From Terriglobales bacterium (GTDB lineage Bacteria > Acidobacteriota > Terriglobia > Terriglobales > Acidobacteriaceae): 64,000 bases of DNA. Shown here in pieces: positions 1-64,000 of this stretch. The stretch covers positions 1-64,000 of the forward strand of contig DATMXP010000009.1 in NCBI GenBank assembly GCA_035561515.1. The letters are read 5' to 3'. Made by a program: the position numbers and the translations under genes. The notes under the pieces are model-generated. The model did not search any database, was not told where the DNA came from, and saw only the letters and a program-made list of their open reading frames with translations. Within the stretch, counting starts at the first letter, position 1, and each line of letters starts with the position of its first letter.

Positions 1-1
1 A

Positions 2-457
2 AATAGCCCAACGAACTACATTGATCCCGCAGGTCTAATCCATCAAGCCTGGAAGGAAGCTCCGTTTGATGGACGACTTCATGACGATCCTGGTGCCGGT
101 CTCGAAATCCTCTGTACCAAAGGACGAAACAGAGCAAGTGATTTGAAAATGCTTGAGCACTCGATCCTTGTGCGTTCGTTGGAAATCGGCATGCTTCTGC
201 AAAATGGGGAGAAACCTGACGCCGGGCACAGTTTGCGCTTGGGGCTCGAGATTGCGACTTGGAAATGTTGCAAGGACGAATGCGACAAAGACAAAAAACC
301 CGAACCTGAAACAAATCCATTTGAAGTTCCTAAGGAATGGCAACGGTGGCTTGAAAACCGCTGGGAGGAATTGGACTATCATGTCCGCCACAACCCGCCG
401 CCATGCTGGTGGTGCCTGGGACCGCTTCCAGGGCAAAAGCCGCAAACCAGCAACTGA
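2..457 (+). CDS. C-terminal tail of an RHS-repeat protein (5' truncated)
   Basis: The frame is open from the window edge, so the gene starts upstream. The first residues read NSPTNYIDPAGL, the end of the RHS-associated core that precedes the variable tip of RHS/polymorphic-toxin proteins. About 140 residues follow, with many Trp and Cys (CCKDEC; PPPCWWC), and these match no toxin family I can name. In RHS proteins the core encapsulates this variable tip, and the tip is often a toxin. Only the core motif is seen here; a toxin role is inferred. It is followed by a small candidate immunity gene and an orphan RHS tip. Confidence 0.75.
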   Translation, partial: NSPTNYIDPAGLIHQAWKEAPFDGRLHDDPGAGLEILCTKGRNRASDLKMLEHSILVRSLEIGMLLQNGEKPDAGHSLRLGLEIATWKCCKDECDKDKKPEPETNPFEVPKEWQRWLENRWEELDYHVRHNPPPCWWCLGPLPGQKPQTSN

Positions 458-525
458 AGTTAATAATGGAGTTTGCCCCTGTTGCCGACCGGTCCGAATT
501 GAGATGGCTCTACAGCTAGCACTTA

Positions 526-816
526 ATGGTTATGACCACAGACGAAGAAGCACGTTTATTCACGGTGCTTGATCGGTATTCAAGAGAGCACTATCAATGT
601 TTCGTATCCGAGCTTTTCTTGAACCCTTCACAGCAAGAATATGTCGTGTGTTTCCGAGCACTTGAAGCAAAGAACCTTAATCCGGGTGGTTGTTTCTACC
701 TGCACCTTCCGATACCTGACGCGGAATCTGCCATTTCGCAAGCCAGTCCGCCTCCTAGGATCAAGGCGTCGCTCAATGAACAGCTCGCAGTTCTCAGAAG
801 GGCGGCCCAGACATGA
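526..816 (+). CDS. Small hypothetical protein, possible immunity protein of the RHS tip
   Basis: A 96-residue acidic, soluble protein with no signal peptide or membrane segment; I do not recognise the family. It begins MVMTTDEEARLF, and a second ATG six bases on is equally possible. Its composition (balanced hydrophobic residues, a plausible helical N-terminus) looks like a real protein rather than a shadow. Its place directly after an RHS variable tip is where cognate immunity genes normally sit; that role is inferred from position only. The spacing to the preceding stop is 68 bases and no strong ribosome-binding site is visible. Confidence 0.45.
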   Translation: MVMTTDEEARLFTVLDRYSREHYQCFVSELFLNPSQQEYVVCFRALEAKNLNPGGCFYLHLPIPDAESAISQASPPPRIKASLNEQLAVLRRAAQT

Positions 817-943
817 GCCTGTTGTGTTGCGGTTGACGACTTTCACTGGCCAACGAGCATCGCGCTGCAGACAGAAGTGGTGCTCGTTATGGCCTCCCAG
901 CAACCGCACGGTCAGAAGAACGGCGAAAACCAATGAGCTTTTG

Positions 944-1720
944 ATGTACAACGTAGCCGTCTATGCTTATGACAACACGGGGAACACATGGGGAACGGCG
1001 TGTGATTACACGGCACGGGAGTACGACGAAGAGACCGGACTTTATTACTATCGCGCCAGATACTACGACCCAAATACAGGAAGGTTCATATCGGAGGACC
1101 CGGCGGCATTTGGTGGCGGGATCGACTTTTACGCCTATGTTCACAACAGCCCGACCAACTTGGTCGACCCATACGGACTGAAGGACAATGCTTCTCCATG
1201 GCAGGTAGGTTGGGAATGGCTAACCGGCTCTGGTCCACACGCTCACTTCTTTAGTGATGGCGATCCATTTACAGAGAAACTGAGGCAGCATGAACATATC
1301 CAGGATCTCATAAACGATGTGTGCAGTGGGACACTCCCTAGCTCCGGTTCGTTCAACTATAGATTGAACGGAGCACAAGGAGTTCCAAAATACCTACGCG
1401 ATTATTCGACACTCTTTACAGGCGGACTGACCGGAAATCTTGCAGTTACCTATCTCGGGACGTACGGTCTTGATTACAGCGTAACGAACGGGACTCTTAA
1501 TATCCACGTCTGGAATCTCTCGACGATTTCGTCAGCGACACACCCTCCTGTGCTTGGCTACACAGGTTGGTGGAAAAACAATATCGGCGACCCACTGGAT
1601 ATATTGATTGAGTCCGGGCCGTTAGGGGAACCCTTTGGTCGCGCACCGATGTCGCAAACTTACCAATCGTTCGATTTTCACGAGAACCTAAGTAACCGAT
1701 GTGGGTGTAATGCGAAATAG
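944..1720 (+). CDS. Orphan RHS core and variable C-terminal tip
   Basis: The sequence carries the RHS-core signature YDEETGLYYYRARYYDP, then TGRFISEDP and NSPTNLVDPYGLKDN, in residues 25-80. A 175-residue variable tip follows, beginning near SPWQVGWEWLTGSGPHAHFF and ending in NRCGCNAK. The long N-terminal RHS/YD shell is missing, so this is a displaced tip cassette rather than a full gene. The open frame extends back to 641, but that part overlaps the preceding gene and has no RHS character, so I start at ATG 944. It may be silent, serving as a donor for tip exchange by recombination at the core. The tip function is unknown. Confidence 0.6.
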   Translation: MYNVAVYAYDNTGNTWGTACDYTAREYDEETGLYYYRARYYDPNTGRFISEDPAAFGGGIDFYAYVHNSPTNLVDPYGLKDNASPWQVGWEWLTGSGPHAHFFSDGDPFTEKLRQHEHIQDLINDVCSGTLPSSGSFNYRLNGAQGVPKYLRDYSTLFTGGLTGNLAVTYLGTYGLDYSVTNGTLNIHVWNLSTISSATHPPVLGYTGWWKNNIGDPLDILIESGPLGEPFGRAPMSQTYQSFDFHENLSNRCGCNAK

Positions 1721-1728
1721 GAAGACCA

Positions 1729-2181
1729 ATGACTAAGATAAAACTATGGCCGCTCGCGTTGCTCGCTCTCGTAGGTGTTCTCGGCTGCAATCGGGCTAAC
1801 ATAGCAGCCGGCGATCTTGCGGGAACATGGGTAATGAAGCAGGGGTCACGAGAAGTACTACCAAGTCCACTTAAGAACGCGTCTCCAAGAATACTCCTGC
1901 AAAAAGACGGGACATTCATCGCCTCCGAAATGCCAGGTTTACTGTATGGCGATCAGAGGGGTGCAAATCTGGATGCAGGTACTGGAACATGGAAACTAGT
2001 TTCACGAGAAGGGCGGCAAGAGATACAAGTTAATTTCTACTCGATTACAGCAGGCAGCACGCAGCTTCCTGTTCCCTACGGTACTCAGATCATGGTTTCG
2101 AAGCCATGGTCTACCGTTAACATGGAGTACTACATAGGAGATCAGGATCAAGGGGTACGGATAGAGCTCGAAAAGAAGTAA
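1729..2181 (+). CDS. Putative lipoprotein, possibly immunity to the adjacent RHS tip
   Basis: A 150-residue protein that starts eight bases after the RHS tip stops. Residues 1-20 form a lipoprotein signal peptide ending in a lipobox (VGVLGC), so it is probably anchored in an envelope membrane. The mature part has repeated short strands with LAGTW, DGTF and GTGTWKL patterns, as in small lipocalin-like beta-barrel lipoproteins. The tight spacing suggests co-transcription with the orphan tip. A membrane-anchored partner directly after a tip cassette fits a periplasmic immunity protein, but this is inferred from context. No known immunity family was recognised. Confidence 0.65.
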   Translation: MTKIKLWPLALLALVGVLGCNRANIAAGDLAGTWVMKQGSREVLPSPLKNASPRILLQKDGTFIASEMPGLLYGDQRGANLDAGTGTWKLVSREGRQEIQVNFYSITAGSTQLPVPYGTQIMVSKPWSTVNMEYYIGDQDQGVRIELEKK

Positions 2182-2194
2182 GCGTGGTCTGGCA

Positions 2195-2300
2195 CTGGCG
2201 GGGTATGCCTACGGCGCGGGTGGATATGCTTACGACAGCGGGTTCGGACTACCGCGCCAGATACTACGACGTTACCAGCGGGTGGCGCACCCATCCAACC
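2195..2300 (+). pseudogene. Decayed RHS core fragment
   Basis: A YAYDSGFG-like segment (from about 2201) and a YRARYYD segment (from 2250) lie in different forward frames, so a frameshift separates them. The stretch encoding ARYYD shares the 18 bases CGCGCCAGATACTACGAC with the intact core at about 1055-1072. This is a degraded third RHS core copy. It supports past duplication and recombination of tip cassettes here. Confidence 0.6.
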
Positions 2301-2366
2301 GCAGATGAAGTACAGACTCTAGGCTGCCTGCCGTCTCACACGACCGTGGAAAGGGCTCATCGCGTT

Positions 2367-2770
2367 GCGGTGCTGCGCACCGCTTCTGAAAGGCTTCGAC
2401 GATGCTAACCCCGGGTTCCGTGCGCAAGGCGCACTCCACCGGGGCTATTGAATGACGTCCGCTATGCGGACTGATGCGGTGGCCTTTCCTTCACCCGCGC
2501 GACGTTTAGGGTCGGGTTGTGGAGTGACGGTCTCCGAAGGGGATTACAGCACAACAAGATCGGCAAAATACGAAAGGTGTGGTTAAGGTGCGGTGCTGCG
2601 CACCGCCACGGGACGGAGACTGTGTGTTCGAGAACCCAACGCTTACGCGTTGGGCTCCCGGTTGTGTCACCTCGCCTGCGGCGAGGTTAATGCGAGCCAG
2701 GATGGCACGCGCACAGAATGTCCGCGCAACAGCGACAGGTTCTGACCCCACCCTTACGCCGCTTCGCGGC
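2367..2770. repeat. Cluster of short perfect hairpins (REP-like)
   Basis: Six separate stem-loops plus one recurrence lie within 400 bases. They are: 2367-2383 (GCGGTG/CACCGC), 2409-2444 (nested, CCCCGG outer and GTGCGC inner stem), 2457-2471 (GTCCGC/GCGGAC), 2590-2606 (a second exact copy of the 17 bases at 2367), 2635-2654 (8-bp stem CCCAACGC), 2669-2687 (8-bp stem ACCTCGCC) and 2758-2770 (GCCGC/GCGGC). Loops are 3-6 bases. The stems differ in sequence but share GC-rich design. They fill the gene-free stretch 2301-2930; I see no convincing gene there. Confidence 0.7.
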
Positions 2771-2930
2771 TAAAGGATGGGGCACCCACCACTGTGTGCG
2801 ATTCAGAAGGAAGGGTGCGCCACGCCATCGGTCGGCGGGCGATTCCAACAACGGTGTGACGAGTGTACAATTCTGGGCACTTTGAGTCGGTGGGTCAGGT
2901 GTCGCCGGCTCCGGATTGTGTCAATCGGCC

Positions 2931-5471
2931 ATGGCTAGCCCTTCAGCGACTCCCAAGATTGGGAAATACAACGTTCTCGATGTGATCGGCGAGGGCGGGA
3001 TGGGCATCGTCTACAAGGCGGTGGATCCCAAGATTGGACGTTTGGTCGCTATTAAGAAGATGACGGAGCGCTTCCGCCAGGACGAAGCCGTGCTACAGCG
3101 CTTTTATCGTGAGGCCCAAGCGGCCGGCACCCTGCAACATCCGAACATTGTCACCATTTACGACCTGGGCGATGACGATGGAAATGCCTACATCGTGATG
3201 GAGTACCTGAACGGGCAATCGCTGGAGAGGTTGATTGAGTCGGGGCAGCCGTTGCCGATGGCGCAGAAGCTGGACTTCATTATCCAGATATGCAGCGCCT
3301 TGCACTATGCGCATCAGCAGGGTGTGGTCCATCGCGACATTAAGCCCGCCAACGTGATCGTGCAGCCGAATGGGAGCGTCAAGCTGCTGGATTTTGGGAT
3401 CGCTCATACGGTGGACAAGGGCCTGACTCGTACCGGACAGATTATCGGGACGCTGAATTACATTTCGCCGGAGCAGTTAAATGGTGCACCGGTGGACGGA
3501 AGAGCCGACATTTTTGCGACGGGCGCGATGATGTTCCAGTTGCTGACGGGGCATCTGCCGTTCGATGCGCCGCAGACGGCAGCCATCATCACACGGATTC
3601 TCCATCATGCGGTGCCATCGCTCGGTACTTATTTGAGTGATTATCCGGTTGAACTCGACCGCATCCTTCAGCGGGCCACGGCCAAGGACTGCAACCAGCG
3701 CTACCGGACGGCGGACGATTTCGGACTTGAACTGGCCGGGGTGAAAGAACGGCTGGACAGGGAAGCGATCGATGAATGCCTGGACGAGGCGCGGGCGCGG
3801 ATCGTAGCCGCGGACCTGACCGGCGCGCGCAACCTGTTATCGCAGGTGTTAAAGCTGGATATCCAGAATCCGTCGGCGATCCAGGCGATGGCGGACGTTC
3901 AGCGATTGCTGGAGCAGAACGAGAACAACCAGCGGATCCAACAACTGAGGAGCGAGGCGCAGGAGGCATTTGCCGGCAGAAAGTTCACGGAAGCGATGGA
4001 ACGGATCAGCGCGGCAATCAACATCGCGAAGACCGATCCCGATCTGCTCAGCTTCCGCGAAGTGATTCAGCAGGAGATGGTGCGCAAGGAGCAGGCGGGG
4101 AAGCTGCAACAGTTGGCGGAGGCAGCCCGAAAGGCCGGCCAACTGGAGATCGCCAAGAAGGTGATCGACGATGCGCTCCAAGCCGATCCGCACAATACGC
4201 AAGCGCAACTTTTTCGAGCTTCCATTGCGACAGCGATTGAAACCGAAGCGAAGGAACGAGAATTTCGTGAGCTGATCGAGCACGCGCGGAACAGCATCGC
4301 GTCAAGGCATTTCACCGAAGCCCAGGGAATCATTCTGAAAGCGGAGGCGTTGGAGCCGAATCATCGTGAGCTGGCAGCCATTAAAGAGGTTGCGCAAACC
4401 GGGGCGGCACAAGAGAAACAGCGTCGGGAAATCGAACTCTGGTGTCATGAGGTGGAGGAGTTCCTGGATGCTGCCGATTACGATTCGGCTTTCCGGCACG
4501 CAGAGCTGGGGCTGAAGAAGTTTCCGGCGGATCCGGTACTGGTAAGACAGAAGGCGCAGGCGGAGAGTCTGCAATTGCTGGCGAAGCGGGAACGAGAGGT
4601 TTTCTCCTGCGTGGCGGAGATCGAAGGGCTACTGAAGGCCGGGAATCTGAAAGATGCGGTGGAGATGGCTTCGGGCGCGGTGCGACGGTTCCCGACGGAC
4701 CCGCGACTGCAGTCGGCGCTGGAGGAGTCGCTCCGGGAAGTAAAGGAAAAGTTAGGGCAGGAGGCTGCCGCCGAGTTATCACCGTTTTCACAACCGCCTT
4801 TGGGCGAGGCACCACGAGGCTCGGCCGTGGGTGAGAATCCCACGATGGATTTCAGCTCGCAGCAGGTGGTTGCGGTTCCGGCTGCTTTCGGGAATTCCGA
4901 CAGCGCTGAAACGGTGATCGGGACTAGCGAACCTCCGGAACCGAAGCCAGCAGCGCCAGAGGTTGAACCGGAGCCGGAGGTAGCGGAAGTAGAAGCGGTC
5001 GTCGCGCCTGCTGCTGTTCCTGTTGCTGCCCCTGCACCTGTTCCTGCTCTAACTGCAGCGCCTGCTCTTATCGGGAAACCGGCTCGAGCGCCGAGCAGAG
5101 CAGGGATGATGATTGCGGCAGTCGTGATGCTGGTGGTTGTGGTCGGAGTGGCGACGGCGGTGAAGTTCTGGCCTCGGCATAAACCGGTTCCGCAACAGGC
5201 GGCGGTTCCGGCATCTGTCAACCTGGCAATCGATGCGATCCCGTGGGCAACGGTGGTTGAGGTCCGGCCACAGGGCGGCACGCCAATCCCAGTGAATAAG
5301 GCGACGCCGGTGTTAGTTGTAGTCCCGGCCGGTGACTACGCGATCCAGATGAAGGGGCCGGACGGGGTGGAGCACATCGGCCAACTCCGGGTGGAGGCAG
5401 GACAGCCTGCCAGATACGTACACGAGTTCCAACCTGTCGACGTGGAGAAGCTGCTTGAGTCTTATCGCTAG
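2931..5471 (+). CDS. Membrane Ser/Thr protein kinase with TPR-like region and C-terminal PEGA domain
   Basis: An 846-residue Hanks-type kinase. The N-terminal catalytic domain (about 12-275) has the glycine loop GEGGMG (20-25), the ATP-binding Lys in VAIKK (about 42), HRDIKPAN with catalytic Asp about 136, DFG (about 154) and SPE. Helical TPR-like repeats follow (about 280-600), then a Pro/Ala/Glu-rich linker, one membrane segment (about 726-747) and an extracytoplasmic PEGA domain (about 760-835). The kinase is therefore cytoplasmic with a small external sensor. I chose ATG 2931; a TTG at 2916 would add five residues. Its last 17 bases overlap the start of the next gene, so the two are probably translationally coupled. 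Substrates are unknown. Confidence 0.92.
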   Translation: MASPSATPKIGKYNVLDVIGEGGMGIVYKAVDPKIGRLVAIKKMTERFRQDEAVLQRFYREAQAAGTLQHPNIVTIYDLGDDDGNAYIVMEYLNGQSLERLIESGQPLPMAQKLDFIIQICSALHYAHQQGVVHRDIKPANVIVQPNGSVKLLDFGIAHTVDKGLTRTGQIIGTLNYISPEQLNGAPVDGRADIFATGAMMFQLLTGHLPFDAPQTAAIITRILHHAVPSLGTYLSDYPVELDRILQRATAKDCNQRYRTADDFGLELAGVKERLDREAIDECLDEARARIVAADLTGARNLLSQVLKLDIQNPSAIQAMADVQRLLEQNENNQRIQQLRSEAQEAFAGRKFTEAMERISAAINIAKTDPDLLSFREVIQQEMVRKEQAGKLQQLAEAARKAGQLEIAKKVIDDALQADPHNTQAQLFRASIATAIETEAKEREFRELIEHARNSIASRHFTEAQGIILKAEALEPNHRELAAIKEVAQTGAAQEKQRREIELWCHEVEEFLDAADYDSAFRHAELGLKKFPADPVLVRQKAQAESLQLLAKREREVFSCVAEIEGLLKAGNLKDAVEMASGAVRRFPTDPRLQSALEESLREVKEKLGQEAAAELSPFSQPPLGEAPRGSAVGENPTMDFSSQQVVAVPAAFGNSDSAETVIGTSEPPEPKPAAPEVEPEPEVAEVEAVVAPAAVPVAAPAPVPALTAAPALIGKPARAPSRAGMMIAAVVMLVVVVGVATAVKFWPRHKPVPQQAAVPASVNLAIDAIPWATVVEVRPQGGTPIPVNKATPVLVVVPAGDYAIQMKGPDGVEHIGQLRVEAGQPARYVHEFQPVDVEKLLESYR

Positions 5472-6552
5472 AGCGCTGATGTGCGTGGCGGTCGCCGTGG
5501 TGGCGGTCGGGTCTGGCGCGGCCGACCGTTCGACGACGAAGCAACTGCTGGAGCAGGCAGATGCTGCGGCGGCGGCTGGCAAGGTCGAGCAAGCGGAATC
5601 GGTGGTTTGTCCCGCGTCGGCGCAAGATCAGAAGAATAAGCAGCTGCGTGCGAAATGCGATCAGTACCGGAAGGCCGCTGAGGCACAGCGAGAGGCCGAT
5701 CACAAGCATGTGAACAGGGGCGCAGCCGCAATGGCGATGAAGAATTTCGATTCTGCGGAAAGCGAATTCCGAGCGATTCAGAGCGGGTCGTACGCAAACC
5801 TTAAAAAGGAGTGGCTGGAGAAATTAGCCGCTGCCCGGGCCCAGGCAGAAAAGGAATCACAGAACAAAGAGCAGGAGCGCAAATTGGCTGAGGACGCGGC
5901 GCGGCGGAAGGAAGCCGAGTCGGTGATGAAAGCCAATCTCGATAAAGGCGTGGCTGCGTATGAGAAGAACGACTTCGCCGGCGCTCGGCAGTTGTTGGCT
6001 GGGATCACGGGAAGCTACCAGGCGCAGGCGCAGAAGTATATCGGGAACATCGATCAATACAATCGTGCGATGAACGACGGCGCAAGGTACGAAAAGTCCG
6101 GTGATTCTGGACGGGCTCTTTCGGCCTACCGAAAAGCCGCGGCGATCAAGGCCAACGGTCCGCTGAATCTGAAAGAGAAAATTGCGAATTTGCAGAAGGG
6201 CGTACCGCAGACGGAATCTGTCGCCGAGACGGTTGCACCCAGTCCTGCGGCAGATGAGCACGCACTCAAGTCTGCGCTTCAGGCCTACTACAAAGGCGAT
6301 TACGCGGCTGCCGAGAATCAGCTCTCGGCGTACTCGGGAACGGAGACGAAGATGGATGCGCTGGCGCGCTTCTACCTGGGAGCGAGCAGGCTATGTCGAT
6401 ACTTCCTGCTCACTGATGAAGCTCAGAAGGAGCAACTGTGGCGTGCGGCGATCGCCGATCTAGGAGCGGCGAAGCACATGCCGGAGTTTGTGGCTCCGAA
6501 AGAGGCGGTGTCGCCGAGGGTGATGGAGGTCTACGAAAGTTCGGTACCGTGA
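5455..6552 (+). CDS. Secreted TPR-like partner of the kinase
   Basis: A 365-residue protein starting at TTG 5455 inside the end of the kinase gene. This start gives a good signal peptide (SLIARALMCVAVAVVAVGSGAA); ATG 5479 would remove its positive N-terminus. The mature protein is mostly charged helices with repeated units around NFDSAESEF, DFAGARQLL and DYAAAENQL, typical of degenerate TPR repeats. A coiled, Lys/Glu-rich stretch lies at about 120-165. It probably sits in the periplasm and could bind the kinase PEGA domain. The stop codon lies in a duplicated 12-mer (GTGAGTTCAGAA at 6549 and 6563). Confidence 0.75.
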   Translation: MSLIARALMCVAVAVVAVGSGAADRSTTKQLLEQADAAAAAGKVEQAESVVCPASAQDQKNKQLRAKCDQYRKAAEAQREADHKHVNRGAAAMAMKNFDSAESEFRAIQSGSYANLKKEWLEKLAAARAQAEKESQNKEQERKLAEDAARRKEAESVMKANLDKGVAAYEKNDFAGARQLLAGITGSYQAQAQKYIGNIDQYNRAMNDGARYEKSGDSGRALSAYRKAAAIKANGPLNLKEKIANLQKGVPQTESVAETVAPSPAADEHALKSALQAYYKGDYAAAENQLSAYSGTETKMDALARFYLGASRLCRYFLLTDEAQKEQLWRAAIADLGAAKHMPEFVAPKEAVSPRVMEVYESSVP

Positions 6553-6586
6553 GTTCAGAACTGTGAGTTCAGAAACGGGCGTAGAC

Positions 6587-7207
6587 CTAGCGCGTGAAGA
6601 GGTGCCCCATCTTTTCTTTCTTCGTCTTCAAATAAAACTCTGAATACTTGGAGCCGGGTTCGACTTCGCAGGGGACACGTTCGACTACTTTGATTCCAGC
6701 GTTTTCGACGGCGGCAACTTTGTCGGGATTGTTGGAAAGAAGACGGACCTGGGTGACGTCGAGGGCCTTGAGGACTTCGACGGGGAGCGCGTATTCGCGG
6801 TAGTCGTTCTTGAAGCCGAGGCGCTCGTTGGCTTCGATGGTGTCGAGGCCCTGGTCCTGGAGTGCGTAGGCCTGGAGTTTGGCCATGAGCCCGATGCCGC
6901 GACCTTCCTGCTGCTCGTAAACGAGGATGCCGGCGCCGGCTTCGGCGATCATGGCGAGCGCGAGCTCGAGCTGCTGGCGGCAGTCGCAACGGAGCGAGTG
7001 GAAGACGTCTCCGGTGAGGCACTGCGAGTGGACGCGCACGAGTGGGGCGGTGGAGTGAATGTCGCCCATGACGAGCGCGACGGCGGTTTCCTTGCGACGC
7101 TCGCCGGTTGTTTCGAAATGTCCTTCGAATCCGAAAATGCGGAAATGTCCCCACCGAGTGGGGAAGTCGGCCTCAGCGACCTTGTTTACGACTTTGGAAG
7201 GGGTCAC
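6587..7207 (-). CDS. ribA: GTP cyclohydrolase II
   Basis: A 206-residue enzyme for the first step of riboflavin synthesis, opening GTP to a diaminopyrimidine with release of formate and pyrophosphate. The zinc-site block [18 protein letters not shown] carries the three Cys ligands. [10 protein letters not shown] is the substrate-binding motif, and LLSNNPDK is typical of the family. It is a stand-alone RibA rather than the usual RibBA fusion with DHBP synthase, and its length fits E. coli RibA. I start at GTG 7207 because a perfect TATAAT lies just upstream and the longer frame to 7321 is low-complexity sequence without a start signal. The transcript may be leaderless. Confidence 0.93.
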
Positions 7208-7219
7208 AGTTAAATTATA
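7208..7219 (-). promoter_or_regulatory. -10 element for a leaderless ribA transcript
   Basis: Read on the minus strand, TATAAT (7219-7214) is followed by six bases (TTAACT) and then the GTG start codon at 7207. With normal spacing, transcription would begin at or next to the start codon, leaving no room for a ribosome-binding site. No good -35 hexamer is seen. Confidence 0.5.
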
Positions 7220-7354
7220 AGCGGGTACTCGGGATGACGCACGGGATGGGCGTCGGAGAGGTGTGAGACGCGCATCACTGAGCGTAGGTGATTGGGTTTG
7301 TAGGCGCGAGTCTTGGCGCAATGAGGAATGGTTGCTAGAATAGAAATCGAACGT

Positions 7355-7430
7355 GGGCGTGTAGCTCAGTTGGGAGAGCGCATCGTTCGCAACGATGAGG
7401 TCGCTGGTTCGATCCCAGTCACGTCCACCA
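7355..7430 (+). tRNA. tRNA-Ala (anticodon CGC), CCA encoded
   Basis: A complete 76-base cloverleaf. The acceptor stem GGGCGTG pairs with CACGTCC and contains the G3-U70 wobble that specifies alanine. The D arm is GCTC/GAGC, the anticodon stem is CATCG/CGATG with loop TTCGCAA (anticodon CGC, reading GCG codons), and the T arm is GCTGG/CCAGT with TTCGATC. The 3' CCA is encoded. Confidence 0.97.
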
Positions 7431-7915
7431 TGTTTTCAATCACTTAGCAGCCGTCCCTGGTTGCAATCTCCTTCCAATCGTTCCCATTAAATTCCAGTTA
7501 AAGACTCCAGCATCCGAAGCGTTAGGCTTAACGCAAGTCTTCTGTCTCGGAGGCGATTCGTTTTGTTAGGTCCGCTGCGGGGATGCTGTGAAGGTGCGTA
7601 GGTTTTGGTTCCCCCAAGAGGGTGCGCGGCGGTGCCATATTGGGAATGTCAGAGAATGGCGTTAACACGACCGGAGCCGACAATTGTCGACAGTGATTAA
7701 CTATGTTCGGCTCGTTTGGCAGCAAATTGGGAGCTGCTTCGGACGAACTCCGCGCGTTGTATCCGATCCGCACTTCGCCAGCCATCCGTAAACCAGGAGT
7801 GCGGCGTTTGCGCCCAGCTCATTGGAATTCTAACTAGATGTTGCATGCAGGGTGTCGTTGCACTACGACGGCCCGGCCTCCCTATTCTGCTTAACGGCAA
7901 AACGGAGGAAGAACT
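7431..7915. other. Gene-free stretch between tRNA-Ala and the TonB-dependent receptor
   Basis: These 485 bases contain only short overlapping frames with no protein-like composition. I find no integrase, no repeat of the tRNA 3' end and no clear riboswitch. The last bases hold a strong ribosome-binding site (ACGGAGGA) ten bases before the receptor ATG. The leader of the receptor transcript probably lies here. Confidence 0.5.
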
Positions 7916-10900
7916 ATGCGCAACGTCGGGCTATGTCTCCTCTTCTTGCTCGCAGTCATTATGGTCGCGCCTCCAGCACTAGCGCAGGCAGACTACGCGA
8001 CAGCAACTCTAAAAGGAACCGTCTTCGATCCACAGAACAAATGGATTGAAGGGGCAAACATCACTGTTAAAAACCCGAATACAGGATTCTCCCGAACGAC
8101 AAACTCTGATGCCAACGGAAGCTACGTTGTACCTTTGCTTCCACCCGGCAACTATGAATTAGAGACGCAGGCAAAGGGCTTTGCCAGAGCTTTGGCAAGG
8201 TTCACGGTGAGTATCGGTCAAGCAGCAGTTCTTGACGTCCACATGCAACTGGGTGCGATGATCGAAACTGTGGAAGTCTCTGCAAATGCGGAGTTCGTTC
8301 AGGTTGATCAGACACAGCAGGCGAATACGTTGGGCATGGACGTTATCGCCGAACTGCCCAATGTGAGCCGAGATTTCACCGACTCGATTTTTACGCTACC
8401 GGGAGTATCAAGGAGCGAGGCGCCACGGGCGCAGAACCCAGGCTTCTCCGGCTTCCAGAGCTCCGGATTCTCGATCGGCGGCAGTAATGGCAGAAATAAC
8501 CTGGTGACACTCGATGGCGGAGAAGGCGACTACGGCTCGGGCCAGCTTAGAACGCCGCATGTACCGTTGGAGTCGATCCAGGAATTCCAGGTAAACCGAA
8601 GCTCATTTGCAGCAGAGTTTGGTTTCACAACCGGAACTGCAATCAACCTGGTAACGAAGAGCGGCACGAACGCGTGGCGCGGAACAGCGTATGCCTTCTT
8701 CCGGGACGAGCACACCGATGCCTCGAACTACTTCGCGCCGAGAAGCGGGGATAAGGCGTTCGAACAAAACTTTGTGCCGGGCTTTAGTCTGGGCGGCCCA
8801 ATCATCCCGAACAAGCTGTTCTTCTTTACTGCCTATGAATTCACGAAGCAGGACACCCCGCAATTCCGAAGCTACTCGACGAGCTCACAGGCGCAGGGCA
8901 TCCAGTCGAATGCGGAGCAATTGAACTATGTCAATGGACTCATGACTTCCGGCGATGCGGCGCTCCAGGGGATCGGGGGACAATTGATGTACCTGCTAAC
9001 CCCGAAGAATTTCCCGAACACATCAAAATTGCTGGATCCGAATTCAGGCGTCTTCAACGACTGGAAGAAGTTCCACAACTGGGTGACCCGCGTTGACCTG
9101 CAACCGAATCAAAGTGACGCATTCTCCTTCCGGTTTTCTTTCATGCAAGATGACGCCAGCAGAATGTACGTGCTGGACCCGCTGAATTCTCCTGACGACG
9201 CAACCATCCAGTATTGGCGCGATTACACCCTGCTCGGTAACTGGAACCACATTTTCAGCCCGAAGCTGGTTAATCAGTTGCGAGTGCAAGTGGTTCCGAG
9301 CGACACAGCAGATGTGCTGGTTGCAGCACCCAACACGACATACCTGCGGATTGGGAGCCTCGGTAACTTCCGAGGAGAGCAGTACGAGCCCTACTTCTGT
9401 CGTCAGCGTCGTTTTCAATTCGAAGACAGCCTGGCATTGACCTTCGGAAAGCACACGATGAAGTTCGGCGGCTCGTATCGACCCGTCAGCTATTTTGTTC
9501 ATGATGAGCTTTGGTTTGGAGGGCAGTTCCAGTTTTACGATGGAACGATCCCCATCGTGGCCGGCATTTATCCGCTGGGCAGCGCGGAAGCTAGCGCTCT
9601 CGTGCAGTACAACCTGACGCACGGGCTTCCTGCACTGGGAACCGCCGGAACGAACCTCAGCGCACTTCAATCCTATGCTCTAGGGATTCCAGTTGCATTC
9701 CGGCAGGGTTATGGGAATCCGAATTGGTCGGACTGGGGGCACTACTTTGGCGTGTATGCGCAGGATTCGTGGAAGATTACGAATAACCTGACGATGGATT
9801 TTGGCGGGCGCATTGATTACGACGCTGAACCTGCACCGCTGCCGAGCCACCTCTTCTTTTCTCCGCGGCTGGGGATCGCATGGAACCCGGACGGAGAAGG
9901 AAAGACGGTGGTGCGTTTGGGCGGCGGCATGTTTGTTGCGCCTGTGAACTTCTTCATCAGCTACATCGTGAACCTTCTCGATGATTCCGGCCGATATATC
10001 AACCAAGTAGCGACGAACCTGAGTCTGAATCCTCCGGATACGACGATCGTCAAACTCTGGAAGATGGGCATTGCCAGCGGGAAGCTCCCGTTTCGCAAGC
10101 TGAACGAAACGGACCTTGCTGCGGTGGGTTTACCGGTGGGTCCGGGACTCCCAGGCCGGATCGTTCTACAGCCCTCCGACGACTATACGAATCCATACTC
10201 GATACAGGCGAGTTTAAGCGTCCAGCGCCAGCTCGCTCACAACACCAGCTTCGACGTTGCATATCACATGTACCGGGGATTACATCTCCAGTTGCCTCGT
10301 GACGGTAACGTGAAGGAGACCGGGGTGGTTGATGACTTCATCGGTCCCATCTATGCGGCGATCGATCCGACGTTGGTGCAGCGTGAGATCTATTCATCGA
10401 TCGGCAAATCTATCTACCACGGCCTGACTACCTCGTTGTCTCGGCGTACGTCGCGCTTGCAGATGCAAGTGAACTACAGCTTCAGCAAGACCATCGACGA
10501 CAACACGGACTTCAACAATGACTTCATGCCGTTCCGCCCAACGCGAATGGAACTGGAGCGCGCGATCTCTTCGTTCAACATCAAACACAACTTCGTTGCA
10601 AACGCGGTGTACTTCACTCCCTTCAAGCGTGGAGGTTTCCTGTCGACCGCTTTGGCCGACATTACAATCTCGCCCATTGTCTCGCTACGGAGTGGCATAC
10701 CATTCACGGTTCGCGTACCCGGAATGCAGAACGGGACCAAGGGTGAGTCACTGTATGCGCGCCCGTGGCATGCTCCTCGCAATTCGGGTCTTGGACCGGC
10801 CTTCTTCTCGATGGATCTCCGATTGACGAAGTCGTTTTATCTCGGGAAGAACACTGAAAAGAAGTTGCAGTTCCTGGCCGAAGGAACAAACATCCTCAAC

Positions 10901-11098
10901 CACACGAATTTCAGTGCAGTGAATGATGTCTTTCCGGCGGACCGAAATCCATTCCAACTCGGTCCATATAACATCGACTTGCTGAACGGCCCTTACAATT
11001 TCCAGGGGACACGTGAACTCGATCGCTCGCAGCCGTTGGGGTTCAAGGCTGCGTTCGATCCGCGACAGATCCAGTTCGGGCTGAAATTCATCTTCTGA
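7916..11098 (+). CDS. TonB-dependent receptor, Oar-like, with carboxypeptidase-regulatory-like domain
   Basis: A 1060-residue outer-membrane protein. A signal peptide (about 1-24, ending ALAQA) is followed by a CarboxypepD-regulatory-like beta-sandwich (about 28-115; LKGTVFDPQNKWIEGANITVKN...GSYVVPLLPPGNYEL). Then come a plug domain (about 125-250; GGSNGRNNLVTLDGGE) and a long beta-barrel ending in the C-terminal aromatic signature QFGLKFIF. Expanded families of this kind are a hallmark of Acidobacteriota and are thought to import oligosaccharides or other large solutes using TonB energy; the substrate here is unknown. It is monocistronic, with a good ribosome-binding site (GGAGGA). No TonB box could be assigned with confidence. 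Confidence 0.93.
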   Translation: MRNVGLCLLFLLAVIMVAPPALAQADYATATLKGTVFDPQNKWIEGANITVKNPNTGFSRTTNSDANGSYVVPLLPPGNYELETQAKGFARALARFTVSIGQAAVLDVHMQLGAMIETVEVSANAEFVQVDQTQQANTLGMDVIAELPNVSRDFTDSIFTLPGVSRSEAPRAQNPGFSGFQSSGFSIGGSNGRNNLVTLDGGEGDYGSGQLRTPHVPLESIQEFQVNRSSFAAEFGFTTGTAINLVTKSGTNAWRGTAYAFFRDEHTDASNYFAPRSGDKAFEQNFVPGFSLGGPIIPNKLFFFTAYEFTKQDTPQFRSYSTSSQAQGIQSNAEQLNYVNGLMTSGDAALQGIGGQLMYLLTPKNFPNTSKLLDPNSGVFNDWKKFHNWVTRVDLQPNQSDAFSFRFSFMQDDASRMYVLDPLNSPDDATIQYWRDYTLLGNWNHIFSPKLVNQLRVQVVPSDTADVLVAAPNTTYLRIGSLGNFRGEQYEPYFCRQRRFQFEDSLALTFGKHTMKFGGSYRPVSYFVHDELWFGGQFQFYDGTIPIVAGIYPLGSAEASALVQYNLTHGLPALGTAGTNLSALQSYALGIPVAFRQGYGNPNWSDWGHYFGVYAQDSWKITNNLTMDFGGRIDYDAEPAPLPSHLFFSPRLGIAWNPDGEGKTVVRLGGGMFVAPVNFFISYIVNLLDDSGRYINQVATNLSLNPPDTTIVKLWKMGIASGKLPFRKLNETDLAAVGLPVGPGLPGRIVLQPSDDYTNPYSIQASLSVQRQLAHNTSFDVAYHMYRGLHLQLPRDGNVKETGVVDDFIGPIYAAIDPTLVQREIYSSIGKSIYHGLTTSLSRRTSRLQMQVNYSFSKTIDDNTDFNNDFMPFRPTRMELERAISSFNIKHNFVANAVYFTPFKRGGFLSTALADITISPIVSLRSGIPFTVRVPGMQNGTKGESLYARPWHAPRNSGLGPAFFSMDLRLTKSFYLGKNTEKKLQFLAEGTNILNHTNFSAVNDVFPADRNPFQLGPYNIDLLNGPYNFQGTRELDRSQPLGFKAAFDPRQIQFGLKFIF

Positions 11099-11110
11099 CT
11101 TAAAGAAAAA

Positions 11111-11131
11111 GGGGAGGCGAAATCCCTCCCC
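11111..11131. terminator. Terminator between convergent genes
   Basis: A stem GGGGAGG (11111-11117) pairs with CCTCCCC (11125-11131). On the minus strand the hairpin is followed by a T-rich run (TTTTTCTTTA), so it terminates the acyl-CoA ligase gene. It may also stop the receptor transcript arriving from the other side. Confidence 0.75.
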
Positions 11132-11147
11132 CTATCTTCCCGTCCAG

Positions 11148-12749
11148 TCACACGGCCGCAGGCATTTGCCAATACTTCTTTCGTAGCTCGTATTTCAGGA
11201 CCTTCCCGAGCCCGTTCTTGGGCAGCGAATCCACGAAATCTATCAGCCGGGGGCACTTATAGTGGGCGAGGTGTGAGCGGCAGAAACCAAGCAACTCGTC
11301 TTCCGTGCAATACGAACCGGGCCTGAGCGTTACAACGGCGCGTGGAACTTCTCCCCAGTGGGGGTCCGGTACAGGAATTACGGCCGCTTCCAGAACCGCC
11401 GGGTGGGAGCCCAGGATGCTTTCGATTTCAAGAGAGGAGATGTTTTCGCCGCCGCTGATGATGATGTCCTTTTGACGATCCACAATGTGGATGTAGTTGT
11501 TGTCATCGATCGTCGCAAGATCGCCTGTGTGGAACCATCCATCCATGAGTGCACGCCGAGTGGCGTCGGGCTGCCGCCAGTATCCCGCCATAATGCCGTC
11601 TCCGCGAGCGATGACCTCACCTACGGATTGTGAATTGGCGGGGATATCCTCGTCGTCTGCACCGACAACGCGGAGTTCCACCCCCGGTATTGCATATCCG
11701 GTTTTCGCTTCGAGTACACCATCGGCGGTACGGTCGAGGCCTGCCTTGAGAGGAGATAGAGCGAGGACCGGGGAGGTTTCGGTCAAGCCATAACCAGAGA
11801 AACACACGCAGTTCAGCTTTTGCTGAACTTCACGAACGAGAGCGGGCGAAACGGCGGCGCCACCAAAGATGATTCGTTTCAGGCTGGAAAGGTCGTACTT
11901 GGTCCGTGCCTCCGAATTGACAAGGGCGACAGCCATGGCCGGGACGAGGCAGCAACTCTGGGCGCGCTCCTGCTGTATGAGTCGAAATACATGCTCGGGA
12001 TCGAAGAGATGCATCATCACGTGCGTGGCACCAACGAGAGTCACGACGTGGGCGGCCCCCCAGCCATTCGCGTGAAAGAGCGGGATGGTGTGTAACTGGA
12101 TGTCCTCGCACGAAAGATGTCCGATGGTGGTAGGGGATGTCTGAAGCGCGACGATGACACTCAGGGCGTGCAGGTAGATGTTGCGGTGGGTCAACATCAC
12201 ACCCTTGGGCCGGTCGCTAGTGCCACTGGTGTAAAAGAGTTCGGCAGTGGCGTTTTCGTCTGTTTTCGTAAAGTCACATTCAACAGGAGCGGATCGCGAA
12301 AGCAGGTCCTCGTAGTTATCGGGCGAGATACCAGAGACATCGTGGCGGCCATCGAGCAATATCATCTGCTCGAGCGTGGGCACCATTTTCTTCAAAGCAG
12401 GCACGAGGGGAGCGAATCTCGATTCGAGAAACAAGAGCCTGGCTCCTGAGTCGTTCAGGATGTAGGCCAGATCGGCAGGTGTAAGACGGACATTGAGCGG
12501 AAGCAGGATACAGCCAGCTTCCAACACGCCGTAATATGCCTCCAGCAGACGATGACAATTTGTGCTCAAGAATGCGACAGGCTCGTTGGGTCGAGCGCCA
12601 ATTGACGCGAGCGCCCCACAAAGCCGCAAAGCCCTCTCTGAAAATTGATCGTATGTAAACCGCTGCTGATCGCAAACCACTGCGGTGCGATTCGGGAACT
12701 GGTCGCGTGCATAACGAAGGAATCGGATAGGTGTGAGCGGCAGGTTCAT
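11148..12749 (-). CDS. Acyl-CoA synthetase (AMP-forming fatty-acid-CoA ligase family)
   Basis: A 533-residue adenylate-forming enzyme that activates a carboxylic acid with ATP and CoA. The ATP-binding P-loop (YTSGTSDRPKGVMLTHRN), the YGLTETSP motif, the HTGDLATID/DRQKDIIISGGENIS hinge region and the C-terminal catalytic Lys in PKNGLGKVLK are all present. The closest general match is medium/long-chain fatty-acyl-CoA ligases; the chain length is not readable. I start at ATG 12749, preceded by AAGGA, rather than the longer frame at 12782. The setting with an alcohol-oxidase-like GMC protein and a WS/DGAT suggests fatty-acid or wax-ester turnover. Confidence 0.92.
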   Translation of the reverse strand: MNLPLTPIRFLRYARDQFPNRTAVVCDQQRFTYDQFSERALRLCGALASIGARPNEPVAFLSTNCHRLLEAYYGVLEAGCILLPLNVRLTPADLAYILNDSGARLLFLESRFAPLVPALKKMVPTLEQMILLDGRHDVSGISPDNYEDLLSRSAPVECDFTKTDENATAELFYTSGTSDRPKGVMLTHRNIYLHALSVIVALQTSPTTIGHLSCEDIQLHTIPLFHANGWGAAHVVTLVGATHVMMHLFDPEHVFRLIQQERAQSCCLVPAMAVALVNSEARTKYDLSSLKRIIFGGAAVSPALVREVQQKLNCVCFSGYGLTETSPVLALSPLKAGLDRTADGVLEAKTGYAIPGVELRVVGADDEDIPANSQSVGEVIARGDGIMAGYWRQPDATRRALMDGWFHTGDLATIDDNNYIHIVDRQKDIIISGGENISSLEIESILGSHPAVLEAAVIPVPDPHWGEVPRAVVTLRPGSYCTEDELLGFCRSHLAHYKCPRLIDFVDSLPKNGLGKVLKYELRKKYWQMPAAV

Positions 12750-12969
12750 CGGAGTTCCTTTTTGTTGCGATAAGAATGGCAACCAGAATCTGAGCGAATG
12801 TCAGGAACCGAACTTTCCCCTGGCTTGAAGCGTCGAACCAGGCTGGAAGCGGCAAAGTACCGTCCTTTGTGTCCAACGCCTCACATATCTTCCTACAACT
12901 TCGGTAGATGAGACCCTGAATCAAAGCGCCGAAATACGCAATTCCCATTGCGGGAATCGAATTTCGACA

Positions 12970-13380
12970 CTAGTGTTTTGAGGGTTTAGGGATTGCGCTT
13001 TCAGCCAACTCAATCGCGCTCTGCAGGAGATCCCAGGAGGCGATCGCTTTTCGGCAACCTTCACGAGCGAGTGAAGTGCTCAGTTCTCGCTCGGCTTCGT
13101 CGAATGTAGACTCAGCGTCGTCACGCGCTTTGCGAGCATCGGCATCGGCCTGACGTAAACGGCAGGCGAGTGGTTCTCTGCAATTGACGTCGGCGTAAGC
13201 CCGTTTCTGCTCCGTATTCCATTTAGCGTGAACTTCAGCCTGCAACTTGTCCAAGGCGGCGTTCGCGGCATCCGCAACCTTGCGGACGCGTTTCTTCTCT
13301 CTAAGCCACTTCATCACTGACCAGTGGATCGCCTCATTCATCAGGGCCTTTGCTTCTTCAACTGCCGGCAAGGTTTCCAT
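12970..13380 (-). CDS. Hypothetical coiled-coil protein
   Basis: A 136-residue soluble protein rich in Ala, Glu, Lys and Arg, predicted to be nearly all helix (METLPAVEEAKALMNEAIHW onward; ARKARDDAESTFDEAERELS). It has no signal peptide and I do not recognise a family. ATG 13380 has a good ribosome-binding site (AGGAG, six bases upstream) and lies 23 bases inside the end of the GMC oxidoreductase gene, so the two are co-translated. A small hairpin (ATTCCC/GGGAAT, 12941-12957) follows its stop. It may be an accessory of the oxidoreductase; this is a guess from the overlap. Confidence 0.65.
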   Translation of the reverse strand: METLPAVEEAKALMNEAIHWSVMKWLREKKRVRKVADAANAALDKLQAEVHAKWNTEQKRAYADVNCREPLACRLRQADADARKARDDAESTFDEAERELSTSLAREGCRKAIASWDLLQSAIELAESAIPKPSKH

Positions 13381-15040
13381 GTTCGGCTCCTGTGTGAAAG
13401 TGAGCAGCATCGTTCCACGCGTGTTTGCTCTTCACTGGAATAAAAGACATGGCACGCTCAGCGAGCGCGGTGATGGTAAGGCTCGGATTGACGCCAAGGT
13501 TCGCCGCGACAACGGAGCCGTCGCAGATATACATGTTGGTGTATCCGTAGACACGATGCCTGGCGTCAACAACGCCGTCAGTGGGTGTGGCCGCGATGAC
13601 GCAACCTCCGAGGCAGTGCGCAGTGCCCGGAACGTTGAAAAGGATTTCAGGAAGCATGCTCATGGCCGTTCCGCCAGCGATGGCTGCGAATTTCTCGGCG
13701 AAGTCGTTTGCTTGCGGAATGTAGGTGGGGATGGGGTCACCCGTGCTTACCATGACCTTACGGAAGGGCCAAAACCACGGACGGCTCCAGCGCATACTGA
13801 TGTGTGCGTCGAGGGCTTGCATGCATAGCAGGATCACTGATTCTCGAGCCCATCTCCACGGCATCAGCACACGCAATGTATGAAGTGGCCGTTTCAGCAG
13901 CGATGTACATATACCGATTACCCACTTGGCAATCCGGATTGGGCCAGGAGATCCGCGCGTGAGGATGGTCGAAAGCAAACTCATCGCATTCGACCCGTCG
14001 GGATATCGAACAGCCTCGATATGGGTATGCTGGTCGATGTAGATGCCGGAACCAATAGCTACTCCTTTGGAAAGGTCGTCACCCGATCCAGGGATGCGCA
14101 CGCCGATCAACGATTCCGAGTTGGTGCGCACGTGATCTCCGAGCCGACTGCTGATCCGAGGCAAGGAATTCTTCTCTTTGAGCCTGAAAAGCAGTTCCAT
14201 GGTTCCCAGCGAAGAAGCACTAAAGACCACGCCTCGACAGGTAAAACGCTGCTTGTGAGGCAGTATCGATGTGGATTTCACCACGTCGATCTCGTATCCG
14301 GTACTTCCGTCGGTCGAGTCGCCTGACGGGCGAACATCGACCACCTTGGTTTCCGGGAATATCTGCGCCCCGTATTTCTCCGCCAGATACAGGTAATTCA
14401 GATCGAGCGTGTTTTTCGCTCCGTGACGGCAGCCCATCATGCAACCGCCACAGGCGCGACAAGGCGTTCGGTCTGGGCCTTCGCCTCCAAAGAAGGGATC
14501 GGGGACACTCTCGCCCGTAGCCTCTCCAGTAGCAGATTGGAAGATGGCAACGTGCGTCCGGTAAAACGTGTTGCCAACGCCGGTTGAGTCGGCAGCCTTC
14601 CGAAGAAGCATATCTGCGGGACCGAGGATCCTGTTTTCTATAACGCCCAGCATGCGGCTAGCAGTGCCGTAATGGCCGGGCATTTCCGATTTCCAATCAA
14701 CGAGGCCCGCCCACGATCCCGAGTCCCACACCGCGTCGGGTGGCCTGAGAAGCGTAGCCGCGTAGGTGATGGAGCCTCCTCCGACAGCGCAACCATGGAG
14801 GATTGTGATGTGCCGGAAAAACCGCATGTTGAAGAAGCCGCGGAGCGCGAGTTTAGGGCGCCACAACCAGCGGTGAAGGACCCAATTGGATGAGGGCAGA
14901 TTGTCGGGTGTCCAGCGACGCCCCATTTCCATCACGGCGACGCGGAATCCCTTTTCGGTGAGCCTTAGCGCGCTAACGCTTCCGCCAAATCCGGAGCCGA
15001 TCACGATGAAGTCGAAATCGAATTCTTGCGGCGTCGCCAT
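13358..15040 (-). CDS. GMC-family FAD oxidoreductase (cholesterol/long-chain alcohol oxidase-like)
   Basis: A 560-residue flavoprotein. The N-terminal Rossmann motif is VIGSGFGGSVSALRL, and an FAD-contact loop follows (HGCAVGGGSITYAATLL). The C-terminal GMC signature region is GTAHCLGGC and CDGSVVAANLGVNPSLTITALAERA. Residues around CRACGGCMMGCRHGAKNTLD form a Cys cluster (CxxCxxCxxxC) as found in cholesterol-oxidase-like GMC members and resembling an Fe-S site. It probably oxidises a lipid alcohol. I start at ATG 15040; a TTG at 15076 would add 12 residues. It is divergent from the HMG-CoA reductase gene, and the two share a 187-base control region. Confidence 0.88.
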   Translation of the reverse strand: MATPQEFDFDFIVIGSGFGGSVSALRLTEKGFRVAVMEMGRRWTPDNLPSSNWVLHRWLWRPKLALRGFFNMRFFRHITILHGCAVGGGSITYAATLLRPPDAVWDSGSWAGLVDWKSEMPGHYGTASRMLGVIENRILGPADMLLRKAADSTGVGNTFYRTHVAIFQSATGEATGESVPDPFFGGEGPDRTPCRACGGCMMGCRHGAKNTLDLNYLYLAEKYGAQIFPETKVVDVRPSGDSTDGSTGYEIDVVKSTSILPHKQRFTCRGVVFSASSLGTMELLFRLKEKNSLPRISSRLGDHVRTNSESLIGVRIPGSGDDLSKGVAIGSGIYIDQHTHIEAVRYPDGSNAMSLLSTILTRGSPGPIRIAKWVIGICTSLLKRPLHTLRVLMPWRWARESVILLCMQALDAHISMRWSRPWFWPFRKVMVSTGDPIPTYIPQANDFAEKFAAIAGGTAMSMLPEILFNVPGTAHCLGGCVIAATPTDGVVDARHRVYGYTNMYICDGSVVAANLGVNPSLTITALAERAMSFIPVKSKHAWNDAAHFHTGAEHGNLAGS

Positions 15041-15227
15041 CTCAGTAATGACAACGCCTGCCGGGAACTTGTTCAAGCCGAAATGTACGTAGAAGCCCGT
15101 GCCATTTTGGGAAAGTCGTAACTTTTCGCGTTATGAGGACGGTATTTCCTCTGGCGGCTGAGGCTATGATCTCTGTACCACTTGGGCCGCCAGTGCCCAT
15201 GATCGCCAGCTCCAATCGGGGGCATTT

Positions 15228-16442
15228 ATGGCGCCAGCTATTTCCGAGAAAGAAGTCCTTGGCCTGCTGCATTCGCGTCGATCAGTTCCGCGCGATCGGG
15301 TGAACGACTACACAACCGATTGTGCCGATAAGCGACGAAAGTTTCTGGAGGATGTCGCACAAGTCGAGCTGAACCATGTTGCTTCGTACTCATTCTCCCC
15401 ATCGGTGGTTCGAGGGAACATCGAGAATTTCATCGGGGTTGCGCAGGTTCCGATTGGTGTTGCAGGCCCGCTGACCATTCATGGTGAATACGCCCAGGGT
15501 GAATTCTACGTTCCACTCGCGACGACAGAAGGGGCACTGGTCGCCAGTTATAACCGCGGAATGCGTCTGCTAAGTGCGTGCGGAGGAATCAAGACGACGG
15601 TGGTGGACGATGCCATGCAGAGAGCCCCCGTGTTTAGTTTCTCCGATGCAGTTGAAGCCCGAGAATTCGGAGTCTGGATAGATGAGCATCTGGAGGAGAT
15701 TCGGAAGAAGGCAGAAGAAACCACGCGCATAGGCAGGCTCAAGAGCATCAACCAATTTGCCGTAGGGCCACTGAGGTTTCTGCGCTTCAATTACTCGACC
15801 GGTGATGCCGCTGGACAAAATATGAGCAGCAAAGCTACCTATGCGGCCTGCGAGTGGATACAGCGCAACTATCCGCGAAAATGTGAATATTTCCTCACCG
15901 GGAATATCGATACTGACAAGAAACACTCGCACATAAACGTTTTGTCCGGGCGCGGGAAGAGGGTGGTCGCGGAAGCTATCCTGCAGCGGGACCTATTGCA
16001 CAAGTACCTGCACATTGATATTGCCGATTTGGCCCGCATGCGGGAAGTGCAGATGACCGGTGCGTTTCTTGCTGGAGCATCGAGTAATTGCGCACACGCA
16101 GCGAACGGCCTCGCTGCCCTTTTCATCGCTACCGGCCAAGATGCGGCAAACATCGCGGAATCGCATGCAGCGATCACTTATACACGTTCGCTTCCGGACG
16201 GGAACTTCTATTGGTCGATCACTCTGCCTTCGCTGATTGTCGCGACATATGGCGGGGGAACAGGCCTGGCGACGCAGCGACAATGCCTGGAGCTTCTGGG
16301 TTGCTATGGAGCAGGGAAGGTACAGAAATTTGCGGAGATCTGTGCCGCAGTAGTGCTAGCCGGTGAAACTTCTCTCGTCGGCGCCATCGTACACGGCGAC
16401 TGGGTTACAGCCCACGAGAACCTGGGTCGCAATCGCCGGTAA
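15228..16442 (+). CDS. Divergent 3-hydroxy-3-methylglutaryl-CoA reductase homologue
   Basis: A 404-residue soluble HMG-CoA reductase-family protein. The four family catalytic residues are present: Glu101 in ATTEGALVAS, Lys in NIDTDKK (231/232), Asp305 in GQDAA and a C-terminal His396. ENFIGVAQVPIGVAGPL and GGGTGLATQ are classic. Several normally invariant stretches differ: GDAAGQNM replaces GDAMGMN, and HSHINV follows DKK where PAAINW is usual. The family makes mevalonate from HMG-CoA with two NADPH. The changes could mean another acyl-CoA substrate or simply distance. The ribosome-binding site is GGGGG. The next gene, a WS/DGAT, starts 12 bases after the stop, so they form an operon. Confidence 0.85.
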   Translation: MAPAISEKEVLGLLHSRRSVPRDRVNDYTTDCADKRRKFLEDVAQVELNHVASYSFSPSVVRGNIENFIGVAQVPIGVAGPLTIHGEYAQGEFYVPLATTEGALVASYNRGMRLLSACGGIKTTVVDDAMQRAPVFSFSDAVEAREFGVWIDEHLEEIRKKAEETTRIGRLKSINQFAVGPLRFLRFNYSTGDAAGQNMSSKATYAACEWIQRNYPRKCEYFLTGNIDTDKKHSHINVLSGRGKRVVAEAILQRDLLHKYLHIDIADLARMREVQMTGAFLAGASSNCAHAANGLAALFIATGQDAANIAESHAAITYTRSLPDGNFYWSITLPSLIVATYGGGTGLATQRQCLELLGCYGAGKVQKFAEICAAVVLAGETSLVGAIVHGDWVTAHENLGRNRR

Positions 16443-16454
16443 AGGATCACTAAC

Positions 16455-18020
16455 GTGACGCTCGCAATATCCGATCGTGAATGTCTCTCTTTCGGCGACG
16501 CGCTCTTCCTATATCTTGAACGCGACGGTATGCCGCTCCATGTGGCTTCACTCTGTATATTCGATGGAAATCTGACACTGAACGCGCTACGTCGACAGAT
16601 CAAGGGACGGTTGTCGGAGGTCCCGAGATTTCAGCACAAGGTCGTTCCGCCTGCTTGGATCTTCGGCGTTCCCACGTGGGAACGTGATGCAGATTTCCGG
16701 ATAGAGAACCATATTCGCGAGGTCAGACTCAGGCGCGGTGACCAACCCGAACTCCAGAAGCGAGCGCAGGAGATCTTAAGCACACGACTTGAGCGGCACC
16801 GACCGCTTTGGGATATGACCCTCTTCACACACCTTCAAGAAAACAAAAGCGCGGTGTTGCTGCGTGTGCATCATTCGGTAGCGGACGGAATCTCGGGTGT
16901 CGAGTTGATGAAAGTGATCATGGACAGATCTCCTGATCCGAGAAGCAGCGGATCGAGAAAAAAAGAGGCTGGCGCGGCGCCATTCACTCACGCCGGCAGC
17001 AGAGTACTGGAGAGCATGGCATCTTCAGTGTTCTACAACATTGATCGAATTCTGAATGCCGAATCGGAGTTGCTCACGTTTGCTCAGCAAGTGGTTGCGA
17101 ATGGAACCCACGAGACCGACAAAGATCATGACAACGACAAGGTTCACGGTCCTTTACTCGATGAACTGAGAAACATGGCTCCTGAATCGCTGAGCGCAAC
17201 GGAACCGCTCCCGTTCAACGTTGTTTGCCGAGGGCCACAGAAGTTCGTGTGGGCGGAGATTCCGTTCAATGAGATCAGGGCTGTTAAGAGGCACTTCGGA
17301 ACAACCGTCAACGATGTGGTGCTGGCATTGGTGGCTTCGATTGTAGGCGGCTATCTGCGAGCGCATCACGTAGCTTCGGACAAACGCCTGCTGAGAGTGG
17401 TTATCCCGGTGAGCTCGCGAAGCAGAGCCCAGAATGGAGACCTGGGTAATCGAATCAGCTTTGTACCTGTCAGCGTTCCGCTCGGGAAGACGAGTGTACC
17501 GAAATTGCTGGATGATGTGCATGAACGAACGCAGCTTTTAAAGAACACGAAGCTGGCGGAGTTAATTGCATTTTGCGGGACCATGATGGGAGTGATACCA
17601 ACTCCCTTGCAGGCCTTTCTCGGACCACTGGTAAGCCAGTTGCCTTTGAACCTCTGCAACCTGATCTGCACTAATGTGCCGGGTCCGCCGGAACCTCTCT
17701 ACATCGCCGGGCATCGGCTCGTCGCCTGCTACCCATACGTCCCGATCGGCGGAACCATGGGCATGAACTGCGCGGTGCTCACCTACAACGGCAAGGCTTT
17801 CTTCGGTTTCACAGGTGATGTAAATGGCATTCCAGACCTGGAACTGTTGCCGACGCTACTCGCTTCCAGTTTTGCGAAACTGTACAAATGCGTGCCTGTA
17901 ACACGGACTACCAGCAAGAAGAAGGCACCGACCCGAATCGTAGAGACAGCCACCCGAAGACCGCCTAGGGCGACAACGGCCGAGCCAGTCAGAGCGATGG
18001 CAATGACTGCCGCTGGATAG
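16455..18020 (+). CDS. Wax ester synthase / diacylglycerol acyltransferase (WS/DGAT)
   Basis: A 521-residue member of the bifunctional WS/DGAT family, which joins an acyl-CoA to a long-chain alcohol or diacylglycerol to make storage lipid. The catalytic motif HHSVADG is at 139-145. The N-terminal DALFLYLERDGMPLHVASL and the later NDVVLALVA, NVPGPPEPLYIAG and PIGGTMGMNCAVLTYNG blocks are family landmarks. It is co-transcribed with the HMG-CoA-reductase homologue. A Thr/Arg-rich tail and a short Ala/Met segment end the protein. It lies tail to tail with phaR. It is probably peripheral on the inner membrane or on lipid droplets. Confidence 0.93.
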   Translation: MTLAISDRECLSFGDALFLYLERDGMPLHVASLCIFDGNLTLNALRRQIKGRLSEVPRFQHKVVPPAWIFGVPTWERDADFRIENHIREVRLRRGDQPELQKRAQEILSTRLERHRPLWDMTLFTHLQENKSAVLLRVHHSVADGISGVELMKVIMDRSPDPRSSGSRKKEAGAAPFTHAGSRVLESMASSVFYNIDRILNAESELLTFAQQVVANGTHETDKDHDNDKVHGPLLDELRNMAPESLSATEPLPFNVVCRGPQKFVWAEIPFNEIRAVKRHFGTTVNDVVLALVASIVGGYLRAHHVASDKRLLRVVIPVSSRSRAQNGDLGNRISFVPVSVPLGKTSVPKLLDDVHERTQLLKNTKLAELIAFCGTMMGVIPTPLQAFLGPLVSQLPLNLCNLICTNVPGPPEPLYIAGHRLVACYPYVPIGGTMGMNCAVLTYNGKAFFGFTGDVNGIPDLELLPTLLASSFAKLYKCVPVTRTTSKKKAPTRIVETATRRPPRATTAEPVRAMAMTAAG

Positions 18021-18542
18021 CTAGTGATTCTTCGTGGCGGCCGTCTTCCGGGTGTTACCGCGACTCTTCCTGAGTTCAGACTCCAGTTCCGATATCCGTC
18101 TGCGTAAGCGCTCGAGTTCTTCTGAGTTCGTGGATGCCACTGGGTTGGGCAGCAGTTGCCGTACGGCGTCGAGAGGTGAGAGGACGGCTGAGCCCAGTTT
18201 TACGAGGCCATCCTGAAGTGCAGATTGAACGGTATGGTAGTTGTCAAAGGCGGATTTCAGGTACCAGGCCATGAACTCCTGCCGGACGTGGTCTGTTGCC
18301 ATTACTAATTGCTTCAGCAGTTCCAGAGGGAGCGCTGACGGCCGCCCCTTCGCATCCTCCACGATGATCTGCGTCAGCACCACGCGCGTAAGGTCCTGCT
18401 TTGTCCTTGCATCGACCACCTGAACGTCTTTCCCATTTCGGACCAGTGCTGCAATGTCGTCCAGGTTGACATATCGACTGGCGTAAGTGTCGTAGAGTCT
18501 ACGGTTTGCGTATTTCTTGATGACGACTCTTCTGTTCTCCAC
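18021..18542 (-). CDS. phaR: PhaR-type polyhydroxyalkanoate accumulation regulator
   Basis: A 173-residue protein with the PhaR N-terminal DNA-binding domain (VIKKYANRRLYDT...RYVNLDDIAALVRNGKDVQVVDA). The PHB-accumulation regulatory domain follows (LTRVVLTQIIVEDAKG; about 65-110), then a coiled-coil C-terminus (SEELERLRRRISELESELRK). PhaR proteins bind both PHA granules and DNA, repressing phasin genes until granules form. Consistent with this, the divergent neighbour is a phasin-like gene, and a CTGC-N3-GCAG palindrome lies between them. No PHA synthase is present in this window. Confidence 0.92.
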   Translation of the reverse strand: MENRRVVIKKYANRRLYDTYASRYVNLDDIAALVRNGKDVQVVDARTKQDLTRVVLTQIIVEDAKGRPSALPLELLKQLVMATDHVRQEFMAWYLKSAFDNYHTVQSALQDGLVKLGSAVLSPLDAVRQLLPNPVASTNSEELERLRRRISELESELRKSRGNTRKTAATKNH

Positions 18543-18555
18543 CGACTAAACCCTC

Positions 18556-18570
18556 TGCTGCGATGCAATA
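18556..18570. promoter_or_regulatory. Imperfect PhaR half-operator near the phaR start
   Basis: TGCTGCGATGCAATA matches the left half and spacing of the perfect palindrome at 18612 but has a degenerate right half. It begins 14 bases upstream of the phaR start codon, where it could give autoregulation. Confidence 0.35.
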
Positions 18571-18575
18571 TTACA

Positions 18576-18604
18576 TTGACACAGGCAATGGTCAAGCCTA
18601 CTGT
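18576..18604 (+). promoter_or_regulatory. Candidate sigma70 promoter of the phasin-like gene
   Basis: TTGACA (18576-18581), a 17-base spacer, then TACTGT (18599-18604), which keeps the three most conserved -10 bases. The start point would be near 18611, directly at the PhaR operator and about 28 bases before the ATG. Confidence 0.55.
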
Positions 18605-18611
18605 TCTCTTA

Positions 18612-18626
18612 TGCTGCGTTGCAGCA
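18612..18626. promoter_or_regulatory. Candidate PhaR operator
   Basis: A perfect 15-base palindrome, TGCTGCGTTGCAGCA, containing CTGC-N3-GCAG. That pattern is the binding motif described for PhaR in Paracoccus and Rhodobacter, from memory of the literature. It lies between the predicted transcription start and the ribosome-binding site of the phasin-like gene, as expected for a repressor site. Confidence 0.65.
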
Positions 18627-18638
18627 AAGGAGGTTGTA

Positions 18639-19553
18639 ATGCCACGTGAATCGAAAGCGGAGCCTCCGGTTCGTAACATCCCCCCTTCCTCGTTCTTTTC
18701 GCTTTTATCCGGCTGGGTTCAGCAGGGCGTTGAAAGCTTCTTTGCTACCCAACGAGTGCTCGTAGATGTCGCCATGCGGCAGAACGCGATGGCGATGAAG
18801 AGCCTTCGGGACACACTCTCCGACCCTGAGAATTCGCCCACAGCGCTGCTCACGGAACTGGCGGTTGAAGGCACCTCCAGTTTTATCGAGGCGCAAAGGA
18901 TCCTGCTGACGCTCGTGCAACAGGAAAACGAAGTGATCATGAATGGCCTTAAAGAGAGGACAGGCGGATCTGCTCCCGCGATTGCGCTTACTGACGGAAT
19001 TCGTCGCAGCATCGACACCTATGTCGAGATGCAACATGAATTCCTGCGCATGACGAAAAAACAAACTATGAACTGGCTTCAGTCGGTCAAGTCCGGCAAA
19101 GGTTACGATACGTCGCACATGTCGCAACTGGCGCATGAAGCAATGGATAACTTCGTCAAAAGCCAGAAGAAGTTCCTTGATATTGTTGCCCAGGAAACCA
19201 CCAAGGCGACCAGCGGCAAACCAGCCGAGAAGATGAAACCCACTGAGCTCTCCAAACTGGCGCGCGAAGGCGTCGGCGCTTTCATCGAGGCGCAGAAGAA
19301 GCTCCTCGACGTTGCCGGCGAACAGATGACTGTTAACCTCGACACCGCCACAAGAGCGATGGGCCTGCTGAATCCTGCTCGGCTGTTGCCCATGGCGAAC
19401 TTCACAGGAGAAGGCGTGAGGAACTTCGTGGAAGCCGAAAAGGCTTTAATCGACTCAATGATGAAGCCGCGCAACGGCGCCAAGTCTACCAAGTCCGCTC
19501 CCCCTGCACGGCGTGTGAAACGAGCCCGAAAGGCGGTCGCTGCGGCGGCATAA
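18639..19553 (+). CDS. Phasin-like protein with six internal repeats and a histone-like tail
   Basis: A 304-residue helical protein. Six units recur about every 46 residues, each centred on a motif like (A/N/S)F(I/V)EAQ(K/R)xLLDV. They start near 33 (SFFATQRVLVDVA), 81 (SFIEAQRILLTLV), 127 (TYVEMQHEFLRMT), 171 (NFVKSQKKFLDIV), 214 (AFIEAQKKLLDVA) and 262 (NFVEAEKALIDSM). Amphipathic helices of this kind coat PHA or lipid granules. The last 25 residues are Lys/Arg/Ala/Pro-rich (APPARRVKRARKAVAAAA), like nucleoid-binding tails of PhaF-type phasins. ATG 18639 has an ideal site (AAAGGAGG); the frame upstream holds the promoter and operator. A phasin role is inferred from architecture and the phaR neighbour. 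Confidence 0.75.
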   Translation: MPRESKAEPPVRNIPPSSFFSLLSGWVQQGVESFFATQRVLVDVAMRQNAMAMKSLRDTLSDPENSPTALLTELAVEGTSSFIEAQRILLTLVQQENEVIMNGLKERTGGSAPAIALTDGIRRSIDTYVEMQHEFLRMTKKQTMNWLQSVKSGKGYDTSHMSQLAHEAMDNFVKSQKKFLDIVAQETTKATSGKPAEKMKPTELSKLAREGVGAFIEAQKKLLDVAGEQMTVNLDTATRAMGLLNPARLLPMANFTGEGVRNFVEAEKALIDSMMKPRNGAKSTKSAPPARRVKRARKAVAAAA

Positions 19554-19557
19554 GCAG

Positions 19558-19590
19558 TGGAGGCCGGATCCGTAGCGGAGCCAGCCTCCA
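19558..19590. terminator. Hairpin after the phasin-like gene
   Basis: TGGAGGC (19558-19564) pairs with GCCTCCA (19584-19590). It begins five bases after the phasin stop codon. There is no following T-run, so it could be a weak terminator or an mRNA-stabilising stem. Confidence 0.4.
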
Positions 19591-19640
19591 GACACCGACG
19601 ATGACACAGACAACAGGAAATATGCAGGTTTCATCAATCT

Positions 19641-20480
19641 ATGTTGGGGCCGATGATTTTCCGGTATGATACCGGCACCGGCTTCTCACCGACATTGACA
19701 CGTAAACTGCAAAGCTCCTCCATGGCTCCGGCATTCGGCATTCGCGAAGACGAAGCAGCGGCTGATATTCCTATTTGGAAGGAAGCGCTGTTTGGGGCTG
19801 AAATGCTGTTGCTGCATGCGTCGCCCGTATATTACGGACTCGGTATTCAACGAGGGGACGATTCCGCTGTGGTTCTCGTCCCCGGTTTCTTAGGCACAGA
19901 CTTCTACCTTACCAACCTGCGTAATTGGCTGAACAGAATCGGGTACAAGGCCTACCTCTCCGGTATCGGCTTGAATGCTGAGTGCCCCAACCTTCTCATC
20001 GAATATCGCCTGTCGCAGACCATCAAGAAAGCGCTTGCGGATACCCGACGGAAAATCCATTTGATTGGCCACAGTTTGGGAGGCGTGATTGCGCGATCGG
20101 TCGCTGCTCAACGCCCCAATCACATCGCGTCCGTCACTACCCTGGGTGCGCCGTTTCGTGGAACGGTTGTTCATAAGTCGGTACTTCGTGCCGCAACTGC
20201 TGTTCGCAAACACATCATCGCGGAGCACGGGGAGGGCGTACTTCCGAATTGTTATACAGCTCGTTGCACGTGTGACTTCCTGCAGTCGCTGCGATGTCGC
20301 ATACCCGACACGGTCTTAGAGACCGCTATCTACACGAAAGACGACGGCATTGTCGACTGGCGCTATTGCAGAACGGAAGATCCGGAAAAAGATTTCGAGG
20401 TGCCCGGAACGCACATCGGCATGGCGTTCAACGCTTCGGTGTACTCGATTATTGCCAGCCGACTGCACCAAGCCCGCTAG
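19641..20480 (+). CDS. Lipase-like alpha/beta hydrolase
   Basis: A 279-residue hydrolase. The oxyanion stretch VVLVPGFLGTD is followed by the nucleophile elbow GHSLGG, then an Asp in TKDDGIVDW and a His in GTHIGMA, completing a catalytic triad in the normal order. The pattern fits triacylglycerol or ester lipases. There is no convincing signal peptide, so it is probably cytoplasmic, which suits mobilisation of stored lipid. An internal ATG at 19653 is also possible. Its last four bases overlap the convergent ABC1-family gene. The link to WS/DGAT and the granule proteins is by neighbourhood. Confidence 0.85.
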   Translation: MLGPMIFRYDTGTGFSPTLTRKLQSSSMAPAFGIREDEAAADIPIWKEALFGAEMLLLHASPVYYGLGIQRGDDSAVVLVPGFLGTDFYLTNLRNWLNRIGYKAYLSGIGLNAECPNLLIEYRLSQTIKKALADTRRKIHLIGHSLGGVIARSVAAQRPNHIASVTTLGAPFRGTVVHKSVLRAATAVRKHIIAEHGEGVLPNCYTARCTCDFLQSLRCRIPDTVLETAIYTKDDGIVDWRYCRTEDPEKDFEVPGTHIGMAFNASVYSIIASRLHQAR

Positions 20481-22123
20481 ACAGAACTCTGCACGTTTTC
20501 TTTTACAAGCCACTTGAGTGTGGCTCGTTCTATCCCAATCCACATTCTGGCAGGGTAAAGGAGTGCGCTCGCGTGCAGGTAAATCAGATCTTTCGAACGC
20601 AAGGGCCAGAGCGACAAATGGCGCGAGCGAACCGACCGGGCGAGAAGATGCCTGCAGACCACGTTTCCAATGCTCAAATCATCAACGCCAAGATCGTGCA
20701 GTACACCATCCAGTGTGAACAAGACTTTAGACAACATAATCAACGGAGAAGGGAAGCGCACGCCTTTTGCCGTTAACCATTCCAGCAGACGCATCGCATC
20801 CACCGAACTGGGCAAATGAGAAAGCTTCATATCTTCGAGGTAGCCGGATACGAGCTCAAGAACATCTTTACGACTGCAAGAGCTTCGCTTCGGGGAAGCA
20901 AGCGCAAGGACGCAGCGAGTCGTTCCAAGGGGATCGCGCAAAGCGAAGTAGAACAACAACAGTCCCAGGTTTCGGCGCTGCGATCGATTAAGGCTCTCGG
21001 TGAGAGCCCAATCGAGAATTACGAGTTTCCTTGTGGCACGGTCGTAAAGAATGTTTCCGGCGTGCGGGTCGGCGTGAAACAAGATCTGCTCATCAGGTGA
21101 GAAGAGGGGCACGATTACGAAGGCATCGATTACTCTCCTTGCCAATTCCTTCTTTTCACTCCGGCTCAACAATCTTCCGCAATCGGTGACCTTCGCTCCT
21201 TTTTCCTCGGTGATCGCCGTGATGGAGTCAGTGCAGAGCTCGGCAATGACGTGTGGAACCCTTACATTGGGAGTCGATGCATAGACCTTTGCTGCCGCGC
21301 TTAGGGTTCGCTGTTCACCCCAAAAATCAACCTCATGTGCAAGCAGTCGGCGGACCTTCCCGAAAGTATCGGCCAGTGCGTCGGCAGCGAATCCATATTG
21401 ATCTAGTCTCGATCCAAAATGTTCTGTGAGTCCCTGAAGAAGTTGCAGGTCTTCTTTGAAATAGCTGGGAATGTACGGCTTGAGGACTTTGAACACCCCA
21501 GCACGGCGTACTGCGGAGCCGGGTTGTTTCCACGTGAATCGGACGATCGCGCTAACGCTTGCCTCTGACAGCAAAGTCGGCCTCATTCGCACCTGCAGAT
21601 CCTCGAGCTTTTGTCCGAGTTGCCGACGAATGAGTCTCTGTACCTCTCCCGCTTCTACATCACGGATTCCGTTTTCAAGTTTTACAAGGGATCGCCGCAA
21701 GGCACGCCCCAAGTGTCTATTCCGCGCCACGATCTGTCCGAGCTTCTGCAAGCCGGGAACTTTGGCAATAAGAAGTAACAGTCTTGTCTCGATTCGCGTG
21801 CGGGGTGGAAGATCAAGTTGCTGAATGATTTTTGGAGCTAATCTATCGGCTGAGAGATTGAGCACGACAAAGCACATTGCATCGCGGACCACCGGCAGCC
21901 AGTTTTCAAACCGCTTCGGAACTAGGCGGGCGGCAGGCACCGCCTGATCTGCAATCCACTTCGCCAGTAGCTGTCGCAGCATTGGCCCAATCGGAGAGTT
22001 CAGAGATTCAACGAGAGCCGCAGATCTCTCCTTGATTGATCCGTGCAGCGGCAGGACCGGAGGTAATTGCCACTCAACTTTGCGGGAAGTGATCTTCCCG
22101 GCAGGATGTGACAACAGCTTCAT
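20477..22123 (-). CDS. ABC1/UbiB-family atypical protein kinase
   Basis: A 548-residue member of the ABC1/ADCK/UbiB family. The KxGQ motif is present (LQKLGQIVARN, about residue 125), as are a HADPHAGNIL catalytic loop and ILDWAL in place of the usual metal-binding DFG/DxG block. The C-terminus has hydrophobic helices (HASALLYPARMWIGI). UbiB-type proteins support biosynthesis or trafficking of isoprenoid lipids such as quinones. The order of the N-terminal region is looser than in classical UbiB, so I do not assign ubiB. No partner ubiquinone genes lie nearby. Confidence 0.85.
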   Translation of the reverse strand: MKLLSHPAGKITSRKVEWQLPPVLPLHGSIKERSAALVESLNSPIGPMLRQLLAKWIADQAVPAARLVPKRFENWLPVVRDAMCFVVLNLSADRLAPKIIQQLDLPPRTRIETRLLLLIAKVPGLQKLGQIVARNRHLGRALRRSLVKLENGIRDVEAGEVQRLIRRQLGQKLEDLQVRMRPTLLSEASVSAIVRFTWKQPGSAVRRAGVFKVLKPYIPSYFKEDLQLLQGLTEHFGSRLDQYGFAADALADTFGKVRRLLAHEVDFWGEQRTLSAAAKVYASTPNVRVPHVIAELCTDSITAITEEKGAKVTDCGRLLSRSEKKELARRVIDAFVIVPLFSPDEQILFHADPHAGNILYDRATRKLVILDWALTESLNRSQRRNLGLLLFYFALRDPLGTTRCVLALASPKRSSCSRKDVLELVSGYLEDMKLSHLPSSVDAMRLLEWLTAKGVRFPSPLIMLSKVLFTLDGVLHDLGVDDLSIGNVVCRHLLARSVRSRHLSLWPLRSKDLIYLHASALLYPARMWIGIERATLKWLVKENVQSSV

Positions 22124-22184
22124 GCCAACGAGCAGAATACCCTCGGGGCGTTGCGAACGTCAGTGATTTGGGGCGACCGCCTAT

Positions 22185-22850
22185 TCACCCAGCCGAGACT
22201 AGGGGATTCGGGAGGGATGACATGGCATCGCTGCAGGGGAAGGTCTCTGCGAGCGTTTCATCTAGGCCCCGTTCTCGCTGCTGCCTGGCTCGATTGATGG
22301 GGACAACGCGATCCGTCGGTTGCATGGTTGCGAACCAATGCGAAAAAGCTTCCGTGGTGACACTTGATTCAACGGACCTGTTTCTTCCTTCAGGCCAAAC
22401 TATGGTCAAGAGAAATACGCTATCCACTTGGGCAACGACGTCGTGAACAAGATCGTGATCGAGGGTTGCTAATTGTCCGGCCGCCAATTCGAGGATTTCG
22501 TCCCGAAGGTGAAGTGTAAGTTTGCCGGTAAGGGCTTGGATGGAAATGCGACCGGATGTCCGATGTTCGTGCAGCGCTCCACCGGCTTTCAAAGCCACGA
22601 GGACGATGCGCAGGTCCGGATACTTCACTAACGTGTTTGCCGTATGCTCGGCCTGCCACGGCTGTTCCGATTCCAACCGGTGGATTTCTTCCTGAAGGTT
22701 GAAGCTCAACATTGGCCCCGAAGTGGGCGCGGGTTCCCGTACTCGACCGTCGTTACGCGCATTGATAGCAGACATTTTCTTCTCCGTTCGTATTTGTTGA
22801 AGGCCGGCTAACTGCTTCTTCCTGGCTGCGGCAAAGTCCAGAATGTTCAT
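22185..22850 (-). CDS. Cupin-domain protein
   Basis: A 221-residue protein. A cupin fold spans about 85-155, with candidate metal ligands in GGALHEHRTSGRISIQALTG and the later LDHDLVHDV. The N-terminus is charged and helical and the C-terminus appears disordered. Cupins of this kind are often small-molecule sensors or dioxygenases; no specific function is readable. It follows the hemerythrin gene by 12 bases with its own site (GGAGA), so it is the last gene of the hemerythrin operon. A later ATG (MSAINARND) is an alternative start. Confidence 0.75.
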   Translation of the reverse strand: MNILDFAAARKKQLAGLQQIRTEKKMSAINARNDGRVREPAPTSGPMLSFNLQEEIHRLESEQPWQAEHTANTLVKYPDLRIVLVALKAGGALHEHRTSGRISIQALTGKLTLHLRDEILELAAGQLATLDHDLVHDVVAQVDSVFLLTIVWPEGRNRSVESSVTTEAFSHWFATMQPTDRVVPINRARQQRERGLDETLAETFPCSDAMSSLPNPLVSAG

Positions 22851-22862
22851 CGCCGTCTCCGA

Positions 22863-23468
22863 TTAGCATTCGCAAACCGAACATTGGGGCACTGGCGAGT
22901 TGTCTTCGGCTTTCGACAACGGTTGCGGTTCCCGGATGGAATCGATCATCGCTTCCATCGCGTGATGGACATCGGTGCCGATCTGCGATTCAACGGCTTC
23001 GAATTGTTGAGACAAGGTATCGTAGTCACTGGCAGAAAGAACCTTGTTTGCCATTGGGAATAGGAGGTATTCCTCTTTCCAGATATGTTGCTGATAGAGG
23101 TTGACCAGTGACTTAAGTGAGTTGATCAGTGCTGGGCGCACACTCACATCGCCCGCCTTGCAGGCGACGGAAGCTGCTTCGAGTTGATTCAGCAACTCGT
23201 GCCCGTGGCGATGCTCGCCAACAAGTGCGGCGATCGGGCATCCATTGGCAGGAACGCCTTTGCTTTCCAACAAGGTGAACAGCGCCTTCTCTTCTTTGCC
23301 GTGATGGCATTGCTCGCCGAAGATCCTCATGAATTGCACGATCTCGTCGAGGAGGGCCGCCTCACATGTGCCGCCGCGCTCCATCTCGCGGGCGAGGTTC
23401 GACATCAACGTAACGACCTTCTGAATTTCCCGATGCTCATGTTCGAGTACTGCAATGATGTTTTTCAT
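22863..23468 (-). CDS. Hemerythrin-like (HHE) di-iron protein
   Basis: A 201-residue four-helix hemerythrin-domain protein with expected iron ligands in EHEHREI, CHHGKEE, GEHRHGHEL and HIWKEEYLLFP. Such domains bind O2, NO or Fe and occur in nitrosative and oxidative stress responses. The C-terminus ends in a Cys-rich tail (CSVCEC) beyond the usual domain, possibly a metal or redox site. ATG 23468 has a strong ribosome-binding site (AGGAGGAA). The company of NO reductase and a Cys-rich PAS regulator nearby supports a redox or NO role. Confidence 0.9.
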   Translation of the reverse strand: MKNIIAVLEHEHREIQKVVTLMSNLAREMERGGTCEAALLDEIVQFMRIFGEQCHHGKEEKALFTLLESKGVPANGCPIAALVGEHRHGHELLNQLEAASVACKAGDVSVRPALINSLKSLVNLYQQHIWKEEYLLFPMANKVLSASDYDTLSQQFEAVESQIGTDVHHAMEAMIDSIREPQPLSKAEDNSPVPQCSVCEC

Positions 23469-23476
23469 GATTCCTC

Positions 23477-23863
23477 CTATGCCGCCTTACTCCGGCCGGC
23501 TGGTACGTGGTGGGCTGAGGCTTTGTGCTCCAGGTATTGCTTCAGTGCCACCGCATTGTTGTGTTCCACATCGTGCGAGCTGAAGATCAAGGTCACGCGA
23601 TGGCTTTCAGCAGCATCCAGGATGGGTTCCCATACTCCGGGGTTAGCGTCGAGTTCCGCGAAATAACGTTGACGGAATGTTTTCCATTTGGCCGGATCAT
23701 GCGCAAACCACTTCCGAAGCTCCGGGCTGGGCGCAATGTTCTTCGGCCAGGCATCGATATGGGCATTCACCTTTTTCACTCCTCTTGGCCAGAGACGTTC
23801 GACCAGGAGTCGTTTGCCATCCTGTTTCGAAACTGGTTCGTAGACACGTTTCAAGTGAATCAT
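23477..23863 (-). CDS. DUF488-family protein
   Basis: A 128-residue YeaO-like DUF488 protein. VYEPVSKQDGKRLLVERLWPRGVKK at the start, then WFAHDPAKWKTFRQRYFAEL, and LIFSSHDVEHNNAVALKQYL at the end, are family hallmarks. The function of this family is not established. I start at ATG 23863, preceded by GAGGAG; the longer frame to 23914 would run into the preceding gene. It stands between a zinc-ribbon protein and the hemerythrin in one minus-strand operon. Confidence 0.9.
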   Translation of the reverse strand: MIHLKRVYEPVSKQDGKRLLVERLWPRGVKKVNAHIDAWPKNIAPSPELRKWFAHDPAKWKTFRQRYFAELDANPGVWEPILDAAESHRVTLIFSSHDVEHNNAVALKQYLEHKASAHHVPAGRSKAA

Positions 23864-23873
23864 GTGAGACTCC

Positions 23874-24185
23874 TCATGCAGTACGTTGATCGGGCAGCGC
23901 GGAGGCTTGCTCAACGACTACGGGTGCGCTTCCAACTTGTCTGGGATCTGCAAGCGGTACGAGTTCAACTCCCATTGATGGATCGAACTTCAAGGAGAAG
24001 CTACGGCTGCACTCCATGCACATCCAAAAGAAGACCGTAGCCCGTGAAGGTTTCTGGCTGCAGATCGCGTTCGGGACATCCGCACAAGGTATTTGCGGTG
24101 ACTTGATCTCAAACCGGTAAAGCCGGCCACCTTTCAAATAGTGGAATGGAACCTTGCAATTGGGGTTGGCACAATGGGAAACCAT
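23874..24185 (-). CDS. Small zinc-ribbon-like protein
   Basis: A 103-residue protein with two Cys pairs, CANPNC near the start (MVSHCANPNCKVPFHYLKGG) and CMEC at about residue 65, the arrangement of a treble-clef or zinc-ribbon fold. I recall similar short proteins with an MVSHC start in soil bacteria, without a known function. ATG 24185 is chosen because the motif begins there; the frame extends back to 24245. It is the first gene of the small operon leading to DUF488, hemerythrin and cupin. Confidence 0.65.
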   Translation of the reverse strand: MVSHCANPNCKVPFHYLKGGRLYRFEIKSPQIPCADVPNAICSQKPSRATVFFWMCMECSRSFSLKFDPSMGVELVPLADPRQVGSAPVVVEQASALPDQRTA

Positions 24186-24304
24186 GCTGGAGCACCTCGC
24201 TGGCTCATCGCTCGTTAACAACTCCAATTTCGCCCCGGGAGGCAAGCAGGCGCAATGGTCCGGGCGTACTGGTTGGGAGTGATGTCCGTAACTAGCGGTG
24301 CGAC

Positions 24305-24958
24305 TTAGATGAGCTTCCGCTGGATGGCGTGCATTACCGCTTCGAGTCGATTATGCGTGCGGAGTTTCTGGTTGATGTGATGCAAGTGATTCCGAAGGGT
24401 CTGGCGCGTAATGCCGAGTGTCGCCACGATCTGATCAGACTCCTTGCCTTCGGCGAATAGACGCAGAATTTGCTTCTCCTGGTCGGTCAATGATGCGACA
24501 GGCGCCGGACGGCCAGGGGCGGGAGTTTGTTCCTCAATCTGGCGAGAGAACTCACGTACTTTCTGGACCAGCTCTTCCGTCTTCTTTTGTTCGGTGATGT
24601 CGTGGGCAAGGTGGACCAGCAATCGCCGGCCGGTGCGCGGATTGTCGTAGACGATAGTGGACATGTTGATCCACAAGCGCTCGCCAGAACGGGACTTCAC
24701 GTTCAGGTCGAAGTTGGGGATCGAGGTTTTCCCGCCGGCACATTCCAAAACGCTGCAGCTTTCATGACAGACGCGGGTTCCGAGCGGCCCCATGCCCTCC
24801 AGCAGTTTGTAGCAGGTATTTTGCAGTGCTTCGTTTGCAGTGAATCCGAATAAAGCCTCGGCGGCCTTGTTCCATGAACAGATCTTGCCCTCTTCGTTCA
24901 CCGCGAAAGCGGCATCGGTTGTGTTCTCGAATAGTGCAAACAATTCCGTGTCGAGCAT
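24305..24958 (-). CDS. PAS-domain LuxR-type transcriptional regulator with a four-Cys cluster
   Basis: A 217-residue one-component regulator. The PAS domain (about 5-125) contains Cys49-X14-Cys64-X3-Cys68-X4-Cys73, a spacing able to hold an Fe-S cluster or a redox disulfide. A short linker leads to a LuxR/FixJ helix-turn-helix (about 157-217; LTDQEKQILRLFAEGK...ITRQTLRNHLHHINQKL). There is no receiver domain, so the signal is probably sensed directly. It is divergent from the E1-alpha gene, and the first of four identical palindromes lies between them. It is therefore the best local candidate to control that regulon (inference). Confidence 0.88.
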   Translation of the reverse strand: MLDTELFALFENTTDAAFAVNEEGKICSWNKAAEALFGFTANEALQNTCYKLLEGMGPLGTRVCHESCSVLECAGGKTSIPNFDLNVKSRSGERLWINMSTIVYDNPRTGRRLLVHLAHDITEQKKTEELVQKVREFSRQIEEQTPAPGRPAPVASLTDQEKQILRLFAEGKESDQIVATLGITRQTLRNHLHHINQKLRTHNRLEAVMHAIQRKLI

Positions 24959-25084
24959 CGCCGTCCTGGAACTTCCGTACTTCCTAATGGTACGCCGTAG
25001 TCATTGCGGCATTTCACCGAAGGACCCGATCATAGAGACATTGAACACGCATTGAAGCCGTTCCGGCATGACTTATGTCACATC

Positions 25085-25101
25085 ATATCGTGGCACGATA
25101 T
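25085..25101. promoter_or_regulatory. Palindromic operator 1 (before the E1-alpha gene)
   Basis: ATATCGTG-G-CACGATAT is a perfect 17-base inverted repeat, 63 bases before the E1-alpha ATG and 127 bases before the divergent PAS-LuxR gene. Three near-identical sites follow at 30201, 30646 and 34158. Confidence 0.75.
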
Positions 25102-25163
25102 TTCATTATAGAGTGCGAGATGACGGTGCTGGAACGGGATTTCAGCCGGATTGAGAGTTTAGG

Positions 25164-26267
25164 ATGGCAACCCAAGTAGAGAGAATAACCACGTTCCCGA
25201 ACTTTGCAGGCGATTCTGCATTCGCCATAGGGGAATACGAACAGAAGTCGCTTCCGCTCGCAGTGGAGACGCTGCAACGGCTATACAGCTACATGCTGAA
25301 GTGCCGGACGGTCGAAGAACGCATTCGCATACTTTTCCGCCAGGGGCGGTTTGCCGGGAATTATTTTGCCGCCGTGGGACAAGAGGCGACGCAGGTGGGA
25401 GTGACGATGGACCTGCTGCCGGAAGACACAATCGCGCCATCGCACCGGAACTTCATCACCCACATCATGAAAGGCACGCCACTGCCACAGTTGCTTGCCC
25501 AAATCTATGGACGCAAAACAAGTCCGGACCAGGGTCGCTCAGCTCCGGCCCATTGCGGGTATGCTCCCCTGAACATCATCACCCCGGCTTCTACGATCGC
25601 GGCGCAATTGAATATTGGGACCGGCATCGCTTTGGCGTACAAGATGCGGCAGCAACGGAACGTGGTGGTAGCGCTTTCTGGTGAGGGTTCTACCAGCCTG
25701 GGATTCTGGCATGAAGCCGTGAATTTTGCCGGGCTTCACAAACTGCCGATGGTGATTGTGGTTGAGAATAACGGCTGGGCCGAATCCGTGCCCGTAACCC
25801 TGCAGACGGCCGTCACAGATATCAGCGAAAAGGCGAAAGCTTACGGAATTCCCGGCGTGACCGTAGACGGGAATGACGTGGTGGAGGTCTACCAGGCAGC
25901 ACGAACCGCTATTACTCGCGCACGGGAAGGGCAGGGACCGACCTTGCTTGAATGCAAGACCTACCGCTGGTACGGACACTCGGAGATTGACCCTGCGAAG
26001 TACCGCGAGCCGAGAGAAGTGCAGGAATGGAAGGGGCGGGATCCGATACCGAGAATGGAACGCTTTCTAGAAGAGCAGGGTATCTGGACGAATGATTGGA
26101 AACAGAATTTGCTGAAGGAATTCGAAGCGGAGATCGAGCAGGCGATTGCGTTCGCGGAAGCTTCTCCGTTTCCGGAACCCGAAGAGGCATTGGACCACGT
26201 TTATTCGTTCGACATTCGGGAGCGGGAACTCGCGCCGAAAACATGGGAGCCGAAACTCGGCCGCTAA
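25164..26267 (+). CDS. 2-oxoacid (pyruvate) dehydrogenase E1 component, alpha subunit
   Basis: A 367-residue thiamine-diphosphate-dependent subunit of the pyruvate or branched-chain 2-oxoacid dehydrogenase complex. The TPP-binding motif runs from GEGSTSLGFWHEAVN to VVENNGW. The region PSHRNFITHIMKG and the phosphorylation-loop-like TYRWYGHSEIDPAKYR are also characteristic. With the beta subunit it decarboxylates a 2-oxoacid onto a lipoyl-E2, but no E2 or E3 gene is present here. Operator 1 lies upstream. Co-occurrence with ferredoxin and a NuoG-like protein could mean electrons pass to a ferredoxin route; this is speculation. Confidence 0.9.
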   Translation: MATQVERITTFPNFAGDSAFAIGEYEQKSLPLAVETLQRLYSYMLKCRTVEERIRILFRQGRFAGNYFAAVGQEATQVGVTMDLLPEDTIAPSHRNFITHIMKGTPLPQLLAQIYGRKTSPDQGRSAPAHCGYAPLNIITPASTIAAQLNIGTGIALAYKMRQQRNVVVALSGEGSTSLGFWHEAVNFAGLHKLPMVIVVENNGWAESVPVTLQTAVTDISEKAKAYGIPGVTVDGNDVVEVYQAARTAITRAREGQGPTLLECKTYRWYGHSEIDPAKYREPREVQEWKGRDPIPRMERFLEEQGIWTNDWKQNLLKEFEAEIEQAIAFAEASPFPEPEEALDHVYSFDIRERELAPKTWEPKLGR

Positions 26268-26288
26268 GAGTCTTCAGGAGTTTATGCA

Positions 26289-27275
26289 ATGCCAGTCATG
26301 ACATATATCGACGCAATCAATACGGCACTCGACGAAGAGATGACGCGAGATGAGCAGGTTTTCATTATCGGAGAAGACGTAGGCAAAATGGGCGGTGTCT
26401 TCAAAGCAACAAAGGGACTACAGGAAAAGTTTGGAGTGGATCGGGTTATCGATTCGCCGCTGGCGGAAGGAGTGATTGTCAGTTCGTCGATCGGCGCGGC
26501 GATGGCAGGAATGCGACCGGTGGCGGAGATACAGTTTGCAGACTTCATTACTCCGGCGATGGATGCCATCACGCAGCAGGCGGCGAAGCTTCGCTACCGT
26601 AGCGCAGGAACCCAGACGTGTCCGCTGACGGTACGCGTTTGCTACGGCGGTGGCGTGGGTGGTGGTCTCTACCATTCGCAAACGAACACCAGTTGGTTCA
26701 TTCACACACCCGGGCTGGTGGTGGTTGCGCCTTCGACAGCATATGACGCCAAGGGACTGCTGAAATCAGCCATTCGCGATGACAATCCCGTCATGTTTTT
26801 CGAGCATAAGAAGCTGTATCGCTCGGTGAAAGAAGAGGTTCCTGACGAGGATTTCACGGTTCCGCTCATGAAGGCCGAGGTCAAGAAGAGCGGGAGCGAC
26901 CTCACCGTGATCTCCTACGGCTACACGCTCCAATTAAGCTTGCAGGCAGCGGAGAAAATGAAACAACAGCACGGAGTGGATGTGGAGGTAGTCGATCTGC
27001 GTACGCTGGTGCCGCTCGATAAAGACACGTTTCTAGAATCCGTCGCCAGGACGAATCGGGTGGTGATCGTCCATGAAGATAATCGCACGCTGGGAATCGG
27101 CGCCGAGATCTCGGCCGTCATCGCTGAGCAGGCTTTCGACTGCCTCGATGCACCGATCACCCGTGTTACTGCGCCGGATGTTCCGGCCGTACCATTCTCG
27201 GCGCCGCTCGAGCATTTCTATATGCCGTCCGTGGAGAAGATTGTGGCTGCCATGGAAAGGACAATACGCTACTAG
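26289..27275 (+). CDS. 2-oxoacid (pyruvate) dehydrogenase E1 component, beta subunit
   Basis: A 328-residue E1-beta. MTYIDAINTALDEEMTRDE, FIIGEDVGKMGGVFKATKGL, the SPLAEGVIV/GMRPVAEIQFADF block and RVTAPDVPAVPFSAPLEHFY are typical. It follows the alpha gene by 21 bases, with AGGAG eight bases before its ATG. The pair forms the alpha2-beta2 heterotetramer. It ends seven bases before a convergent cupin gene. Confidence 0.92.
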   Translation: MPVMTYIDAINTALDEEMTRDEQVFIIGEDVGKMGGVFKATKGLQEKFGVDRVIDSPLAEGVIVSSSIGAAMAGMRPVAEIQFADFITPAMDAITQQAAKLRYRSAGTQTCPLTVRVCYGGGVGGGLYHSQTNTSWFIHTPGLVVVAPSTAYDAKGLLKSAIRDDNPVMFFEHKKLYRSVKEEVPDEDFTVPLMKAEVKKSGSDLTVISYGYTLQLSLQAAEKMKQQHGVDVEVVDLRTLVPLDKDTFLESVARTNRVVIVHEDNRTLGIGAEISAVIAEQAFDCLDAPITRVTAPDVPAVPFSAPLEHFYMPSVEKIVAAMERTIRY

Positions 27276-27282
27276 GGTCGTA

Positions 27283-27621
27283 CTACTTCTGCCGCGCAGC
27301 TTCCTTGACCTGAACCAAGAGCATTCGAAATGGCGTCTTGGCTCGGACAGCATGGGAGAGGAGAGGCGCCATACGGATGAACGAACCCGGTTTGACTTGA
27401 ACCGTGTCGCTGCCGAGATCGATATCAGCTTCTCCTTCGAGCACCTGAATCAGCGCCGGCGTGGGAGCCGAGTGGGTTGAGAGTTCCTGTCCCGCCGAAA
27501 ATCCGAACAACGTGATATTCAGGCGTTCGTCCTTGTGCAGGACGCGGCTGATGATTCCGTTTTCAGGGATCGCAAACTCATTTACCAAATTGGGTACAAA
27601 TGTGTAGTCGTTCGCCGACAT
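27283..27621 (-). CDS. Small cupin protein
   Basis: A 112-residue single-domain cupin. The pattern GFSAGQELSTHSAPTPALIQVLEGEADIDLG and a second half with FIRMAPLLSHAVRA give the double-stranded beta-helix with conserved His positions. The family includes many small metal-binding proteins of unknown role. The start ATG is preceded by GAGGAAG. It is downstream of the NuoG-like gene and a small ORF, with 19 bases between, so it may be the last gene of that operon. Confidence 0.8.
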   Translation of the reverse strand: MSANDYTFVPNLVNEFAIPENGIISRVLHKDERLNITLFGFSAGQELSTHSAPTPALIQVLEGEADIDLGSDTVQVKPGSFIRMAPLLSHAVRAKTPFRMLLVQVKEAARQK

Positions 27622-27640
27622 TGCTTTTTCTTCTTCCTCG

Positions 27641-27829
27641 CTATTTTGATGATTGCTTCACGACAGTAGAGAGTATGTTCGAAGCTTGAGTTGCAAGGCG
27701 ACGTGCGTCGTCCTGCAGTTCGGGGCGATACCAGAAATCGGACTTCCGCACCACCTGTTCACACTGGCTGCGCAATTCCAGCCAGTCAGGAGGCAAGTGG
27801 TGACAATGAGCGAATTGCTCTAGAGTCAC
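27641..27829 (-). CDS. Small hypothetical protein coupled to the NuoG-like gene
   Basis: A 62-residue soluble protein (MTLEQFAHCHHLPPDWLELRSQ...), with His/Cys near the start and a helical remainder. I do not recognise it. Its ATG overlaps the stop of the NuoG-like gene in an ATGA arrangement, strong evidence that it is translated. It could be an assembly factor or small subunit for the NuoG-like protein, but nothing in the sequence shows this. Confidence 0.65.
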   Translation of the reverse strand: MTLEQFAHCHHLPPDWLELRSQCEQVVRKSDFWYRPELQDDARRLATQASNILSTVVKQSSK

Positions 27830-30177
27830 GTGCCGCTCTCTTCGGAGGGCCCGGCAGCCTCGTACGGAAGATCGATCCGCTTTTCCAAGACATCGTCGAG
27901 AATGTCCGAGTAGCGTCCAAATGTACCGGACGAAAATAGATCATCCGTTGAGGGCAAGATTAGGTTTGGATCACTGGGAGTGGGCAAGCTGCCTTCCGCG
28001 GCGTCTTTGGAATTCAGGGGTATGGACGAATAGCCCGGTACAAGGTGACGAATCTCCTGCATGACGAGTTCGGGATCAAAGGGGCTAAGGCGCGGTTCAA
28101 GGTTCTGACGCACCACCCAAACTGCGTTGCGGTCTGCCTCTCCCGATTGCGCTCCTCGCGATTGCCCTATGTCGGCCTGAACACCAGTTCCGCGAAAAAC
28201 TGGAAGTGCTGGACGCAATCCCATGTGCATTCCCATGCGCAGAAAGATTTCGAGGTCCGATCGTGATCCCGGGATATCCGCGGCTTTTCTCAGTCGCTGT
28301 GTTTCGCCGCAGGTGTTCGTAAATGTCCCAGCTTTCTCGTAGGCACTCGCTGCCGGCAAAACCACATCTGCGATGGTTGCCGTCTCAGTCAGGAAAAGGT
28401 CCTGTACGACGACGAACGTGTTCCTGAGCGCGAATGGATCGAGTCCATAACGGAGGATCGGGTTAGCTCCGACAATGTAGAGTGACGATAGACTCCCTTC
28501 GCCAGCGGCACTGAACATCTGCAGAAGGTTCAGTCCCGGCGTCGCCGGTATTTCCGCGCCCCAAGCTTCTTGAAGCTTTGATCGTTTATCGAGAGATAAA
28601 TATCCGGGCAGCAAATCTGGGAAGATCCCCATATCGGCTGCGCCTCTGGAATTCGAATGATCGCCCAAACAAATGAACTTGCTTCCCGAAAGATCCGATC
28701 CAAACCGAACGAGTGTTTCTATGGCAGATCCGGTTAGTTCCGAACCGAAGATGATTACGAGGTCTTCTTCCTGACGTATGCGCTCGGCGAGAGCAGACAA
28801 TTGCGAAGCGACCGGCTTGAGAGCATCGGATGGGATGCCGCTGGAATTGGCGAGATTCGCGACCGCCTGGCTGAGCGTACCAGGAGGCGTTTGCACTAAC
28901 TCCGTCGCCTGCCGTTTAAGCTTAATTTCGCGTTCATTGACCAAGTAGAGCCGGGCATGATGCAGACGAACATTGTTCCGAATCTGCCAAGCCAGCAGTG
29001 GATGCTGGTAGGTAGGGTCGCCGCCAATTACGAGGATCGCTGATGCTTCGAATACATCCTGCATCGTCGCGGTATTCGCGCCATGTTGACGCAGAGCACG
29101 GACGAAGCCCGGGTAATCAGTCGTGCGATGATGGTCAATGTTGTTTGTCTGTAGTACGAGGCGGGCGAACTTCTGGAGCAGATAGCTTTCTTCATTCGTG
29201 AGCCGGTTTGATCCAATAACCCCGATCGCCGCTCCACCCTTCGTGTCCCTGGTTTCCTTGAACTTACTCACCACCAGGGAAAGAGCTTCGTCCCAGGTGG
29301 CAGGGCGCAATCGACCGTCTTGCCGAATCAGAGGTTCGGTAAGTCGATCTTTCCGATTCACGAAGTCGAATGCGTATCGGCCCTTGATGCACAGGAAATC
29401 ACCATTGATTCCTGCTTTGTCGCGATTGCTGCCGCGAATGATCTGCATTCGCCCCTCGGTGGGTCGTAATCCAAGGGTAGTCGTACACCCATCAGCGCAA
29501 TGCGTGCAGACGGTGGCGACATGCTTCATTTCCCATGGACGGGTCTTGTAACGGTAAGGCCCGGACGTCAGTGCGCCGACAGGGCAGATGTCGATGCACA
29601 TCCCGCACTCTTCACACTGGAGGTAGTCTTCCTTGTTCGGCACGATGAGCTGGGAGGAGTTGCGATTGGCGATGCCGAGCGCCCACACATCCATGCCTTC
29701 TCCGCACACGCGAACGCATCGATAACACATGATGCAGCGCGGGCGGTCAAAATACACAATGGGGGACCATTGCTGCTCGTCGCGATGATTCTTGATGTCG
29801 ATGAGGCGGGACTCAGATGCTCCGTAACTGAGGGTCGCGTCCTGGAGTTCGCATTGGCCACCTGCGTCGCATACGGGGCAATCGAGAGGATGGTTTTCCA
29901 GTACGAATTCCAGCATTGCCTTTCTAGCCTGCCGGACAGTCGCACTCTCGGTGGTGACGACCATGCCTTCCGTGATGACTGTAGTGCATGCGGTCTGGAG
30001 CTTGGGCATCTTCGCAATTTCCACCAAACACATGCGACAGGCGCCTTGCAGTGAGAGATTCGGGTAGTAACAGAAAGAGGGGATTTCGATGCCCACCCTC
30101 TTACATGCCTCGATCAGCAATGTCCCGGCCGGAGCAGTTACTTTCTTTCCGTCAACGGTGATGGTGACATCCGACAT
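27826..30177 (-). CDS. NuoG-like NADH-quinone oxidoreductase / molybdopterin oxidoreductase-family protein
   Basis: A 783-residue iron-sulfur protein. It has an N-terminal plant-type 2Fe-2S domain (CYYPNLSLQGACRMC), the NuoG His-Cys motif (HPLDCPVCDAGGQCELQD), two 4Fe-4S motifs (CIMCYRCVRVC; CEECGMCIDICPVGAL) and the N7-like CTHCADGC. A molybdopterin-oxidoreductase fold follows (about 280-680), lacking an obvious catalytic Cys/Ser. This is complex I subunit G architecture, also used by the diaphorase parts of hydrogenases and formate dehydrogenases. No other nuo gene is nearby. Operator 2 is 23 bases before the ATG. The C-terminal 100 residues are unusual and low in motifs. Confidence 0.88.
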   Translation of the reverse strand: MSDVTITVDGKKVTAPAGTLLIEACKRVGIEIPSFCYYPNLSLQGACRMCLVEIAKMPKLQTACTTVITEGMVVTTESATVRQARKAMLEFVLENHPLDCPVCDAGGQCELQDATLSYGASESRLIDIKNHRDEQQWSPIVYFDRPRCIMCYRCVRVCGEGMDVWALGIANRNSSQLIVPNKEDYLQCEECGMCIDICPVGALTSGPYRYKTRPWEMKHVATVCTHCADGCTTTLGLRPTEGRMQIIRGSNRDKAGINGDFLCIKGRYAFDFVNRKDRLTEPLIRQDGRLRPATWDEALSLVVSKFKETRDTKGGAAIGVIGSNRLTNEESYLLQKFARLVLQTNNIDHHRTTDYPGFVRALRQHGANTATMQDVFEASAILVIGGDPTYQHPLLAWQIRNNVRLHHARLYLVNEREIKLKRQATELVQTPPGTLSQAVANLANSSGIPSDALKPVASQLSALAERIRQEEDLVIIFGSELTGSAIETLVRFGSDLSGSKFICLGDHSNSRGAADMGIFPDLLPGYLSLDKRSKLQEAWGAEIPATPGLNLLQMFSAAGEGSLSSLYIVGANPILRYGLDPFALRNTFVVVQDLFLTETATIADVVLPAASAYEKAGTFTNTCGETQRLRKAADIPGSRSDLEIFLRMGMHMGLRPALPVFRGTGVQADIGQSRGAQSGEADRNAVWVVRQNLEPRLSPFDPELVMQEIRHLVPGYSSIPLNSKDAAEGSLPTPSDPNLILPSTDDLFSSGTFGRYSDILDDVLEKRIDLPYEAAGPSEESGT

Positions 30178-30200
30178 AACACCTCGACTAATCCGCCTCT

Positions 30201-30217
30201 ATATCGTAATACGATAT
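30201..30217. promoter_or_regulatory. Palindromic operator 2 (before the NuoG-like gene)
   Basis: ATATCGTA-A-TACGATAT is a perfect 17-base inverted repeat, 23 bases before the NuoG-like start codon. It lies between the ferredoxin and NuoG-like genes, which point the same way, so the NuoG-like unit has its own control. Confidence 0.8.
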
Positions 30218-30297
30218 TCACTGGATAGCGAACCCATGCCGAGACATTGCTGTCGCCCCAGGTCGAACAGTGTTGCAGGCGAAAGGCATGTTGAGAC

Positions 30298-30558
30298 TCA
30301 GCGTGGATAGTAAGCGGCATTGATCTCCGAAAATTGCTTCCACTTTTCCGGCAGGTCGTCGAGAGCAAAGATGGCGGAAACAGGGCAAACGGGCACACAA
30401 GCTCCGCAGTCGATACACTCGACAGGATCAATGTACAACTGAGTGTCTGTCTCGAAGGTTGCTTCATCTTTTCTGGGATGGATGCAGTCCACGGGGCAAG
30501 CGTCCACGCAAGCTGTATCTTTTGTCCCAATGCACGGTTCTGCAATTACATACGCCAT
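30298..30558 (-). CDS. Seven-iron (3Fe-4S/4Fe-4S) ferredoxin
   Basis: An 86-residue bacterial ferredoxin. The first cluster region (CIGTKDTACVDACPVDCIHP) has the spacing of the 3Fe-4S/4Fe-4S type, and the second is CIDCGACVPVCPV. The Trp-rich tail EKWKQFSEINAAYYPR fits the FdxA-like family. It transfers low-potential electrons. It lies upstream of the NuoG-like gene on the same strand, and operator 3 sits 88 bases before its ATG. Confidence 0.95.
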   Translation of the reverse strand: MAYVIAEPCIGTKDTACVDACPVDCIHPRKDEATFETDTQLYIDPVECIDCGACVPVCPVSAIFALDDLPEKWKQFSEINAAYYPR

Positions 30559-30645
30559 ATGGGTCTCCGGCTATGAAGGTAGAAAGTGCGCGCGAGGAGG
30601 TCTATGACATAAGTCCTCCCACAACCAATGCGGCTCGTGATTAAT

Positions 30646-30662
30646 CTATCGTTATACGATGT
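30646..30662. promoter_or_regulatory. Palindromic operator 3 (between ferredoxin and redoxin genes)
   Basis: CTATCGTT-A-TACGATGT keeps the core of the operator (ATCGT-TAT-ACGAT is perfect) with three changes at the ends of the arms. It is 19 bases before the redoxin ATG and 88 before the divergent ferredoxin ATG, so it can serve both. Confidence 0.65.
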
Positions 30663-30681
30663 ATCATCGGGGGAGGTTGCC

Positions 30682-31218
30682 ATGTCACAAGCAGAAATTG
30701 CCGGCGGAAAGCTGATTTCGGCCGACGAATTGCCCACGAAGGGACACCTGCTTCGTGATTTTGAGCTCGTGTCATCCAAAGGCGAACCGATCCACCTTTC
30801 CGACTATCGAGGACGCCTGAACCTGGTGTTGATTGTGACCGACCAGAACCGCGATGCCGAGGAACTACTGCGTGAGAGCAGAGATCATTACGAAGAAATT
30901 CGCAGGTACGATGCCGAGGTACTCGCGATTATGGGGCTCTCGCGTAAGCAAGCCAGCGATGAAGCACAAAGGCTGAAACTGCCGTACCCAGTGTTGCCGG
31001 ATCCGGAGAAGCACGTACATCGGTTGCTGGGTGCAATTGATGCTCAGGGGCGAGACAGCGCGGCCGTGTACATCACCGATCGGTTCGGAGAGGTTTTCGG
31101 AGCTTACCGTACCAAAGATCAACAGGCGCTACCTTCGTTGCCGGATATTCTGAATTGGCTTGAGTTCGTCGAGGCTCAATGCCCCGAGTGTGAGCCTCCG
31201 GAATGGCCGGTACAGTGA
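30682..31218 (+). CDS. Peroxiredoxin-fold (AhpC/TSA) protein lacking the peroxidatic Cys
   Basis: A 178-residue thioredoxin-fold protein with the redoxin layout (LLRDFELVSSKGEPIHLSDYRGRLNLVLIVT; YPVLPDPEKHVHRLLG; VYITDRFGEVFGAY). Where active peroxiredoxins carry a Thr-x-x-Cys, this has TDQNRDAEELL, with no Cys. The only Cys are in a C-terminal CPECEPPEWP tail, a CxxC that could bind metal or act as a dithiol. ATG 30682 is chosen for its strong site (GGGGGAGG); the longer frame would include operator 3. It may be a non-catalytic or sensor redoxin. It ends convergent with the gene downstream of qNOR. Confidence 0.8.
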   Translation: MSQAEIAGGKLISADELPTKGHLLRDFELVSSKGEPIHLSDYRGRLNLVLIVTDQNRDAEELLRESRDHYEEIRRYDAEVLAIMGLSRKQASDEAQRLKLPYPVLPDPEKHVHRLLGAIDAQGRDSAAVYITDRFGEVFGAYRTKDQQALPSLPDILNWLEFVEAQCPECEPPEWPVQ

Positions 31219-31251
31219 TTCGACCGGAATGCGCAGTCACCCAGACGCGGT

Positions 31252-31752
31252 TCAAGATTGAGTCCGCAAAGAGCTTGCGAGTCGGATTCCAGCGAGCCCA
31301 AGGCACAGAAGAAAGCCAGCGATGAATATCTGCTCGGGCCGCTGCTGTTGACGCACAATCTCAATCACTAAAATCATTGCCGCCAGCGCAAGCAGCGTGA
31401 GCGACATGCCGCGGTGGAACCTTCGCATTCCTGATTGCACCCAACTCTCGGGCTGGTGTTCGAGTACACGGCCAGAATTGGAGTCGGTGCAGCGAGACTT
31501 CATGGTGCAGTTATTGCAGTGATGAGGTTGTGCCCGGTACCGTGCTATGCGGAATGTCTCATCGTATGACTCTCGATGGAGGTGCTGGCCGCTGGGGCAC
31601 CGCCAGAGATCGTTCTCCGGAACGTATGTGAAGCCTTGCGTGCTGCTTGTCTGGGCTCGCCGATGCGTGTACCGCGCTACGGCTTCGAGCGCCGCAGACA
31701 CCGAAACGAGAAAGGCCGCGTAACCGGAAGCGAGTATGAATTCAGCATCCAT
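31252..31752 (-). CDS. Small membrane protein with a transposase-like zinc motif
   Basis: A 166-residue protein with one N-terminal membrane segment (FILASGYAAFLVSVSAALEAV), a soluble middle and two more hydrophobic segments near the end (MSLTLLALAAMILVIEIV; IFIAGFLLCLGLAGIRLA). The middle (CPSGQHLHRESYDETFRIARYRA...CNNCTMKSRCTDSNSGR) resembles the Cys-rich insert of IS1182-type transposases, as I remember it. No transposase catalytic core is present. It starts eight bases after the qNOR stop, so it is co-transcribed. Function unknown; a membrane redox or metal-sensing role beside qNOR is possible. Confidence 0.65.
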   Translation of the reverse strand: MDAEFILASGYAAFLVSVSAALEAVARYTHRRAQTSSTQGFTYVPENDLWRCPSGQHLHRESYDETFRIARYRAQPHHCNNCTMKSRCTDSNSGRVLEHQPESWVQSGMRRFHRGMSLTLLALAAMILVIEIVRQQQRPEQIFIAGFLLCLGLAGIRLASSLRTQS

Positions 31753-31760
31753 TGCGCTTG

Positions 31761-34052
31761 CTATCCTTCTTCGGCGGCCCCAACCACTTCGGTGAAGAGC
31801 ACTTCCCGGGGCTCTTCCTGCGTGACTCCGGATGACATATGGCGAATTCCGAGCCAGCAGAGATAGAGGACCGGCAAAACTCCTCCGATGATGAACACAG
31901 CGTCGCCAGGGAACCTCAACCATTCGATCAGAGCGTTGGTGGGATTACTTAGATACTTGAGGCCGCGAGCGTCGAAGTATCCATTGGTGACAGAGTGATA
32001 TAGCTGCAGTATGCCGAGCGGAAACAGTGTCGCGAACACCATCCAGGCCAAGCCCAGGTTCAGCGACCAGAAGCTAATCTTGGCGGCGCGATCAGACCAG
32101 TGTCTTTCAGGGATGATGTAGCGCAGGCAAAAGAGCGCCAGCCCGACGGCCAACATTCCATAGACTCCCATCATGGCAGCGTGGCCGTGATTCGCGGTCA
32201 AAGCCGTGCCGATTTCGTAGTAAGAGACGATCGGAAGATTGATCAAGAATCCGAAGATGCCCGCACCGAGGAAGTTCCAGAAGCCGACGGAAGCGAGAAA
32301 CATGACAGCCCAGTAATGGGGGAATGCGCTTCGCGTCTTTCCTTCCTGGTGAGCACCAAGTTGCAGGAAACTCCACGCCTCAAGTGTCAGAAAGGTCAGC
32401 GGAATCACTTCCGCGGCCGAGAAGAAGGCGCCCAAAGCCATGTGAATCGAAGGCTCGCCGGAGAAGTAGACATGGTGCATCGTCCCAATCACGCCGCCGG
32501 CGGAATACAGAATCATGTCCAGATATACCATCGTGAGCGCTACTCGCTCATGCACCACGCCAAGCAGCACGAAGATGTAAGCCACCATGATGGTGGTAAA
32601 CAGTTCGAGGAAATCTTCCACCCAAAGGTGGACGACCCAGAACCGCCAGAAATCGGTCGTTGTGAAGTGAGAACCCGGGTGTGCAAGGAGGCCGACGCCA
32701 TAGAAGGCAGGGATCGATAGGGCAGCGAAGAAAAACAGCCAAGGCATGTTGCCCTTGTGCTGTGTCCGCAACTTGCCGCGCAGGCCGCGAAAGAGGATTG
32801 TGACCCAGAAGAAGAGGCCGATGGTGAGCAAAATCTGCCAGAATCGCCCTAAGTCGAGGTATTCGAATCCCTGATTTCCGAACCAGACCCACTGATTGCG
32901 AAGCCATCCTTGAATTCCGGCAAATTCTCCGGCCAGGCTGCCTACAACAACGATGGTTAAAGCCGACAGGAGCAGATAGGCAAGGAAGTTTTGTCGACGC
33001 GGTTCACTGCCAGCAATCATGGGCGCGAGAAAGATGCCGGCCGCGAGATAAGACGTTGAAACCCAGAAGATGGCGAGTTGAACGTGCCAAGTGCGTGCGA
33101 TGTTATAAGGGAAGAGCCGTGCTAGATCGAATCCGAAGAAACTTGATATGTCGGCGCGGTAATGCTGCGTTGCACCGCCCACAAGTGTCTGCACCAGGAA
33201 CAGCGCTGCCATAACGAAGAAGAACCAAGCACATGCGCGCTGCGCAGGGGTGAGCAATACCTGGTCCGGCGGCCGAAAAGAAATGGCCTGTCGTTCACGT
33301 CCGTGCCAGCCCAAGAAGTTCCATCGGCCGAAGGCCGCGAGCAGGAGTCCTGTTCCACCAAGCAAAGCAATCAGCGAAAGGACGCTCCAAACGATCGCAT
33401 CGGCGGTGGCGTGGTTGTCGACCAGTGGCTCCGGTGGCCAGTTGTTCGTATACGAATAATCCAAACCAGGCCTTAAGGCCGCGGAGGCCCACGCAGTCCA
33501 TGCGAAGAAAGCAGTGAGCTGATGAATCTGTTCGGGATCCGTAATCGCCTGCGGCCGGAGTCCGTACTTCGTGTTCGTTTCACCGAAATATGCTGCGTAG
33601 TATTTTTCCAGTTCGGCGAAAGCATGTGCCTGGGCAGGGGTGAAAATCAACGTGCCACTTGAGCTGTCATAACGATTCGTTTTGAAGTCCGTGATGGTCT
33701 GCTGCTTCGCACGATCGGAGTTGCTGCTACCGTAGTATTCGGCCACGAAAAGTGCAGCACGATGCAGGTAGTCTGCCGTGAAGTCAGGGCCGAGATAGGC
33801 ACCGTGCCCGAAGATGGATCCGTATTCCATCAGGCCGTTGCGCAGGAATATCTGTTGTCCGGCCATGATGTCGTCCTGACTGAACAGAGAAGTGCCGGAA
33901 GCATCGGTGACGAGTTTTGGGATCGGCGGTTCGTCTGTGTAGGTCTCGTAAGCCAAGAAGCCCAAGACGAAGAACCCGAACAAGATCACGATCGCGACGG
34001 CTTGAACCCAGCCGCGTGATATCAGCAACTGCTGTTTGGCCTGTGCCTGCAT
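31761..34052 (-). CDS. norZ: Quinol-dependent nitric oxide reductase (qNOR)
   Basis: A 763-residue integral membrane protein of the heme-copper oxidase superfamily that reduces 2 NO to N2O using quinol. It is single-chain: a NorC-like N-terminal periplasmic region (DDIMAGQQIFLRNGLMEYGSIFGHGAYLGPD) is fused to the NorB-like multi-helix core. Heme and FeB ligands are visible in the family contexts TWHVQLAIFW, HLWVEDFLELF, MHHVYFSGEPS and NHGHAAMMGVYG. qNOR serves NO detoxification or denitrification. Operator 4 lies 105 bases upstream, linking it to the E1, NuoG-like and ferredoxin genes. A small membrane protein follows in the operon. Confidence 0.96.
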   Translation of the reverse strand: MQAQAKQQLLISRGWVQAVAIVILFGFFVLGFLAYETYTDEPPIPKLVTDASGTSLFSQDDIMAGQQIFLRNGLMEYGSIFGHGAYLGPDFTADYLHRAALFVAEYYGSSNSDRAKQQTITDFKTNRYDSSSGTLIFTPAQAHAFAELEKYYAAYFGETNTKYGLRPQAITDPEQIHQLTAFFAWTAWASAALRPGLDYSYTNNWPPEPLVDNHATADAIVWSVLSLIALLGGTGLLLAAFGRWNFLGWHGRERQAISFRPPDQVLLTPAQRACAWFFFVMAALFLVQTLVGGATQHYRADISSFFGFDLARLFPYNIARTWHVQLAIFWVSTSYLAAGIFLAPMIAGSEPRRQNFLAYLLLSALTIVVVGSLAGEFAGIQGWLRNQWVWFGNQGFEYLDLGRFWQILLTIGLFFWVTILFRGLRGKLRTQHKGNMPWLFFFAALSIPAFYGVGLLAHPGSHFTTTDFWRFWVVHLWVEDFLELFTTIMVAYIFVLLGVVHERVALTMVYLDMILYSAGGVIGTMHHVYFSGEPSIHMALGAFFSAAEVIPLTFLTLEAWSFLQLGAHQEGKTRSAFPHYWAVMFLASVGFWNFLGAGIFGFLINLPIVSYYEIGTALTANHGHAAMMGVYGMLAVGLALFCLRYIIPERHWSDRAAKISFWSLNLGLAWMVFATLFPLGILQLYHSVTNGYFDARGLKYLSNPTNALIEWLRFPGDAVFIIGGVLPVLYLCWLGIRHMSSGVTQEEPREVLFTEVVGAAEEG

Positions 34053-34157
34053 CAGGCAGCCTCCTAATCGTTACGGAGCGTTAATGACTCGTATCTGGAA
34101 TCGATGATAAGCATTCGAGGATCGAGAGCAGCCGGTGCACTCCATTTAGGATGCGAA

Positions 34158-34174
34158 ATATCGTACTACGATGT
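34158..34174. promoter_or_regulatory. Palindromic operator 4 (before qNOR)
   Basis: ATATCGTA-C-TACGATGT differs from a perfect inverted repeat at one position. It lies 105 bases before the qNOR ATG and 83 bases before the divergent GH97 ATG. The qNOR side is the likelier target because the other three sites precede redox genes. Confidence 0.7.
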
Positions 34175-34245
34175 GTAACAAGCAGAATAGGCCGCCAGCC
34201 AGGACATGGTGCGGGTGACTGTTTCGTTCGTGAAGTTTGGAGTAA

Positions 34246-36390
<2,145 letters not shown>

Positions 36391-36392
36391 GC

Positions 36393-36548
36393 TTATGCCG
36401 CGTCTTTGAAATCATCACCCGGACTAAACCGTTGGGGAGCATCCTTTTCGGGCTTCGGGGCGAAGCCGATTCCCATTTCAGAGAACCAATCGAGGATCTC
36501 ATTCTCGCAAACCGGATCGGGAGCGTTTTCGTTTGATCGATTCTGCAT
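36393..36548 (-). CDS. Small hypothetical protein
   Basis: A 51-residue acidic peptide (MQNRSNENAPDPVCENEILDW...) with one Cys, convergent with GH97 and two bases from its stop. ATG 36548 has a clean site (GGAGG), which is the main support that it is real. No motif or membrane segment is seen. Its role is unknown. Confidence 0.5.
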   Translation of the reverse strand: MQNRSNENAPDPVCENEILDWFSEMGIGFAPKPEKDAPQRFSPGDDFKDAA

Positions 36549-36615
36549 GATGACCTCCGATGCGAGATGCTGCTGCGTATGTTGCCCGGTCATCAAAACG
36601 CCGCACCTGGCGGCC

Positions 36616-36891
36616 TTACTGAATCATCAACATGGTTGTAAACTGGCCCGGGCCTGACTGAGATGTACCATACTCCTCCCGGAGCTGACGAATGGTTTCC
36701 TCCAGAGCCTGGGCTCGTTGCTTACATTGGCGCACATTGTCGTCGGCATCCTGCAGGGAAAAGGTGCCGGTCAGGTAAGTCTTCAATCGTTCAAACGCAA
36801 GTGCCGTCTCGAGCCAGTGACGATGTTCCTGCTCGAGCAACTGGATCAGGCGTTCCGGGGTCATTCTCTCGTCATTCCAAACGACAGCCAT
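36616..36891 (-). CDS. Small hypothetical helical protein
   Basis: A 91-residue charged protein, probably two helices with coiled-coil character (TPERLIQLLEQEHRHWLETALAFERLK; VRQCKQRAQALEETIRQLREEYG). No clear ribosome-binding site was found; ATG 36864 (MTPERL) is an alternative start. It belongs to no family I recognise and lies beside another small ORF on the same strand. Confidence 0.45.
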   Translation of the reverse strand: MAVVWNDERMTPERLIQLLEQEHRHWLETALAFERLKTYLTGTFSLQDADDNVRQCKQRAQALEETIRQLREEYGTSQSGPGQFTTMLMIQ

Positions 36892-37074
36892 GCGCACAGC
36901 TTGCTCTATGACGCCCGGACTCGCAAATTACGCTCGTAATGCGATTTGAGTGGCGAGCTACCGTTTGCATCGACATTCAAAAGGCTTACTGAGCTGCCAC
37001 TGCTTTGCAGGCAAACCGCCGTCGGGGCATCCGCTCCAATTACACAGTCTCTATATCGAACAATCGGAGTGGTT

Positions 37075-38028
37075 ATGGCTTCACCTTCACCTTGGGAGTT
37101 GGGCGGGCTCACTGTCCCGCAGCTTGGGCGGCGCGTCTGGGCGGAAATCAACGGCGACGATGACGTATTCGGTCGTGCCGCAGAACTGGCGTATTTCTTC
37201 TTTCTCGCGTTGTTTCCAGCACTGATATTCGCGACAGCGGTGCTCGGTTTGATGGCGGGACCGGGGTCAGAACTGCGGCAATCCTTGCTGGATTACCTGG
37301 CGCGGGCGATGCCGCCTTCGGCTTCGGAACTTGTGCGCCAGACTCTGGACCAGACCACGCAGGCAAGCGGAGGCGGAAAGCTGAGCTTCGGAATTTTGGC
37401 AGCTCTGTGGTCGGCCTCGGCGGGCATGGCGGCCATCATGGACACGCTAAACATTGCGTACGAGGTGGAGGAGAGCCGCCCTTGGTGGAAGAAGAGATCA
37501 GTGGCGATCGCACTGACGATTGGAGTGACCGCTCTGACCCTGATTTCGCTGGCGGTGATCCTGTTCGGTGGCAACATTGCTGACTTTGTTTCGCAGCATG
37601 TGGGGCTCGGTGGCGCTCTTACGGTCACATGGAAAGTCGTTCAATGGCCGCTGGCGCTGGTCTGCCTGAGCGTTGTATTCGCCATGGTGTACTACTTTGC
37701 TCCAAACGTGGAACAGCGGACATGGCATTGGGTGACGCCGGGCGCGGTGATCGGAATGGTGCTTTGGCTGGCAGCGTCCTTTGTTTTCCGTGTCTATCTG
37801 CACTTCTTCAATTCGTATAGCGCGACATACGGTGCGTTGGGCGCGGTAATCATTCTGCTGCTGTGGTTTTACATAACAGGCCTGGCGATCCTGATCGGAG
37901 GGGAGATCAACTCGGTTATTGAGGATGCTGCCGCGAAACGAGGCGCGGCCGAGGCGAAGGAGAAAGGTGAAAAGACCCCAGGTGAAAAAGAGGAAAGAGT
38001 GCCGCTGCGCAAACGTCCGGCGGCTTAG
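37075..38028 (+). CDS. YihY/BrkB-family membrane protein
   Basis: A 317-residue integral membrane protein of the YihY/virulence-factor BrkB family. The six-helix pattern starts at AAELAYFFFLALFPALIFATAVLGL and ends with the family-typical YSATYGALGAVIILLLWFYITGLAILIGGEINSVIE. A charged cytoplasmic tail rich in Lys/Glu follows. Family function is unsettled (once annotated as RNase BN). ATG 37075 has GGAG upstream; the frame to 36946 is an unsupported extension. Its last four bases overlap the convergent msrQ. Confidence 0.92.
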   Translation: MASPSPWELGGLTVPQLGRRVWAEINGDDDVFGRAAELAYFFFLALFPALIFATAVLGLMAGPGSELRQSLLDYLARAMPPSASELVRQTLDQTTQASGGGKLSFGILAALWSASAGMAAIMDTLNIAYEVEESRPWWKKRSVAIALTIGVTALTLISLAVILFGGNIADFVSQHVGLGGALTVTWKVVQWPLALVCLSVVFAMVYYFAPNVEQRTWHWVTPGAVIGMVLWLAASFVFRVYLHFFNSYSATYGALGAVIILLLWFYITGLAILIGGEINSVIEDAAAKRGAAEAKEKGEKTPGEKEERVPLRKRPAA

Positions 38029-38714
38029 TCCTGAGCGTACGAGTTCTTCAGGTGTGGGGAACTGGTAAATTTCGGGTAGAGCACGACGACAGCGCGGTAA
38101 AGGATCAGGGCTGCGAGCGCCGTGCCATAGTAGATGGGGCGGCGAGTGTCGAACTTCACAAGCCAGAGGAAGTGCAAGATGCCAAGCATCGCGCTGATGT
38201 AGATGGCCTGGTGTAAACGTGCCCATCGCTTGCCGCCGAGGCGGCGAATCCATCCGCTGGTGCTGGTTAAGGCGAGTGGAATGAGCAGCACGAAGGCGCT
38301 GAAGCCCACGGTGATGAACTTGCGCTTCTGGATGTCGATGAGCATTTCGTGCCAATCGAAGAACTTGTCTAGCCAGATATAGGTGAGAAAGTGAAGTACG
38401 ACATAGAAGAAGGCGAACAGTCCCAACATCCGGCGGAAACGTACTAACCAGGGCTGGCGAAAGAGTTTGCGCGCCGGAGTGATGGCAAGCGTGAGAAGAA
38501 GAAAAATGAGCGTCCACTTGCCGGTTGAGCGAGTGATGACTTCGATGGGATTGGCACCGAGGCTCCAACGATCCGCACCCTGGGCGATGAAAGGAATGCC
38601 TGCCGTTTGAGGAAGGTCGTGGAGGGCCTTCCAAATCAGCGTAAAGAGCGGACCCAGGCACAGCAGAAATATAGGTACTTTCAAAGCGCGGATTTGGGCG
38701 TTGCTTATCAACAC
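38025..38714 (-). CDS. msrQ: MsrQ, heme-binding membrane subunit of periplasmic methionine sulfoxide reductase
   Basis: A 229-residue membrane protein with about six helices and conserved His (FYVVLHFLTYIW; RLHQAIYISAMLGILHFLWLVK) that bind heme. It passes electrons from the quinone pool to MsrP. It starts at a GTG that overlaps the msrP stop (TAGTG), so translation is coupled. Family signature SLGANPIEVITRSTGKWTL is present. Confidence 0.95.
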   Translation of the reverse strand: MLISNAQIRALKVPIFLLCLGPLFTLIWKALHDLPQTAGIPFIAQGADRWSLGANPIEVITRSTGKWTLIFLLLTLAITPARKLFRQPWLVRFRRMLGLFAFFYVVLHFLTYIWLDKFFDWHEMLIDIQKRKFITVGFSAFVLLIPLALTSTSGWIRRLGGKRWARLHQAIYISAMLGILHFLWLVKFDTRRPIYYGTALAALILYRAVVVLYPKFTSSPHLKNSYAQD

Positions 38715-39676
38715 TAAAAATTCTTTCTCAGATCCATACCGGCATAGAGTTGCGCAACCTGATCTCCGTAACCATTGAACTTGAGGGTATCGCGCTTGAG
38801 GAACTCGCCGATCCGACGTTCTTTCTTTTGGCTCCAGCGCGGGTGATCGACTTCGGGATTCACATTGGAATAGAAGCCATACTCATTCGGTGCGGCGGCC
38901 TGCCATGTGGTCGTTGGCTGGTTGTCTACGAGTTCGATTTTAACGATTGACTTAATGCTCTTGAAGCCGTACTTCCAAGGCACAACTAGTCGGATTGGAG
39001 CGCCGTCCTGTTTAGGCAGTTCATTTCCATACATGCCGGTGGCAAGAGTCGCGAGCGGATGCATGGCTTCGTCGAGGCGAAGTCCTTCGATGTAAGGCCA
39101 ATCGAGCACGCCATAGCGCTGCCCGGGCATCTGCTTGGGATCATATTTCGTGGTGAACTTTACATACTTCGCTTTACTGAGTGGCTCGACCTGTTTGAGG
39201 AGGTCGCCGAGCGAGAAGCCGACCCAAGGAATGATCATGGACCATCCCTCGACGCAGCGAAGTCGAAAGATACGCTCTTCCTGTGGGAACTTGGTAAGGA
39301 AGTAGTCGATATCGAGTTTCTGGGGCTTCTTGACGAGGCCGGAAATCTCTACAGTCCAGGGTCTAGTCTGGAGCGACTGGGCGAGGCGAGCGGGTTCGTA
39401 CTTATCGCTACTGAACTCGTAGAAATTGTTGTAGCTGGTGATGTCTTTGAGAGGGGTCTGCTTCTCAGAGGTGCTGAACGGGCTTTTGCCGGAAATGTTG
39501 AGATTGCTGGCCGCCTGTACGGTTTCAGGGGCTGTGCCGTGCGAATCCAAGTACTTGCCCAACAACACGGCTCCTCCGGCGAGGGCGACTCCGGTGATGA
39601 ATTTCCTACGGTTCAAATATGTTTCCCGTGGGGTGATTTCCGAAGAAGGGATGTCCGAGGGCTTCTTGATCAGCAT
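38714..39676 (-). CDS. msrP: MsrP, molybdopterin-dependent periplasmic methionine sulfoxide reductase
   Basis: A 320-residue periplasmic enzyme that repairs oxidised methionine in envelope proteins. A Tat signal peptide ([19 protein letters not shown]) is visible, as is the molybdenum-ligand Cys in [26 protein letters not shown] and [20 protein letters not shown] are family motifs. It forms an operon with msrQ. This complements the redox-stress theme of the preceding island but does not carry its operator. Confidence 0.96.
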
Positions 39677-39745
39677 GGCGCCGAATTCGCTCCTAGAATT
39701 CAGACGCCCAACTGAGAGAAAAGTTTCAAATTCGGCAATTGGAGC

Positions 39746-40084
39746 CTAGTTAAAGGATGCGACGGCGTCTTCCTCGGAGTCGTAAACCTCGAAGAGGTCC
39801 AGGAGGCCGACCATCTTAAGGGTTTTCTGAGTGTAAGCAGTGGGCTGCACCAGTTTGATGCTGCCACCCTGTTGTTTCGCGGCTGTCTGGCTGCGAACGA
39901 GGACGCCAATGCCGCTGGAATCGACGAGCGGGACTTCAGAGAGGTTAATCAGAATGCGGGTATCGCCCGCACTGATGGACTGCTCTATAGCGTCGCGAAA
40001 GGAGTCCACGGCCTGCCCGAGGGTTAGACGTCCACGCAACCGAACAACCTGAACATCTGCCTGCTTCACTAAGGAAAGATCCAC
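39746..40084 (-). CDS. STAS-domain anti-sigma-factor antagonist
   Basis: A 112-residue single STAS domain. The phosphorylatable Ser is in EVPLVDSSGIGVLV, and the strand-helix pattern (QVVRLRGRLTLGQAVDSF; ILINLSEV) is standard. Such proteins bind an anti-sigma kinase when unphosphorylated. No partner kinase or phosphatase is in the window. I start at GTG 40084, preceded by GGGGGA; the longer frame to 40183 lacks a signal. It is divergent from the GAF-HlyD gene. Confidence 0.88.
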   Translation of the reverse strand: MDLSLVKQADVQVVRLRGRLTLGQAVDSFRDAIEQSISAGDTRILINLSEVPLVDSSGIGVLVRSQTAAKQQGGSIKLVQPTAYTQKTLKMVGLLDLFEVYDSEEDAVASFN

Positions 40085-40228
40085 CAAGTCCCCCGAAAAA
40101 TGAGCAATTAAGGTTCGTTGACCTAGGCCCGACCGTCTGATACAGTTCGCGCCCAAAGTAGCCAAAAAGGATTGTTTTGGCAAGTCTTGGGGTTGGGTCC
40201 ATGTTCAGGGGTGGGGTAGGAACGGACA

Positions 40229-42631
40229 ATGGGTACCGAGGGGGCGGTTCGAGTTCTTGATATCGCAGCGTTCGCGTCAGCGCTGCTATCGCAACGCGAA
40301 TTGAGTCCGCGAGCGCGCCAGATCGCATCGCTAATTCAGATGATCATTCCCGACAGCGGAGTGGTCGTCTATGTGTTGGAAGACACAGAGAGCGGGTCGG
40401 TGTGGCGTTCAAAAGCAACAGTCGGCGAGTTGAAAGTTGATGCAACACTGGCGGCCAACCTTGAAGTGTTGCAGGGACTCGCCGTTCACCCGCAGTTCCT
40501 GCTCTTTGATGGAGCCGAACTTGCGCGCGAGGCATACGCCCATCTCGACTTGCGTCGAACGGTAGTCAGTTGGGCTTTGTTGCCAATCCTCCTTGAAGAT
40601 TCTGTTATTGCAGCGGTTGAGATCGTTTCCTTTTCGGAGGCCATTCGCCCTGAACTGGAGGAGTTACTTTCCGGCGCGTTGCGGCTGTCCTCCACAGCTA
40701 TTGCGGCTTCGCTTGACTACGAGCGCGAGCGAAACTCGCAACTCCAATCGATCTCGAGGATGACGCAGTTCTACGACCTGGAGAAGACGTTCAACGCCAC
40801 GATCGAAATTGAAGAGCTGCTTCCGATCATTGCGTCCAAATTTCGCGAAATCCTGAACGTACAGGCTGTAAACCTGTGGATGGTGGAGAGCAGCCAGACA
40901 TTGTTGCTGACGAACTCGGCGGGCGAAGATCCGACGATGCACATCGGATCAACGCAACAAGCAGGTGAGGGGCATGCGTTCGATGTGTCCGAGAGTGGTG
41001 AGCCGAGTGCCGTAGACAGTGCCGATGAACGACTTGCAAAGCGTAACGGGGGAGTGGAGGCAGGCGCCATTTTTTCGCTGATGGCGGCGCCACTTCTCGA
41101 CAAGGAACATTGTGTTGGCGTGGCGGAAATCATCAACCGGCTCGATGGCCAGCCCTTTGATGAAGACGATCTCTTCCTGCTGACAACGATCTGCGAGACG
41201 GCCTCGGGGGCGCTGCACAACGCGGCGCTGTTGCAGTCGGAGCGCAAGGCGCAAATCCTGCAGACGCTGGTGGATGTCAGCAGCGAGATAACGTCCACGC
41301 TAAATCTAGACCGGGTGCTCCAGACCATTGTGAATGGGCCGCAGGCAGTGATCCCATATGAGCGCAGCGCAATTGCGCTGGAGCGTAACGGGCAACTGCA
41401 GTTGAGAGCAGTCTCTGGCATGCTCAAGATCAATTTCGGAGAGCCATCCGTGATTGCTCTTCGAAATCTGGTGGAGTGGCTCTCGTTTACACGAGAGGAT
41501 CTGACTGTCCAACAGCATGACGAACAGATTACGGGCTCGACCGAGCAGACGAAGGAAAGCTTCCGCCATTATTTCGCGCAAACCGGGGTGAAAGGATTCC
41601 ACGCGCGGCTGCTGAATGATGATCAGGGGCGACTGGGACTGCTCGTCTATGAGAGCAGCGATCCGGACTTCCTAAGCTCAGCTCATATCGAACTGATCAA
41701 AATTCTCTCCGGACAGGCGACCGTCGCGCTCCGTAATGCACAGTTGTACCAGGAAGTGCCGTTCATCAACGTGATCGGCCCCATCATGGAGCGCAAGCGC
41801 AAGTTCATGGGGATGGACAGGCAACGGCGTGTGAGGGTTGGGCTTCTGGCGGCAGCGGTGGTGCTGTTCCTGCTTTTCTTCCCGGTTCCCTTGCGAATTG
41901 CGGGCGACGTAAACGTTACTGCGACGCGAACGGCTATGGTGCAACCGGAGTTCGATGGCGTGGTGAAGCGCGTCCTGGTGCGTGAAGGCGATGCAGTGCG
42001 TAAAGGATCGATTCTGGCCGAGATGGATGACTGGGAGTTTCGACGTCTGCTGGCGGAGGCGGAAGCCAAATACAGCAGCGCGGTTTCGGAAATGAACCGG
42101 GCATTGGCGGCCAACGACGGAACAACGGCGGGTGTCCAGCGCGCGAATGTGGCGCTGTGGTCCTCGGAGGCGGCGAGGTTGCGCGAGAAGATCGAAAGAG
42201 CGAAGTTACGATCGCCTGTCGATGGAGTGGTGACGACACCGTTCGTTGAGAATTTCACTGGCCGAAAGCTGGATGCCGGTGAAAAGTTTGCGGAGATCGC
42301 CGACACCTCACATGCGGTTGTCGATGTAGCTGTCGAAGAGCAGGACGTCCCACTGTTGCAGGCTGGGATGTCGGCAGGCGTCAAACTCGACAGTTATCCG
42401 ACAAAGACGTTCCGCGGCAACGTGCTGGTGATCAGCCCGAAAAGCGAACCTGTCGGAGATCAGCGGATGTTTTATGCGCGGGTGGATGTGCCGAATCCGG
42501 ACAGGCTGGTGAAACCGGGCATGCAAGGCACCGCGAAGATCTGGACGGGATGGAAGTCGGCGGGGTACGTGATGTTCCGGCGTCCGGGGATGTGGATGTG
42601 GGGCAAGTTGTGGTCATGGTTCGGCTTCTGA
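40229..42631 (+). CDS. GAF-domain / HlyD-type membrane-fusion protein
   Basis: An 800-residue fusion. The cytoplasmic half has an N-terminal GAF-like domain (about 10-165) and two clearer GAF domains (about 190-335 and 345-505). One membrane segment follows (about 534-553). A periplasmic biotinyl-lipoyl/HlyD-like adaptor ends the protein (about 555-790; VQPEFDGVVKRVLVREGDAVRKGSILAEMD). GAF domains bind small ligands, while HlyD domains bridge inner-membrane exporters to the outer membrane. This therefore looks like ligand-controlled export. It overlaps the next ORF's upstream frame. The ribosome-binding site is AGGA. The ligand and cargo are not readable. Confidence 0.85.
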   Translation: MGTEGAVRVLDIAAFASALLSQRELSPRARQIASLIQMIIPDSGVVVYVLEDTESGSVWRSKATVGELKVDATLAANLEVLQGLAVHPQFLLFDGAELAREAYAHLDLRRTVVSWALLPILLEDSVIAAVEIVSFSEAIRPELEELLSGALRLSSTAIAASLDYERERNSQLQSISRMTQFYDLEKTFNATIEIEELLPIIASKFREILNVQAVNLWMVESSQTLLLTNSAGEDPTMHIGSTQQAGEGHAFDVSESGEPSAVDSADERLAKRNGGVEAGAIFSLMAAPLLDKEHCVGVAEIINRLDGQPFDEDDLFLLTTICETASGALHNAALLQSERKAQILQTLVDVSSEITSTLNLDRVLQTIVNGPQAVIPYERSAIALERNGQLQLRAVSGMLKINFGEPSVIALRNLVEWLSFTREDLTVQQHDEQITGSTEQTKESFRHYFAQTGVKGFHARLLNDDQGRLGLLVYESSDPDFLSSAHIELIKILSGQATVALRNAQLYQEVPFINVIGPIMERKRKFMGMDRQRRVRVGLLAAAVVLFLLFFPVPLRIAGDVNVTATRTAMVQPEFDGVVKRVLVREGDAVRKGSILAEMDDWEFRRLLAEAEAKYSSAVSEMNRALAANDGTTAGVQRANVALWSSEAARLREKIERAKLRSPVDGVVTTPFVENFTGRKLDAGEKFAEIADTSHAVVDVAVEEQDVPLLQAGMSAGVKLDSYPTKTFRGNVLVISPKSEPVGDQRMFYARVDVPNPDRLVKPGMQGTAKIWTGWKSAGYVMFRRPGMWMWGKLWSWFGF

Positions 42632-42642
42632 GGGAGGGACGC

Positions 42643-43545
42643 GTGAGAAGGGCAATCATTTCTCTGGGGCTGCTGGTTGCGTTGGCGTTGCACTTGGGGT
42701 GTAAAACAGCGTCCACTCCGGCGAACGCAACTTCAACTTCCAACGCGAACAAGAGCGCTTCCGAACAGATTCAGCCAGTGCCTACGGAGGATACGGAGTT
42801 CGTTGCTTCCGGGCCAATCACCGTGGAGAACCAACTGGATGTAGCGGTGCAGCGAGATGGGATTATCTCTGAGTTGCTGGTAGATGCAGGTGACTCCGTG
42901 CGTAAAGGGCAGTTGCTGGCGAGATTGGACGATCGTCAGTTAAAAGCAGACCGCGACGCGGCCAGGGCGCAATCGGCAAGTATTGAGGCCGACCTTAAGA
43001 ACTGGGAAGCCACGGTAAAAATGGCGGAAACGGATCTGAATCGTAGCGAAAAGATGTGGGAGAACAAGTTGATCACCGAAAGCCAGGTGGATCACGACCG
43101 GTTCAAACTCGTGGCTACGAAATATGAGTTGGATAGGGAACAGAAAAACCTGCAACGTGCGAACAGCGTGGCAGAATCACTTGAACTGGAAGTGGAGAAA
43201 ACAAGGATCGTAGCGCCCTTCGACGGTGTAGTCGCGCGTCGCTATGTGCGACTGGGGCAGCGGGTGGCAAATGGAGACCGTCTGTTCTGGGTTACGGCGG
43301 TTTCGCCAATGCGCGTGAAGTTCACTCTTCCCGAGAAGTACGCTGCCCAAGTGAGGCGAGGGACGATGTTGGAGGTGGTTCCGAGCGAGATGGCGGAACA
43401 GAAGTACGCGGCGAAGGTGGTGCTGCTAAGTCCGGTCATCGATCCGGCGAGTGGCACGATTGATGTCACGGCAGAACTAGTTGGACCGACCGGTTCGTTG
43501 CGTCCAGGAATGGTCAGCAATATCCGTCTTGAAACCTCTCGATGA
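42643..43545 (+). CDS. Lipoprotein periplasmic adaptor (RND/HlyD type)
   Basis: A 300-residue adaptor. A lipoprotein signal peptide with lipobox LHLGC ends near residue 20. The body has a biotinyl-lipoyl domain (RDGIISELLVDAGDSVRKGQLLARLD), a coiled-coil hairpin (about 95-185) and a beta-barrel. I start at GTG 42643 because GAGGGAGG lies just upstream and the signal peptide begins there; ATG 42616 is an alternative. It overlaps the protease gene by four bases (ATGA). With no RND pump or outer-membrane channel nearby, it must work with partners elsewhere or with its two operon neighbours. Confidence 0.88.
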   Translation: MRRAIISLGLLVALALHLGCKTASTPANATSTSNANKSASEQIQPVPTEDTEFVASGPITVENQLDVAVQRDGIISELLVDAGDSVRKGQLLARLDDRQLKADRDAARAQSASIEADLKNWEATVKMAETDLNRSEKMWENKLITESQVDHDRFKLVATKYELDREQKNLQRANSVAESLELEVEKTRIVAPFDGVVARRYVRLGQRVANGDRLFWVTAVSPMRVKFTLPEKYAAQVRRGTMLEVVPSEMAEQKYAAKVVLLSPVIDPASGTIDVTAELVGPTGSLRPGMVSNIRLETSR

Positions 43546-45695
43546 ATCTAGCTGAAGCACTTGTGCAGGCGTTGCCGGAGCTGCCGACGCAAGTCGTCGC
43601 GAAGCGCAAGTTCAAGTTCAACCCGGACTTGATCGTACGCGACGAAATTGATGACAACGGCCAGCCGATCAAGGTGGTGTTCGTGCCCGAAAAGGGCGCG
43701 ATGTATTACCTCGAGCAGCCGCAGTTTGATCTCTTCAAGCTGTTTGACGGCGAAAGGGATATTGCAGAGGTGGCCCAAGCCTATCTCGAGCAAACAGGCA
43801 CTGCGATCCCGGAGGAAGACGTCAAGGGATTCGCTCTCGCTTCCGTCGATACGGGACTTTGGTATGAGTCGGCGCAAGAACGGAATATCACCCTCAGCCA
43901 GAAGCTGAAGGACGAACGCACTCGCAGGGTCAAGCAGAAGGGCAAGTTCTCTGACCTGTCACACATCATTTTCAAGGGATGGGACCCGGACAAGTTCCTG
44001 ACCTGGGTTCACGAGAAGCTGTGGTTCATCTACACGCCGTGGTTTACAGCGCTGACGATGGGCCTGTTTGCCTTCATGACATGGATCTGGGTGAGCCGGT
44101 GGTCGGAGATCGGGCGCGATACTCTCCTCTATTACACCTTCACGCAAAAGAGCGCGAGCGACTTGCTGGAGTTCTGGCTGCTATTCCTGTTCATGGCGTT
44201 CTTTCACGAATCGGCACATGGACTTACCGCGAAACACTACGGCGCCTCGGTGCACAACATGGGATTCCAGTTGATTTATCTGGCACCAGCGTTTGCGATC
44301 GAGATCACTGAGCTGTGGGCGCGCGTGGGACGGAGGGAGCGATTGTGGGCGATCATCGCCGGGGTGTGGATCGAGATGGTGTTCTGCGCCATCGCGACCA
44401 TCATCTGGTGGGGTACTCCGGGCGGGACGATGGTCCACGAATGGTCATACAAGCTGATGATGATTACGGGGCTGGTAGTCCTCGTGGTCAACATGAACCC
44501 ACTGATGAAGCTGGATGGGTATTACGCGCTGGCAGAGATCGTGGGAGTTTCGGAGCTGAAGGAACGTTCGACGGCGTTTGTCTCCGGTTGGGTTAAGAAG
44601 CATGTGTTCCGGCTTCCCGTGGAGTACGACTACGTTCCGCCGAGGCGGAGATGGTTGTTTGTGCCGTACGCTCTGCTTTCCGGCGCATACAGCTACCTTC
44701 TTCTCTTTGCCGTGTCGCGGTTCACTTACAACGTGTTCCATCGTTTTACTCCGGAATGGGCCTTCGTTCCGGCGGGACTGGTGGCGTGGAAGATTTTCAA
44801 ATCACGCATTCTCCGGTTTGGTGCTTTTATGAAAACTGTGTTCCTCCACAACCTGGATGAATTGAAGACGGCTACGAGTCCAACCACTCGGGTCGCTCTC
44901 TTGGTGGGGCTCGCCGTTGTGCTTATCGTGCCGGTGTTCCACAAGACCGCTAATGGCGTTTTTGTGCTCGAGCCGGTGGAGAAGGCGGTGGTGAGAGCGA
45001 AGGTTCCTGGCTTTGTCGAGCGGATGTACGTGGAAGAACAGTCGCAGGTTCAAGCCGGGGCGCCCATCGCGCAAATGCGGAATCTCGAAATCGAGGGCGA
45101 ACTGGCGAAGGCTTCTGCGGAGCTGGAGGTTGCGAAATCCCGTTACGTGAGGGCCCAGTTGCAGTACGCATCTCTTGGGTCCTCGCAGGCGGAATTCAAC
45201 AGGGCCGAGAGTGTGCAGGAGACCGCCCGAAGCCGGGCTAGCGAATTGTTACCTTCGGCGCCAATTGCCGGGGTGGTAACAACGCCCCGGCCGCGCGACC
45301 TGGAAAAACGTTACGTGGAGGAGGGTACTGAGCTGGCGACCATCGAGAACCTGGGCACCATGCGAGCCAGACTGTACCTGCCGGAATACCAAGTCCGGGA
45401 GATCCACGCCGGTGCACCAGTATCGGTGCGAATGAAGTCCCGCTGGTCGCTGGTAAAGGGACAGGTCGATTACATCGGCGTTGCTCCGTCCGATGTGCCG
45501 CCGGGATTGATGGCGGAGAGCAAATATTCGGGTCTTAGGCCGCCGGCCTTTTATGTTGTCGATGTGCGAATCGCTAATCCAGGAGATTTGAAAACGGGTA
45601 TGTCCGGCGAAGCCAAGATCATACTCAGGAACCAAAGTTTGTTTGGCAAGTTTTGGGGCAACGTGAAAGATTTCGCGGGGCGACGGCTTTACTAG
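43542..45695 (+). CDS. PqqD-like / M50 site-2 protease / HlyD fusion protein
   Basis: A 717-residue membrane protein. A PqqD-like domain (about 45-110), as used to present ribosomal peptide precursors, is followed by a multi-helix M50 metalloprotease core. HESAH (222-226) is the zinc site and LDG (324-326) supplies the third ligand. The C-terminus is a biotinyl-lipoyl/HlyD module (from about 487). The three fused parts suggest recognition, intramembrane cleavage and export of a peptide or signal, all in one chain. That reading is inference; the domain calls are from motifs. It is coupled to the adaptor lipoprotein upstream. Confidence 0.85.
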   Translation: MNLAEALVQALPELPTQVVAKRKFKFNPDLIVRDEIDDNGQPIKVVFVPEKGAMYYLEQPQFDLFKLFDGERDIAEVAQAYLEQTGTAIPEEDVKGFALASVDTGLWYESAQERNITLSQKLKDERTRRVKQKGKFSDLSHIIFKGWDPDKFLTWVHEKLWFIYTPWFTALTMGLFAFMTWIWVSRWSEIGRDTLLYYTFTQKSASDLLEFWLLFLFMAFFHESAHGLTAKHYGASVHNMGFQLIYLAPAFAIEITELWARVGRRERLWAIIAGVWIEMVFCAIATIIWWGTPGGTMVHEWSYKLMMITGLVVLVVNMNPLMKLDGYYALAEIVGVSELKERSTAFVSGWVKKHVFRLPVEYDYVPPRRRWLFVPYALLSGAYSYLLLFAVSRFTYNVFHRFTPEWAFVPAGLVAWKIFKSRILRFGAFMKTVFLHNLDELKTATSPTTRVALLVGLAVVLIVPVFHKTANGVFVLEPVEKAVVRAKVPGFVERMYVEEQSQVQAGAPIAQMRNLEIEGELAKASAELEVAKSRYVRAQLQYASLGSSQAEFNRAESVQETARSRASELLPSAPIAGVVTTPRPRDLEKRYVEEGTELATIENLGTMRARLYLPEYQVREIHAGAPVSVRMKSRWSLVKGQVDYIGVAPSDVPPGLMAESKYSGLRPPAFYVVDVRIANPGDLKTGMSGEAKIILRNQSLFGKFWGNVKDFAGRRLY

Positions 45696-45704
45696 CAATG
45701 AAAA

Positions 45705-45728
45705 AGGCCGCTCATTCGCGAGCGGCCT
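45705..45728. terminator. Terminator of the histone-like gene, possibly bidirectional
   Basis: AGGCCGCTC (45705-45713) pairs with GAGCGGCCT (45720-45728). On the minus strand it is followed by TTTTT, ending the histone-like transcript. It also lies nine bases after the M50 fusion stop and may serve both directions. Confidence 0.75.
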
Positions 45729-45747
45729 GAATCCGGATTGGTTCTGT

Positions 45748-46068
45748 TTACAGAGCAGCCTTGCCGACGGCCTTCGCGGCGAGCTTTGCGGGAGCCTTTG
45801 CGGCCATTTTGGCTGGCGCTTTGGCAGCGAGCTTCGCCGGAGCCTTTGCAGCAAGCTTTGCCGGTGCTTTGGCGGCTAGTTTGGCTGGAGCTTTGGCAGC
45901 GAGTTTTGCAGGAGCCTTTGCAGCAAGCTTTGCCGGCGCTTTTGCGGCGAGCTTTGCGGGAGCCTTCGCTGCTACCTTCGTTACAGAAGTGCCAACCGCA
46001 TTGGGCGTGGTGGCGATAATAGCTTTGCGGACAACGTCACGGCTGGCAATCAAAGATTTCTTTTCCAT
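45748..46068 (-). CDS. Histone-H1-like Lys/Ala/Pro repeat protein
   Basis: A 106-residue basic protein. A short N-terminal domain (MEKKSLIASRDVVRKAIIAT) precedes eight tandem AAKAPAK(L/M) units (residues 33-96) and one degenerate unit. It resembles histone-H1-like tails of bacterial nucleoid proteins, which bind DNA through Lys and are often regulated. ATG 46068 has a GGAGG site. The repeat number may vary between strains through slippage. A coating or granule-associated role is also possible, given its likeness to the tail of the phasin-like protein. Confidence 0.75.
   Translation of the reverse strand: MEKKSLIASRDVVRKAIIATTPNAVGTSVTKVAAKAPAKLAAKAPAKLAAKAPAKLAAKAPAKLAAKAPAKLAAKAPAKLAAKAPAKMAAKAPAKLAAKAVGKAAL
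45781..45972 (-). repeat. Eight-copy 24-bp tandem repeat
   Basis: The repeat encodes eight AAKAPAK(L/M) units, 192 bases in all. Units differ at synonymous third positions (GCTTTGGCAGCGAG versus GCCTTTGCAGCAAG, for instance), so the copies are not newly duplicated. Confidence 0.85.
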
Positions 46069-46226
46069 CTGTATAGCCTCCAGTTTTTTACAGTGATTTT
46101 CTGAGCCCCTAGTCTTGTCCTTCTCTAGAGCACTCGGCGTGCCAAGGGCAGCTGGAAGCAAAAAGCAAACAATTCGCCCGTTTTTTAGGTTTCAGACGGC
46201 TTTTGGTAAGGACCAGTTTTGTCCTG

Positions 46227-46264
46227 GGACAATTTCTGTCCCTAGCCAGGTACAGAAATTGTCC
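46227..46264. repeat. 13-bp perfect inverted repeat between the histone-like and arsC-family genes
   Basis: GGACAATTTCTGT (46227-46239) pairs with ACAGAAATTGTCC (46252-46264) around a 12-base loop. It lies just after the ArsC-family stop (minus strand) without a T-run. It may be an operator or an unusual terminator. A related GGAC-AGTTTT-GTCC stretch precedes it. Confidence 0.6.
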
Positions 46265-46275
46265 GCCGAGATTGT

Positions 46276-46629
46276 TTACAGACCGAGGTCTCGCAGCTTT
46301 TCAATCGGTCTCGGTATAACGGCCTTACCACCCTTCACGACGATGGGACGCTGGATAAGTTCGGGATGCTTGGCCATGAGTCGGAGCAGGGCAGCGTCGT
46401 CTAGGTCGCGCCCGGCAACGTGCTCCTTGTAAGCAGGTTCGTTCTTGCGGATAGCGTCGGCAGGCCGAAGGCCGGCTGCCTTGAGTAGATTACCCAGACC
46501 TTCTGCCGTGAGAGGCTCTTCGAAGTAATTGACCGCCTGGAATTCGACCCCTTTCTCCGTAAGCTCCTTTTTCACAACGCGACAAGTGGTGCAGGTGGGT
46601 TTCTCGTAGACGATGATTTTCTCTTTCAT
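46276..46629 (-). CDS. ArsC/Spx-family thioredoxin-fold protein
   Basis: A 117-residue protein. The active-site pattern KPTCTTCRVVKKEL near the N-terminus and the C-terminal RPIVVKGGKAVIPRP are typical of ArsC-like reductases and the YffB/Spx group. It could be an arsenate reductase or a redox regulator. There are no arsenic-resistance neighbours (no arsB or arsR), so I prefer the broad family name. Its upstream gap leads to the divergent sigma54 activator. Confidence 0.85.
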   Translation of the reverse strand: MKEKIIVYEKPTCTTCRVVKKELTEKGVEFQAVNYFEEPLTAEGLGNLLKAAGLRPADAIRKNEPAYKEHVAGRDLDDAALLRLMAKHPELIQRPIVVKGGKAVIPRPIEKLRDLGL

Positions 46630-46701
46630 CTTGCGCCTCGAATGCGTTTTTTATAGCAAATTGCCGGGAATCACATTAACCTTTCCGACCCAGATAGTGC
46701 C

Positions 46702-48087
46702 ATGTCTTCGTCTGCGGTTCCCAGGAAATCAGATCGACGTCCTGTGCTTATTCTGTCGAGCGACGGGGAGGCTTGCGCCGCGCTTGATGCGGAGCTTTCG
46801 GTTGTGGCCAACGTAGCGCAGGTTCCGGATCTAGATTCACTGTTCACGGTGCTGTCGTCGATTCCGCAGGACCTGCTGGTGTTGGATCTGGATTCCATCG
46901 GCGGGAATCCACGCGAATCCGAGAATGCGGCTTATTCGATCTGCGAACGATTCCCGCAACTCCGCGTGATTGGACTGACACGCTCACGGCAGGCAGCCGG
47001 ACGCATACGCAGCATTATCCAGAATGTGTTCATTGCGCCCGTTGATCCCGACAAGCTGCAAAGTGCCGTCATGGCCTGCCTGAATGGAGATGCTTCGGAG
47101 GCGGCGGACATGGTTCGCGTCACTTCCGACCGTCGTTCTCTCGCCGGTCTGATCGGAGCAAGCGAGCCGATGCAAATGGTGTACGAAGCCATCTTGCGGC
47201 TGGCGGACAGCGGTACGACGGTGCTGATCCGAGGAGAGAGCGGATCAGGCAAGGAATTGGCCGCACGAGCTATGGTTTCACTCGGGCGGCGGAGTGCGAA
47301 GCCGTTCATTAGTCTGAACTGCGCGGCACTGCCGGAATCCCTTATAGAGACCGAGTTGTTTGGACATGAACGCGGCGCCTATACCGGAGCAGATCGAGCG
47401 CGACCGGGACAGATCGAGTTGGCACACACGGGAACGTTGTTTCTGGATGAGATCGCAACCCTGACACTCCCACTACAAAGCAAACTTCTGCGAGTACTGG
47501 AAGACCGGGAGGTCCGCCGGATCGGTGGCAACACAGGGCGTGCGATCGATTTCCGGTTGATCACGGCGACCAACGAGGACCTGGAGGAAATGGTCAAGGC
47601 GGGGCGGTTTCGCGAGGACCTCTACTACCGCATCAATGTGGTGCCGCTAGACCTGCCTCCCTTGAGAGAGAGAGAGGGAGATATTCCTCTGCTGGTCGAT
47701 CACTACCTGAAGCACTTCTGCGCATTGGAGGGCCTGCAGCAGAAGCATATTGCGCCAGAGGCGATAGAGATTCTGGAGGATTACAACTGGCCAGGGAACG
47801 TCCGCGAACTCGAAAACCTGGTACAGCGGCTTGTACTGATGGTTACTGGCGACACAATTGAAGCACGACACCTCCCAAAGTCGGTTCTGTTCGCAAGCCA
47901 TGCGCGGAACGAATCGCTGCTCATTCCGGAAGAGGGGCTGGATTTTCCGAATGAGATGGAGCGCATCGAAGCGGCATATGTGCGGGCCGCATTGCGAAGG
48001 ACCTCAGGGGTAAAGAACAAGGCGGCGAAGCTGTTGAACATTTCTGAGCGACAGATGAAGTACCTGTGTCATAAGCACGGGCTGTGA
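46702..48087 (+). CDS. Sigma54-dependent transcriptional activator
   Basis: A 461-residue NtrC-family activator. A receiver-like domain (about 14-125; Asp62 in LLVLDLDS is the candidate phospho-acceptor) precedes the AAA+ domain (150-390). This has Walker A GESGSGKE, the sigma54 loop GAYTGA (225-230) and Walker B GTLFLDEI. A Fis-type helix-turn-helix follows at the C-terminus (NKAAKLLNISERQMKYLCHKHGL). No histidine kinase is adjacent. The genes that follow are polysaccharide export and a giant surface protein, so exopolysaccharide control is a plausible role. Confidence 0.93.
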   Translation: MSSSAVPRKSDRRPVLILSSDGEACAALDAELSVVANVAQVPDLDSLFTVLSSIPQDLLVLDLDSIGGNPRESENAAYSICERFPQLRVIGLTRSRQAAGRIRSIIQNVFIAPVDPDKLQSAVMACLNGDASEAADMVRVTSDRRSLAGLIGASEPMQMVYEAILRLADSGTTVLIRGESGSGKELAARAMVSLGRRSAKPFISLNCAALPESLIETELFGHERGAYTGADRARPGQIELAHTGTLFLDEIATLTLPLQSKLLRVLEDREVRRIGGNTGRAIDFRLITATNEDLEEMVKAGRFREDLYYRINVVPLDLPPLREREGDIPLLVDHYLKHFCALEGLQQKHIAPEAIEILEDYNWPGNVRELENLVQRLVLMVTGDTIEARHLPKSVLFASHARNESLLIPEEGLDFPNEMERIEAAYVRAALRRTSGVKNKAAKLLNISERQMKYLCHKHGL

Positions 48088-48271
48088 AAGCCAGAATTCC
48101 CAATCCGGGAAAAGAGATGTCAAGGGGGTCAAGCCAGCTTTTTTCGCGTAAGTCATTGAGATAACGGCAAATATATTTTTCCAAATGTTGGCATGATGCC
48201 CCCTTTCAAAACGCTAAGCTTGAAATAGTAGGGTTTTAGAAAACTTCTTTTCATTTCAGGCTGGGAATCCC

Positions 48272-51200
48272 ATGAAATTTGGAATTTTGGCCTGCTTCGG
48301 GCGAAGCAGGATCGGGCGCGGTATTGTGTCGGCGCTGGTGGCGGCACTGGTGTTCATTATGGTTGGCGGCAGAGCAGAGGCCGGACCCGCAACGACGGTG
48401 GTGAGCGATGTCGTTTATCGGGCGGACGGAGCGCCAGCGGCAGGACAGATTTTGCTGTCATGGCCTGCGTTTGTGACGGCAGACGGAAAGCCTGTCGCGG
48501 CCGGCACAATGTCGCTGGGGATCGGAGCAGGGGGAAACGTGACGGTGGCGCTCGCGCCAAACGAGGGCGCGAACCCATCCGGCACGTACTACAAAGTGAC
48601 TCTGAAGTTGAATGACGGAACAACAAGCACCGAGTACTGGACGATTCCGCGGAAGAGTCCGGTTAAGGTGGCCGAAGTGAGGTCGCAATTGGCACCGGCT
48701 TCGGTGGCGGTGCAGTTTGCGTCGCGGCAATATGTCGATTCGACGCTGGCGTTGAAGGCGGATGGCGCTTCGGTCCTGCACAAGATCGGCGATGAGCAGG
48801 TTGCCGGTATCAAGGAGTTCGTTGCGTCCCCGCTGGTTCCAATGCCGAGAGTTGCCTCGGCTGTGGCGAACAAGAGCTACGTGGATGCGCAGGTGGCGTC
48901 CGTCAGCACCGGGGAGTTCGTGCGAAAGTCCGGCGACACCATGACTGGAGCTCTGATATTGGCGGGAGATCCAACGAGCACGAACCATGCGGTGAACCGG
49001 CATTACATCGACCTACAAATGGCCGGACTCGCAGGGGCGTTGACGCAAAAGCTTGGTCGCGAAAATGACACGCCAATCACATTGGCAGGCATGCGGTTTG
49101 CAACGCAATTTCCGTCGATTCAGGCAGCGATCAACGATGCCGGAGCGACCGGTTCTGTGGTGATTCCGCGCGAATATCCCGGAATCGACAGCTTCGCGAA
49201 TCCCAACAAGGTGCCGATCATCGACCTGCGGGGTGACGCAAGCTATCGCGGCGTTTACAACGTAAAAGACTTCGGCGCGAAGCCCAACGACGGCGCGGAT
49301 GACTGGCAGGCGATCCAGGCGGCAATCGATGCGGCGAGTGAGGGAAATGGTCCGTATGGTTCCGTCTATGTCCCGCGAGGGATTTTCCATGTAAGTAAGC
49401 CATTGCACATCACGAAGGGCATCCGGTTCTTCGGAGCGGGGCGAGGCCAAAGCGAGATCACTGGTTACTCGGCCGATCAGGGCGCGGTGCTGGTGGTGTC
49501 GCCTCCGACGTCGCTCTATCCGTCGTTGCCGACAGGTGAGTCACTGGTGACCGGGCCGGGGAACTCAATGTATCTGAACGGCGGGTACGATTACCTGCTT
49601 AACCTGCGAGAGAGTGGCGCAGTGGAACTGAACGGCCGCGACGCCCTGACAGTGGAGTTTTACTACAAGCCGGATGAGTCGGTGAGCGCGGGGCTGTACA
49701 ACATCATTTCCTCTTCAGGCACGGTAACAACGACGACAAACGTCGCGTTCTCGATTCAGCATGTAACCGGAGATAGCATCACGGCTTCCTTGAATGTAGG
49801 CGGAGTGTTGCAGTCGGTGACCTCCCCCGCGAACGCGGTCACGCAAGGGAGCGTGGCGCATATAGCCATGACCTTCGACGGAAGCTCGTTAAGGTTGTTT
49901 ATCAACGGGGAACTCAAGGGAAGCACGGCGGCGTCGGGAACGATTTCGCAGGCCGCGGGTGAAGACTTCGTAATTGGGCCTCGAGTCGCCGGATTCATGG
50001 AAAGCACCTTCCTGAATCCGATGGCTAAGGGCTGGATAGATTCAGTGCGGATCTCGAATTTCGCGAGATACAGCGGCAACTTCGCATCACCTACCGCGAA
50101 GTTCACGAGCGATGCGTCTACGCTCTTCCTCTTGAATTTCGACAGCCAGTTCGACCAATTTACGACTGCCAGTACCTGGCTGGGTCCTGAGCACTTGTTC
50201 CTGAGGAGATTCGGCGGGGGCATGGGGCAGGTTGGGAATTTGCATTTGAGCGATCTTTCATTCGTAGGAACCGGGCCGGAGTTCATCTACGTCATCAGCA
50301 GCCTGATCGAAAATGTGCAGGTTTCGTCCGCGCGGCGGGGTTTGCAGTTCCTGAACAATTGCTACCTCAATCGGTTGACGAGCGTGAGGGTGACAGCGCA
50401 ATCGACTGCGCAGTTTGCGCTCGGAATCGGCGCGGCAAGTGGTGTTCTCACGATGACAGACCTTGCGTTAACAGGCGGCAAGTATCCGCTGTATATCGAC
50501 ACATCCAGCGCGACCATTCACGGGCTTTGGGTTGAGGCGAGCAACGGGACAGAGATCGGCGCGGTACTAAAAGGTAACGCGAACACGTCGTTCGTCATTG
50601 ACCAACCGGTGTTCAGTAACGAAACGAATCCGGTGACAGTCCAGTACACGCTGGCAGAAGTCAACGTTGGAAACCTCGTTATGAATGGTGGCGTTCTGGA
50701 AACGTCGAACGGTGCTCCCCACGTGGGAGTGTTCGGTGGAGGATCCCTGGTGCATGTGGCGGGAAACTACTCCCTGGTGGGAACGCCGCCGCAGTGGGTC
50801 TACCACGTTGTGAGTTCGCCGACGAACCCGATCCAAATCACAGGGGCAAGCCAACAACACATGAGCATTCCCTTTGCGAGCAACATGAACGCGGTTCAGA
50901 CTACCTCAGTGAGGACGAACCAAACCTGCAGCGGGACAGACAAAGTGAGCGGGATCAGCAGCGGTGGAACTTTGATCTGTTCGCCCGATCAGGGCGCAGG
51001 CACTGGTTATACCCTGACGCTGTCGAGCACCGGCAGCAACGAACTAGAAAGCGGCGGGACGTACTATTTTGGCGGGGATTTGGTCGGCGGGAACAACACC
51101 AGTTTTGACTTGGCGAAGATCGAAATTCCGAAAGGCGGAATACTGAACCCATTTTACGTTCGACAGAACCTGTCTGTTGCCGCAAGTTCGGCGGCAATGG

Positions 51201-51406
51201 TGGCCCATCGAGTTTGTATCAACAGCGAGGCAAATTGTGTTGGCGGGACTTCGTTCTCCTATAACAGCACCGCGACTGCGGGAACCGATATTTCGTTAAA
51301 CCAGGCGGTCGCAGCCGGGGATACCATCGCAGTTCGAGTGGATACGCCCAATTGGGACACGCGTCCTGCGAACGTGCATTGGTACGCTGTGGCGTACATC
51401 GAGTAG
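48272..51406 (+). CDS. Large secreted protein: tail-fibre-like segment, pectate-lyase beta-helix, LamG domain
   Basis: A 1044-residue secreted protein with a signal peptide (about 1-35). The N-terminal part holds phage-tail-fibre-like motifs (NKSYVDAQVAS; SGDTMTGALILAGDPTSTNH, about 205-250). A Pectate_lyase_3-type beta-helix starts at about 327 (VYNVKDFGAKPNDGADDWQAI). A LamG/concanavalin-like domain follows (about 436-622). The rest is Ser/Thr/Gly-rich beta structure. It could be a trimeric surface fibre or a polysaccharide-binding or -cutting protein. There is no clear catalytic signature I can confirm. It lies between the sigma54 activator and the export gene. Confidence 0.8.
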   Translation: MKFGILACFGRSRIGRGIVSALVAALVFIMVGGRAEAGPATTVVSDVVYRADGAPAAGQILLSWPAFVTADGKPVAAGTMSLGIGAGGNVTVALAPNEGANPSGTYYKVTLKLNDGTTSTEYWTIPRKSPVKVAEVRSQLAPASVAVQFASRQYVDSTLALKADGASVLHKIGDEQVAGIKEFVASPLVPMPRVASAVANKSYVDAQVASVSTGEFVRKSGDTMTGALILAGDPTSTNHAVNRHYIDLQMAGLAGALTQKLGRENDTPITLAGMRFATQFPSIQAAINDAGATGSVVIPREYPGIDSFANPNKVPIIDLRGDASYRGVYNVKDFGAKPNDGADDWQAIQAAIDAASEGNGPYGSVYVPRGIFHVSKPLHITKGIRFFGAGRGQSEITGYSADQGAVLVVSPPTSLYPSLPTGESLVTGPGNSMYLNGGYDYLLNLRESGAVELNGRDALTVEFYYKPDESVSAGLYNIISSSGTVTTTTNVAFSIQHVTGDSITASLNVGGVLQSVTSPANAVTQGSVAHIAMTFDGSSLRLFINGELKGSTAASGTISQAAGEDFVIGPRVAGFMESTFLNPMAKGWIDSVRISNFARYSGNFASPTAKFTSDASTLFLLNFDSQFDQFTTASTWLGPEHLFLRRFGGGMGQVGNLHLSDLSFVGTGPEFIYVISSLIENVQVSSARRGLQFLNNCYLNRLTSVRVTAQSTAQFALGIGAASGVLTMTDLALTGGKYPLYIDTSSATIHGLWVEASNGTEIGAVLKGNANTSFVIDQPVFSNETNPVTVQYTLAEVNVGNLVMNGGVLETSNGAPHVGVFGGGSLVHVAGNYSLVGTPPQWVYHVVSSPTNPIQITGASQQHMSIPFASNMNAVQTTSVRTNQTCSGTDKVSGISSGGTLICSPDQGAGTGYTLTLSSTGSNELESGGTYYFGGDLVGGNNTSFDLAKIEIPKGGILNPFYVRQNLSVAASSAAMVAHRVCINSEANCVGGTSFSYNSTATAGTDISLNQAVAAGDTIAVRVDTPNWDTRPANVHWYAVAYIE

Positions 51407-51416
51407 TTCACCCTAC

Positions 51417-51444
51417 ACCCACCCTGTTTCGACACAGGGTGGGT
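51417..51444 (+). terminator. Terminator after the giant secreted protein
   Basis: ACCCACCCTGT (51417-51427) pairs with ACAGGGTGGGT (51434-51444), an 11-base perfect stem, followed by TTCC. It separates the secreted protein from the export gene. Confidence 0.8.
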
Positions 51445-51530
51445 TTCCTCAGTAATAACGCTCAGGCCCGGAAGCGAGACGGTTGGGCAAGGATGCTGTG
51501 CTAAACTTCGGGCAACTTCCAAGGAGTTTC

Positions 51531-52493
51531 ATGCGCCGCCGGTCGACAGGTTTTGTTGCCTTTCTACTTCTGTGTTTTGCCTGCTTATTTGTATCGAGCT
51601 CGTTATGTCAAACTGTGGAACCGCAGGTTCCAGTGCCTGGCTCGAACAACAGCGCTAACGCGGCACTCGCCCCGCCATCTTCAAGGAAATTAAGGGTGGG
51701 TCCGGGTGATCTCATCGAGGTGAGCGTGTATGGAGTGTCGGATTACAAACACGACGTGCGCGTGGCCGATTCGGGTGAGGTCTCGTTGCCGTTAGTTGGA
51801 GTTGTGGGGGTGGGAGGCAAGACGATTGAAGAAGCCCAAGAACAGATTGCAAGTGCCATGAAAGCGGGCAATTACTTCCGTGATCCGCACGTGATGGTAC
51901 TGATCAAGGATTACGCTTCTCAGGGTATTTCGATCATGGGGGAAGTGATCCGCCCGGGCGTGTATCCGGCGATGAGCACGCGGCGGCTTTACGATGTGGT
52001 GTCACTGGCCGGCGGATTCACGGTGAAAGCCGGAAAACTGGTGACGATTACGCATCGCGACAGGCCGAATGAGCCGGACAAGGTGATGATCACAAACGAT
52101 CCCGCGAGATCGATGGACAGCAACGTTGAGGTTTATCCGGGCGACACGATCGTTGTATCCAAAGGCGGGGTGGTGTATGTGGTGGGCGACGTGGTGAGGC
52201 CGGGTGGATACGTAATGGAACACTCGGAGCACATGACCGTGCTTGAAGCAGTGGCGTTGGCGCAAGGTCCCAATCGAACGGCCGCACTCGGCAAAGCGAG
52301 ATTGATTCGTCGGGCGGGCGGGAAACCGCAGGAAATCAAAGTGCCGCTGAAGGCGATCCTGGCGGCAAAAGCAGACGACATGGAACTCGTGCCGGACGAC
52401 ATTCTGGTGATTCCCGGCAGCGCAGCCAAGGCGCTGGCAAAGCGCAGCACCGAGTCAATTCTGCAAATCGCGACGGGGCTGGCTATCTTTTAG
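51531..52493 (+). CDS. Polysaccharide export protein (Wza/OPX family)
   Basis: A 320-residue outer-membrane export protein. A signal peptide (about 1-24) is followed by the Poly_export domain (VGPGDLIEVSVYGVSDYKHDVRVADSGEVSLPLVG). Two SLBB-type domains follow (GISIMGEVIRPGVYPAM; GGVVYVVGDVVRPGGYVMEH). The terminal helix (STESILQIATGLAIF) resembles the Wza pore helix. ATG 51531 has AAGGAG five bases upstream; the frame from 51483 is an extension. The canonical lipobox is not evident. It probably works with the glycan operon on the other strand. Confidence 0.92.
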   Translation: MRRRSTGFVAFLLLCFACLFVSSSLCQTVEPQVPVPGSNNSANAALAPPSSRKLRVGPGDLIEVSVYGVSDYKHDVRVADSGEVSLPLVGVVGVGGKTIEEAQEQIASAMKAGNYFRDPHVMVLIKDYASQGISIMGEVIRPGVYPAMSTRRLYDVVSLAGGFTVKAGKLVTITHRDRPNEPDKVMITNDPARSMDSNVEVYPGDTIVVSKGGVVYVVGDVVRPGGYVMEHSEHMTVLEAVALAQGPNRTAALGKARLIRRAGGKPQEIKVPLKAILAAKADDMELVPDDILVIPGSAAKALAKRSTESILQIATGLAIF

Positions 52494-52515
52494 CGGAAAC
52501 ACTTCAAGGCGGCGG

Positions 52516-53661
52516 TTACGCTTGCGCGGCCGCCGTTCTTGTTTGTCTGGCTGAAGTTTCTGCAATAACTTCCTCATACAATTCCATAGTTTGCTGCGCC
52601 ATGCCGGAGAGAGTGAAACACTCCCGGACTCTTTGGCGGGCGCCTTCCGACAAACGGCGATGCATGTCGCGGTCGCGAAGGAGAACCGTGATTGCCTGCG
52701 AAAGAGCCTCGACACTGGCCGGGGGGACCGTGAGTCCGCTGACGCCGTGTTTCGAGACGAAGGGAACCCCGGAATCAAGTTGCGTGTTGATTACTGGTGT
52801 GCCGCACGCCATGGCTTCGAGTTGCACGATGCCGAAGGCTTCACTGCGAGCGATGGATGGCAACGCAAATATGTCCGCAGCGTGATAGTAGGGCCGGAGA
52901 TCGGAAACTTCGCCCCGGAGGTGAATGCGGTCGGCGCAGCGAGAATCTCGTGCGAGGGTTTGCAACGTCTCATGCAGCGGGCCGGTGCCTATGATCAGCA
53001 AACTGGCGTCAGTCTGGGCGATAGCGCGGACGAGATATTCAAATCCTTTGTAATAGACCAACCGCCCGACGCTGAGAACGATTTTGCTTCCATAACGCTG
53101 CCGGAGTTCTGCGACGCAGTTTGGATCGACATCGCGAAATCTTTGATCATCGACCCCATGAGGGATGACTCGGCATTTGTCGCGATACGGCGAAAGCGTT
53201 GCAGAGCTATCGAGATAGTTTGGCGAGAAGGAAATGATACGGGCGGCACGGGACATCAAACGCTTGAGCCAAGGCTCATAAAGGTATTTGAGCCATTGCT
53301 GGCGGACGATGTCACTATGATGTGTAACGACCAGCGGTGCCGGATGCTGTGAAGCGAAATAGGAAATGACGGCGGTGGGATTCGGCGAGTGCAGGTGAAT
53401 GATATCGGCGGGCGTGCTGCGAATCCATTTCACCATTTCAGGGCAAACTGGGGCGGAAGCCACATTCACCAAGGTCCCGATGCGATGAACACGGATAAGA
53501 CCGTCGGACTCGTGGACGGTACGAGTTGAAGAGTTTGCGACGATCACATCGAGATCGGCTTGGTGCGATATTGCCCGGCAAAGCTCCTGGAGATGCGTTT
53601 CCATTCCGCCCTTGAAAGGTGGATAGAACTTGCCAACGTGGAGGATGCGCGGCCGGGTCAT
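52516..53661 (-). CDS. GT4-family glycosyltransferase
   Basis: A 381-residue GT-B fold enzyme. RILHVGKFYPPFKGGMETHLQEL at the start, VGRLVYYKGFEYLVRAI for the nucleotide-sugar domain, and SEAFGIVQLEAMACGTPVI with the E-x7-E motif place it in family GT4. Sugar and acceptor are unknown. The start overlaps the upstream gene's stop in ATGA. It is the last gene of the glycan operon. Confidence 0.93.
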   Translation of the reverse strand: MTRPRILHVGKFYPPFKGGMETHLQELCRAISHQADLDVIVANSSTRTVHESDGLIRVHRIGTLVNVASAPVCPEMVKWIRSTPADIIHLHSPNPTAVISYFASQHPAPLVVTHHSDIVRQQWLKYLYEPWLKRLMSRAARIISFSPNYLDSSATLSPYRDKCRVIPHGVDDQRFRDVDPNCVAELRQRYGSKIVLSVGRLVYYKGFEYLVRAIAQTDASLLIIGTGPLHETLQTLARDSRCADRIHLRGEVSDLRPYYHAADIFALPSIARSEAFGIVQLEAMACGTPVINTQLDSGVPFVSKHGVSGLTVPPASVEALSQAITVLLRDRDMHRRLSEGARQRVRECFTLSGMAQQTMELYEEVIAETSARQTRTAAAQA

Positions 53662-54830
53662 TTTGCGAGCACCCGCTCGTAGATCTGAGCAACTTTCGCC
53701 GCGTGCGCTTCCCAACTGAAGTGCCGAGCGTGCTCACGCAGAGCTGTATGGCTGGGTGGCGAAGCAAGAGTTCTCAGGATCGCATCCGTCCAGCGGCCAA
53801 TGTCGCCAGCGGGGCAGAAGCAAGTGTTTGCGCCGCCGATTTCTCGCAGGGCTGGGATGTCAGACGCAACCACGGGGGTTCCACAGGCCATTGATTCAAT
53901 CACGGGCAAACCAAATCCTTCGGCTTCCGACGGTTGAAGCGTTGCCGACGCTCGGCGATAGGCGGCCGCGAGCATCGACGGAGTCAGCCGCGGGATGAAA
54001 TCGATGGCCTGCGTCAACTGCAAATCGTTCATGAGTCGTTGTTGTTCGATTGTGAACGGGGTTCCGACGCGAAGAAGTCGAAGCGACGGGAGTTGTTGTC
54101 GCACGGAGGCAAATATCTTCAATAGCAGATCAATGCGTTTGCGCGGGATGGTGCTTCCGACATGGAGGAGTTCGGGAACTACTCCGGCTGGCCGTTGAAT
54201 TGTCTCGGCAAGCGCATGGTCAGCGGCATCCGATTCAGGACTCAAATCCGGATGGACACCGTTATGTATAACGGTCAATTTGTTCGCCGCGATGAGTTGG
54301 TGTCGCAGAATCTGATCGTGAGTAGCGACTGTATTACAGACGACATGCGCTGCCATTTGGAAGCCGCGCAGAATGCGGCGGGTCATCAGCCGGTATGCGA
54401 AAGAGCGCGGTTCACGCGCGGGCTCGATGAGGCAGCGGAACGTGTCCAGATCATGACATGTTACGATCGTGCGTTCAGGCGGCAGATCGTGGACCAGTTG
54501 GGAATAGCTGTGATCCACGATGTGAAACAGGTCAAACTGATCGCGAATAGTGCGCAGATGTCGTGCATATTGCACGAAACGTCCGTATAGGCGGCTGGCT
54601 TTGCCAGGGGATGTGGCACCGTATCGGAGCATAGGTCGTATTAGCCCTACTGCTAACTCGGTGTGCTGGCCGGACAGATTCTGGTAAAGCATATCCGCGA
54701 CCAGGTCCATGCTGGGCCAATTCTCTTCCGCAAAATCGCAGACGATAGCGACTCGCTTCGGCCGACAGGATATCGCCTGAGCCGGTGATTGCATCGAGTT
54801 GGCGGATGTCTCCACGCTATTTGCCTGCAA
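53658..54830 (-). CDS. GT4-family glycosyltransferase
   Basis: A 390-residue GT4 enzyme. Key blocks are KRVAIVCDFAEENWPSMDLV, LHVGSTIPRKRIDLLLKIF and SEAEGFGLPVIESMACGTPVV. The N-terminal 20 residues may be an extension; the frame overlaps the methyltransferase by 14 bases, and ATG 54794 would remove this. It belongs to the overlapping glycan operon. Confidence 0.9.
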   Translation of the reverse strand: MQANSVETSANSMQSPAQAISCRPKRVAIVCDFAEENWPSMDLVADMLYQNLSGQHTELAVGLIRPMLRYGATSPGKASRLYGRFVQYARHLRTIRDQFDLFHIVDHSYSQLVHDLPPERTIVTCHDLDTFRCLIEPAREPRSFAYRLMTRRILRGFQMAAHVVCNTVATHDQILRHQLIAANKLTVIHNGVHPDLSPESDAADHALAETIQRPAGVVPELLHVGSTIPRKRIDLLLKIFASVRQQLPSLRLLRVGTPFTIEQQRLMNDLQLTQAIDFIPRLTPSMLAAAYRRASATLQPSEAEGFGLPVIESMACGTPVVASDIPALREIGGANTCFCPAGDIGRWTDAILRTLASPPSHTALREHARHFSWEAHAAKVAQIYERVLAK

Positions 54831-55539
54831 CCACCATGGAGTGAAGCCCTAACCATCTTGTGATCACGCGCGGATGATCGAGTTTATCGACGAGCATCCA
54901 GGGCCGCCCCGGAATGGGCAGATACATGCCCCGCGATTCATGACGCAATACCCGAAGACCAGCATGACGGATCCAACGCAGAGTTCGCGGCAGCATGACG
55001 AGGTGGTTGATGGGCTGTCCGGTTTCGGTGAAGGGTGTACCTTTGAGCCTCATATATCCGCGATACAGCCCCATGAGGTTCAGATAGTTGGGGGTAGTGA
55101 GGAACAGCTTCCCTCCGGGACGAAGAACGCGGGCGAGTTCCGATACGCCTCGGCGCGGATCGGGAACATGCTCGATTGTGTCGCATGAAACAACGTAATC
55201 AAAACTGCTGTCCGAATGGGCGATCGACTGCATATCGGTGACTTCCCAATCAATATCCAGCCCGAGTGAACTTGCCAGTTCCTTTCCCCTAGTTACACCC
55301 GAGAAGGAGAAGTCAGCTGCTGTCAAATGGGCGCGAGTATTGATGGCGAGCCAGCAGGAGAAGTCACCCCGGCCACATCCAATTTCAAGGACGCGCTTGC
55401 CGGAGAGTTTCTCGTTAAGCAGAAGGGGCTTCAGCATCGAATGCCACGGGGTATTGGCCTCGATGTCGATGTCCGGCTTCAAATGCCATGTGTCGTACGC
55501 TTCGCGGGAACTGGTGGTCGCGACAGGGGGCACACTCAT
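54817..55539 (-). CDS. SAM-dependent methyltransferase
   Basis: A 240-residue class I methyltransferase. Motif I is VLEIGCGRGDFS, motif II-III is SFDYVVSCDTIEHV, and RVLRPGGKLFLTTPN is also typical. It probably methylates a sugar or caps the glycan chain, as O-antigen locus enzymes do; a specific acceptor is not readable. I start at ATG 55539, which overlaps the upstream stop by ATGA; the longer frame to 55653 runs inside the neighbour. Confidence 0.88.
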   Translation of the reverse strand: MSVPPVATTSSREAYDTWHLKPDIDIEANTPWHSMLKPLLLNEKLSGKRVLEIGCGRGDFSCWLAINTRAHLTAADFSFSGVTRGKELASSLGLDIDWEVTDMQSIAHSDSSFDYVVSCDTIEHVPDPRRGVSELARVLRPGGKLFLTTPNYLNLMGLYRGYMRLKGTPFTETGQPINHLVMLPRTLRWIRHAGLRVLRHESRGMYLPIPGRPWMLVDKLDHPRVITRWLGLHSMVVAGK

Positions 55540-57890
55540 TCCGCGCCTCCAGTCGCAACCGAGTATTTCGGAGCGGACGGGTGCGCATGGCCAGAGACGA
55601 TCGCATCGAGGCAGTTCGCGTGTCCCTTCCAGACGACAGATGGTTGTAAACATTCCGCTGCTTTGCGGGCCGCGCGTCCCAACCTTTCACGATTTTGTTG
55701 CTTGTCGATCAAGAACTCGATGGCAGTGCTCAGCGATCGCGCATCACGGACGGGCACGAAGATGGCGTCCCGTTTATCAAGCAGCAGGTCTGGTGCAGCG
55801 CCGACTGGTGTTGTGACAATCGGCAGGGCGCTGGACATAGCTTCTATTAGCGCCACGCTCGAGCCTTCCGACAAACTCGGCAGGACAAAAATGTCGGCCT
55901 GTTCGTGAAGTTCAAGCAACTCGCGTGGGTTGACACGCGGCCTGACAGAGACGCTACCACGAACGATTTCGGGGAACTCCTTGAGAACTTCCTCCTCCGA
56001 AGCCAGAGTGCCGGCACAGCAAAGTTGCAGATCAGGGTAACGCTGGTGCAGGGAAATAAAAGCATCCAGGAGGTACCGGATCCCTTTCATGGGCAGCCAT
56101 TGACCCACGAAAAGAAGTCGGGTGGCACGAGCCGCGTAAGTGCGATGAATATGAAAGAAGCTGTCGGGCGCAGGATTGCTTACGATTTTAGTTTTGTCGC
56201 GTGTTGCCCACCTGTGATCCACAAGAAACTGCGCCTCTTGAGAATTCAAGCACATGAGCAGATCCGCTTCGAGGCAAGAGCACTTTAGGAGCGCTGGAAC
56301 AATCTTGCCCTGTAGCAAACGATAGCGAAAGGACAGCGGCACCTCGCGGGCAAGTTGCTCGAAGTAGAGGGGTTCGAGTCCGTGAAACATGATGGAGGTT
56401 TTGAGCGACTTGAACTTGTTGAAGTGGCGTCGCAGAAATGTGATCAGCCAGCCAGCGTAACTGTGGAACATGGCAACATCGATCTCATCGTCCCGTGTAC
56501 GGAACCAGTTTGCGAGCGCAATCGGGAAGAGAATCGGCGTGAAGCGATGGCCCAGTTTCTGTATCCAAGGAAAGTCGTCGGTGGTCAGAATGGTGCACCT
56601 GTGTCCGCGGCTCTCGAAATACATCGCACGCTGGCAGGTGTTGCGATATACGGCTGTGTGCTCATCGCGGCGAACATGGATGGCGAGAACGATTCGCAAA
56701 GGAGCGATGGGCGGTGACGCGGCGCAGGGCAATTCTTCAGTGAAACTCTTGCCACTCGTGAGGAGAATGCGTCGCACGAGGTCGGAAAAATCATCAAAAA
56801 CGCGTCTTCGGTCGAACTTCTGGACAACGAGCGTGCGACCTTCGCGCGCGCGTCGCTTCGCCTCCTCCGGCTTCGCAATAACTTCGCGCACCCTGGCTGC
56901 GAGTGCGTGATGGTCGCCGACCGGATACGTCCATCCGGTATGCCCGTCGACAACGGTTTCGCGAAGGCCGCCGACACTGGTGGCGATGACAGGGGTTTCA
57001 CACGCCAGTGCTTCGAGTGGCGAAAAGCCGAGGCCTTCTTCTCTGCTTGCTTGCACACAGATATCGCAAACCTGGTAATCAAGAGGAAGCTCGCGATGCG
57101 GATGAACGGCATCGGTTGCAATAACGCGAGTGTGAACGCCGAACTTCTCCGCATCCGCCAGAAACTGACGATAACCTCCACTGCGATGCAAGAGCCACAG
57201 ATCGTGCCCCTCGTCGACAAGGGTGCGAACGGCTCGCAGGAGCGTCTCACTGTCTTTTTCGGGAGCGACTCTGCTTGAGAAGAAAATCAGCGTACCGGTC
57301 CTCGGAAGGCGGAGTTGCGACTTCAATTCTTCCTTAGAAACGAGAGGCGGTTCGAAGATTCTGGTGTCTACCCCGTAGATCGGAATCGTGTGTACGGTGC
57401 GAGCACCGTAACGGCGGACCACGCCCGAAAGATACTCGCTTAGAACTAGGTACCTTTCGCCAAGCAGCGCGTTGAGCCGAGCGAGGAGCGCGACAATGGT
57501 GGCCTCCCGCTTCTGATATGGCCGGCCATACGGGTGAAGAAGTCGACAATGGTAGTAAGCCTCGACGGGCGAACAAACCAGCATGATGACCGGTACGGAG
57601 GTGAACTGTCGGACGATGTTCGCCGCGAGAGCCGCAAGACTGTAGCCCTGAACGAGAACGATGTCGATCTCGGAGCGACGGTGAACCAATTCCGCGAAAA
57701 CAAAGCGGGCGAAGGCAAGCCGTCCGGCAGGGCCGACCGTCATCCATATCCTGGTGGATGGCTGTCGGCTGATCTCCACACCACCCTCAATTTTCCGAGC
57801 GAGGACCGTGAGCTCGAAGTTGTCGGCCAGCCCTTCGATCAGCCTTACGTCAGTGCCGCTTTCTACTATGAAGAGTAGCCGGGGCTTCAA
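55536..57890 (-). CDS. Double glycosyltransferase (two fused GT4 domains)
   Basis: A 784-residue protein with two complete GT4 domains. The first (about 1-390) has SSRVAPEKDSETLLRAVRTL and EEGLGFSPLEALACETPVIATS. The second (about 405-784) has VGQWLPMKGIRYLLDAF and SLSEGSSVALIEAMSSALPIVTT. Two-domain GTs can add alternating sugars to one chain. I start at TTG 57890, because it overlaps the upstream TGA and GAGAGGTG lies just upstream; GTG 57899 is close behind. The longer frame to 58088 overlaps the neighbour by 200 bases and is not used. Confidence 0.88.
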   Translation of the reverse strand: MKPRLLFIVESGTDVRLIEGLADNFELTVLARKIEGGVEISRQPSTRIWMTVGPAGRLAFARFVFAELVHRRSEIDIVLVQGYSLAALAANIVRQFTSVPVIMLVCSPVEAYYHCRLLHPYGRPYQKREATIVALLARLNALLGERYLVLSEYLSGVVRRYGARTVHTIPIYGVDTRIFEPPLVSKEELKSQLRLPRTGTLIFFSSRVAPEKDSETLLRAVRTLVDEGHDLWLLHRSGGYRQFLADAEKFGVHTRVIATDAVHPHRELPLDYQVCDICVQASREEGLGFSPLEALACETPVIATSVGGLRETVVDGHTGWTYPVGDHHALAARVREVIAKPEEAKRRAREGRTLVVQKFDRRRVFDDFSDLVRRILLTSGKSFTEELPCAASPPIAPLRIVLAIHVRRDEHTAVYRNTCQRAMYFESRGHRCTILTTDDFPWIQKLGHRFTPILFPIALANWFRTRDDEIDVAMFHSYAGWLITFLRRHFNKFKSLKTSIMFHGLEPLYFEQLAREVPLSFRYRLLQGKIVPALLKCSCLEADLLMCLNSQEAQFLVDHRWATRDKTKIVSNPAPDSFFHIHRTYAARATRLLFVGQWLPMKGIRYLLDAFISLHQRYPDLQLCCAGTLASEEEVLKEFPEIVRGSVSVRPRVNPRELLELHEQADIFVLPSLSEGSSVALIEAMSSALPIVTTPVGAAPDLLLDKRDAIFVPVRDARSLSTAIEFLIDKQQNRERLGRAARKAAECLQPSVVWKGHANCLDAIVSGHAHPSAPKYSVATGGAE

Positions 57891-59074
57891 GCGGTACACC
57901 TCTCGAAAATCTGCAGTAATTGCGCGAGGTGGGCATCGAGCGAATAGGCCGCCGAGCGGGCAAAAGCGCCGGTGCAAAGTTGACGGTAATGATCGGGGTC
58001 GCTCAACGATTTTACGACGGCATCCGCAAGCGATCGTGATGTGGCAGGAAGCGAAGCGAGGTGCCCGTTGATGCCGTCGTGAAGCCATTCTGGTATGCCG
58101 CCCACGGCGAAGGTGACGGTTGGGACGCCAAGCTGTCCGGCTTCGAGTCCGGAAAGACCGAATGGTTCCGGCCAGATGCTCGGCATGATCAACAGGTGCG
58201 AATTGGCGATCCGTCTCTGAACTTCAACTGCGGACAGCCATCCCGTGAATTCGAACGCGACTGCCTCGGAGGTGATTGTCCGAGCCTGTTTCTCCCAACT
58301 TCCGCGCTCTGGGCCGTCGCCAGCGAAAGTTAGAGACAGCCGTCTGGCAAGCCGACGTTGAATATCGGGAAGAGAATCGATGAGCAGATGGCCACCCTTC
58401 AGCGCATGCATACGGCCGGCAAACATCAGTCGAAGCGGGTCGGTCGCGAAATCATGTGAACAGGGTGGTGCTGCATTTACGCTTCCTGTGAACGGGTATA
58501 CACAATCGGAATGTAAGCCGTGAGCTGACAGCTCTCGCGCCATGTATCCGGAGTTCGCTATTAGCGCGCGATAACGTCGCATCAGTTCAAGACGACGACT
58601 CTGAAGGCGATAGCGAGACAGCATGGTGAAAGGGTTGCGTCCACCGCAGTGATCGGGAAAGTAGTGGAGCAGGCATTGGGGTCCGAACTGACGTTGACAA
58701 GGACCAGGCGTGCTGCCATCCACAGTTTTGTTCCCGCTGATACAGGTACCGTAGTAGTTATGGACGTACAGGGCGCCACAACCGAGAGCAACTACCGCAG
58801 CCTCCAGGTCCGGGTCGTGTAATCCGTGCACGAAGCAGATATCCGGATGCCATTCTCTCAACGACGCTAACGCCATCGTTGAGGAAGAGGCTGAAACACA
58901 CCATTGGGGTACCTCGTCGGGGATCGAAATCCGATCGTGAGTGGAATCGGGATCGTCCTCAAATAAGCAGGCAAGTTCGTGACCAGCACGTGCAAATGCG
59001 GGAATCACGGCGCCGAGATAGACCTCGGCTCCGCCGACCTTACGCCGGCTGTGATTCACAAATGCGATGCGCAT
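57887..59074 (-). CDS. GT4-family glycosyltransferase
   Basis: A 395-residue GT4 enzyme. MRIAFVNHSRRKVGGAEVYL opens the acceptor domain. FAGRMHALKGGHLLIDSL and PEPFGLSGLEAGQLGVPTVTF belong to the donor domain. A Cys/His-rich insert (VHNYYGTCISGNKTVDGSTPGPCQ...) in the first domain is common in such enzymes. I start at ATG 59074; the longer frame to 59179 lacks support. Confidence 0.9.
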   Translation of the reverse strand: MRIAFVNHSRRKVGGAEVYLGAVIPAFARAGHELACLFEDDPDSTHDRISIPDEVPQWCVSASSSTMALASLREWHPDICFVHGLHDPDLEAAVVALGCGALYVHNYYGTCISGNKTVDGSTPGPCQRQFGPQCLLHYFPDHCGGRNPFTMLSRYRLQSRRLELMRRYRALIANSGYMARELSAHGLHSDCVYPFTGSVNAAPPCSHDFATDPLRLMFAGRMHALKGGHLLIDSLPDIQRRLARRLSLTFAGDGPERGSWEKQARTITSEAVAFEFTGWLSAVEVQRRIANSHLLIMPSIWPEPFGLSGLEAGQLGVPTVTFAVGGIPEWLHDGINGHLASLPATSRSLADAVVKSLSDPDHYRQLCTGAFARSAAYSLDAHLAQLLQIFERCTA

Positions 59075-59112
59075 TGATGTGCGTATTTTAGCGTGAGAAG
59101 TTGTTGAAGCTG

Positions 59113-60231
59113 TTAATACTTTGCATCGGCAGTCCGCGACTCGGGCGATGACCTTAGCGCGGATACGACGAGGGGCCAATCAAAGCGGGACCGGTACAGA
59201 CGTTCTCCGCGCTCAGCTAGGTTTGACCGAGCGTTGGGATCGGAGAGAAGACGCAAGCACTCGGCGCCGAGGTTAGAAGGAGTTGTAAGGCAAACGGCGC
59301 CGGTAGAAGGCCAGAAATCTTCGGTGAGATGGCCACTATTTGTAACTACCGCTATTCCGTGCGACAGCGGGTTCATAAGACTTGTGCGGCGGGTACTGAG
59401 GCCGTCTGGGTACGGCTGCAACATGAGATCGCACGAGGAGATGTGCTGGGAGACCTCCGCGTCGCGCAGGAGGCCGGTAGCCTTGATTCGCGTTGATGCT
59501 CCGAGTCTAACGGCAAAGTCAGCACTGTTGCGGCCCATCAGCAGAAGTTCGCAATTGGGATGTTGCTGCAAGAGTTCCTTGAGTGCGGGTTCGAGGAGAG
59601 CGCGTATTCCGGCGGGGTACGTTCCCAAATGGCCGACACGAGGAACCGCCGCCTTGCTTCGAACGACGGGTCTTTGTTCGATTGTGGCCGGTATCGGCAG
59701 CCACTCGAGCGTGATGTGGCTTGGAGCATAGGGTTGTAGGTAGCGGTTCCAGCCGGGAATCGAAATGAAGACCCGCTTCGACGAGCGGAGCAGGGTGCGA
59801 ATCATGCGGCGCTGAACTTGCGAGACAAGGCGTTGTTTCCAGGTTCCGGACGAATCGAGGTAGGGCTCGTGGACCATCAAGTCAACTGAGGCACTCTTTC
59901 GGGCCAGAGATTCTATCCAGCGGCATAGCCAGATGTTCATGGCGCGGTAGCCGTAGCCATGTGGCACGTATTGGAGAAGGATGCGTGGCGATTCTTCAAG
60001 GTGGAGTCGAGCTTCTGTGTGAGCGAAGTTTCGGCGGCTGAAATCACCGAGAGTGCGATGTATAAAAACAGTCGATTCGCGCGCCTCAGAAGATACCTCC
60101 AGGCAGGAGGGCGCCCAGACGTGGACTTCTTCGCCTGATTTAGCAAGATGTTGGGCGAGCAGGCGGGTGTAATCGCTGACGCCCCCGACCTGTGGCGGAT
60201 ATTCGCACGTTATGATGTGCCAGGTTTGCAT
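59113..60231 (-). CDS. GT4-like glycosyltransferase
   Basis: A 372-residue GT-B enzyme with a GT4-type N-terminal domain (WHIITCEYPPQVGGVSDYTRLLAQHL) and a weaker donor domain (RVGHLGTYPAGIRALLEPAL; CDLMLQPYPDGLSTRRTSLM). The canonical E-x7-E motif is not clear, so activity is less certain than for its neighbours. ATG 60231 overlaps the upstream stop by one base (TGATG); the open frame to 60909 is a shadow extension. Confidence 0.82.
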   Translation of the reverse strand: MQTWHIITCEYPPQVGGVSDYTRLLAQHLAKSGEEVHVWAPSCLEVSSEARESTVFIHRTLGDFSRRNFAHTEARLHLEESPRILLQYVPHGYGYRAMNIWLCRWIESLARKSASVDLMVHEPYLDSSGTWKQRLVSQVQRRMIRTLLRSSKRVFISIPGWNRYLQPYAPSHITLEWLPIPATIEQRPVVRSKAAVPRVGHLGTYPAGIRALLEPALKELLQQHPNCELLLMGRNSADFAVRLGASTRIKATGLLRDAEVSQHISSCDLMLQPYPDGLSTRRTSLMNPLSHGIAVVTNSGHLTEDFWPSTGAVCLTTPSNLGAECLRLLSDPNARSNLAERGERLYRSRFDWPLVVSALRSSPESRTADAKY

Positions 60232-61319
60232 CAGTGCGCGTATATCTCCAGACAGCGCTGCACGACCGCAGGCCACGTGAACTTCGTCAGCACGCGTTCC
60301 CGCGCAGCACGGCCCATCGCCGCGGCCTCCGATGGATGGTTTCGGAGCCAGTTGAGTCTCTCTCCGAGGGCTATTGGATTGTTGGGTGGCACAACGAAAC
60401 CGGAAACTCCGTCTTCCACTACCTCGGGCATACTCGCGACGTCGGTACAAATCGCGGGTGTGCCGCACGCCATTCCTTCGAGCAGAGTCTGCCCAAGAAG
60501 TTCTGGGACCTTTGTTTCCTCTCCGTATAGATTGCGGTAAACGCTCGGAAGGACGATGCAAAGAGCAGATCGATAAGCTTGCGTGATGTCGTAGTCGGTG
60601 CAGTCGTGGTGGAAGGCGACCATCTTTCCGGATGCAAGTTTTTGTAGATCCCGAAAGAATTCGTCTCGCATCGGCTGTCCAATGACTTCGAGCGGCATAT
60701 CCTGAGGCATCGCTTCGACGAGATAGTTGATGCCCTTGTGGGGTAAAAGGCGACCGACAAACAAGGCGAAACTGCCCCGGGCCACGGTAGCGTCGGGCGA
60801 AAACTTTTTCGTGTCTACGCCGCCGAGGATGACATGAGACCAGGACTTGCCTTCCTGATTGAAAACGCTTCGGCTGTAATCGCTTATGTGTAGATGCCCG
60901 CGATACCACCGGTCAGTACTTATGTAGGCAGACACATCCCATCCGCCACCACCCAGATCGGTAACGAAAATCTTCTTCGAGGCAAGGTTCGCAAACGCCG
61001 CTGCCATGCTGCTGGCAAGAATGTGCTGCTGGTGGCAGTGAATCACGTCGGCCCGAGAAGCTTCAGCAAACAGCGCGAATGCAAATGGATTGGAGCGCGA
61101 GCCCTGAACGTGCCAGGGATTTCCGACGACACGGACGTCGAGATTGCCCACGCGCTCCGCTCTGTCCGCATCTCCGAAGGTGAACAAACGAGTGGGAACG
61201 ACATCGGCCATGTGTTGTGCAAGTTCGAGGGCGTAGCGTTCCGCTCCACCTAAGACGCCTTTGGCACCGAACAATGCTGGAACTATGTGCAGGACGCGCG
61301 GCGGACCCTTATCGCGCAT
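60231..61319 (-). CDS. GT4-family glycosyltransferase
   Basis: A 362-residue GT4 enzyme. RVLHIVPALFGAKGVLGGAERYALEL and FVGRLLPHKGINYLVEAM, then ETKVPELLGQTLLEGMACGTPAICTD, are the family blocks. It overlaps the Wzt start-side gene by 11 bases, consistent with one operon. Confidence 0.92.
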   Translation of the reverse strand: MRDKGPPRVLHIVPALFGAKGVLGGAERYALELAQHMADVVPTRLFTFGDADRAERVGNLDVRVVGNPWHVQGSRSNPFAFALFAEASRADVIHCHQQHILASSMAAAFANLASKKIFVTDLGGGGWDVSAYISTDRWYRGHLHISDYSRSVFNQEGKSWSHVILGGVDTKKFSPDATVARGSFALFVGRLLPHKGINYLVEAMPQDMPLEVIGQPMRDEFFRDLQKLASGKMVAFHHDCTDYDITQAYRSALCIVLPSVYRNLYGEETKVPELLGQTLLEGMACGTPAICTDVASMPEVVEDGVSGFVVPPNNPIALGERLNWLRNHPSEAAAMGRAARERVLTKFTWPAVVQRCLEIYAH

Positions 61320-62571
61320 CGGCTTTGGCGCCTTTCAAGCCATGAAACTCGAATTCGGCGGGCCAGAAGATAGTCCCATCATTTGCTTGCGGGACCTCGC
61401 CACTACCAAAGACGTCAACCGGGATTACCTCGAAAGAGATCGCGTCGTAAACGGCGTCCAGCAGGTGGTATTCCTCGGCAAGAAAAAGATCGACGGAGTA
61501 GGTCCCCGCCAGCAGCGGCAAGTCGCGGAGATGGCAAACGACAGTTCCGGCACCAAATTGCTCCGAGACCTGATACTGCTTCTGAACATGAGTGGAAGCA
61601 GTGAAGACCGGCACGCCGTAATTGTTCTTCACCGTGACGCTGAGGTTTGGCTTATGGCGCTGGAAGAGGAAGTGGAACTCAACGAAGAGCGAAAGACCTT
61701 CCCCCATCCGAATAGCGGAGGCCGGCAATCCGTTTTGTGACTGGATTGAAACGTTCCGGAGATATGGTTTCATGCCTCCACGGCGTCCAGGATGTTTTAT
61801 CAGTTCGCGGGCGGCGTTTTCGGGAACCGCTTCGGCAGCGAGATACCTGGTGACGATCTCGTGTGGAGGGCCATCGCCAATCAACTTGCCTTCGGAAATG
61901 AACAGACAGCGACTGCAAAGACCCTCAATAGCCGCCATGTTGTGACTTACGAAGAGAACGGTTCGTCCGCTGGCGCTGACATCGCGCATCTTGCCGAGGC
62001 ACTTCTTCTGAAAACTGGCATCGCCGACCGCGAGCACTTCGTCGACAAGCAGGATTTCGGATTCCAGGAATGCGGCCACCGCAAACGCCAGGCGCAGATA
62101 CATCCCGCTTGAGTACCGTTTAACCGGAGTGTCGATGAATTTATCGACTTCTGCGAAGGCGACGATGTCGTCGAACTTTCGGACGATTTCGGCACGCTTC
62201 ATGCCCAGGATCGCGCCATTCAGGAAGATGTTCTCGCGCCCGGTCAGTTCCTGATGAAATCCAGTACCGACCTCAAGGAGACTGCCCACTCGTCCATAGA
62301 GATCGATGCGTCCGGTGGTGGGCTCGGTTATACGGGAGAGAATCTTCAGCAGAGTCGACTTTCCTGCGCCGTTGCGTCCGATGACGCCGATCACATCTCC
62401 CGGGAGCGCATTGAAGCACAGATCGCGTAGAGCCCAGATGGATTCGGTCGGAGCATGACGGCGTGGGCGAAACATCTGCATCAGCGATTCACGCAGCGTC
62501 TGGTACGGGACTTCACGCGCTCCGATCTGGTACTGCTTACTCACTCCCTCGACTTGGATGATCGGTTTCAT
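61309..62571 (-). CDS. wzt: Wzt-type ABC transporter ATP-binding protein
   Basis: A 420-residue ATPase for polysaccharide export. Walker A GRNGAGKS (65-72), signature YSSGMYLRLAFAVA and Walker B ILLVDEVLAVGD are complete. An added C-terminal domain (about 265-405) is the Wzt_C carbohydrate-binding type, which recognises the modified chain end before export. It thus fits ABC-transporter-dependent O-antigen export; the adjacent methyltransferase could make that cap. It lies one base from the permease gene. Confidence 0.93.
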   Translation of the reverse strand: MKPIIQVEGVSKQYQIGAREVPYQTLRESLMQMFRPRRHAPTESIWALRDLCFNALPGDVIGVIGRNGAGKSTLLKILSRITEPTTGRIDLYGRVGSLLEVGTGFHQELTGRENIFLNGAILGMKRAEIVRKFDDIVAFAEVDKFIDTPVKRYSSGMYLRLAFAVAAFLESEILLVDEVLAVGDASFQKKCLGKMRDVSASGRTVLFVSHNMAAIEGLCSRCLFISEGKLIGDGPPHEIVTRYLAAEAVPENAARELIKHPGRRGGMKPYLRNVSIQSQNGLPASAIRMGEGLSLFVEFHFLFQRHKPNLSVTVKNNYGVPVFTASTHVQKQYQVSEQFGAGTVVCHLRDLPLLAGTYSVDLFLAEEYHLLDAVYDAISFEVIPVDVFGSGEVPQANDGTIFWPAEFEFHGLKGAKADAR

Positions 62572-62572
62572 C

Positions 62573-63448
62573 TCAGATCAAATCAGCGAATGTCTTCTCC
62601 AGGCGGCGGAACGAGTAAGCGGCGTAGATGAGCATCATGATCGCGAAGCAAATGGAGTATGCGAGAAAAGCCCACTGGAAGGGAAGTCCGAACAGGGCCG
62701 CACGAAAGCCTTCGATGATTCCGGTGCCCGGGTTCAAAGCCAACACCCAGCGCCATTTTTCCGGTACCAGACTCGCGGGATAGATCACCGGAGTGGCAAA
62801 CATCCAGACCTGCACGAGGAACGGCAATGCGAACCGGATGTCACGAAACTTCACCGTTAAGGCGGAAAAGAGAAGCCCTACGCCCAACGCGAGCAGTGTC
62901 AGCAGGCATATTAAGGGAAGCAGCATCAAGACGTTCAGCGAAATGGGAATCTTGTGCCATACCATCAATCCGGCAAGTAAAGTGAATGCGATTGCGAAGT
63001 CCACGAGCGCCGCGAGGACGGAGGCGGCCGGGATGATCATCCGCGGAAAATATACCTTGGTGATCAGGTTTGAACTTCCCACGATGCTAGTAGAGCTATT
63101 GGTCACCGCTGCGGCGAAGAAGGTCCACGGCAGCAACCCGGCATAAGCAAAAACGGAATACGGGATTCCATCAGACGGCATCTTTGCGAGTCGTCCGAAG
63201 AAGAGCGTGAAAATGAGCATCGGGAATAAAGGCTGAATCAATGCCCAAACGGCGCCAAGAGCCGTTTGCTTGTAGCGAATCTTAATGTCACGCCAGGTTA
63301 GGAAGTAAAGGAGTTCACGATGCGCCCAAACGTCCGCGAGATTGAGCGCAACCCATCCGCGACTGGGAACAAGCGTGAGCAGCGGACGCTCAGGAAGGAC
63401 ATACGCAGGCGCTTCAACCGCATCCGTTGGTAAAGACTGGTTGCTCAC
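62573..63448 (-). CDS. wzm: Wzm-type ABC-2 transporter permease
   Basis: A 291-residue membrane protein with six helices in the ABC-2 pattern (WRDIKIRYKQTALGAVWALIQPLFPMLIFTLFFG near the N-terminus). It forms the polysaccharide channel with the Wzt ATPase. A GTG at 63448 is the start; no clear ribosome-binding site is seen. Confidence 0.93.
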   Translation of the reverse strand: MSNQSLPTDAVEAPAYVLPERPLLTLVPSRGWVALNLADVWAHRELLYFLTWRDIKIRYKQTALGAVWALIQPLFPMLIFTLFFGRLAKMPSDGIPYSVFAYAGLLPWTFFAAAVTNSSTSIVGSSNLITKVYFPRMIIPAASVLAALVDFAIAFTLLAGLMVWHKIPISLNVLMLLPLICLLTLLALGVGLLFSALTVKFRDIRFALPFLVQVWMFATPVIYPASLVPEKWRWVLALNPGTGIIEGFRAALFGLPFQWAFLAYSICFAIMMLIYAAYSFRRLEKTFADLI

Positions 63449-63595
63449 AATGATGAATTTGATCCTATATTGCCGAATAGGTTAACAGAAGAATTTCGTG
63501 CTCCGTGCTGCCGATTTCCAAAAAATACTCTGGGCCACAAGACTGTTACCGTTTCTTCCCAGTGAAATACCTGAGTGGACTGCGAGCTTTCGTCG

Positions 63596-64000
63596 TCAGC
63601 ACGGTCGTTTATCCGTGGACTCGACGAGATCGACAATCTCATTCGCCATTATTTGCCAAGTGCGAGTGCGCATTCTTTGAGCAATCGGTTCAAAAATTCT
63701 TTGGGCCGATTCTTTGTCGCGAGCCCACGTCGCAATCAATTCCGCCAGTTCAGCTGCGTCATTTGCGTCGTGGAGGAGGAAGCGTTCCGCGGATTGTGGA
63801 TAAAGCTCCGCGACTCCTGCCGATTTGCTGACAATTGCGGGTAGACCGAAGCAGATCGCCTCCTGGACGTTGAGCCCGAAAGCCTCGTAGCGGACCGGAC
63901 TCACCAGCAGATCGGACGCCGCATAAACGCTGGCGACGTCCTTCGTGAAACCCAGCAGACGAACGCTTTGTGAAAGTCCTTCGCGCCGGGCCTGCTCGTG
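63596..64000 (-). CDS. GT4-family glycosyltransferase (5' end beyond the window)
   Basis: The minus frame is open from the window edge: translating the last bases gives LLGFTKDVASVYAASDLLVSP, running into RYEAFGLNVQEAICFGLPAIVSK, the GT4 donor-site block. So this is the C-terminal part of another glycosyltransferase, at least 134 residues. It would be upstream of Wzm in the same operon, separated by 147 bases. Confidence 0.88.
   Translation of the reverse strand, partial: HEQARREGLSQSVRLLGFTKDVASVYAASDLLVSPVRYEAFGLNVQEAICFGLPAIVSKSAGVAELYPQSAERFLLHDANDAAELAELIATWARDKESAQRIFEPIAQRMRTRTWQIMANEIVDLVESTDKRPC

Follow-up and report, generated by a model that had tools for sequence, protein, structure and literature searches.

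The question raised by this locus is what three adjacent genes could export, given that they encode two HlyD-type adaptor chains, an adaptor lipoprotein and a membrane protease and are accompanied by no pump. HlyD-type adaptors normally assist a pump, a point that counts against reading such genes as an export cassette in their own right. An initial annotation of the window (by which we mean the whole 64,000-nucleotide stretch of the Terriglobales contig DATMXP010000009.1 that was analysed) had described three coupled genes that could recognise, cut and export a peptide, and had put the combination forward as a candidate undescribed export system. The features of the window that bear on this question are collected in Table 1.

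Table 1. Positions and supporting observations for the exporter genes, the small peptide gene and the associated regulatory features of the window.
Feature	Positions	Strand	Observation
STAS protein, anti-sigma antagonist-like	39746..40183	-	Divergent from the operon
GAF-HlyD protein, 800 aa	40229..42631	+	ORF and domain search; found in 35 of 35 loci
Adaptor lipoprotein, RND_mfp family	42616..43545	+	Clustered in 30 of 35 loci
RRE(PqqD)-M50-HlyD protein, 717 aa	43542..45695	+	ORF, domain search, models and 26-member alignment
GC-rich inverted repeat, terminator-like	45705..45729		Between converging genes; fold of 45696-45745 = -21.9 kcal/mol
Candidate substrate peptide, 106 aa	45748..46068	-	Leader MEKKSLIASRDVVRKAIIA, then about nine AAKAPAKL repeats
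Sigma54 -24/-12 promoter TTGGCACGCCGAGTGCT of the peptide gene	46129..46145	-	Geometry shared by 67 of 68 distinct leader ORFs
GGACAATTTCTGTCC palindrome, probably an enhancer site for the activator	46227..46241		Diverged from the relatives' GGTTAA-N3-TTAACC
Second, imperfect palindrome GTACAGAAATTGTCC	46250..46264		23 bp further up; spacing type as in relatives
Sigma54 activator, AAA+ and Fis HTH	46702..48087	+	Degenerate receiver-like N-terminus

All three open reading frames are present, and their order (GAF-HlyD, adaptor, M50-HlyD) is kept in 35 loci, the window included. The first protein is laid out as a cytoplasmic GAF region followed by one transmembrane segment and a periplasmic HlyD adaptor. 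Where the initial annotation had spoken of GAF domains in the plural, the domain search returned a single clear GAF domain (residues 194-329) flanked by weaker GAF-like sequence. HlyD domains were found in both of the chains for which they had been claimed, as an HlyD_D23 match at residues 555-765 of the first protein and an HlyD match at residues 480-645 of the third. The second protein was likewise borne out as an adaptor, the reading frame at 42550-43545 matching RND_mfp with 173 bits against a cut-off of 94.9. Position 42616 is the likelier predicted start of this gene, rather than the opening of the frame at 42550, because the protein then has a lipobox (LHLGC) and the gene overlaps the preceding one by 16 bases.

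The third chain combines a predicted RRE (residues 22-109), an M50 protease carrying HESAH (222-226) and LDG (324-326), and an HlyD part (465-700). HESAH and LDG are invariant or nearly so in 26 aligned relatives, and residues H222, E223, H226 and D325 do not vary among them. The PqqD domain named in the initial annotation is weakly visible by sequence, with a Pfam PqqD match in just 2 of the 26 members, and was recovered as a fold. In the AlphaFold models (mean pLDDT of 82 for the whole chain and 87 for the N-terminal domain), residues 22-109 adopt an RRE/PqqD fold that is matched best in the PDB by complexes of lasso B1 with its leader (Z 9.6 and 9.2), with further matches to TigE (Z 9.1) and PqqD (5sxy, Z 7.8). 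The N-terminal domain of the M50 chain thus models as a RiPP recognition element (RRE), which is a leader-binding fold. The modelled M50 core resembles SpoIVFB (Z 10.9), and the modelled HlyD part resembles the MacA/MexA adaptor (Z 18.8).

The resemblance of the HlyD domains to MacA/MexA, together with the above-cut-off RND_mfp score of the lipoprotein, would suit ordinary efflux, in which the adaptors would work with an RND or ABC small-molecule pump encoded in trans and the M50 chain would be a site-2 protease with a regulatory role. We hold this to be very improbable, as none of the relatives has a conserved pump at its locus (35 loci), and efflux leaves unexplained both the RRE domain and the constant linkage to a leader peptide that is documented below. 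In the window, neither an RND nor an ABC gene adjoins the three genes, and a scan of 20 large ORFs turned up no ABC genes apart from a Wzt-like polysaccharide pair at 61-63 kb. A TolC-type gene is likewise absent from the window, the 32 OEP stretches of the genome all lying on other contigs, so the initial annotation was correct in placing no RND pump, ABC exporter or TolC in the locus. A second, exporter-specific SecA was not found in the genome, which has the canonical SecA alone.

Within the order, the M50 protein occurs in 38 of 200 genomes, and the best 80 loci in a named genome collection are all acidobacterial (Edaphobacter, Granulicella, Candidatus Sulfotelmatobacter, Acidiferrales and others). 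A sigma54 activator gene follows the operon in 32 of the 33 loci that are free of a contig-end cut, while the STAS gene is clustered in 18 of 35 loci and recurs in a distant acidobacterial clade. Beyond the exporter, the activator and STAS, the 35 loci share no other widely conserved gene cluster, and no peptide-modifying enzyme is conserved among them. The window carries an ArsC/glutaredoxin-like gene (46276-46629) between the peptide gene and the activator; its locus has been rearranged, because the activator of the relatives lies on the other strand and no ArsC-like gene is found there. Further along, positions 51483-63448 encode a polysaccharide export protein, many group-1 glycosyltransferases and the Wzt-like ABC pair, and this region is a predicted capsule or O-antigen cluster beside the peptide locus.

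Between the M50 gene and the activator lies, in the relatives as in the window, a small open reading frame that the initial annotation missed and that adjoins the operon in every intact main-clade relative. This frame is always convergent with the exporter operon, lying directly downstream on the opposite strand. The annotation had recommended a search for conserved small ORFs nearby, and that search gave a clear answer: all 33 first-set main-clade loci whose sequence extends downstream have a leader-bearing ORF, as do all 31 additional main-clade loci having at least 400 bp downstream. About the first 20 residues are conserved, with the alignment consensus MxxQKKSLIxxRxAxKKAxxA; the window peptide begins with MEKKSLIASRDVVRKAIIATTPNAVGTSVTKV and continues in AAKAPAKL repeats. 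A Sec-like hydrophobic stretch is absent from the N-terminus and leader, and a GG motif is absent from the leader alignment. No curated family of NCBIfam or Pfam matched the small ORFs above cut-off, and the matches below it (HC2, collagen, pentapeptide, TigB, extensin) follow composition and were rejected.

The leader and the exporter occur together. A leader profile matched 26 of the 200 genomes, all of them within the 38 that are exporter-positive and none among the 162 that are exporter-negative (Fisher p = 9e-24). Ten of the 12 exporter-positive genomes missed by the profile have more divergent leaders that were found by motif, and the other two are cut by contig ends. The matches lie at the exporter locus save for two on other short contigs, both from genomes whose exporter gene abuts a contig end.

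The small gene also carries regulatory signals of its own. The sequence TTGG-N10-GC lies 58-106 bases upstream of the start in 67 of 68 distinct leader ORFs, and a sigma54 site agreeing with at least 10 of 13 consensus positions was detected for 55 of the 68, compared with 55 of 4000 random windows. Palindromes of the form GGTTAA-N3-TTAACC were found upstream in 52 of 63 cases against 100 of 3000 windows; in relatives they are often paired, about 22 bp apart, roughly 85-160 bp above the promoter. The window retains the promoter but its palindromes are of a GGACA type. The activator listed in Table 1 probably regulates the peptide gene. A sigma54 promoter of the exporter operon itself was sought and not seen. 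In one relative (L071) the locus has no activator gene and carries an additional leader ORF, of the KKSI type, that lacks a good sigma54 site.

Behind the conserved leader, the peptides differ greatly. Significant periodicity was detected in 52 of 64 peptides, with periods of 3-13 residues and 49 distinct units (SKVAA, NKLAP, GLSGGK, GGFQGP, MAADAGS, NSPLS and LAKSTN are examples). Core 4-mers are hardly shared below 80% M50 identity, a range in which the leader averages 45-84% identity. Single-base codon changes between adjacent repeats of the 28 clearest genes were synonymous in 648 cases and non-synonymous in 62; the expected synonymous share is about 30%. Neighbouring repeats do not give independent counts, but the excess greatly surpasses what this could produce. 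The ORF is therefore translated, and selection holds the repeat unit constant inside each species although the unit turns over between species. Cysteine occurs in 1 of 64 peptides, aromatic residues make up less than 1%, and the net charge of the core ranges from +21 to -20, with 61 of 64 cores net cationic.

Such predominantly cationic cores, several of them Lys/Ala-rich and 2 of 10 matching HC2/H1 models below cut-off, are what an intracellular basic protein might look like, and the Lys/Ala-rich core of the window could also suit a DNA-binding protein. The small repeat protein would then resemble histones of the H1/HC2 kind or regulate the exporter, and the exporter would carry another substrate. 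We judge this improbable. The spread of charge, together with the Gly-rich GGFQGP and acidic MAADAGS repeats among the core types, is unlike DNA-binding tails; moreover, it is the leader that is conserved, the exporter has a leader-binding fold in its RRE, and the leader was never met in an exporter-less genome (0 of 162).

Rather than an intracellular protein, we consider the small peptide to be the probable cargo, and we think it reasonably probable that the locus is a leader-dependent peptide processing and export cassette. The sigma54 activator, acting on paired upstream palindromes, would switch on the small peptide gene, in whose product a basic N-terminal leader, conserved among relatives, precedes a repetitive core that is specific to each species. 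The PqqD-like RRE of the M50-HlyD chain would bind this leader, and at the inner membrane the M50 site would sever it from the core. A periplasmic conduit through which the core is exported may then be built from both HlyD-type membrane proteins together with the adaptor lipoprotein. This conduit would dock on a TolC that must come from elsewhere, given the positions of the OEP stretches. As to the energy source, neither an energised transporter nor an outer-membrane channel is encoded in the locus, and this counts against the reading, as does the presence of the canonical SecA alone. The recognise-cut-export scheme of the initial annotation is strongly supported on the substrate side by a leader ORF with its own sigma54 promoter in every intact main-clade relative, its recognition and cutting steps resting on structure and conservation.

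The properties of the core also bear on what the exported product might be. Uniformity of the repeats within a species would fit either a fibre that assembles itself or a precursor whose multiple cores are copies of one short peptide, and a self-assembling or cohesive, lineage-specific peptide of the cell surface or matrix is our tentative suggestion. A signal peptide seems rather doubtful. Core chemistry and charge are too varied for a uniform membrane-active antibiotic, and an antibacterial role is unlikely.

The same exporter layout extends beyond the main clade. A distant acidobacterial clade (31-33% identity) lacks the KKSLI leader and has a different basic leader family; 14 of 16 of its loci have, in the gap, from one to three mini-genes for basic peptides, for example MAKKTLKKAKKLEATKPLTIVGVGRQ. 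A sigma54-like site was found at 22 of 25 of these mini-genes, some of which are repetitive (LQRGAGV, LQRAS, PSFTLK). Six loci (L172, L175, L178, L181, L184 and L185) contain two or three tandem mini-genes of 22-46 aa downstream of M50, mostly with their own sigma54-like site; they represent a second leader family, MAKKTLKKAKKLE.TKPL, without a known family. Two loci of other families have yet another type of leader, the third, SVTIKLTEKQRTQIKSATG, also accompanied by a sigma54 site (L236 at 6918 and L234 at 6084, both on the minus strand of the oriented loci), and in L236 it is followed by about 20 SALASK-type repeats. Matches on cyanobacterial plasmids were rejected as relatives, being plain site-2 proteases in unrelated surroundings.

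Proteobacterial plasmids present a different neighbourhood. On these plasmids (records L214-L217, L220, L221, L226 and L227), distantly related GAF-HlyD, PqqD-M50-HlyD and adaptors lie beside giant exoproteins of up to about 12,700 aa with LEPR-XLL/VCBS/Ig features, some with an N-terminal LEPR-XLL motif, and DUF3467, TolC and a SecA-like ATPase accompany them in differing combinations. These operons probably constitute an undescribed giant-protein secretion system. Such neighbours suggest that the acidobacterial machine, too, could export large surface proteins encoded elsewhere, with the small ORF as a structural element of the conduit or an accessory to it; the window itself encodes, at 48272-51406, a 1044-aa protein with an apparent signal peptide and LamG and pectate-lyase-like folds. 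We regard this explanation as quite improbable, because the 1044-aa gene, which was considered as a substrate, lies outside the neighbour clusters that the relatives conserve, the 35 loci have no large exoprotein in common, and a complete change of sequence between species would be unexpected in a conduit component.

Several known systems share features with the locus, which differs from each of them. With RRE-dependent RiPP systems it shares the RRE fold, the intact HExxH and LDG motifs, and a short precursor whose leader is conserved and whose core varies. The closest parallel is the daptide peptidase MpaP (NF041824, daptide_HExxH), an RRE-dependent intramembrane peptidase that takes off the leader (PMC10036551); RRE and M50 share one chain there as well, and a leader-bearing small precursor lies nearby. 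However, the window protein matches this model at residues 50-405 with 118 bits, below the 300-bit cut-off, and is fused to HlyD, no modification enzyme is conserved, and the precursor is repetitive and otherwise unlike. Type 1 secretion and tripartite efflux (HlyB-HlyD-TolC, MacAB-TolC) share the HlyD/MacA-type periplasmic adaptors and the possibility of a TolC in trans, whereas the present locus encodes neither a pump of the ABC, RND or MFS type nor an outer-membrane factor, and its protease is M50 rather than C39. The PCAT/NHLM double-glycine exporters resemble the proposed system in leader-dependent recognition, cleavage and export of small peptides, but here no C39-ABC transporter is conserved and the leader has no GG cleavage motif. 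The LEPR-XLL loci of Thalassospira, Methylosinus and Pontibrevibacter plasmids share the homologous GAF-HlyD, PqqD-M50-HlyD and adaptor set and a substrate with a short N-terminal motif. They differ in that the neighbour has about 4,000-12,700 aa, compared with peptides of 22-185 aa in acidobacteria, and in having, in varying combinations, their own TolC, SecA-like ATPase and DUF3467, none of which, nor any giant, is conserved at acidobacterial loci. Although the locus falls outside the daptide, PCAT and classical T1SS families on the features examined, it would work like a leader-dependent peptide exporter.

In the searched literature, which covers journals other than subscription ones, we found no description of M50, HlyD and PqqD together or of a site-2 protease with HlyD; the searched text of RRE surveys and of a T1SS review contains no such fusions. 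LEPR-XLL exporter loci were the subject of no study in the same literature, where two papers name LEPR-XLL, once each. The view of the initial annotation that the system is undescribed agrees with these searches, and it needs qualification in that the core is not unique, homologous sets occurring in the proteobacterial operons with TolC, SecA-like ATPase and giants. It is possible, and we advance it with reserve, that the RRE-M50-HlyD/GAF-HlyD/adaptor set is the core of an undescribed secretion class of at least two phyla that works without a classical pump, with leader-selected cargo of 25 to more than 10,000 residues, whose acidobacterial cargo would be a hypervariable repeat peptide serving as a lineage-specific signal or self-assembling coat.

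Many soil acidobacteria, then, look as though they hold an undescribed peptide-secretion system. If this is right, it would constitute a secretion route without an ABC, RND or MFS pump, the RRE fold would gain a role in export, and the acidobacterial leaders would hint at the substrate logic of the proteobacterial giant-exoprotein loci. It would also mean that dozens of lineage-specific secreted peptides have been overlooked because the genes for them are very small and repetitive and belong to no known family, and it would provide a testable extracellular peptide system for an abundant and poorly understood group of soil bacteria.
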